Shown here: piece after piece, positions 1-33,652 of the stretch
How positions within the stretch are numbered: the stretch's first letter is position 1
Layout of the letters: each line of letters opens with the position of its first letter
DNA from: a virus
Strand: one strand, 5' to 3'
DNA: 33,652 nt
IMG/VR virus record: IMGVR_UViG_3300027608_000090
Coordinates: 1-33,652 of that record
Position numbers and translations under genes: made by a program
The notes under the pieces: model-generated
Database searches by the model: none
Told to the model about the DNA's origin: nothing
What the model saw: only the letters and a program-made list of their open reading frames with translations

Positions 1-625
1 TTGGATAGTCAGCAAACGGCATGGTACACAGTTCTGGACCAATGATGTTTGCGGCCATGGCATACACTACATCTGTTGACGGTACATCTTCGGGAAACTT
101 CAGTAGCTTTTTGAACTGGTCCCAGTTTTCAAATATGTTACGCACAGTGGCAAAGAACTCTTGTGCAGTTTCTGATCTACGCCAATATGTGATAGCGTTG
201 TACACGTCGGGGAGATTGTTTGCGTCAAATACTTTTCTGTAGTGACGTGCAACAGCACGTTGGTCTTTCCAGTCTCTGCACCCGGTGCTTACTACCACAT
301 CACGATTGCGTAACATGGTCCACCAGTAGTCAATTGCGCTGGTAATCATCATGTCTGCTTCTAGTTTGATTGTTTCTCGAAACGGGGTAGCCTGAAACAC
401 TTGCCAGTCATTGGCATAGGGGTTTTCACTCAGCGGGAACGGAAATTTGTGTACATAATTAAACAACCCATCAGGTCCCAGTTCTTCGTTGGTCAACAAA
501 CAGATTTGTGCATCCGGATGCCAGTATTTGATCGTTTTGGCCAAGGTACGGGCACAGTCAACGTAGTCAACTTCTTTGGTGTTGTGTGCTACTATCAAGT
601 AGCCTTGCTCTGCGATCGGTTTCAA
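1..625 (-). CDS. Glycosyltransferase-like protein B, 3' end beyond the window
   Basis: Open reading frame of 208 visible codons with no stop before the left edge, so the C terminus is missing. The start is a TTG at 625, directly after an in-frame TAG and 5 bases downstream of a strong AGGAGA ribosome-binding site; no ATG is available there. The product begins MKPIAEQGYLIVAHNTKEVD and continues with a beta-strand/helix pattern typical of GT-A folds. It has an acidic LEADMMI motif near residue 90, in the place of a DXD metal-binding motif, and a WRRSETAQEFF motif near residue 158. It resembles the upstream gene along its length (G-x-LI-x-A-x-N start, acidic motif, RRSxTAQ), so the two are paralogs. 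The reading frame overlaps the 3' end of that gene by 59 bases. A sugar-transfer role is inferred; donor and acceptor are unknown, and the EAD in place of DXD makes catalytic activity uncertain. Confidence 0.75.
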   Translation of the reverse strand, partial: MKPIAEQGYLIVAHNTKEVDYVDCARTLAKTIKYWHPDAQICLLTNEELGPDGLFNYVHKFPFPLSENPYANDWQVFQATPFRETIKLEADMMITSAIDYWWTMLRNRDVVVSTGCRDWKDQRAVARHYRKVFDANNLPDVYNAITYWRRSETAQEFFATVRNIFENWDQFKKLLKFPEDVPSTDVVYAMAANIIGPELCTMPFADYP

Positions 626-1415
626 CTATGTCTCCTAAGTATCGTTTGCCCATGGCATGAAAACTATAACTACCAAATGTCATTTGGTAAGGTTTGCGAT
701 TGGCAGTTTTGTATTCTAATCTGTAATGATCTTGATCTAATTTTTCTAACTTTGTGCTGGGCAGGACACTGGCCAAGGGCCAAGGTATTTCTTCTACTTT
801 GAATGTGTGCCCTGACACAATGCCTATTGCAATACTCAGCGCAAAGTCATTGCGATAAGTTACTTTTTGAATCCCGTACAAGTCTCTGTAGTGTTGCCAA
901 TTGTCCCGCACCATGTTCATACAATCAAATATGTATTGTGCTGTGTTTGACCGTCTAAACATCATTACTGTGGCCCACCACATGGGCAATCGATGTTGAC
1001 CAAAACAGTTTAACTCGTCCAAGTATCCTTCGCCACCTGCCATATCAAATGCCAATCTATGGCACATGAAATCTGCTTGGTCCCATAATTGATTTAGATC
1101 ACTGTCTGCTACTACATAGTCGGCGTCGAGTACAAGCGTGTGATCCCACGGACTAAGATTATAGGCATCAGTTCTACCTGCGTTGTGCCAAGACACAGTC
1201 GCTTCATAGTCCTCAAACCAACGTGTTCCGCCGGTTGCAGGTACGGCTCTAATGACTTGATCAAATCTTCTATCCGAGTCTGCGTCTGGTCGGTCTGTGA
1301 CAACGGCCACTGGAATGTTGAGGTGTCTACGAATATTTTCAGCTGACCAAGCAGCCATTTCCAAGTAGTCTGTTTGTTCATTGTTAAAAGCAAATATCAG
1401 TGCGCCACGTGTCAT
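567..1415 (-). CDS. Glycosyltransferase-like protein A (GT-A type)
   Basis: 282 residues. It begins MTRGALIFAFNNEQTDYLEM, a Rossmann-like first strand, followed by a second strand VAVVTDR near residue 38. The motif HTLVLDADYVV near residue 95 carries a DAD (DXD) of the kind that binds metal and nucleotide-sugar in GT-A glycosyltransferases. A second conserved part, MMFRRSNTAQYIF, sits near residue 153, and FGSYSFHAMGKRYL near the C terminus supplies a possible active-site His. The ATG overlaps the TGA of the 102-residue gene (ATGA), which implies coupled translation, and the 3' end overlaps the next paralog by 59 bases. Similar proteins are known beside fibre genes in aquatic T4-like phages (family knowledge from memory). 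It may glycosylate virion proteins or host surface sugars; that is inference. Confidence 0.72.
   Translation of the reverse strand: MTRGALIFAFNNEQTDYLEMAAWSAENIRRHLNIPVAVVTDRPDADSDRRFDQVIRAVPATGGTRWFEDYEATVSWHNAGRTDAYNLSPWDHTLVLDADYVVADSDLNQLWDQADFMCHRLAFDMAGGEGYLDELNCFGQHRLPMWWATVMMFRRSNTAQYIFDCMNMVRDNWQHYRDLYGIQKVTYRNDFALSIAIGIVSGHTFKVEEIPWPLASVLPSTKLEKLDQDHYRLEYKTANRKPYQMTFGSYSFHAMGKRYLGDIVETDRRARLLDSSTQHQRS
631..636 (-). promoter_or_regulatory. Ribosome-binding site that fixes a TTG start
   Basis: AGGAGA on the minus strand, 5 bases before the TTG at 625. It lies inside the coding sequence of the preceding glycosyltransferase-like gene. It is the main reason for choosing the TTG, together with the in-frame TAG immediately before that codon. 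Confidence 0.7.
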
Positions 1416-1720
1416 CGTTTCTTGCTCAACTGATCATGTTCTACCAGCCAGGCATTCATTTGTTCTTGCCAGCGATTGTGTGTAAGATGTTGTAGTTCCA
1501 ATGGGTTAATTTTTATCGGATTCTCGTACAAGTCCAGGATCACAATGCCGTCTTCAACTGGCACAGATTGAAGTATTGCCAGTAGTTCAGGGCCAGCCCG
1601 CCACATGCCACCGGCATGGGCAAACAACATACGGGCTTGGTATTTTTCTTTAAGCACACGTTTTGCGGCAACGTGATCAAAACGTGCTCGTGCATGAGCA
1701 ATCAAGGCATCTGTATCCAT
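1412..1720 (-). CDS. Conserved small phage protein, function unknown
   Basis: 102 residues, starting MDTDALIAHARARFDHVAAK and ending in the basic tail LSKKR. It is predicted soluble and mostly helical, with a short strand segment GIVILDLYENPIKI in the middle and no signal peptide or membrane segment. Proteins with this general pattern (helical start, KEKY segment, LDLY-NP-K segment) are recalled next to fibre genes of marine T4-like phages, but I know no assigned function. It is the first gene after a terminator and a sigma70-like promoter, and its stop overlaps the next start as ATGA, so it probably heads a three-gene transcript with the two glycosyltransferase-like genes. No Shine-Dalgarno sequence is visible before the ATG. 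A role in fibre assembly or glycan modification is only a guess from position. Confidence 0.65.
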   Translation of the reverse strand: MDTDALIAHARARFDHVAAKRVLKEKYQARMLFAHAGGMWRAGPELLAILQSVPVEDGIVILDLYENPIKINPLELQHLTHNRWQEQMNAWLVEHDQLSKKR

Positions 1721-1725
1721 GCTTT

Positions 1726-1754
1726 ATTATACGGGAATTTTAGACAAAAGTAAA
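1726..1754 (-). promoter_or_regulatory. Sigma70-like promoter, TTTACT-N17-TATAAT
   Basis: On the minus strand a perfect TATAAT (1726-1731) lies 17 bases downstream of TTTACT (1749-1754), which matches four of six bases of TTGACA. The expected transcription start, about 6-7 bases past the -10 box, falls on or beside the ATG at 1720, so the message may be leaderless. The -35 box overlaps the foot of the terminator hairpin by three bases. Confidence 0.5.
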
Positions 1755-1771
1755 GGGGCAACAGCCCCTTT
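1752..1771 (-). terminator. Rho-independent terminator after the fibre operon
   Basis: A perfect 8-bp stem, AAAGGGGC paired with GCCCCTTT, around a 4-base loop. On the minus strand it is followed by a T-rich tract (TTTACTTTTG). It begins three bases after the stop codon of the 319-residue fibre-like gene. It is the only convincing terminator in the window. Confidence 0.8.
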
Positions 1772-1774
1772 TGG

Positions 1775-2734
1775 TTAAACAGTTGTGGCTGCTACAGTTG
1801 GTGTGCCCCAACTTGCTGAAGTTAGGTAAGTTGTGCTTGGGGGAAAATAAGTGCAGATAGTACAAGGTGCTGTGCCCGGAGTTGCACCAGTAGGTGCTGT
1901 ACCGCCGGAAATTGGATCACCGTCACTGGCAGACCAAGTGGTAGTGATAACTAACTGAGTCCCCGAACCGGCTGTTTTGGCCTGGTGTTGGATAAAGTTG
2001 GTGGTGTAGGGTGCTGTGTCTGCAAATTGTTTGTAGATGATCTGATCACTAGTGGTCAGGTTGTACCATCCCAGACTGTTTTGTAGTGTTACAGGTGTGC
2101 CTGTTCCGCCAACTTTGGTTACACCTGTGTAGGATACAGCCGCAATGGTGTGTGCAGTGCCTGCTCCAGAAATATAGATGTCTCCGCACAGTGTACCGGC
2201 CAAGTCGTTCCACTCAGGATCTCCCAGGGCACCAGTGGCTGTTTTGCTCACATCTAGTTTGATTAGTCCGCCACCGTTGAAAAAATAACGTGCAGCATCT
2301 GCACTGGCAAATGTCACTGTGTTGGTAAAGACAATGCTCCAAGTAGCGCCTGATGTGGCCGCGGTCTTGGAATTGGTTCCGGTCCAGCCTGTGTATTGTG
2401 ATCCCACTGCTACGGCGTTGTTACGATTGGTAGTAACATTGGTAATATCAGTGTTGACCGCGGCCAATACTGAAATCAAAGTACCTGCTGTGGGCGCTGA
2501 TCTTGCAGTGAGAGTGGTACCAGTTTGGCTGCCCAGGCTACTCAAGGTATTGACCAAACTGGCCCATTGTGTGGCTGTGATAGTGCCAGCGGCGCTGACT
2601 GTGGAGACGGCGCTCTGTCCATACCCTTTGTCACTTGCGCCAGTACTCCAAACGTCATTTATGTTGGAGGCATTGGTGCTAACAAAACCGTTGTAGTCTG
2701 TGGCTTGAATCAATCCACCTGATGAATAAGTCAT
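1775..2734 (-). CDS. Tail-fibre-like virion protein
   Basis: 319 residues, rich in Thr, Ser, Ala and Gly, with no charged helical segments or signal peptide. The N-terminal part, with DYNGFVSTNASNINDVWSTG and KGYGQSAV, recalls the first 60 residues of fibre-associated proteins of aquatic T4-like phages (from memory). The middle holds a helix-like SLVNTLSSLGSQTG segment and an ARYFFNGGG strand. The C-terminal 50 residues are low in complexity, contain a CTIC cysteine pair and end in a Thr/Ala-rich tail. It lies 16 bases downstream of the 582-residue fibre, with an AGGAAAA ribosome-binding site, and ends at a terminator, so it is the last gene of that fibre transcript. Receptor binding or fibre-tip function is inferred; no enzyme motif is visible. 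Confidence 0.6.
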   Translation of the reverse strand: MTYSSGGLIQATDYNGFVSTNASNINDVWSTGASDKGYGQSAVSTVSAAGTITATQWASLVNTLSSLGSQTGTTLTARSAPTAGTLISVLAAVNTDITNVTTNRNNAVAVGSQYTGWTGTNSKTAATSGATWSIVFTNTVTFASADAARYFFNGGGLIKLDVSKTATGALGDPEWNDLAGTLCGDIYISGAGTAHTIAAVSYTGVTKVGGTGTPVTLQNSLGWYNLTTSDQIIYKQFADTAPYTTNFIQHQAKTAGSGTQLVITTTWSASDGDPISGGTAPTGATPGTAPCTICTYFPPSTTYLTSASWGTPTVAATTV

Positions 2735-2750
2735 TGTGTTTTTTTCCTGC

Positions 2751-4499
2751 TTAGTTGTTTATGGTCACTATAGCTTCAATTGTACCTGATTCCGGAGTGG
2801 GTTTGTCAACCAAGCTGCGTCCAATTACATTGAATGCAGTAGCTTCTCCAGGTTGTGCGGCACGAGCCTGTCCTGATCCTGCTGACACCAAGCGATCGCC
2901 TTTTTTCACGTAACCTGTGACCTTGACTGGCACACGCCCTGTCATGGCCACTCGAGGGTGAGTGTCATCTTCACCAGCGCCACCATTCATGGTATAAGCT
3001 GGTCTTGTACTTATCACACCAAACACATTTTCGCTTAGATCATGGTTGGCTTTTGTAATTTCTTTAAGTCCACCTAGTTCAACCACTGTACCAGGCTCAA
3101 GCAAAGCATCAGCTTCAAAGCGTTCTGCAACGTCAGCATACAAGGCTGTGGTAGCAGTGGCAAACACTTGATTGAAGTAGCTGCCGCTGGAACCAATGTT
3201 GCCCACGCCGTTTGATCCTGTTTTGGCAATGCTTTGAACACTGACCACGTTGGCATAAACTGTTGTGGTGTCAATCACCACCACGTTGGCTGTTCCGGCC
3301 ACAGTGAACGCAATGTTACCATTGGGTGCATTTACTTCACCTTTGGATGTGCCGTTTTCAAACTTGGTAACCGACACACCCAAGCTCAAGCCTGTGAGTT
3401 GTGAACCGTTACCAATGAAATATGTTCCTGCCACGTTGGCTGCTGATGTAACGTTGCCTGTGGCTGATACCAGTCCAGTTGTTCTTAAATTTCCAGCTTG
3501 CACGTTGGCAGTGGCTGACACGTTGGCGGCCTGCATCAAGGCTGTGGTTATGATGTTTCCACCTGTGATGTTGCCTGTAGCAGTGACTACACCTGCTGTG
3601 GTAATGTTGGCGCCAGTGACGTTGCCACCTGCACTCACAAGACCTACCGCAGTCACATTGCCTGCTGTGGTAACGTTGCCGCCAATCACGTTGCCTGTAA
3701 CAGTGACCAAGCCTGTTGTGACCACGTTGGCACCTGTGACGTTGCCTGACGCAGTGACTAAGCCTGCTGTGGTAATGTTTCCACCAATCACGTTGCCTGT
3801 TACTGAGTTGAATCCTGTAATTAGTACACCTGTAGACTGTACAATAGCAGTGGTTGCACCAGCTGCTGTGATTACCACGTTGCCACCATTTCTAACATTA
3901 CCAGCAAACACTGTGTCTGCTGAATTGCTCATGGTAATGCCTTTGAACACTGTGGGGAACAACGTTGATGTTGGTGCTGCCGCAGTAAAATTTGAATCTT
4001 TAGATACTAGGCCTACTCTGGTACCCGCCACATAAAGACCAGTCACATAGTGAGGCGTTGCTGTGTTATCATTTACTGTTTCAGGAATTGCACCAGCGGT
4101 GCCTTCTGTTGATGTAAATGCAGGACCCACAACAATGAAACTGGTGCCAGTGTATACTTTGACCTGTTGGTTTGTGGTGTCATACCAAAGGTCACCTGTG
4201 ACGTTTGAAGACGGTTGAGTGGCGCTGGCAGTGGCGGCACTGATAGTTTTAAATATGCTACCATTGTAAACTTTGAGCAAGTTGTTGGTTTTATCCCACC
4301 ATAGTTGTCCTGTAAGCGGTGCTACTGGTGCCGAAGTATTTGAGCCGTTTTCCAGCAAGTGTATAAAGTTTTCATCCAAAAACTCCCCGTACCCTGCGTA
4401 GTTTTTACCCACAAGAGTCATGCTACTTGCAGTGTTTACTGTGCCGTCGTTGACTGTGGCAAACACGCTGCCGTCAGTAAGATTGATTGTATATGCCAT
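2751..4499 (-). CDS. Repeat-built tail fibre protein
   Basis: 582 residues. Residues 1-130 form a head with two copies of a G-x-LW-x-D-x(2)-N-x(3)-KVY-x-G-x(2)-F motif (residues about 64-83 and 102-122), common in marine phage fibres as I recall. Residues about 230-355 are built of roughly seven 17-residue repeats such as GLVTASGNVTGANV, which would form a beta-rich trimeric shaft. A hinge segment, FIGNGSQLTGLS, follows. The C-terminal 130 residues begin ALYADVAERFEADALLEPGT and continue through GVISTRPAY, PRVAMTGRVPVKV and KKGDRLV; this resembles C-terminal domains of phage fibres that aid trimer folding and may self-cleave, but I cannot see a proven catalytic site. A TATAAATA late promoter and an AGGAAAC ribosome-binding site precede the ATG. 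Its likely role is host recognition as a side fibre. Confidence 0.78.
   Translation of the reverse strand: MAYTINLTDGSVFATVNDGTVNTASSMTLVGKNYAGYGEFLDENFIHLLENGSNTSAPVAPLTGQLWWDKTNNLLKVYNGSIFKTISAATASATQPSSNVTGDLWYDTTNQQVKVYTGTSFIVVGPAFTSTEGTAGAIPETVNDNTATPHYVTGLYVAGTRVGLVSKDSNFTAAAPTSTLFPTVFKGITMSNSADTVFAGNVRNGGNVVITAAGATTAIVQSTGVLITGFNSVTGNVIGGNITTAGLVTASGNVTGANVVTTGLVTVTGNVIGGNVTTAGNVTAVGLVSAGGNVTGANITTAGVVTATGNITGGNIITTALMQAANVSATANVQAGNLRTTGLVSATGNVTSAANVAGTYFIGNGSQLTGLSLGVSVTKFENGTSKGEVNAPNGNIAFTVAGTANVVVIDTTTVYANVVSVQSIAKTGSNGVGNIGSSGSYFNQVFATATTALYADVAERFEADALLEPGTVVELGGLKEITKANHDLSENVFGVISTRPAYTMNGGAGEDDTHPRVAMTGRVPVKVTGYVKKGDRLVSAGSGQARAAQPGEATAFNVIGRSLVDKPTPESGTIEAIVTINN
3430..3810 (-). 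repeat. About seven 51-bp coding repeats in the fibre shaft
   Basis: Imperfect tandem repeats within the 582-residue fibre, each encoding about 17 residues with the core GNVTGANVTTAGLVTA. On the plus strand they appear as recurring ACGTTGCC and GTGGTAATGTTGGC words. One unit is extended by about six residues (GNVTAVGLV). Such repeats can change in number by slippage and so alter fibre length. Confidence 0.75.
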
Positions 4500-4517
4500 G
4501 TCTGTTTCCTAGTTCAA

Positions 4518-4525
4518 TATTTATA
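4518..4525 (-). promoter_or_regulatory. T4-type late promoter TATAAATA for the 582-residue fibre
   Basis: Exact TATAAATA on the minus strand, 18 bases before the fibre ATG, overlapping the TAA stop of the upstream gene. An AGGAAAC ribosome-binding site lies between box and ATG. T4-like phages use this box for sigma-gp55-dependent late transcription (family knowledge). Confidence 0.75.
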
Positions 4526-5126
4526 CAGCATTGATATTGCTCAATGTCTGAATTCTCACAGTGTAATCAATTTGAATTTGACGATTCAAGCTCTTTTGCA
4601 CAGGGTGGAAAATAACATGAGTTATCAGGCGCAAGTTATCCACTGCACCGTTCCAGACCTTGAGTCCCAGTTCGTCAAACACAAATTCACCATTAAAATT
4701 GGTTGAATTGTCAAAAGCCTGCTGTTGAGCTGGCTCACCGTAATCTAACAAACACTGCACCAAAATATCTGTATACACGTTGCCCGATGTGTGCAACACT
4801 GTCATTTTGTTATTGACTGGGTCAGTGTCAGCCGCTGAATTGTCGTTGACTACTTTTTGATAGGTTTGATTGTAAAGATCAGCATTTTGACCAGTGGTAT
4901 TTGGGGGCAAGTATGTGATCACCCCAGTTGGGTCTACTGAGCTACCGCCGTTGCCAAATGCCATTTGATAGATATAGCCAATGTTTCTATCGCTGAGCGT
5001 TTGGGCCATAGCAATAGATATGTTTTCATAGTGAATAGCGTTGTGATCGTTGTAGAAAATCTCGCCGCTTTTGGGATCATGTATTTTTACATGACCAGTA
5101 ATTTTTGCCAATCCTGCCGAAATCAT
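4521..5126 (-). CDS. Virion-associated protein of unknown function
   Basis: 201 residues with no signal peptide or membrane segment. The N-terminal segment ITGHVKIHDPKSGEIFYNDH, followed by NAIHYENIS, is a motif I recall at the start of hypothetical structural proteins in aquatic T4-like phages. The segment IGYIYQMAFGNGGSSVDPTG suggests a beta-rich fold, and the C-terminal half ends in two strand-rich stretches, LRLITHVIFHPV and IQIDYTVRIQTL. The ATG overlaps the TGA of the preceding 49-residue gene (ATGA), with GGAGG as ribosome-binding site. It lies between the giant adsorption-type protein and the fibre, so it may join fibre to baseplate. This position can hold gp8- or gp9-type proteins in T4, but I see no recognisable similarity to either. 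Function unknown. Confidence 0.6.
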   Translation of the reverse strand: MISAGLAKITGHVKIHDPKSGEIFYNDHNAIHYENISIAMAQTLSDRNIGYIYQMAFGNGGSSVDPTGVITYLPPNTTGQNADLYNQTYQKVVNDNSAADTDPVNNKMTVLHTSGNVYTDILVQCLLDYGEPAQQQAFDNSTNFNGEFVFDELGLKVWNGAVDNLRLITHVIFHPVQKSLNRQIQIDYTVRIQTLSNINAV

Positions 5127-5272
5127 GCACGACCCTCCACGTAGGTTTTTTGTGTTTTAGGATCAAAAATTCTCATGTGCGCTTGGACAGATATAGATCC
5201 GGTTTCGTTGGGCCGTCTGGGTTTTTCCTGCGATTTGGCCTCAACTGGTTGTTTTTGTTGTGTGTTTGACAT
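5123..5272 (-). CDS. Small 49-residue protein sharing a motif with the next gene
   Basis: The product starts MSNTQQKQPVEAKSQEKPRR, a basic, polar and probably disordered stretch. It ends with QAHMRIFDPKTQKTYVEGRA, which parallels the first residues of the next protein (GHVKIHDPKSGEIFYNDH): both share H-x-(K/R)-I-x-DPK. The stop overlaps the next ATG as ATGA, an arrangement that favours translational coupling, and the gene fills the only space between the 5012-residue gene and the 201-residue gene. This supports a real gene despite its length. The start could instead be the internal ATG that encodes the Met of QAHMRI, but the overlap with its neighbour is the same. The ribosome-binding site is weak. 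It may be a partial duplication of the downstream gene's 5' end. Function unknown. Confidence 0.55.
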   Translation of the reverse strand: MSNTQQKQPVEAKSQEKPRRPNETGSISVQAHMRIFDPKTQKTYVEGRA

Positions 5273-5279
5273 GATCACT

Positions 5280-5287
5280 TATTTAGC
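5280..5287 (-). promoter_or_regulatory. Weak late-promoter-like box GCTAAATA
   Basis: GCTAAATA on the minus strand, 7 bases before the ATG of the 49-residue gene and just after the stop of the giant gene. It differs from TATAAATA at two positions, so it is only a candidate for driving the 49- and 201-residue genes. Confidence 0.25.
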
Positions 5288-5292
5288 CTACT

Positions 5293-8200
5293 TTATTCAC
5301 CGCGCAAGAACCTTGCGGCCAGAGTGTCAGTATCTTGCAAGGCCACGCCATTGCTGGCAGTTGTTGCCCCTTGTTGATACCAAGTCACGCCCTGGCGAAC
5401 CAAAATAGTAACTTCGCTACCTTCTGCCGGGGCTCGCAACTCAGGATACACAGCGCCATCTACTACAAATTCAATAGTAACTGGGTCAAATAGGCTCAGG
5501 AACCAGCGGTATTGGCTGGTGGCTGTGGTATCGCTGTACTTGTACTGACGGCGCCCACCTACGTATACTTCAATAGACAAGTTTTCTGTTGAACTGTCTT
5601 CAAAATCAGCTACGTCAATTAATGGGGCAGAAAATACGCTAGTTGTTCCGTCTCCTAACGGGAAGGTCCCGCTTAATGTTCCATCTGAAGAGTTGGTCAC
5701 TACGTAATCTTGATATCTTTGATCTAGTAAATTACCTCGTCCGGTATCGTAGACATCTGCGCTAGTACTATGACTTGCAGATGCGGTTCCTGCAGTACCA
5801 CGCAAGAGACTACTAATTGTGTTAAGAGCTGTATTTCTGTAGCGATACATGATACGTTCGCCGTCAATGGTAATTACACCAAACACACCTAGTTCAAGAT
5901 TAGGCTCAGTTAACACAGAAGCATCGGTGACATAAATGGTGTCAGCAGTGGCACTGAGGTCTTGACTCAGTGTGGTTGAAGTTGCGGCAGTGATTCGATA
6001 TGTGGCTTGCACCCCACGCATGTCTTGGAATATTCTGAAAGCCATGGATTCTGGAACTATGCTGTCAGTAAACATAGTCACAGCAAGAATTTGTGCAGGA
6101 CCAATAGCACCTGAGGCTAAGATCAAGGTTGCACTTTCAAGAGTCGACCCATCATCTTCAACTGTAAAATCAGCTCCCTCAAACAATCTATATCCATCTA
6201 ATGTCACCCACAATCGTCCTGCATTGACACTAGTACGGTTCAATAAAAAGTCATTGCTGGAGACCGCAGTACCAACCGAATAATCATAAGATCCAGGGTC
6301 TCCTGACACAGAAGCAGCATCATAAACTGTGCTGTCGTAAGGTTCAGCAATGGTCAATCCACTCACTATAGGACCATTGAATACCAAGGTCACTGGATTT
6401 TGTTGTGCTGTATCGTTCCAGGTGATAACAGCAAACACATCATCTAGGTTGACTCCTGAAGAAATTTGTACGGTTTGTGTTACCACTCGATAATCTGCTT
6501 CGGTATCCACACTGATCAATATTCTAGCACCACTAGGTGGTGGGCTAGTAAACACCACTTGACGACCAGGTGTGTTTGATCCTGAATAATTGGTTACAGC
6601 GTAACTACCTATTGTAGCGCCAACGCTTTGTACTTGTAGCACATTGTCCACCCAAACCTGGATGTCATTAGGAGCATCAATAATGCTTTGGCTGTAGTTA
6701 CCACGTTGTGGCAACCCAAAACTCACCTCAACATTATTACCAGTCCATTCGATGCCTTCGGGTGGTTGTAGTCGCAAGCCATTGCGTGTGATCACCATGT
6801 TAGCAGAGTTGCTGCCTTGTATGCTGTTGGTCAATGTGATTACGGGTGTGGCTACCATAGCTGCATCAGCCACTTTGTACTGTACCTGTGGAGTGCTCCA
6901 ACTGAGGTCGATTGTGGCGGTGCCTGTCCCTGTACCAATACCTGTGGCAGTAAAGGTCACTCCCACTGTGTTTGACGCAGCACCTATCGAAACAAAATCA
7001 GTGGTACCAAGTGTGGCAATAGTGTATTGATTGCCCTTGACGAAATAACCAGCTTCAACTGTGGTCAGGCCAAATGCCACTAGAGCAATTCCTGAGCCAA
7101 AGCCATAACTGGTACCAAGATCAACTTCACTCTCAAGTGTGGGCACAAAGCTGATCCAGTAGTCCAGGTCAGTAATAACAATTCCAGCCGGTACATTCTG
7201 CTGTGCGCGGTAATAGGTACCACTGTTGTTTACAATATCCAATCTTGAATAACTATCCAAAATATCCCAGGTGGTGCTCTCAATGTAAGGTGTCCAACTG
7301 ATGCCGCCCACTGATGCACCATTCACAAACACATAAACATCGCTAATTTCTGCGGTGTTCACTGGAATGATTACTGTAGATCCAATGTCTCCGCCAAGGT
7401 AATTGGCACGATACAATTGACTGCCACCACCCAACTCGTATACTGAGATATTCACAATGTTGCCGGATGCTACGGTCAACAAGGTGATTGTGTAGTCGTC
7501 CCAGTCGATGGTGAAATCAGTGCCTGGCACAAGATCTATTCCTGTGGTAATATTACTGACCAATACCTGCACTGGATGTTCGACAACACCTGCCCAACTC
7601 AAAGTTGAAGTTACCGCAGGTTCGTATTCGTATCTTATGGTTCCCAATTGGAAACCATGTCCGTCACGGCTCCAATCAGCTCCTGGTCGGGTGTACACAC
7701 GCATGTCCAGGGTGTCAAATTCTGCGCCATTGACCAGCTCTTCAGGAGCATGGCCTTCGTACAAGCCAATAAACTCGCCGCCGTCAACATTGATGTCTGT
7801 GGGTAATGTGCCCAGTGTAGCATCTGTAAATTCGCTGGTGTATTCTGCATCTACTGCCAAGGGATCGCCTAGGAAATAATCTCCGTACACTTGCACACCA
7901 GGGTAATCAACTCCATCAACTAACAACGGTAATTCAAGTCCAGGCGCATTCACTCCTGGCACATACAAGCCCATTGTTCGATCTACGCCAGTCAGTCCCA
8001 CGCCGTTGTTGAATGTGCCTGCATTTACTTCTGTCCAGTCTTCTAGATTAAAAGTTGGTCCAACCACAGCAGTAGAATCAGCACTGGCAGCTTGCCACAC
8101 GCGATTATCAAATCTTACCAGCTGGCCATCTTGATATGTTCCGTTGGAACTCCAGGTTTGAACATCACTGAAATACTGGAAGCGGTCATACTTGATCACA

Positions 8201-11200
8201 GTGCGGAAAGTTCTTACTAGATTATAACTATCTGCAACGCCAGTTTGTTCAGTGTTGAACGTTTGGCCCATACCTGAACCAATCAGATGCACATAGGCCC
8301 TAACACCTGTACCGTTACCCCCACTGAACTCAACAGTAGGAGTGCTGCGATATCCTTGTCCTGGATCGGTTACTGTGACTGCCACCACCTGGCCCAGGCT
8401 GTTGATCACTGCGGTACCCTGAGCAACTACTACAGCGTCTCCTACAAATGTCACCTGAGGTGGTTCATTATATCCTGATCCACTATCAATTATTTCCACA
8501 CTGTCAAGACTCAACAGATAATTTGTATACCACTGTGAGTAAGGCCATTCTTCCCATACTGTGCTTGACGCAGGTAGATCGCTTTGAATATTGATACTGG
8601 CGTTAAATGCTGTGCCATGTTCATAAGGTAATAAGATTGGGCTGGTGTATTTTGCTATCTGCAGGTCAGTATTGAAGTAAGCCGGCACATCAAAGTCTGT
8701 GTTGTCTCCAAAGGATTGATCACTACCGGTATACTTCAGGTTAAATTCTCTAATGCTCACATGATATGGCTTGACTTCTTGAATGTAATCTGCCACAAAT
8801 TCTTGGTTGTCTTGACGATAGTTCTGGAACGGTAACAGTTCTCGGATTCTATGATCCACATCAATCAAGGAGGTTTTGACCAGCCACTCAGGCGCTGAAA
8901 ATTCACTCAACACATAGTTAAACATCAGCACCAAGGCCCGGTTGCGTTCAATAGCTAGATCGTCTATAAACAACTCTTCATTGATGGCTTGAATAACCTT
9001 GCGAGTTTCTATCACTGGCTCTTGATCGTAGTATTGTGCATCAAAAACTTCAAGGTCAAATCCAAATCTGCCCAGTGCATAGTCATACAATTCTGCTGAG
9101 AATGCTATAGTACCATCTTGTAGTACCACACGTTCGTATCCTGTGTCAGTGCGCAGATAAATTTCATACTTTCCTTGGGCATTGGCTGTGACCTTGACTG
9201 AGCTACCAACGTCAACAGTAAGCCCACTCAATGCTGCATAGTTCACAACCTCTGTGATTACTTTGGTACTAGGGTTGTATCCTGGGCGATTCCACACAAT
9301 GTAACTCCAGTAGTCTGGAGTATTGTATCCTTGAACACTGGTCAACACCAACACACGTTGTCCTGCTGTGACGTCACTGTCTTGCACAGTATAGATTGTC
9401 CATAAGCCTCGGTTGGCGCTGTCAGTCACCACTAGATATTTGTAGCCAACAGGTATGGGCCCATCAGGATTACTCCAAATTGGTTGTTGGAATCCCAATA
9501 TTTCTTGAGTTGCCACACGCAGATTCCAGTTGGTCACTGTGACTCCGTTTACCAAGGCGGTTTGACTCGGCTCAGGTTCGCTGGAATTTAATAGATTAAA
9601 AATTCTTGTTTCGGCAATAGGGTATTGAGCCAGTACTGTATTAGCCCTAGTAAGATAGTTCTTTAGTGCAGCCAAACGGTCCACAAACATGCTCTGTCGT
9701 GGACGGAACTGTACGCCATACTGTTCAGCTGGACTTAGATTGGGATCTGGTACTAGATTACCAAAGGTGTCAACTCCGCAGAAACTGTCTTGGAATTTAC
9801 GATACAGGCCAGAACTCAAGAAACCGTCTGCACGATCTTGTGGGATCAGTTCATATTCCACGTGAACATTGTCTGTGGTCAATTCACGATCAAACTCAAT
9901 GCTGATAATAGTATCGCTGGCTTCAATGTAATCAGCACTATTATATAATGCAATAGTGCTGGCATTGATAGGTGCCATGTAGGCAATGCCACTGGCACGT
10001 GGATCTTGGATATAGGAAGCCACTGTGCTGGCCGGTAATGTCTTGCCTAGTTGTGTAGCGGTAACAGTAATGCCTCGCACCCAGAAATAATATTCAGTGG
10101 CAAATGTTCCATCTATGGTGAGTCGACTGTTGACCGTGTAAGACACAGCGTTCAACGGCGTACCTTCGCCAGTGTAGCTACCTGGCGGTTGAGCACTGAC
10201 CACCCACTGATACACATCAATCTCACTACCTGGGAACAACTGCGCCCAGCGTCGACTTGCATACACTATTGAATCTTGGTTGGGATCAATGAATCTTACA
10301 GAACTGATGTTCCACCACAACTCGCCTACTTGTTGTGCGCCCCAGGTGGTTCCTGTGATATTTGCAGGACCAATATTGTAGGCAGCAGGATCTACTGCAC
10401 CAATGTAATCAAGATTTTGTCTGGCCGCCCCAAGTATTCTACCTTGCAACGGATTGATAAAGTCCAAAAATTCTGACTTGGCACTGGTGATTCGATCGTA
10501 CAAGAACACACTGTTCAACAAGCGAATATCTACCACTGGTTGTTGTTCTCTCAACACTGTCCATGAAGGTGTACGAGTGGAGTTTTCAAACACAAACACT
10601 GCACCGTAATCAGCGGTGCTGTCGCTGTAGTCGTTTTTAGGTGCACCGGCCATGAGCACCCCAGAAGTATAGTTTACTACTGTGCCAAACCCATCATATG
10701 GTGCAACATCTGAATTGTTGACCTGTTGCCCAAACACAAACTTGCCTGGGTTGGTTATCAACAGTGTTGAGCTAGGGAGATAGTCGTATGTGTATACTGC
10801 TCCACTTTGCACAATGATCGAAAAGAACACAGTACTACCAGCATCAAAGAAGGTGGTGCCATCGTCAAATTCTGTTTCAAGATACAAGGTACCTCGGGGC
10901 GCACCTACCACTAGATTGATCGCAGAGTCATCAATGCTGACACTACCACCAAATCCTGCTAGTTCTGTGGCATACGGACTTTCAATAGTTTGAGTCCAAG
11001 CAAATGTTTCAAAACCCAGGGTAGCAAATGTAGTACCTATACTGCCCGGAGCCACTTGCAGTTTGTTGTATTCTGGGGCGGCATCTGAATTCTTCACACT
11101 CAGGGTCAAGTATCCAGCGGTGTTGACTGTGGCCAACACGTTTGGTACTGTAGTATTAATTGCACTGGCTAGACTTGTTACAGTGGTGTCAGTTAATATC

Positions 11201-14200
11201 ACATCTATATTGTTGACTCTGATAGTGTTGCCAATGGTAAGCACTGGATTGCTCACAGTGGCAGTAATTGTTCCATACACTCGACTTTGGTTTACAAAAC
11301 GTTCGACCACGCCACCTTTGAAAACTTGTTGACTACTTTGTGGTTCCCCCACATACAGACTACAGTTGTTGCTGCAAATGTCTGTGGCTTGACCAAAGTT
11401 TGAGAACTCAGCAATGATGTTTTGTTCAACTTCTTGAACTTGACGGAACTGATTGGTCTCTATTTCAATTATGTCACCTGTGGCCAAGTTGGCATCTATG
11501 GTAACAATATTACCGTTCACAGTGAATGTGTTGAACAGCCCTGGACCGGCATCCACGCTGTTTTGTTGATTGATCAAAAACTGACCGTTCACCAATACAC
11601 TAACTGGTCCAGTTACTGTGCCAAGCACTGTGAAATTAACTGTGCTAGTATCTGAGTTGTAAATGAATTTCTGAACACTACGATCAAACACATAAGTTGA
11701 TCCAGTTTCAGTGATGGTTTCAACTGAGTTTACTGTTATGGTCAAATTATTTACACTGGTACCACCCAGCGATGTGCCTAGAATGGTCACAGTATCATTG
11801 ACTGCATAGTTTTGGCCGCCACGTACCACTGTGACCACATATGATGAGCCACTACGGCTCACATCAAATTTGGCACCAAACCCTGAACCTGAGGTGCTGT
11901 ACTGACTGAGATTACTGTAGGTTGTTGCGCCTGCTGCTACTCCTGTATTGCTCACTGTGTTGATGGCATTTGCCATGGCCTTGTATGGTGTGCCAATCAG
12001 TACCTGACGTCCGTCTGTGGTACAGCATACGCTGTGCCCAAATCTATTTCCGGCAGTAAGTCCGCCTGTGATATCACTGGAATCAATGGTATACACATAG
12101 GTAAAATATCCCTTGGCAGATACCACCAAGATATCTGCACTGATAAATGATATCAAAAATGTTACTGTGGTTCCAGCAAGGGTATAATCAATATTGGGTC
12201 GCAACAGATTGCCGTTGAGCTTGATACTGAACGAATAGATGTTGTCAGTTTCTACTGTGGCTAGACCTAGTCTACGACCATTGGCATCTAGACCATCTGC
12301 CAAGTTCTGTGTCACAGCGGTGTATGGAATTTGATAACTGTTGTATCTTGCAAACTCAATCAAGGTTTCTTCTAGCACAGTACCAGTACCTGTACCAGTA
12401 CCTGTGGCAGTAAAGGTCACTCCTACTGTATTACTAGCCGCACCAATTGCAACAAAGTTTGTTGTACCAACACTTAGAATAGTGTATTCTGTTCCTGGTA
12501 CAATGGCAGTGGCATTAAACAATCCTGGAGTGTTGATAAAGGCCACTGTGTTGAGGCCAGTAATGGTGTACTCCACTCCCACTGTCTGCACTTGTCTATT
12601 TAGACTGACCTTTAACTGATATATGTTGTCAATTTGGACTGAATTATTGATGTTCCAAGACTTGGTCACACCATCAGCAAATACTTTCAATTCCTGCTGT
12701 TGCCAGTCAACTTGACCATAGGCATGTACTTGGTTTGCACCCGGTGCACCCACATACATCCAACGCTCGTCCTGGCTGACTGCCACTGAGTATCCCATCT
12801 CTCCTGTTACAGCACGATCTGGGGCAGTGGGCGGGGTCAACAGTTGCCATGTGGTATAAGGAATACTGCCTGGTTCTCCCAGAAGAGGATCACGGAAAAT
12901 TACAAATGCATAGCCTACATTGGCTAGACTTCCAGTGCCTTGGCTAGCACTGGCTCCGGCCACAGCCCAGGTTTGATCGCCAAAATCAGCAGAATTGCCC
13001 AGGCCTCTTACACCAGTGGTTGTCACTGTCAATATTGAATCGTTAGTTCCAATGGGACTAACTGGTATGTACTGGTCTCCGTAGCTCTTGACATACACAT
13101 AAATTGCACCGTACTCTACACCAGAGCCAAATCCATATCGAGGACTTCCTACCAAGGCAGCCAGTCTATTACGGGCCTGTGCCACGCTGGCACCATACTG
13201 TTCGCCTGCATCCAACAACACAGGATTCAATGAAATGATATCAGAGAATACCGTGTTCTTTTGTAAAACTTCCCATAAGCCTGCGCCGTTGTTGTCTACC
13301 CACACTTTAGCACCTGGTAGAATATTGTTGGCATATGGCAAATTGATCACATCGCTGGCCTGGGCCACACGCATAGTTTGCAAGGTGAATCCTAAACCAG
13401 ATCCATTGGCCACAACACGATCGCCAGTGAAGTCAAACGCAATGTTCACTGTGGTCAAATTTAGCACAGACAACACCTGATACACACCGTTGATTTCTGG
13501 GTCAAAGAATTTGATAATCAATTTGTTGCCGACCGCCAGGCCATGATTGGTTGAAAAGATCACTCGGCTGGTGCCATCAAGATTATCACAAACGTGTTGA
13601 ATTGTACCTGGTACCGCTTGAGCACGGTATATGTCCCAATCGTAACTGTTAACTTTGGCCACCCATACACTGGTGCCTACTTGAATAGCATCGATGTTGG
13701 CCGCAAGACTGGCAGAATTTTCAATGTCAAACACTGTGATATCAGCGTCATCTAAACTCACATAACCAGCAGTGGGCAATGCTAGATCTGTTGGTAATTC
13801 TGTGGTCACTGGTAAAATGTCAGTTGATGTTAATGCAAAACTTTGTCGCCACACACTGCTGAGGAAGATAGTTTGATCAGCTTCACTGACCTGTTGTGGC
13901 TGTATGACTTGAATCAAGCTAGGATTACTACTAAGCAAGGCACGATCAAGTCGTAGTTCAAAGTAACTGCGATTAGCGTTGGCACCATACACTGCTCGTT
14001 GTACTGCCCAATTTTCATATATGTTATAGTCGGCAGATTCTTTACCAAGGTTGGCCTGTCTGAATAACTCTGTGGCCAGTAATGTACCCTTGGTATCCAA
14101 GAATTGTCTGTACACGTTTACTTGACTAACGTCATCAAGATTCAATGCCGCCATGTACTGACGAGGTTTGAATCCTATCAGGCCATATGCCAACAAATCA

Positions 14201-17200
14201 TTGTCTGATTCAATGTTTGCTGCGTTGATGTTGTAACTGTTGGCCAGTTGATCAGCTTTGTTGGCCAAGTTGGGCAACAGGCCCAACTCAATCTGCGTGT
14301 AGTCACTTTGAGTCCACACATTAAAATCAAACTTGTCCGTAGGCTGTACAATTGTCAGTGCTGACCAATATACATTTTTGTATTTTACAATTTCGCCCTT
14401 GCTGTAGGTTTTTAAACCAGTCCACTCTTGAACGTTATTTTGATTCAAGATAAATCCAGGTGCATCAACTGATCCGTTCCAGTCAGCAGTGGTCATGGCC
14501 ACCATGCTCAATCTGCTTTGTCGTGCGCCTGTTGTGGGATCATAGATTAGGTCTCCAAACACACTTTGATTGTTCAACACAATCATGTGTTCGTAGTTGG
14601 TGAATCTCATGTCAATATAACTGATGGCGTCCAGGTTCAACGGTTCGATACTGAAATTATTACCCAGTCTTACTATGTTGAGTGCTCGTGGTGGTATCTC
14701 TTGTGAATTTTGATTCAACAACAGGTTCTCTGTGGTTTCAGTATTGATACTGTCAACCACAGCTAGAGGTCTAGAAATTTCTAGTCTAGCAGCCAGTGGG
14801 TTTAGATTTATAATTGCATCTGTACTCCACCCCTGTTGGCTCCAATACAAGAATTCATTGATCATGCGTGGCCAATCCAACACATAACCATTGGCAATGT
14901 TGGTAAATGTTAGCCCTTGTGTGCCCAAAAGTTCACCGTAACTGGCCAAGAAATCACACACAGCAGTTTCGTTATTGAATACAAATCCGTATGGAACTTG
15001 TACCACAGTGTTGGTGTAGAAAGTAGGAATACGCACAGTAATGCCACCTGAACTATAGGTTTCAAGTCGCCCTACGGCCTGACTTTGCAATATGTTAAAG
15101 TAGGGCTGTTGATTACCAAATCCAAAAACAGCATAGCCGTTGGAGACTTTTTGTACTGCAACACTACTGTATCTCACTTGATCAAACGGTTGATTCTTGT
15201 ACAATAAAATGTCATAACTTTGATCTGGGATCATCAGGGCAGTATTGGTTGAATTAGGGCTGGATTTTTCTGTGAATAATTTGATGTATTGTTTGTCAGA
15301 GAATGCTGCCATTCGATAGCACAATCGAACATCCAGGTTCTGTAGGTCTGCAGTCAATAGGTCAGTTGAATCAATGCCAGTCTGGCGATTGTAATCCACA
15401 ATCCAATTGATATAACTGGCTTTGCTTGTACCGTTGCCGTAAACTTCAACACCGTTGGCATCCAACCGATAACGATCATCCAGTAGATATTGATCATAAT
15501 CCAGATTGTATCGATATCTGTCACGGTCAGCAAACAGTGCAAAAAACTTTGCAGGACGTGTGACTGCCAGCACATGCATTACGGAGAATGGATATGACGA
15601 ACTGTTGTACCAAGATGCTTCAACTGGGCCGCCGTCTCCTAGCGCCCAACTCTTGGAAAATTTACTGTTAAGCGCGGAATTCAAAGGAGTAACACCTACC
15701 ACACAGTCAAGAGGACTTAATAACGTGCCTTCGCTGTCGGTAGGGATTACAGAGGTCAATCCTGGTCGTGCATACTTTGGCACTGTGTATGGTGCAACGG
15801 GGTCTGCCACTAGGCCAGCTTCTAAGTCGTCCCATAATACCAAGTTGTCAGAAGTATAAGGAGCTGGGCCGTACGTATCTTGCCACCAGTCGGGTTCTTT
15901 GGTCAGGCCCAACATTTGCCATGGAGTCAAACTGGGTTGTTCTGTATCATAGAAATATCGATAAATTCCACGCCAGGCACCCAACAGCGGTTGGTTATCA
16001 AGACGATTGTTACTGCTACTGTAGTTGTAGGTAAATTCGTTGTTGGCCAAATAATTTTGAGTATTATAGTCCAGTTTGTTCCATCCACAATAGGCCAAGA
16101 AGTCACTGCTGAAGATGGTGTTGATTTCTTCAAATGTGTATCCTGTGTTACGGAACTGTCCTGGCAACACATCGTCAATAGTGAGTGGTACTGGGTTGTC
16201 ATCTAGTTTGAGGTTGTTGTAGATGCGTGTTTCAAATTCCAGTAACACATCGTCACGAATGTCGCCAAACACAGGAGTGGTACTGCCGTCATGGCCCAGT
16301 ATAAATTGTGCGTTACCGTTGCTGGTGACCTGAGTTATCAACGCTGGTTTCCATGAAGGATACAATCCTAATTTGGTGGGTGTGTTGGGTACAAAATTGC
16401 CATAGGTGGCGTTGTATTCATTGACCAGTAGTACGTCTCCCACTGCCAGCGAGACCAACACAGTGATACGTGGACCGTCGGTAGCCACTGTATAGTCTAC
16501 ATCTCGAGTCAACTGTTGATCATTGAGATATACCAAAAGACCAAGATAATTTTGAGTATTAAAATCATACACCTGTACAGTATCAAATACATTGGTTGTG
16601 ATAAAACTCACAGTGTAGGCGGTGCTGGCATAAGTGATGCCAGCAGGGATCATGTCACTCCAATAAAATGGTTGGGTATCTAATTTGCCCAATGTTACAT
16701 TTTGTATAGCAGTATCAAGTATTTGTGCAGTGGTTTCAAATCCAATATTTTGTGTCAGTACTGAATCCAACATTTGTGCTTTGAATTTAATATATTCGCG
16801 ACTGTTGTATTGCATTGACGCAAAAATATTATAATCAGTACTGCGCATGAAGTAGCCGGCCAGAGTCAGTGGACTACTTTGTTGTAAGATAACCAGACCG
16901 TAAGGAATTATGTTGCCAAGATCTCGTGTGTTGTTGGCGCCGTTTACTGGGCCTTGAAGAGTCTGCAGATTTTCACAGATACTTTGATAATGAGTTCGAA
17001 TAGTTCCCAGTGTAAACTCTTGTGAATTTGAGTTCAATGGGTTACTTTGCAAGTTGTCAGGCACCTGATAAAATGCAACTTTACTGGTTTGATCGCTCAG
17101 CGCCAGCACTTCTACAATATCTGTCAGAGCATAGGTATTGAGTAAAGTTATAACAGTGCTGTTAGCGGTGGTGGTATAGGTATATTTGCCGGGATCAATA

Positions 17201-20200
17201 AAAACGCTTCCCACATATATTTTGATTACTGGTGTAGCAATAGATGTTTGAGACAATACAGCCACATCTAGTTTGAGTGTGGCACCTGTGTATGAAAATT
17301 TAAACTGCTGATACAGTTGTTGATCCACTGCGGCCTTTTGCCAGCCTATTAACTTTTGATAATCAGTGCGGTTGGCGTATTCTCTCACAGATCCAGAACT
17401 AATGTCTGATGTGATACTAACGTTGTCAACCACATACAAGAATGTGTCAACATACAAGTTGTTGTCAAACACAATGTCACCAACGTTGTTGATGTTCAAG
17501 TACTTGAGAGGAAACTGTAGTACCGGGTCAAGAATAGTTGTGTCACTCACAGCATAGCTGAACAGTTTTGATCCTGCAAATGTAGTTGATTGATACTGGG
17601 TACCATCTCCAAAACTCACGCCATCAGGATTGTAGATATTGAACAACGGAGCTTGCTGAATTGAAGTTTTTTGTTGGGCTTCGGTCCATTCAATTCCGTC
17701 GTACCAAAACGTTTTTCCAGCGGTAGTGTTGCCGCTGATGCAAACTGTAGCTTGATCTAGTAAAACCAATCCATCGCTGGCCTGGGTAAGAGTAATAATA
17801 GGTTGTGGTATCAAGGGAGCCACAGTGTCTGGTGTAACAAAGCTCACAATATAGATTCTATTGCGTACAGAAGTATCTTCGTCTGCCGCAAAAATAACTC
17901 GTGTGCCTTCTACAAATGTGTAACCATCAGTGGTATAACTGGTAGTTCCTTCAATATTGGAAAAGGCATCTGTTTCTTCAAAGTCAATGATATCCACTGG
18001 TGCTTTGCCCGATGTGCCCATGTTCCACAGGCGCATGCCAGGCCGAAACTGTACAATAGGTCTCTTGGCCCGGTAGTTGTTGTCCAGCACCGCAGTGGTG
18101 TTGTTGTAGTCAGCTGTGGCATTGAGCACGTCAATGTGGAACCAACGATTACTTCTAGTCCAGGCATTCAAATCTTTGCTGGAACGATCAATGGTCAAGT
18201 AATCTGGTTGACCTGGTTCTGTAGATATTGTACTGTCATCTGCATCTTCCACATACAGTTCAGGTACAACATAATTCACAGCAGGTAACAGTTCAATTGC
18301 AGTGCCCACTCCACTCACGTAGTATTCTCTACTGCTGATTGCTGTGGCCGCGGCCACCCCCGTACCATTTGCCAATACCACAGCAGGACCACCGTCAGCT
18401 GCACTCACTGTGAATTTGAGACCGTTGGCCGCAATTGACCTTACATAATAGGTCTGGCCCGCATTGAGTCCTCCCAGGGATGGTGAGGAAAATACCACTT
18501 GTTGTCCCACATATAAATCAGTGGAATCGTTATAGGTGATGTAGTTTGTACCAGCTTCAGTTGCGGTGTATTCAAATGCAGATGAACCAGATCCATAACT
18601 GGCAGGCGATACATCACCGGTGAATCGCACTCTCAGGCCGTTACTAAATTCCACACCGTTGGGACTGGTATAGGTGTTGCGTCCTAGAATTTCATCCACA
18701 TAGATAATGTTGGTTTGTGTCTGCTCTATCAGCTTGATGCGTCCAAAGATTTCTGGATCTGTGCCATCTTGATAGTACAAGGTATCTTGTACTGCGGACA
18801 ACAGCGGAATACGCTGGAACTCGCCGGTGGCGTCCTTGTACCATTGAGTGTTGCTGTAGGTTTGGCCATAACCAATGATAAATTTTTCTAACGGTGCAAT
18901 ATCAGCTATCTTGTTTACTTGTATGTACACAATACCTGCAATATTTACATAGCTGATTTGATACTTTTGATAGCGTTGGTTGGGTGCAATATCAATAGTA
19001 TAATCATAAGGCACACTGTCATAGCTGCCGGCCACGCCCACATTAGATGCATCATCTATAAGTGGGTCAAAGAAACTGGTACGATACCAGCCGCCCGCTT
19101 CGGTATCTTCGATGGGGTTGGTAAAAACCAAAGTACGACCATCAAGATTTGTAATCCCGTCAATGCCATTGTATTGACTAATGAAATCGCTGACTGGTTG
19201 ATTGTTGATCTGTGCAAACTGCATGTCTGTTACCAAATCGACTTGGCCAATACTGGTCAAGTTGTAGTAAAAACTCTGTGCATCCTTGGCTGGTACATTG
19301 AAAACTATTGTACCTAAATCTTCGCCGTTGTTGGTCACACCCAGTACGTCTCTACTGGATATGTTGGGAGTGGCAGTGATTGTACCCGACACTCCGGGAG
19401 TTGTTTGAATCCAGAATCCTGGTCCTGTTCCTGGGGTGCCATCCACAATATTCAATGTGCCTTGCATACCAGCTTGATTTTGTGCGGCATAGTACAGGGT
19501 GTCGGGTGCATCCTGAGGCACTGTGAATGTTACCAAGCCAGTGACTGCACCATTGCGGCTAACTCCTTGAGTGTATGTTTCACCAGTACCCGTAGTGGGT
19601 TGAGTCTTGATCCAAAACGGGAACACTCCATCCAGCGTCAAGTTAAACACATAGGTGTTGCCGCGAGCTAATGTCAGGCTGGGATTGTTTTGAAAATCAA
19701 TTACATAGGCCGATGTGCCTGAATTTCTCACTCGATAGTTAACAGTTTCTGTGCTGTTCTGAGCCACTTGAAAAGTGTAGTTGCCGCCACGTACCAGTTC
19801 AATGATAGGGTTGTCGCCGTTGACCCCGGAAAAAGTATAAACTCCATTGGCCCTGGTGACCACAAAATTGTCTGACGTGGACACACCAGTTGCAGCCACA
19901 TCCACAGTGTCAGGGCCGCCGGGTACCCAAAAATATTGTGAAAAATTAACAAACGCATCAAAATCTACAAATGGATCCCACGTGTAATATTCGCTTGAGT
20001 ACAATCGATCTGGGCGACTAGCATTGCCACCTTGAAATCCAATGGCGTCGTTCAGTCCCGGATAAGTGATTGCATCTCGGATCTGACTGGTCTCAGGTAT
20101 GAGACTGACCACACCTGGTTCCAATTGATAATTGGCTCTGGTTGCTGTGGGTTCAACCACATACTTGTCGTTAGGGTCAACTCCTGGACCTACCGAGCGA

Positions 20201-20331
20201 CCAACGAATCCTTGTGTTTTTCTAAAGTTAGGTTCTTGAATCAGTTGATCAAGTGTGGCGGCCAAGAATTGTTTGTTAGCATCAGTCTGAAAAATTTCAG
20301 GAAGAAAATCTACACTACGAACTGTTGCCAT
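5293..20331 (-). CDS. Giant 5012-residue modular baseplate/adsorption protein at the gp7 position
   Basis: An uninterrupted reading frame of 15,039 bases, roughly 45% of the window. The ATG shares its A with the TAA of gp6 and has GGAG 9 bases upstream. The N terminus (VDFLPEIFQTDANKQFLAAT) recalls N-terminal segments of very large structural proteins in aquatic T4-like phages. In order come a cupredoxin-like domain (residues about 207-297), many short beta-sandwich modules, a W-rich segment with KEPDWWQDTYGPAPYTSDNL (about 1463-1511), a CBM5/12-like segment (about 1965-2011), seven FG-GAP-like motifs (about 2377-3259), GSGY modules (about 3945-4016), two more CBM-like segments (about 4057-4103 and 4353-4398) and a conserved ITIDGERIMYRYRNT/LLRGTAGT motif (about 4814-4855). 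T4 gp7 has about 1030 residues, so most of this protein is extra. I infer a wedge or rim component that carries host-binding modules. Alternatives are a stand-alone long tail fibre or a multi-function replacement for gp7-gp12. Confidence 0.8.
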   Translation of the reverse strand: MATVRSVDFLPEIFQTDANKQFLAATLDQLIQEPNFRKTQGFVGRSVGPGVDPNDKYVVEPTATRANYQLEPGVVSLIPETSQIRDAITYPGLNDAIGFQGGNASRPDRLYSSEYYTWDPFVDFDAFVNFSQYFWVPGGPDTVDVAATGVSTSDNFVVTRANGVYTFSGVNGDNPIIELVRGGNYTFQVAQNSTETVNYRVRNSGTSAYVIDFQNNPSLTLARGNTYVFNLTLDGVFPFWIKTQPTTGTGETYTQGVSRNGAVTGLVTFTVPQDAPDTLYYAAQNQAGMQGTLNIVDGTPGTGPGFWIQTTPGVSGTITATPNISSRDVLGVTNNGEDLGTIVFNVPAKDAQSFYYNLTSIGQVDLVTDMQFAQINNQPVSDFISQYNGIDGITNLDGRTLVFTNPIEDTEAGGWYRTSFFDPLIDDASNVGVAGSYDSVPYDYTIDIAPNQRYQKYQISYVNIAGIVYIQVNKIADIAPLEKFIIGYGQTYSNTQWYKDATGEFQRIPLLSAVQDTLYYQDGTDPEIFGRIKLIEQTQTNIIYVDEILGRNTYTSPNGVEFSNGLRVRFTGDVSPASYGSGSSAFEYTATEAGTNYITYNDSTDLYVGQQVVFSSPSLGGLNAGQTYYVRSIAANGLKFTVSAADGGPAVVLANGTGVAAATAISSREYYVSGVGTAIELLPAVNYVVPELYVEDADDSTISTEPGQPDYLTIDRSSKDLNAWTRSNRWFHIDVLNATADYNNTTAVLDNNYRAKRPIVQFRPGMRLWNMGTSGKAPVDIIDFEETDAFSNIEGTTSYTTDGYTFVEGTRVIFAADEDTSVRNRIYIVSFVTPDTVAPLIPQPIITLTQASDGLVLLDQATVCISGNTTAGKTFWYDGIEWTEAQQKTSIQQAPLFNIYNPDGVSFGDGTQYQSTTFAGSKLFSYAVSDTTILDPVLQFPLKYLNINNVGDIVFDNNLYVDTFLYVVDNVSITSDISSGSVREYANRTDYQKLIGWQKAAVDQQLYQQFKFSYTGATLKLDVAVLSQTSIATPVIKIYVGSVFIDPGKYTYTTTANSTVITLLNTYALTDIVEVLALSDQTSKVAFYQVPDNLQSNPLNSNSQEFTLGTIRTHYQSICENLQTLQGPVNGANNTRDLGNIIPYGLVILQQSSPLTLAGYFMRSTDYNIFASMQYNSREYIKFKAQMLDSVLTQNIGFETTAQILDTAIQNVTLGKLDTQPFYWSDMIPAGITYASTAYTVSFITTNVFDTVQVYDFNTQNYLGLLVYLNDQQLTRDVDYTVATDGPRITVLVSLAVGDVLLVNEYNATYGNFVPNTPTKLGLYPSWKPALITQVTSNGNAQFILGHDGSTTPVFGDIRDDVLLEFETRIYNNLKLDDNPVPLTIDDVLPGQFRNTGYTFEEINTIFSSDFLAYCGWNKLDYNTQNYLANNEFTYNYSSSNNRLDNQPLLGAWRGIYRYFYDTEQPSLTPWQMLGLTKEPDWWQDTYGPAPYTSDNLVLWDDLEAGLVADPVAPYTVPKYARPGLTSVIPTDSEGTLLSPLDCVVGVTPLNSALNSKFSKSWALGDGGPVEASWYNSSSYPFSVMHVLAVTRPAKFFALFADRDRYRYNLDYDQYLLDDRYRLDANGVEVYGNGTSKASYINWIVDYNRQTGIDSTDLLTADLQNLDVRLCYRMAAFSDKQYIKLFTEKSSPNSTNTALMIPDQSYDILLYKNQPFDQVRYSSVAVQKVSNGYAVFGFGNQQPYFNILQSQAVGRLETYSSGGITVRIPTFYTNTVVQVPYGFVFNNETAVCDFLASYGELLGTQGLTFTNIANGYVLDWPRMINEFLYWSQQGWSTDAIINLNPLAARLEISRPLAVVDSINTETTENLLLNQNSQEIPPRALNIVRLGNNFSIEPLNLDAISYIDMRFTNYEHMIVLNNQSVFGDLIYDPTTGARQSRLSMVAMTTADWNGSVDAPGFILNQNNVQEWTGLKTYSKGEIVKYKNVYWSALTIVQPTDKFDFNVWTQSDYTQIELGLLPNLANKADQLANSYNINAANIESDNDLLAYGLIGFKPRQYMAALNLDDVSQVNVYRQFLDTKGTLLATELFRQANLGKESADYNIYENWAVQRAVYGANANRSYFELRLDRALLSSNPSLIQVIQPQQVSEADQTIFLSSVWRQSFALTSTDILPVTTELPTDLALPTAGYVSLDDADITVFDIENSASLAANIDAIQVGTSVWVAKVNSYDWDIYRAQAVPGTIQHVCDNLDGTSRVIFSTNHGLAVGNKLIIKFFDPEINGVYQVLSVLNLTTVNIAFDFTGDRVVANGSGLGFTLQTMRVAQASDVINLPYANNILPGAKVWVDNNGAGLWEVLQKNTVFSDIISLNPVLLDAGEQYGASVAQARNRLAALVGSPRYGFGSGVEYGAIYVYVKSYGDQYIPVSPIGTNDSILTVTTTGVRGLGNSADFGDQTWAVAGASASQGTGSLANVGYAFVIFRDPLLGEPGSIPYTTWQLLTPPTAPDRAVTGEMGYSVAVSQDERWMYVGAPGANQVHAYGQVDWQQQELKVFADGVTKSWNINNSVQIDNIYQLKVSLNRQVQTVGVEYTITGLNTVAFINTPGLFNATAIVPGTEYTILSVGTTNFVAIGAASNTVGVTFTATGTGTGTGTVLEETLIEFARYNSYQIPYTAVTQNLADGLDANGRRLGLATVETDNIYSFSIKLNGNLLRPNIDYTLAGTTVTFLISFISADILVVSAKGYFTYVYTIDSSDITGGLTAGNRFGHSVCCTTDGRQVLIGTPYKAMANAINTVSNTGVAAGATTYSNLSQYSTSGSGFGAKFDVSRSGSSYVVTVVRGGQNYAVNDTVTILGTSLGGTSVNNLTITVNSVETITETGSTYVFDRSVQKFIYNSDTSTVNFTVLGTVTGPVSVLVNGQFLINQQNSVDAGPGLFNTFTVNGNIVTIDANLATGDIIEIETNQFRQVQEVEQNIIAEFSNFGQATDICSNNCSLYVGEPQSSQQVFKGGVVERFVNQSRVYGTITATVSNPVLTIGNTIRVNNIDVILTDTTVTSLASAINTTVPNVLATVNTAGYLTLSVKNSDAAPEYNKLQVAPGSIGTTFATLGFETFAWTQTIESPYATELAGFGGSVSIDDSAINLVVGAPRGTLYLETEFDDGTTFFDAGSTVFFSIIVQSGAVYTYDYLPSSTLLITNPGKFVFGQQVNNSDVAPYDGFGTVVNYTSGVLMAGAPKNDYSDSTADYGAVFVFENSTRTPSWTVLREQQPVVDIRLLNSVFLYDRITSAKSEFLDFINPLQGRILGAARQNLDYIGAVDPAAYNIGPANITGTTWGAQQVGELWWNISSVRFIDPNQDSIVYASRRWAQLFPGSEIDVYQWVVSAQPPGSYTGEGTPLNAVSYTVNSRLTIDGTFATEYYFWVRGITVTATQLGKTLPASTVASYIQDPRASGIAYMAPINASTIALYNSADYIEASDTIISIEFDRELTTDNVHVEYELIPQDRADGFLSSGLYRKFQDSFCGVDTFGNLVPDPNLSPAEQYGVQFRPRQSMFVDRLAALKNYLTRANTVLAQYPIAETRIFNLLNSSEPEPSQTALVNGVTVTNWNLRVATQEILGFQQPIWSNPDGPIPVGYKYLVVTDSANRGLWTIYTVQDSDVTAGQRVLVLTSVQGYNTPDYWSYIVWNRPGYNPSTKVITEVVNYAALSGLTVDVGSSVKVTANAQGKYEIYLRTDTGYERVVLQDGTIAFSAELYDYALGRFGFDLEVFDAQYYDQEPVIETRKVIQAINEELFIDDLAIERNRALVLMFNYVLSEFSAPEWLVKTSLIDVDHRIRELLPFQNYRQDNQEFVADYIQEVKPYHVSIREFNLKYTGSDQSFGDNTDFDVPAYFNTDLQIAKYTSPILLPYEHGTAFNASINIQSDLPASSTVWEEWPYSQWYTNYLLSLDSVEIIDSGSGYNEPPQVTFVGDAVVVAQGTAVINSLGQVVAVTVTDPGQGYRSTPTVEFSGGNGTGVRAYVHLIGSGMGQTFNTEQTGVADSYNLVRTFRTVIKYDRFQYFSDVQTWSSNGTYQDGQLVRFDNRVWQAASADSTAVVGPTFNLEDWTEVNAGTFNNGVGLTGVDRTMGLYVPGVNAPGLELPLLVDGVDYPGVQVYGDYFLGDPLAVDAEYTSEFTDATLGTLPTDINVDGGEFIGLYEGHAPEELVNGAEFDTLDMRVYTRPGADWSRDGHGFQLGTIRYEYEPAVTSTLSWAGVVEHPVQVLVSNITTGIDLVPGTDFTIDWDDYTITLLTVASGNIVNISVYELGGGSQLYRANYLGGDIGSTVIIPVNTAEISDVYVFVNGASVGGISWTPYIESTTWDILDSYSRLDIVNNSGTYYRAQQNVPAGIVITDLDYWISFVPTLESEVDLGTSYGFGSGIALVAFGLTTVEAGYFVKGNQYTIATLGTTDFVSIGAASNTVGVTFTATGIGTGTGTATIDLSWSTPQVQYKVADAAMVATPVITLTNSIQGSNSANMVITRNGLRLQPPEGIEWTGNNVEVSFGLPQRGNYSQSIIDAPNDIQVWVDNVLQVQSVGATIGSYAVTNYSGSNTPGRQVVFTSPPPSGARILISVDTEADYRVVTQTVQISSGVNLDDVFAVITWNDTAQQNPVTLVFNGPIVSGLTIAEPYDSTVYDAASVSGDPGSYDYSVGTAVSSNDFLLNRTSVNAGRLWVTLDGYRLFEGADFTVEDDGSTLESATLILASGAIGPAQILAVTMFTDSIVPESMAFRIFQDMRGVQATYRITAATSTTLSQDLSATADTIYVTDASVLTEPNLELGVFGVITIDGERIMYRYRNTALNTISSLLRGTAGTASASHSTSADVYDTGRGNLLDQRYQDYVVTNSSDGTLSGTFPLGDGTTSVFSAPLIDVADFEDSSTENLSIEVYVGGRRQYKYSDTTATSQYRWFLSLFDPVTIEFVVDGAVYPELRAPAEGSEVTILVRQGVTWYQQGATTASNGVALQDTDTLAARFLRGE
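5765..5890 (-). other. Conserved C-terminal phage motif in the giant protein
   Basis: Encodes GVITIDGERIMYRYRNT and, after a short gap, LLRGTAGTASASHS. The combination 'I-DGE-I-Y ... L-RGTAGT--ASH' is one I recall near the C termini of many large phage tail proteins. It anchors the end of the giant protein to a known phage architecture, although its role is unknown to me. Confidence 0.55.
6921..7041 (-). repeat. Duplicated YTI...GTGTGT module, copy 2
   Basis: Encodes YTIATLGTTDFVSIGAASN then TVGVTFTATGIGTGTGT. It matches copy 1 at 12381-12501 with about 84 of 108 bases identical by hand count, including a 25-base exact run, at an exact offset of 5460 bases. This peptide is recalled as widespread in marine phage structural proteins. 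Confidence 0.75.
7140..7276 (-). other. CBM5/12-like carbohydrate-binding segment 3, divergent
   Basis: WDILDSYSRLDIVNNSGTYY, then RAQ and a closing DYWISF. The glycine after the first tyrosine is missing and the second W is replaced by Y, so it is a weaker match than the other two. Confidence 0.35.
8023..8163 (-). other. CBM5/12-like carbohydrate-binding segment 2
   Basis: The same pattern as segment 1: WSSNGTYQDGQLVRFDNRVW, then QAA and a closing DWTEV. It lies just after the GSGY modules. All aromatic positions are kept, making it, with segment 1, one of the two clearest copies. Confidence 0.5.
10580..13203 (-). other. Seven FG-GAP-like motifs, probable seven-bladed beta-propeller
   Basis: Seven copies of a (F/Y)-G-x-S/A-V ... 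(V/A)-G-(A/S/E/T)-(P/S) ... G-A-x-(Y/F)-V-(Y/F) pattern, in transcription order at 13078-13203, 12889-13006, 12702-12809, 11974-12054, 11293-11408, 10776-10960 and 10580-10699. Clear examples are GYSVAVSQDERWMYVGAPG, GFGGSVSIDDSAINLVVGAP and DYGAVFVFEN. Large insertions separate motifs 3/4, 4/5 and 5/6. The calcium loop DxDxDG of integrin-type blades is not seen. Integrin-like propellers bind ligands; the role here is inferred as receptor or glycan binding. Confidence 0.6.
12381..12501 (-). repeat. Duplicated YTI...GTGTGT module, copy 1
   Basis: Encodes YTILSVGTTNFVAIGAASN then TVGVTFTATGTGTGTGT, inside the insertion between FG-GAP-like motifs 3 and 4. It is paired with the copy at 6921-7041. 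The GT-rich end is itself a short tandem (GTACCTGTACCAGTACCTGT on the plus-strand complement reading), a likely site of slippage. Confidence 0.75.
14299..14439 (-). other. CBM5/12-like carbohydrate-binding segment 1
   Basis: Pattern W-x(5)-Y-x(2)-G-x(2)-V-x-Y-x(3)-YW-x-A ... W, read as WTGLKTYSKGEIVKYKNVYW followed by SA and a final W about 20 residues later. This matches the short aromatic fold of chitin/cellulose-binding modules CBM5/12, known also in phage tail proteins. Sugar binding is inferred. Confidence 0.5.
19441..19713 (-). other. Cupredoxin-like domain without metal ligands (in the giant protein)
   Basis: Residues about 207-297 follow a cupredoxin pattern: LARGNTYVFNL strand, PFWIKT strand, then FTVPQDAPDTLYYAAQNQAG with M289 and a final strand GTLNIV. 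The positions that normally hold Cys and His are Ala283 and Gln286; only Met289 remains. It is therefore probably a structural beta-sandwich. A second, more worn copy may follow at residues about 305-362 (FWIQT ... IVFNVPAKDAQSFYY). Confidence 0.5.
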
Positions 20332-23300
20332 TAAATTACTCCACTACCAGGCGCAGTACGCAAGTTGGTACTGGTCAATGCTTCAATAACTTCAATGTTA
20401 TTGATAGTGGCACCATTAGCAAATATCTCGTTTGGTTCTGACCGTATCTCGTACAAGTCTCCAAAATACTTTTGTGAGTTCAACGGTACTAGTACCACTG
20501 AACTGATAATTGATCCTAGTTCACTATGTAGGTAGGCCGCAAGTTCACTGAAGTAGAATGTGTCTCCAAAGTTCCATTTGTCGATACTGAAGTAGGTATT
20601 CATCGCGGCAACCACAGAACTTTTAATTTCACTGGTGCTGGCAGTTGAGCCGCTGGCTCTGATAACCTTGATTGTTGCACGTAATTCTGCTGCGGCTTTT
20701 TGTCCAAACAGGGGTTTGAATACAACACTATTCAAAATAATATTATCGCTCAACATCTTGAAGTTTTGTAGGCCTTGGTAAGTGGTTGTCAATTCATCGA
20801 GGCTTGGTACATCAGGTTCAATCACAGTGCCTGTGGTATCTTGAATCCAATTTTGATAAGCAGTATAGTAGGTCAACGTGACCACATACAGATCAATGAT
20901 ATTAGTGGTGCCTGGATCAATACGAGTGGTCAATGGTGCATTGTGTCGGTATTGAAAGTACAAGTCTTGACGACCTGTCTTGGCCAACCACTCTGTACTG
21001 ACGTCAATCAAGGTTCGTAGTCCTGTGGCTCCCACGCTCAATTGATAAAATGCTTCATCTGTGTAGGCATAAAAAACTTGTCCTGGAGTCCATTCAGTCT
21101 TGACCAACTCAATATCATCTAGAGTGGCATAGTCACTAACGACTTCGCCTTGGGTTACCAACAGATAACGTTGTAGGTTGTCAAAGTCCAGAGTTTTTTG
21201 TAGGTATATGTACTTTTGTGTGGGGTCTATAGAAGGAGCAACAATTTCATTGAAGAAATCAGGGTTGTCAGGTACACCATCATTGTCGCTGTCACGATAG
21301 CTGACCAGCACTTGGAAATCGTCTACATAGCCGTCTGATTCAACAGGTTGCCCAGTAATGGTCATGACAATATCTCCAGACAAATGATCTGTAGAGTCAG
21401 GTCTAGTGTTTACTGCTAAAACATTGATATAGTCCTTGATCACTGTGCCAGTTCGTGAATCGTAAATTTGTGAGCCATCATAGAAGAAAAAGCGTGTGCT
21501 CAGCACTGACCCAAAGTAATAGGCCAAGCCACGGAAAGTTATTGTGTAGTTTTGATTTTGAACCACAAACTGAATCAACCATGATGCATCTTGATTTGTA
21601 CCAGTATTAGATCCTGCGTTGGCTTGACTGAATGTGCTGTCAGTGGCTAAGTTGGTGCTGGTAATCAAGTACCAAGAATACGGCACATCGGTGATATCAC
21701 CGTTGCTGTCATAGCCAATACCAAAATTACGATTGAGCAAAATTTGTTCGGCCATTGACTGTTCCAGTGCCAATGGCAAGTCTGACACAAATAGTGGAAT
21801 AATAGTATCAACTAGAGCACCGGTTGGGATAAAATTATTCAGTGTGATTGGACCTGCGCCTGAACTGAGATTGCCAAGTCCGTTGTTGTATCCTGTGCCT
21901 TGTATGCTCAAAGGACTGGCCCAAATCTCTAGTGTTTCATCTGCACGACTAGGTGTGCCAGATTTGAGTCTATTGTTGGCGTCAAAGTAGTAGCCAACAG
22001 GTGGTACAAATTTTATCAAACTGCCCACTGCCACATATTTAAAATCAGTAGTGGTAGTGAATCCCACCGGGATTGGAGTTCCGTTGGGCCAAGTAGCAGA
22101 TGTCACTGCATTTCTAAAGTATCCTGTGGTCTCATTGGCCAGGGTGGTACTCTGGTTCCAGGTGGCGTCAGGAACCCAGGTTGTTGCACCATATGTGGGC
22201 AAGGTGGACTCAGTGACTCTAGGAAAATTAGCATAGTAAAACTGCTTCATGGTAGTCTCAGCCAAGCCAGGTTGAACCTGGTTGGCAATCACATCTGCTA
22301 TTTCATTTCGATTGGTGTAGGAAAACAGGATAGTGGGCAATATGTTTTGTTCCCACAATCCGCCATCAGCACCAAAGCTGTTGGTGCTGGAATATTTGCC
22401 GGTGTTGTCCACAAGGTCAAGATAACGACTGGTGCCGATACTTGCACGATTCAGTGCCTTGCTTTTTACAATTGAATTGTATTGTGTGTACGGGAAGAGA
22501 TTGTAGTCTTCGCCGTTGACCATACGGTTTTGAGTGTAGTATTGTGCAGGCGCACGTTGTTTGATTTGATCGATTGTTTCACGTGCCTGGCTATTGCTCA
22601 CAGGTCTTGTGATACCGCAAGTGAACGTAATGGTTTCAAGATTGCCGTTGCGACTGATGTAACTAATGGGAATAGTCACACTCTGCATTTCTTCAGGATT
22701 GATAATGTATTGCAAACCATTTGATGCACGAACATAGGCACGGAATGTGCCCACTGGTATTTCTGAGAACACTCCGTCGCCGAACACCATGGTGATCTGA
22801 TCATTGGTGCGTGATGTCACTGTATAGATGGATCGCAGGCTGGTACCAACTTGTTCAGCTGCCGCCGCATAGATGTTTTCTGTGTATTCCCACTCACGTG
22901 ATACAGTGCCAACATTGTCCAGTTGGTACAACCAACGGTCTTCGTTGTTGACACCTTCAATGTTGATGTTTACTGTGCGATTGCTGACTTTTTCAGCCAG
23001 GTTAAAATCTTGATTCTGAAGTACGCCTTGCTTGAACATAAAGAAGTAGCCAGTGTTGGCTGACTGAAACCCCAGTTGATCATTGCGGAATAACACATTG
23101 AATGGTGAATTGGCTCGTGGGCTTGGCTCATACAAATAATCTGCGCCCACTGATGTGGATGTCATGGCCTCAAACGGCATGGTTATTCCGTCTACTGTAG
23201 CAGTATAAGGTACAATAGGCAAAAATCCAGGTACCAAGTTGATTCCATATTCGTCTGTTCTCACGCCCAAGATAGTCTGGCGGTTGCCAGGGCGTCCCAC

Positions 23301-23807
23301 TCGTTGAGTGTTGACCAAACTGGAATTGATAATAGTAGTAAACTGCTCTTGCCAGTCAGGGTTGGTAGGATCAGCCCAGTTCACTGTGACATTGCTCAAG
23401 TTAACACCTTGATAGTCAATTACGTTTTCTGTTGTGGTTATTGAAAAAACTTTGAGCAAGCCCTGGGCGGCTGTGTTGCGTTTGGCAGTGTAGCTGACCA
23501 AGTTGGCCAGGCGTACCACACTGTCACGACGTTCTGCCGTGTCCATGTAGTTTTCACGTGTATTAAGGTCTGAGCGAAAGGCCAGGGCCTGTCCCATAAA
23601 TGCCATCACATCCAACAAGGCAATGTATTCTGACGATTCAATAAAGTCGTTGAATGTTTCAGGGTAGTACAAACGCAAATAATCAATAAAGCTCTTGCGC
23701 AGAGTTTCAAAATCATAACTCTGGAAGTCAGCTTCGCGATAGGTTTGATAGATCTGTTTCCAGTCTTCAACTCCAAATATTGCGGTTTGTCTTGTGGTGG
23801 TTGCCAT
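20331..23807 (-). CDS. 6: Baseplate wedge protein gp6 (baseplate J-like)
   Basis: 1158 residues, compared with about 660 in T4 gp6, so it carries long insertions. The first 120 residues show the gp6 signature: a helical start with DFETLRKSFIDYLRLYYPET, then SSEYIALLDVMAFMGQALAF and RDSVVRLANLVSYTAKRNTA. A second conserved part is APAQYYTQNRMVNGEDYNLF near residue 430. The C-terminal 120 residues include a helix-strand region, DKWNFGDTFYFSELAAYLHS, that fits the gp6 end. In T4, gp6 dimers form the ring that ties six baseplate wedges together and bind gp25 and gp53 in the core. It is preceded by gp25 and by a CATAAATA late-promoter variant with a short GAGG leader, and followed without a gap by the giant gene, which implies tight co-expression. 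Confidence 0.92.
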   Translation of the reverse strand: MATTTRQTAIFGVEDWKQIYQTYREADFQSYDFETLRKSFIDYLRLYYPETFNDFIESSEYIALLDVMAFMGQALAFRSDLNTRENYMDTAERRDSVVRLANLVSYTAKRNTAAQGLLKVFSITTTENVIDYQGVNLSNVTVNWADPTNPDWQEQFTTIINSSLVNTQRVGRPGNRQTILGVRTDEYGINLVPGFLPIVPYTATVDGITMPFEAMTSTSVGADYLYEPSPRANSPFNVLFRNDQLGFQSANTGYFFMFKQGVLQNQDFNLAEKVSNRTVNINIEGVNNEDRWLYQLDNVGTVSREWEYTENIYAAAAEQVGTSLRSIYTVTSRTNDQITMVFGDGVFSEIPVGTFRAYVRASNGLQYIINPEEMQSVTIPISYISRNGNLETITFTCGITRPVSNSQARETIDQIKQRAPAQYYTQNRMVNGEDYNLFPYTQYNSIVKSKALNRASIGTSRYLDLVDNTGKYSSTNSFGADGGLWEQNILPTILFSYTNRNEIADVIANQVQPGLAETTMKQFYYANFPRVTESTLPTYGATTWVPDATWNQSTTLANETTGYFRNAVTSATWPNGTPIPVGFTTTTDFKYVAVGSLIKFVPPVGYYFDANNRLKSGTPSRADETLEIWASPLSIQGTGYNNGLGNLSSGAGPITLNNFIPTGALVDTIIPLFVSDLPLALEQSMAEQILLNRNFGIGYDSNGDITDVPYSWYLITSTNLATDSTFSQANAGSNTGTNQDASWLIQFVVQNQNYTITFRGLAYYFGSVLSTRFFFYDGSQIYDSRTGTVIKDYINVLAVNTRPDSTDHLSGDIVMTITGQPVESDGYVDDFQVLVSYRDSDNDGVPDNPDFFNEIVAPSIDPTQKYIYLQKTLDFDNLQRYLLVTQGEVVSDYATLDDIELVKTEWTPGQVFYAYTDEAFYQLSVGATGLRTLIDVSTEWLAKTGRQDLYFQYRHNAPLTTRIDPGTTNIIDLYVVTLTYYTAYQNWIQDTTGTVIEPDVPSLDELTTTYQGLQNFKMLSDNIILNSVVFKPLFGQKAAAELRATIKVIRASGSTASTSEIKSSVVAAMNTYFSIDKWNFGDTFYFSELAAYLHSELGSIISSVVLVPLNSQKYFGDLYEIRSEPNEIFANGATINNIEVIEALTSTNLRTAPGSGVI

Positions 23808-23828
23808 GTTATTAGTGCCTCAGTACTT

Positions 23829-23836
23829 TATTTATG
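23829..23836 (-). promoter_or_regulatory. Late promoter CATAAATA for gp6 and the giant gene
   Basis: CATAAATA on the minus strand, 21 bases before the gp6 ATG, in the 48-base gap after gp25. It differs from TATAAATA only at the first base, and T4-like cyanophages are known to use an NATAAATA box. A GAGG ribosome-binding site lies between box and ATG. Confidence 0.6.
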
Positions 23837-23855
23837 GGCAATAAAAACGGCTCAG

Positions 23856-24233
23856 TTATACATAGGTGGCATTGCGTTGTTGTAGATCAAAGAAGATACT
23901 CAAGCGTTCAGCATCAGTACTGGGAACCACAGTTAGTTCTATCTGTATCAAAATACCGTTGTTCTGGGGAAATGTTTGGATGTCACTGATGTAGAGTCTG
24001 GGGTCGCCGCCGCCCACTCGCTGAACTTCTGCTTCAATGGCTGTTTGTAATTCTTCCAGTTGTGGCTCAAACAAATAGTCCCATAGCACAGTGCCGTATC
24101 CTGGGCGCCCGGGCAGTTGCCCTTGACGGATATTAAACGCATTCAACAGATCGCGTTTGACCAGTTCAAAATCCGTTAGTGTGAATTTTTTAAACTGGTT
24201 CTGTGTGTTAAATCCAATGAATCTTTGTGCCAT
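23856..24233 (-). CDS. 25: Baseplate wedge protein gp25
   Basis: 125 residues, close to the 132 of T4 gp25. The sequence fits the gp25/TssE family: an N-terminal helix region, RPGYGTVLWDYLFEPQLEEL with the G-x-G-T-x-L-x-x-x-L-F core, a helix TAIEAEVQRV, then GDPRLYISDIQTFPQNNGIL and a final strand pair ILIQIELTVVPS. The family's EPR motif, needed for wedge assembly, is DPR here (near residue 78). gp25 sits in the wedge core and helps start sheath assembly. It lies between the Ala/Gly-rich gene and gp6, the usual gp25-gp6 order. A TATAAATA box stands only 4 bases before the ATG and no Shine-Dalgarno sequence is near. Confidence 0.92.
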   Translation of the reverse strand: MAQRFIGFNTQNQFKKFTLTDFELVKRDLLNAFNIRQGQLPGRPGYGTVLWDYLFEPQLEELQTAIEAEVQRVGGGDPRLYISDIQTFPQNNGILIQIELTVVPSTDAERLSIFFDLQQRNATYV

Positions 24234-24237
24234 ATGA

Positions 24238-24245
24238 TATTTATA
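24238..24245 (-). promoter_or_regulatory. T4-type late promoter TATAAATA directly before gp25
   Basis: Exact TATAAATA on the minus strand, in the 18-base gap after the preceding gene and only 4 bases before the gp25 ATG. The usual start distance for T4 late promoters would put transcription at the ATG itself, giving a leaderless message. Confidence 0.65.
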
Positions 24246-24251
24246 GCGTTT

Positions 24252-26234
24252 TTAGGCGCTGCTCCTAGGACTTTCAATTTTTAACTTCAGTTGGGATAAT
24301 CTTTCCTTGATCTTGGCCGATTCTGAAGTAATATATGTTATTAGTCCATTTATTTTTGTCGGAGATGAGTATGAGGATAGTACGACTTGTCGTGTTGTCG
24401 GACCCAATCGATCATACAGAGAGAATACTTCAGCAGCCAACACAGGACCGCCAGAGTCGTATAATGACTTGGCCTGTTGAAATTCATTGTTGATAGCTTC
24501 CCAGGCCGCAGAAGTAATTGACTGTTGATTTTCCAGCGCAGACAATTTGGAATCTATTGCCTGATATGCCCTTCCAGCAGGATTAATGAATTTATTGATC
24601 AACGTTGTTGCTTTGTTCACAAACGATTCGCCGTCGGTTTGGCTGTCAGTCACAACCCTAGGACCATAATTGGGTGCAGGAACTTTTTCATCCCCAATGA
24701 CTCTGGCACTTGCGGCATCTAGCGTGGAACGATTTACTGTGTTATCTGCTGGCACCGGTATGGCTTCTTGTTTGAATTCAGTAGGGATCTTGGTTTGTAC
24801 TAAATTCACAGCAAATGCTCCATCACGCACTGCACTTGAAAACTCTGCTTGAACTGCACCTGTTGCATCTCCAGGGATAGGCAAACCTTTTGCAAATGCT
24901 TCAGCACTGGGTAGGTCTTTGGCTGCATTCAGTGCCATGCCAGCAAGTCCTTGACTGCTTAAATTTTTAACTGGTATACCAACTGCAGCCAGGCCAGCCA
25001 CGCCTTTGGCCATGAGATCCTGTTGAATTTGACTTTGCTTGGGTACATTGGACAACAGATCTGTTGCACTTTTAATCCCATCTTTGCCGGTCCACACTGC
25101 CGGACTTTTAGCAAGGTTACTGAATGTGCTGGCGCTTGCTGCCAACAATGCTTTTGTACCAGGTTTTACATAACCAGCTGTTTCTAATTGTCCAGCGTCA
25201 AGTCCAAATGATCCAAGACCTTTGGTATTGCTTATGGTTGAACTGGCTTGATTTACTAGATTCTTGGCCTGAGCCAGCAATCCGTTGACTTCGGGTACGC
25301 CCATGGGCCCTAGCCCCGCCAGAGCACCTGCAGGATTAATGCCGCCGGCAATTTTGGTAAAGTCTGCGGTGTTGATGGGACTGGTAACTGCTAATCCACT
25401 GATTGTTTTGTTGATCGTTTGTATAGACGTTACTGCAACTGAACCTTGCGCTCCTGCGGCGCCTACCAATGCTGACCCTAACTGGCTTGATCCTGATATG
25501 CCGCCAAAGGAACTTGCTACTGAACTCACTGCCGGGCCCACGGCGGCTGTGAGTCCTGGGGCAATACCGGCCAGGGATCCACCAAGTGCTCCACCGGCAG
25601 CTCCTAGCCCACCGGCCACACTGCCTAGTACACTGCTGAACGCACCGGCTCCGCCGTTGATGCCACCGCGAGCAAATGCTGCGTCAACTGATGGTATGCG
25701 TCCAGTAGCCAGATCTACTCCAGATGCTGATAAACCAGATGCAAAATTTCCCACGTTAAGACCGCCGGTCACACCTGACTGAGCTTGTGCCACCATGGCT
25801 TGTGCTCCGGCCAAGCCGTCCGCAGCTTGTGTTGCTGCGCTTAATGTTTCTCCTGGTTTGAATCCCACTAGTCCACCTGTACCAGCTTGTTTCTTGAATA
25901 TTGCAAATGCCTGCTCGCGTGTGAGTCCTGGTGGTCCTTTAATGGCAAATGTTTTTGCAGAGCCGTCAGGGTTTGTGGGTGCCGATCCAGTTGCTGGTGT
26001 TTCAGTTGCTACTCCTGTGGTATCTTCAGGAGGACGTGGGTAACCAAGTTGGGTTAAACTAGGCAATCCTCTGCGTGTGCGTTCAGCATTGGTTCTGTCC
26101 CAGACAATGGTATCATTGCCAGTATAAGTTAAATCTTCATCTTTTGTTTTGGAATACAATCCGCTTTCGCCACTGGCCTGTGCTTTGCTAGCACTGGCTT
26201 TGAGTTGATCAAGATTAAATGTAAATTCAGCCAT
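24252..26234 (-). CDS. Ala/Gly-rich virion protein between spike and gp25
   Basis: 660 residues. Residues 1-75 are polar (TIVWDRTNAERTRRGLPSLT, then QLGYPRPPED). Residues about 130-340 are very rich in Ala, Gly, Ser and Val, with GAFSSVLGSVAGGLGAAGGA at about 195-215 as the most extreme stretch; it is hydrophobic enough to resemble a glycine-zipper or membrane-active segment. Residues about 575-655 form a helical, probably coiled-coil end (AINNEFQQAKSLYDSGG and SESAKIKERLSQLKLKIE). No PAAR, lysozyme or protease motif is visible. The start is one base after the gp5-like stop. In T4 the region between gp5 and gp6 encodes the PAAR tip gp5.4, so a tip or spike-associated role is possible. Function unknown. 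Confidence 0.6.
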   Translation of the reverse strand: MAEFTFNLDQLKASASKAQASGESGLYSKTKDEDLTYTGNDTIVWDRTNAERTRRGLPSLTQLGYPRPPEDTTGVATETPATGSAPTNPDGSAKTFAIKGPPGLTREQAFAIFKKQAGTGGLVGFKPGETLSAATQAADGLAGAQAMVAQAQSGVTGGLNVGNFASGLSASGVDLATGRIPSVDAAFARGGINGGAGAFSSVLGSVAGGLGAAGGALGGSLAGIAPGLTAAVGPAVSSVASSFGGISGSSQLGSALVGAAGAQGSVAVTSIQTINKTISGLAVTSPINTADFTKIAGGINPAGALAGLGPMGVPEVNGLLAQAKNLVNQASSTISNTKGLGSFGLDAGQLETAGYVKPGTKALLAASASTFSNLAKSPAVWTGKDGIKSATDLLSNVPKQSQIQQDLMAKGVAGLAAVGIPVKNLSSQGLAGMALNAAKDLPSAEAFAKGLPIPGDATGAVQAEFSSAVRDGAFAVNLVQTKIPTEFKQEAIPVPADNTVNRSTLDAASARVIGDEKVPAPNYGPRVVTDSQTDGESFVNKATTLINKFINPAGRAYQAIDSKLSALENQQSITSAAWEAINNEFQQAKSLYDSGGPVLAAEVFSLYDRLGPTTRQVVLSSYSSPTKINGLITYITSESAKIKERLSQLKLKIESPRSSA

Positions 26235-26235
26235 G

Positions 26236-27759
26236 TTATTTTGCCTGTATTTCTACACCAGCTGGGACTGGTACTGCGCCCGGTGGTGGGCTTGGCTTGC
26301 CTTCTTCAAACGCAATCTCAACATCCACACCCTTGTTGTGATAAGGATATGGTTCGTGTGTGGCAGCTCGATTCACAATGCTTTCAAGACCTTGAGTCTT
26401 GACTATCCAACCTTTGCTGGTGTCCCATTCAGTATCGTCCAAGAGTGTTTTGGTCAGAGGTTGCGGTGTGTCTACTCGGCCTGCAGCAGGTCCGTTGAGA
26501 TCAATGCCGCCTGCTTGTAATGCCAGTGCAGATCCTGCACCCCAAGAGCCTGATGCGCTGTTTAGTGTAAGTGTGCCGTCTGCCTTGACTCCAATTGTGC
26601 TTTTGCTATACAAAGTGATATCTTCTTGTGCTTGCATGGCCAAAAACGTCCCTGACTCTATCTGCATGTCTTGTTTGCTTTTCATTTTTAAATAGCGGCC
26701 AGCAAACATGTTGATGTCGCGGTCAGCATGCAGATTGATATCTCCCTTGGTGCGCACGTTCACCGAGTTTGTGGCATATACATCTACTGTGCCTTCTACT
26801 CCAAACTCCAACCAAGTTTGCCCGTTGGCATGTACAATGTAAAAAAAGTTTCCAGTATCACTCATGGTAATTTGATGGCCAAGGCTGGTTCTCAAACGTA
26901 ACATGGCATTGTTTCCATCCAGGTCACCATCGTCCATGACCAGACTATGTCCGCCTACTCGACCAATTACTCTGGCATCACCAGGTTTGATTTCACCTGC
27001 ATTGAGTTTGGTTCTAATATCATTGGGTGCCATGCCGCCTTGATAGATGGCTGTGCCTGGTGTGCTGATTCCAAATACTGCGCTGGGCGTTTCTCGCTGA
27101 CTTGAGCTTTGAATAGTGCCTCGTTCTAGATCCTTGATCAATCCTTGTTGCAACAAGGCCTGGGCAAGATATCCTTGTACTGGTTTAGTTTGATCATAAA
27201 ATCTTGGGTCATTGAACACACCATCATTGTTTATGTTGATTTCTGTAACTGGTAATCTAGGAGCATCAGCAAAATAAGTTTCTTGATTTTGGTTCTGTAT
27301 GTCTGCCCGTGCCGCAGTAACTGACCCATTGGCAGGTATCATGTGTCCCAGTCCTTGTTCTGGTACCACACCAATATAGAAACCTTGGCTACGGTCACCG
27401 TTGACAAATATGCAAATTACTGTTACTCCCACATCAGGGGGTGTAAACCACATGCCGTAACTGGTGGGATTGCCTGGATAGGCACCAAGTCCATCAGTGG
27501 CACCCTTGGATTCACTCAGTGGGGTATTGCCATAGAAGGATGGCATATAACTCACAGTGGTCCATTTAGCATCGTCGTCCATGGCGCCTTCGCCGCCGTC
27601 TGCAAATGCTTCTATGTACACACGCAGGCGTCCAGATCGTGTGGGATCCACGGTGCTCATCACAATACCAGTAAACGGACCAAACTCTGCTGGTACTCCG
27701 CCGCGGTCTTGTTTGTAATTACTGGGACGACCTTTGCTACGTGGTGCGTTTTCTGCCAT
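26236..27759 (-). CDS. 5: gp5-like baseplate spike (OB fold plus beta-helix, no lysozyme)
   Basis: 507 residues. Residues about 26-140 form an OB-fold domain (FGPFTGIVMSTVDPTRSGRL start, WFTPPDVGVTVICIFVNGD centre), as in T4 gp5 and VgrG. Residues about 268-425 carry the VgrG/gp5 beta-helix pattern: GGHSLVMDDGD, RLRTSLGHQITMSD, NSVNVRTKGDINLHADRDIN and onward repeats. A C-terminal extension includes THEPYPYHNKGVDVEI. T4 gp5 has a lysozyme domain between OB fold and helix; here that space (about 140-265) holds a Gln/Asn/Ile-rich linker with no lysozyme catalytic pattern. The trimer would form the cell-puncturing needle below the hub. The ATG lies 9 bases after the previous stop with an AAGGAT ribosome-binding site. 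Enzymatic peptidoglycan cleavage must come from elsewhere. Confidence 0.85.
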   Translation of the reverse strand: MAENAPRSKGRPSNYKQDRGGVPAEFGPFTGIVMSTVDPTRSGRLRVYIEAFADGGEGAMDDDAKWTTVSYMPSFYGNTPLSESKGATDGLGAYPGNPTSYGMWFTPPDVGVTVICIFVNGDRSQGFYIGVVPEQGLGHMIPANGSVTAARADIQNQNQETYFADAPRLPVTEININNDGVFNDPRFYDQTKPVQGYLAQALLQQGLIKDLERGTIQSSSQRETPSAVFGISTPGTAIYQGGMAPNDIRTKLNAGEIKPGDARVIGRVGGHSLVMDDGDLDGNNAMLRLRTSLGHQITMSDTGNFFYIVHANGQTWLEFGVEGTVDVYATNSVNVRTKGDINLHADRDINMFAGRYLKMKSKQDMQIESGTFLAMQAQEDITLYSKSTIGVKADGTLTLNSASGSWGAGSALALQAGGIDLNGPAAGRVDTPQPLTKTLLDDTEWDTSKGWIVKTQGLESIVNRAATHEPYPYHNKGVDVEIAFEEGKPSPPPGAVPVPAGVEIQAK

Positions 27760-27768
27760 TATTGATCC

Positions 27769-30700
27769 TTATTTTTCTTTTGCTATCAGTTGATTGCCTG
27801 CATTTGTTACACTGCTAGGATTGTTGGCATTAGATGCACCGTTAGGCAAACGATTTGAGGGTGCACCTGCTCTGGTTGCAACAGACGCTCCATTACTGGT
27901 CACCGGGCTTCCGCCTGCTCTGTCAGCAAAACTATCTCTTGCAGTTTGCAATGCTGATTCAGGTGTAGCACCGCCTCGTCTTGCAACAGTATACGCTTGA
28001 CTTCCTTGTAATTGTGTCAACGTTGGTTCTCCGTACACCGTTGGCGGATTTAACAGTTGTTGTGTGCCTTTTGCTAATGCACTGGCCGGGGCAGAGCCTG
28101 TTACACTAGGTGCATTGGTAGTTAATCTTGGGTCTGTTGCCGCAAATGCGCGACGTGCAGCATTGGCTGAATCTGCTGATAAGTTTAGGCCAGTTCTTAC
28201 TGACGTTGCTGCAGTTTGATTAGCAGGATCGGTTCTACCTGCATCTGTGGCAGCAGTTGATGAATTGGCTGCTGACGGGTTGGCAGTGTTGGATTTGCTA
28301 GGTATTGGAAATCTAAATATTGAACCGTTTAGGGTTTGTTCAAATGCCCCGTTCTTAAATTCACTCACAACCTTGGTGGCTTGATATACTCTACTTTGCA
28401 ACGGTTGTCGTACGCCGCCGGCGTTGGCGCTGGTGCGAGCATAGGGATCTGCTAGGCCAGTGCCGAGATCATAATCTTCTGGTCTTTGCCACAACATTTC
28501 AAACAGCACATCTTGAGTATCAAAAGATATGGTTCCGTCGGGCTCAAAACCAGTTCTAGCAGTGTTGGCGCTGATTGTTCCTTCGGTAATGGGTCTAAAC
28601 GTGCTGCCTTGCTGAACCCATGCAGGGTCTCCAACAATTTTTACTCTGGCTTCTGCCAAGTCTGAAGCATTGTATATCACCTCAGCTGCATTGGCATTGG
28701 GTTCAAATGTTGCACCGTCAGCGCCATGACTACTTTGATTGCTGCGGGGGCTGTAATTGTATCTCACAATGTCGTACATGCTGGCAGTAGATTTGCTGTT
28801 GGCAATGGCATTCAAGCTGTTGTCTGGTGCGCTACCGCTGATGGTGGCCACAAACATTGTGTTCAATGTTTCTTGGTAGTCTCTTACCGCAGTGTTTTTG
28901 CCAGTGAACCAAAACGGATAACTCTTGTGTACGCCACTGAATTTGCTGTAAGGAAAGTACTGGCTATCTAAATTTTTCAATGCATACGGCATCACAGTGT
29001 ACTTTATTTTGTAGGCATAGTCATTGCGTTTGCGGTCAAGGCCACCAGGCTGACGTTCTGCGCTCATTGTTATGTTGAACCACTTTACAGGATCAGTCTT
29101 TGTATTATTCACTTCTTGTGATCCGTCGGGGTTTTTGGTAACCAAACTTTGCTTGCTGATGTATTCAGAATTACGTATAGCCAACTCGATAGCCTGTAAA
29201 ATCTGTTGGCCAGCAGTGATACTAAAACTACGACTCACATTGTCCACTTGAGTTTTATCTGGATTCAAATTTTTAGTACCGCCATTTTTGGTAGTTGGTG
29301 TTGGCATTGGCGACAAACTGTTGTCAATTTTAGTGTTGGCCGTTTGAAGCTTTGCTCCTGAAATGTCTGTAGCAGATGCTAGACCTTCTACTCCAACAAA
29401 TTCAATTGAATACTCATCTGCAATTGTATAAACTCCCCGAATGACCAAATCTTGTTGGAACTGGTTCATGGCTCCCATTAGTCCCTGGGTAACTGTTTTC
29501 TTTGTCCGTGCTGCGCTTGCCTTTGCTGGTGCAGCGGCCGATGAATTTCCTGCTACTCTTGGATCAGTTGCTGCGTTTTTTTTTCCTTTTGTATCTGTTG
29601 TGGTGCTTTTTCCTGGGGTAGCTGCCGGTGGCGCATCAGGAGCGTATTTGACATCAGCGCCTAGTAAGCCTCCCACAGTCATATCAGACAATTGTACATC
29701 ATAAGGAATAGTACCTCGTGACGTGTATCCACCTTGTATCTGACCAACTGGCGCTCCTTCAAAGTCGTAAGAAACTGTTTTAGAGCCAATGCTCCAATTT
29801 ACTTTGGTGAGTTGAAAAGGAATAAACTTTTCTACGGCGGCCTTGGGATCGCTGGTATTAGAATCTGATTGCAGACCGCCCTTGATTGGCAACTGTATAT
29901 TGCCATCTTGATCGTATCCATAAAATCTTATGACCATAAGATACAAGGCAGCTGTGTAATTTACTTTGCCAGACCCGTCTTTGGGCTCATTGTTGGCCAC
30001 GGCTTGGTACAACCGGTCCAACAGCGTAATTCCTTGAGGTTCAACCACAGTGAATTTAAGACTGGTTGCCATGTGTGCAGCACCAGTACCTTTGCCTAAA
30101 ATTTGATTTTCAATTGTTACAGAATCAATGTAAAAATCATCAGGGAAGAAAGGACTGCGACCGCCGTCGGGTAGTGTCACTGGTTCTTCACCAAAAGCAC
30201 CGTACTCTGTTTCTGTTGGGCCTCCGGCACTGGGTGGAGATCTTACTCCACCAACGTTGGTTGCTGCACCGCCACTACGAAATAATAAATTATATCCATC
30301 AATTTTTTTTGTACTGCTGTTTAACAATCTAGTGTACTGTTCAGGTTTCATTAGATACACTGATGCTGAATACGTGTAGCTGTAAAAATCATCCAGTATA
30401 TTGGGTTGTGCAGTTACTTTTATTGTGTTGTTGTTGGCCGCATTGACTTCAGTTTGTTTTGTTGCTGTGGTTGTAGAGGCCGCATCATCTTTGGTTGCAG
30501 TTCCGCTCTCTATTGCTGCACTGGGACTGGTGCCATCGTTTTCGTAGTATGTTGATTGTGTTTGTTTGGTAGTACGAACTGGGGAATTAGTTCCTGTGTC
30601 TCCACCTGTGCCAGACGTCACTGGGGTTTCTGCATTGCTAGAGGCAGAAGTGTCTGACGGCGCAACTATACGACCGCTGGAGTTTACTTGTGCTGGTTCT

Positions 30701-31053
30701 GGGGCATTAGGGCCCTTGGCTGCGTCATCTTGAGCCGACTGACTGGCAGTAGCAGGCGGTTGGGGTTGGGGTGGTGGCGGAGCCGCTGCACTTTCGGCTC
30801 CTGCAATTTGCCGGCGTAGTGCGGCCGCTTCGTCTTGATATTGACTTTGCAACTCTGCAATTTGATCATCAATTGCAGTTTCTTGAGATCGTAAAACAGC
30901 TGCACCTGCTTTGTCACCACCAGCATACAACTTTCGTCGTTGTTCTTGTATTTTGTCTTGTTCTCGTACTAGTGCGTCACGCCTGTCAAGGTTAGCGTCT
31001 ATCAAACGTTCTAAGCTAGATAATCTAGCCTGTAGTTCTGCGACTGTGGCCAT
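27769..31053 (-). CDS. Large baseplate structural protein, possible hub (gp27-like position)
   Basis: 1094 residues. Residues 3-87 are a strong coiled coil (VAELQARLSSLERLIDANLD and on). About 90-215 is a disordered Pro/Ser/Thr/Asn/Gln linker. About 218-485 is a folded domain (FYSYTYSASVYLMKPEQYTR, FYIDSVTIENQILGKG, YLMVIRFYGYDQDGNI), whose strand pattern recalls tail-tube-type folds. After a Lys/Ala linker, a second folded part follows (ILQAIELAIRNSEYISKQSL, WFNITMSAERQPGG, SYPFWFTGKNTAVRDYQETL). The last 140 residues are low in complexity. It sits directly before the gp5-like spike, where hub genes usually lie, and two tube-like domains would suit a gp27-type hub. I cannot confirm that by eye. 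It ends 9 bases before the spike ATG and starts 3 bases after gp53. Confidence 0.6.
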   Translation of the reverse strand: MATVAELQARLSSLERLIDANLDRRDALVREQDKIQEQRRKLYAGGDKAGAAVLRSQETAIDDQIAELQSQYQDEAAALRRQIAGAESAAAPPPPQPQPPATASQSAQDDAAKGPNAPEPAQVNSSGRIVAPSDTSASSNAETPVTSGTGGDTGTNSPVRTTKQTQSTYYENDGTSPSAAIESGTATKDDAASTTTATKQTEVNAANNNTIKVTAQPNILDDFYSYTYSASVYLMKPEQYTRLLNSSTKKIDGYNLLFRSGGAATNVGGVRSPPSAGGPTETEYGAFGEEPVTLPDGGRSPFFPDDFYIDSVTIENQILGKGTGAAHMATSLKFTVVEPQGITLLDRLYQAVANNEPKDGSGKVNYTAALYLMVIRFYGYDQDGNIQLPIKGGLQSDSNTSDPKAAVEKFIPFQLTKVNWSIGSKTVSYDFEGAPVGQIQGGYTSRGTIPYDVQLSDMTVGGLLGADVKYAPDAPPAATPGKSTTTDTKGKKNAATDPRVAGNSSAAAPAKASAARTKKTVTQGLMGAMNQFQQDLVIRGVYTIADEYSIEFVGVEGLASATDISGAKLQTANTKIDNSLSPMPTPTTKNGGTKNLNPDKTQVDNVSRSFSITAGQQILQAIELAIRNSEYISKQSLVTKNPDGSQEVNNTKTDPVKWFNITMSAERQPGGLDRKRNDYAYKIKYTVMPYALKNLDSQYFPYSKFSGVHKSYPFWFTGKNTAVRDYQETLNTMFVATISGSAPDNSLNAIANSKSTASMYDIVRYNYSPRSNQSSHGADGATFEPNANAAEVIYNASDLAEARVKIVGDPAWVQQGSTFRPITEGTISANTARTGFEPDGTISFDTQDVLFEMLWQRPEDYDLGTGLADPYARTSANAGGVRQPLQSRVYQATKVVSEFKNGAFEQTLNGSIFRFPIPSKSNTANPSAANSSTAATDAGRTDPANQTAATSVRTGLNLSADSANAARRAFAATDPRLTTNAPSVTGSAPASALAKGTQQLLNPPTVYGEPTLTQLQGSQAYTVARRGGATPESALQTARDSFADRAGGSPVTSNGASVATRAGAPSNRLPNGASNANNPSSVTNAGNQLIAKEK

Positions 31054-31056
31054 ATG

Positions 31057-31356
31057 TTAGAACCCCAGGACTGATTTCAGCGTAGAAATTTTTGGTAAAA
31101 AGATCTGTGTCCCAACTTTGAAATCCAAGGGCGGTGCTTGCAAGGTGTTGGGGTTGCGCTGATAGAATACCCACCATAATGTGGCATTATCGTAAAGGTC
31201 AAAAGCCAACATATCTGGTCTATACTGATAGGTAGAGTTGATCACAAAAGTCTGATCGTCATCCTCTTTGGGGATGGGTCTGTTGACCATGACATCAAGA
31301 TAAAATTGTGAGTATCCTGTTTCATAATACGGACTGGTTGAATCGTATGTGGCCAT
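31057..31356 (-). CDS. 53: gp53-like baseplate wedge protein
   Basis: 99 residues, about half of T4 gp53 (196), as in other reduced gp53-like proteins. The telling part is LAFDLYDNATLWWVFYQRNP near residue 50, matching the LysM-like segment of T4 gp53 where an 'A-x-x-x-Y-G-N-x-x-L-Y-W-V' pattern occurs; it ends with PLDFKVGTQIFLPKIS. The N-terminal 40 residues carry SPYYETGYSQFYLDVMVNRP. gp53 contacts gp6 and gp25 in the wedge core and links neighbouring wedges. The ATG overlaps the TAA of the upstream gene (TAATG), with GGAGG 8-12 bases ahead. The location within cap-gp53-hub-spike-gp25-gp6 supports the call. Confidence 0.75.
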   Translation of the reverse strand: MATYDSTSPYYETGYSQFYLDVMVNRPIPKEDDDQTFVINSTYQYRPDMLAFDLYDNATLWWVFYQRNPNTLQAPPLDFKVGTQIFLPKISTLKSVLGF

Positions 31357-33652
31357 TACCAGAATCCTCCTTTGAGTAGTTGTCCGTTAGCAAAGCCTTT
31401 GAGGCTAAATTGTTTGCTGACTTGGCTGCGTGTTTGTACAGGTATCAAAGTAATGTCAATTTCTATCTTGGTTGGCACATAACTTGCGCCAGCCGTGTTG
31501 CTGACGTTTTGTTGAATTGCGCTAGGGTCAGGCACACCTGTTCCTGGAGCACCTTTCTTGAGCCCCACACTGATCAATCTATTCAATCCTGCTAGACTTT
31601 GTCCGCCTGGGTTGCTGGCCACTGCGGCCCGACGATTCAACATGTTACTGCCGTAATTGTTAGGACTGCCTGCTCGTATGTAGTCAACATCATTGGGCAG
31701 GGTGTAATTAAATGACGATATCACCACCGGATGATCTGAGAATTGATACTGTCCCAGACCATTCAACAAACACACAGGAGGCGGCGTGCCGCGCTCGGCA
31801 TCTTGTCCATAGAACATTTTGGTTGCTGAACGGAAAAAGTGTATTACTGCCAGCAGGTAATCGGCCTCTTTGGTATCTTGGGCAGTGAATGTACCACGAA
31901 TCTGAATGTCACCCACTCGAGAATTTTTGTAATATATGCCACGATAGTTTGAGTGTACTAGATCATACTGTTCGTAGTTGGCTGAATATGTTGTGGTAAT
32001 ACTGGGAGTGTACGGGAATATTACCCCGTCTGTTGCAGCCAAAGGTGCAAGAATACCTGCTGCTCCTGCATTGTACAAGTATGTTGCTTTGGGGCCAAGG
32101 CTCAGTCTCACTCGCCAGTCAGCGTTGCCTGTTTGTTTGTACCGTGCCTGGAACGTGGCCTGCTGCTGGGCCTTGTCTCTAATGGCTTTTTCTTGAGAGC
32201 CTTGAAACTGGCTTTCTTGTGCTTCGGCCAGGCCGCCTCGACCTTGAGCGGCAATTGCTTCTGAGTCGCTCACATAACCTGGTCCAGGGTCTTGATCTTG
32301 TGCTTCGTTTACGGCTGCTTGTTCTTGAGCGGCAATTGCTTCTGAATCGCTCACATAGCCTGGCCCTGGATCTACATCGTTTGTTTCTTGATCTTCGGTT
32401 CGCAAGCGTTCAAATTCTGCGTCTGTTTCTTCAGCAGACAACCCAGGATCGTTTTGATTGTCCACGTCCTGTTGTTGTTGTGCCACGGCCTCATCCACAC
32501 CGCCAAACTCGTCTGTTTGTCCAGCGAACAGCCCGGGTTCAACGTCTGTGGCTTCTTCGGTCAACTGCTGACGATTGAGTTCTTGTTCTGCTTCAAGCCT
32601 TGACGCTTCAAAAGGATCTTGTTCTGCACTGACGTCTTGAGGTTCAAATTCATCTGGTTGTGTATTTTCTAGATCTTGTTCTGCTTCTAGTCTTGCTGCT
32701 TCAAACGGATCTTCTTCAGGTGACACTTCTGCAGGCGCAAATGCTTCGGCATCTCCTTCTGCGGCTGCTTGATCAGCAATTGCTTGGTCTTCTGCAGCCA
32801 GCACCCCTGTGGGGTCTGCTGGTCCAACTGTTTCAAATGCGGCAGCATCTCCTTGCGCCGCTTCTTGTTCTGCTATGGCAGCATCTTCAGCGGCATTAAT
32901 TGCATCTGCATTTTCTGTGCTGATGATGTTTGGCTCAGTTGCTGTATCCAGAGCTGGGTCTGTCAGTGCCGCCACTTGATCTGGGCCTTGCCCGCTGTCA
33001 GGGTTGCCGCCACCAGCTGCATATCCATCAGCATTGGCTTCAATTACTAGTTCTTGTTCTGCTGTGTTGTCGTTGGCCAATCGAATGTAATTTTCTTGAC
33101 TGGCATTGTTGGATTCTAATTCTGCTCTGCGTTCATCTGAAATGTTAGGGTCTGCTAGTTCAGCGTTGTTTTCAGCAATGATTTGTTCAGCATTAGTAAT
33201 GCCAACTTGATTCCTGGCAATGGCTCCGCTTGCCGCATCAATATTCTTGAGATTGGTATTGTCTGTGCCTGGATACAATGCCGCGGCATCTGCGGCTGTT
33301 TGTTGGTCCTGTGCTGTGCGTTGGTCGGCAGTTAATGTTCCTGTGCCATTGTAAAAAGCATCAGCTTGGTCGGCGTTTAGGGTTGTTGTGTCAACACCTT
33401 TTGCAGTCAGTGCCGACACTGTGGTACCATCCCCAGGAGGTATACCGTCAAATTGAGCTGCTGTTTCTGCTGTAGTTAGTGTAGTACTAGCACCAGTTGT
33501 GCCTGGGCCAATACCTTTATAATATGTTCCGCCTGTTTCGTCATTGACAGCAAAGCCCGGTTGTAGATTGCCATCATCATCATATGCTGGGAATTGACTT
33601 GGGTCGCTGGCTGGGTTGACTGCTGTGTCTGTTGCGCCTGGGCCAATACCTT
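31356..33652 (-). CDS. Tail-tube cap-like (gp48/gp54-type) protein with long acidic N-terminal repeats, 5' end beyond the window
   Basis: The frame is open to the right edge, so the N terminus is missing; an in-frame GTG at 33419 is not the start. At least 764 residues are visible. The first part, about 500 residues, is highly acidic, Gln/Ala/Glu-rich and built from several repeat types. The C-terminal 268 residues (31356 to about 32160) are folded: WRVRLSLGPKATYLYNAGAA, VIFPYTPSITTTYSANYEQY, then a helix YLLAVIHFFRSATKMFYGQD, and the end IEIDITLIPVQTRSQVSKQF. The 'F-x-P/T ... helix with FF-x(4)-FYG ... final strand with S/T-x(8)-L-x-G-x-F' order fits T4 gp48/gp54, which cap the hub and nucleate the tail tube. 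Which of the two it is cannot be told. It overlaps gp53 by one base. Confidence 0.62.
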   Translation of the reverse strand, partial: GIGPGATDTAVNPASDPSQFPAYDDDGNLQPGFAVNDETGGTYYKGIGPGTTGASTTLTTAETAAQFDGIPPGDGTTVSALTAKGVDTTTLNADQADAFYNGTGTLTADQRTAQDQQTAADAAALYPGTDNTNLKNIDAASGAIARNQVGITNAEQIIAENNAELADPNISDERRAELESNNASQENYIRLANDNTAEQELVIEANADGYAAGGGNPDSGQGPDQVAALTDPALDTATEPNIISTENADAINAAEDAAIAEQEAAQGDAAAFETVGPADPTGVLAAEDQAIADQAAAEGDAEAFAPAEVSPEEDPFEAARLEAEQDLENTQPDEFEPQDVSAEQDPFEASRLEAEQELNRQQLTEEATDVEPGLFAGQTDEFGGVDEAVAQQQQDVDNQNDPGLSAEETDAEFERLRTEDQETNDVDPGPGYVSDSEAIAAQEQAAVNEAQDQDPGPGYVSDSEAIAAQGRGGLAEAQESQFQGSQEKAIRDKAQQQATFQARYKQTGNADWRVRLSLGPKATYLYNAGAAGILAPLAATDGVIFPYTPSITTTYSANYEQYDLVHSNYRGIYYKNSRVGDIQIRGTFTAQDTKEADYLLAVIHFFRSATKMFYGQDAERGTPPPVCLLNGLGQYQFSDHPVVISSFNYTLPNDVDYIRAGSPNNYGSNMLNRRAAVASNPGGQSLAGLNRLISVGLKKGAPGTGVPDPSAIQQNVSNTAGASYVPTKIEIDITLIPVQTRSQVSKQFSLKGFANGQLLKGGFW
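32216..33652 (-). repeat. Acidic coding repeats in the N-terminal part of the tube-cap-like gene
   Basis: Several repeat families lie inside one gene: DPGPGYVSDSEAIAAQ twice (about 32250-32295 and 32330-32375), a module around EDPFEAARLEAEQDL / EQDPFEASRLEAEQEL (about 32570-32740), AAEDxAIAxQxAAxGDAxAF twice (about 32730-32910) and GIGPG(A/T)T at the right edge (about 33495-33520 and 33630-33650). The two copies of the first family are nearly identical at DNA level, a sign of recent duplication. Confidence 0.75.

Follow-up and report, generated by a model that had tools for sequence, protein, structure and literature searches.

The baseplate operon and its downstream genes

The window, which is the whole stretch of 33,652 bases that was analysed, carries a gp53-gp5-gp25-gp6 baseplate operon in which the gp7 position is occupied by a giant gene. 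The features of this locus, listed in the order of transcription, are the following:

31356-33650: 764-aa protein, truncated by the contig end (phrog_12050)
31057..31356, minus strand: gp53-like wedge subunit (phrog_7145)
26236..27759, minus strand: gp5-like hub protein with an OB domain (profile scan)
23856..24233, minus strand: gp25-like wedge/sheath initiator (profile scan)
20331..23807, minus strand: gp6-like baseplate wedge protein, 1,158 aa (phrog_10646, E=9e-279; phrog_219, E=2e-23)
5293..20331, minus strand: giant virion protein of the PHROG 10938 family, 5,012 aa (ORF and profile matches)
5123..5272, minus strand: 49-aa ORF in the gap between the giant and the next gene, its position kept in relatives
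4521..5126, minus strand: phrog_11259 protein, 201 aa (profile match)
2751-4499: fibre-like gene

A 1,094-aa protein is encoded between the gp53-like and gp5-like genes, and a 660-aa protein between the gp5-like and gp25-like genes. In phage CBB the gene at the gp53-like position carries the annotation PF11246 Phage_gp53. The gp5-like hub protein gave no lysozyme match in the profile scans, and the gp6-like protein is enlarged with respect to that of T4 (1,158 versus 660 aa), its similarity to the T4 protein lying mainly in the first ~450 residues. At the other end of the window, two adjoining and related-looking genes (2-625 and 567-1415, minus strand) appear glycosyltransferase-like by eye (e.g. 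LVLDADYVV); the gene at 2-625 has only a weak match, to phrog_1903.

The giant ORF starts with ATG and is read through 5,012 codons with zero internal stops; the stop codon TAA of gp6 and the start codon of the giant share one A (TAATG, junction ...TTTAATGGCAACAG). The intact 15-kb frame and the start inside the gp6 stop codon, both claimed in a preliminary description made from the DNA letters, are thus borne out. The same description placed fibre genes directly after the giant, which has to be corrected, because the fibre-like gene is preceded by a 49-codon ORF that had been overlooked and then by the phrog_11259 gene, whose start the small ORF overlaps. A simple scan finds this ORF conserved in place in 39 of 40 relatives, and PA5oct gp356 and Atu_ph07 gp179 have the same position. 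The last ~25 residues of its product (MSNTQQ...GSISVQAHMRIFDPKTQKTYVEGRA) resemble the N-terminus of the phrog_11259 protein (KITGHVKIHDPKSGEIFYNDHNA), and this resemblance suggests that the two proteins may share a docking motif.

The surroundings of the giant are strongly conserved: a gp6-like gene is found immediately upstream in 154 of the 154 metagenomic relative loci with upstream sequence, and a phrog_11259 gene downstream of all 40 complete giant ORFs with downstream sequence, certain loci in these counts sharing one contig. In profile searches for phrog_11259, ten of the ten relatives tested were positive and T4 was negative.

Conserved core and variable inserts of the giant

An alignment of 38 homologous sequences was used to map blocks and inserts. 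Five blocks of near-constant length (residues 1-150, 700-1250, 1300-1950, 2050-2250 and 3250-3900), which sum up to ~2,200 residues, are present in nearly all homologues. All parts listed here, from the N-terminus onwards, are encoded on the minus strand:

19882..20331: N-terminal block, residues 1-150, 146-163 aa across all homologues (alignment)
18232..19881: variable insert, residues 151-700, 4-664 aa across homologues (alignment)
14482..18231: main conserved core, residues 701-1950, with a Trp-rich block at ~1450-1500 (alignment)
14269..14439: CBM5/12-like (chitin-binding type 3-like) copy 1, residues 1965-2021, paralogous to 4055-4109
13582..14184: conserved core, residues 2050-2250 (alignment)
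10582..13581: variable insert, residues 2251-3250, 85-1,130 aa across homologues (alignment)
12379..12561: module within this insert, residues 2591-2651, 62% identical to residues 4413-4471
8632..10581: conserved core, residues 3251-3900 (alignment, AF2 model)
8776..9015: helical part of this core, residues 3773-3852, with the conserved motif WLxKTS...DNQxFVxDYIxEVKPYHxxIR
8005..8169: CBM5/12-like copy 2, residues 4055-4109 (PF02839, E=3.8e-4, below the curated cut-off)
6919..7095: second copy of the 2591-2651 module, residues 4413-4471 (62% identity)
5293..8631: C-terminal variable region, residues 3901-5012, 245-1,622 aa across homologues (alignment)

The inserts carry different kinds of modules. 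Residues 141-297 match the C-terminal domain of the fibre-connector family phrog_677 (E=1.8e-21), and within this span residues 198-297 resemble fibre-like proteins of cyanophages. The insert 2251-3250 contains at least four FG-GAP-like repeats and is propeller-like (motif search; PF14312 below cut-off). The protein is therefore modular, as had been proposed, on account of weak FG-GAP, CBM5/12-like, GxGY-repeat and fibre-connector matches; for its carbohydrate-binding-like and propeller-like parts, the support comes from the sub-threshold PF02839 and PF14312 matches. Matches to phrog_708, phrog_701 and similar 'baseplate/virion' families at residues ~3940-4000 were set aside, as they fall on a promiscuous GxGY repeat.

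Selection follows the same division. The giant was compared with the 5,058-aa relative L091 over 5,003 codons, giving dN 0.040 and dS 0.620, that is an overall dN/dS of ~0.065, indicating strong purifying selection. Constraint is strongest in residues 1-150 (dN/dS 0.016), the remaining core blocks have values of 0.03-0.05 (upper value 0.046), and the inserts 150-700 and 2250-3250 together with the C-terminus are under weaker constraint (0.08-0.10). Since the same region is also spanned by long open frames in relatives, and given these dN and dS values, the frame is far beyond what chance would produce; the pattern along the giant shows a real gene that is selected over its whole length, and its product is a tail-baseplate protein of ~5,000 residues.

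Distribution of the family and its presence in virions

The giant is a large, new member of PHROG 10938, a family of RaK2-like and other jumbo phages that is already catalogued without an assigned function ('virion structural protein', 3,324 positions). A whole-window profile search gives E=1.6e-129 for this family. Scanned as ten consecutive segments of ~500 aa, the protein matches it in seven (best E=1e-64), from residue 7 to ~3931; segment 2501-3000 and the last 1,012 aa gave no match to PHROG 10938. By tblastn against phage isolates, 28 records match the N-terminal 500 aa, some of them via the mobile insert domain only, and 59 match residues 501-1500. Homologues lie directly 3' of the gp6-position gene in PA5oct (3,857 aa), Phosso (4,555), Atu_ph07 (4,449), SCTP-2 (3,807), Vibrio 2.275.O (3,771), RaK2 (3,326), GAP32 (3,341) and CBB (3,340). 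ORF58 of AP-J-162 (4,455 aa) also belongs to the family through its match to Atu_ph07 (PMC11242549). A protein of this kind had been considered unusual for a baseplate component; it is not, because the family is catalogued and occurs in dozens of isolate records.

Among viral contigs, an N-terminal relative is encoded by 295 stretches and relatives of residues 3230-3930 number at least 578; complete frames measure 4,730-5,325 aa, and those left open at an end reach more than 6,000 aa. A divergent subgroup (L151-L161, ~36-39% identity over residues 1801-2300) has giants whose frames run without a stop to 5,500-6,050 aa, the length at which most of these loci break off; their C-terminal region is longer than 1,470 aa. 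Ribosomal protein S21 (PF01165) is encoded by every one of the seven uncultivated relatives in the 315-364 kb range and by one 220-kb relative (L129, L143, L149, L040, L272, L076, L151 and L120), and is absent from three shorter contigs and from GAP32. These genomes recall the freshwater phages that encode bS21 (PMC9723584).

Members of the family are virion components where this has been tested (CBB, phAPEC6 and PA5oct), all of these data coming from homologues distant from the window virus (21-27% identity over the 3230-3930 block). In CBB, mass spectrometry of virions detected CBB_236 with 21 peptides (7.72% coverage) and the adjoining gp6-like CBB_237 with 13 (PMC5259590). In phAPEC6, the 381.88-kDa gp245, which is assigned to the family by its size and its position after wedge gene gp244 only, was detected with 17 peptides (7.6% coverage) and gp244 with 21 (PMC7247149). 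Normalised by residue number or by kDa, the peptide yield of the giant is ~0.56 of that of the neighbouring gp6 in CBB and ~0.28 in phAPEC6, a crude index. In the PA5oct record both gp355 and gp357, the latter being the phrog_11259 protein, are flagged ESI-MS/MS.

A putative wedge scaffold and the alternatives

The preliminary description had assigned to one chain the place of gp7 to gp12. As the window contig ends at 33,652 bases, the corresponding families were searched in relatives, namely eight contigs of 315-364 kb, including GAP32, and PA5oct, with T4 as a positive control, in which they were detected. No gp7, gp8, gp9, gp11 or gp12 family was found in the eight relatives or PA5oct, where diverged versions could escape such a search. 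However, gp10-like N-terminal tags of ~35 residues occur in seven large relatives, mostly on long ORFs at other places, and PA5oct gp358 retains a C-terminal domain that is gp10-like, so that a one-chain replacement of gp7-gp12 is too strong a statement: replacement of gp10 is doubtful, that of gp7 and gp8 is possible.

Similarity to gp7 itself was sought by profile and by fold. The scan of the window protein gave no match to phrog_964 (T4 gp7), and hhalign of 17 giant segments against T4 gp7 and four gp7 parts (enlarged alignment) reached a best probability of 2.1%, versus 63% for the gp6 control. The AF2 model of residues 3230-3930 (81 sequences; pLDDT 77.8, pTM 0.50) is mixed alpha/beta with many strands, and no PDB structure matches it at E<=0.001; that of the N-terminal 1,200 residues of GAP32 is too poor (pLDDT 52.5) for the fold to be judged. 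Foldseek PDB matches of the AF2 models all had E>0.1 and were discarded, and searches of PDB sequences, for which profiles of the core and segments of the inserts served as queries, returned nothing usable. In BFVD, the significant matches of the 3230-3930 model include an Atu_ph07 structural protein and other phage proteins that resemble members of the same family.

We consider that the giant is probably a baseplate wedge scaffold in the gp7 position, the periphery of which forms a variable surface. No part of the protein is more constrained or more constant in length than the core, and the adjacency to gp6 is unbroken, in keeping with a structural partnership with gp6. In such an arrangement the core (1-150, 700-1950, 2050-2250, 3250-3900) would pack on gp6 and gp25 as T4 gp7 does, so that one chain would serve as wedge scaffold, probably in wedge order of copy number (~six per virion). 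The propeller-like FG-GAP, fibre-connector-like and CBM5/12-like inserts and the C-terminal arm would point outward, where fibres may attach to them and/or they may bind to the cell surface, and receptor contact could be relayed to the sheath via the giant. The phrog_11259 protein and the product of the 49-aa ORF would be its likeliest assembly or docking partners. The earlier proposal of wedge anchoring and adsorption in a single chain thus agrees with the slot after gp6 and with the presence of the family in virions, but it does not find a counterpart in gp7 homology; we infer the adsorption surface, and the sub-threshold domain matches suggest that receptors or glycans may be bound.

The lack of detectable gp7 similarity in the hhalign comparison would also suit a peripheral adhesin or fibre-network protein that has settled in the gp7 slot while a diverged, unrecognised gp7 is encoded elsewhere in the genome. 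Fibre-connector-like, GxGY-repeat, CBM5/12-like and FG-GAP-like modules, and the fact that about half of the giant is variable insert, speak in the same direction. The constrained core and its constant company with gp6 are less expected of such a protein, and the gp7 families phrog_964 and phrog_17744 were absent from the large relatives in the profile search; we regard this explanation as unlikely, though it deserves to be kept in mind. The clear alternation of conserved blocks with inserts could also indicate a polyprotein, cleaved at assembly into separate wedge and fibre subunits, and the mass spectrometry of homologues, being at the peptide level, demonstrates no intact chain. Nevertheless, block order and joins are conserved over the range from GAP32 to the window protein, and a cleaved protein would more easily have come apart into individual genes in one relative or another, which makes cleavage improbable.

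A very long gene within a tail operon might also encode a tape measure or another internal tail protein. Helical length is ~0.15 nm per residue. A tail of ~123 nm, as in CBB (PMC5259590), needs ~800 helical residues, versus 3,300-6,000 in this family; moreover the modelled core, mixed alpha/beta and rich in strands, contains no long helical rod, and the giant bears surface-type modules, so that this role is very improbable. A broader and tentative idea, which we hold to be possible but on balance rather unlikely, is that in a large group of jumbo phages at least gp7 and gp8, among the wedge proteins that are separate subunits in T4, gave way to a single chain of 3,300-6,000 residues. Its core would be non-homologous to gp7, and the chain would be an independently evolved wedge scaffold that brings its own variable surface modules.

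Dozens of isolate records of jumbo phages and several hundred viral contigs carry a member of this family, whose only label is 'virion structural protein'. If the giant is indeed a wedge scaffold, the baseplate parts list of these phages differs from that of T4, and the insert sites of the giant would be natural places to seek host-range variation; the question is directly testable in the isolates GAP32, PA5oct and 121Q.

Among known systems, the best BFVD fold matches of residues 3230-3930 are two 'YHYH domain-containing proteins' of uncultured phages (A0A6J5L0K2 and A0A6J5T0D1, 28% identity), which are database predictions only and carry no functional information; no solved structure or published function of the giant was found in the literature searched. 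The likeness to the T4 gp9/gp10 fibre-connector family (phrog_677) concerns one mobile module within the first insert, and short homologues are without that insert. PA5oct gp355, RaK2 gp465/ORF070w, GAP32_230, CBB_236, Atu_ph07 gp180, Phosso 294 and SCTP-2 140 belong to the same family as the window giant by sequence and lie in the same slot after gp6. The window protein differs from the isolate members in its length (5,012 versus 3,326-4,555 aa), in the 550-aa insert after residue 150, in the propeller-like insert of ~1,000 residues and in its C-terminal region, for whose last 1,012 aa tblastn finds nothing in phage isolates. With respect to T4 gp7 (phrog_964), the giant is about five times longer and no sequence or profile similarity was detected; its gene nevertheless lies, as that of gp7 does, directly after gp6 and before the peripheral genes, and by analogy the giant should be the third wedge partner of gp6.
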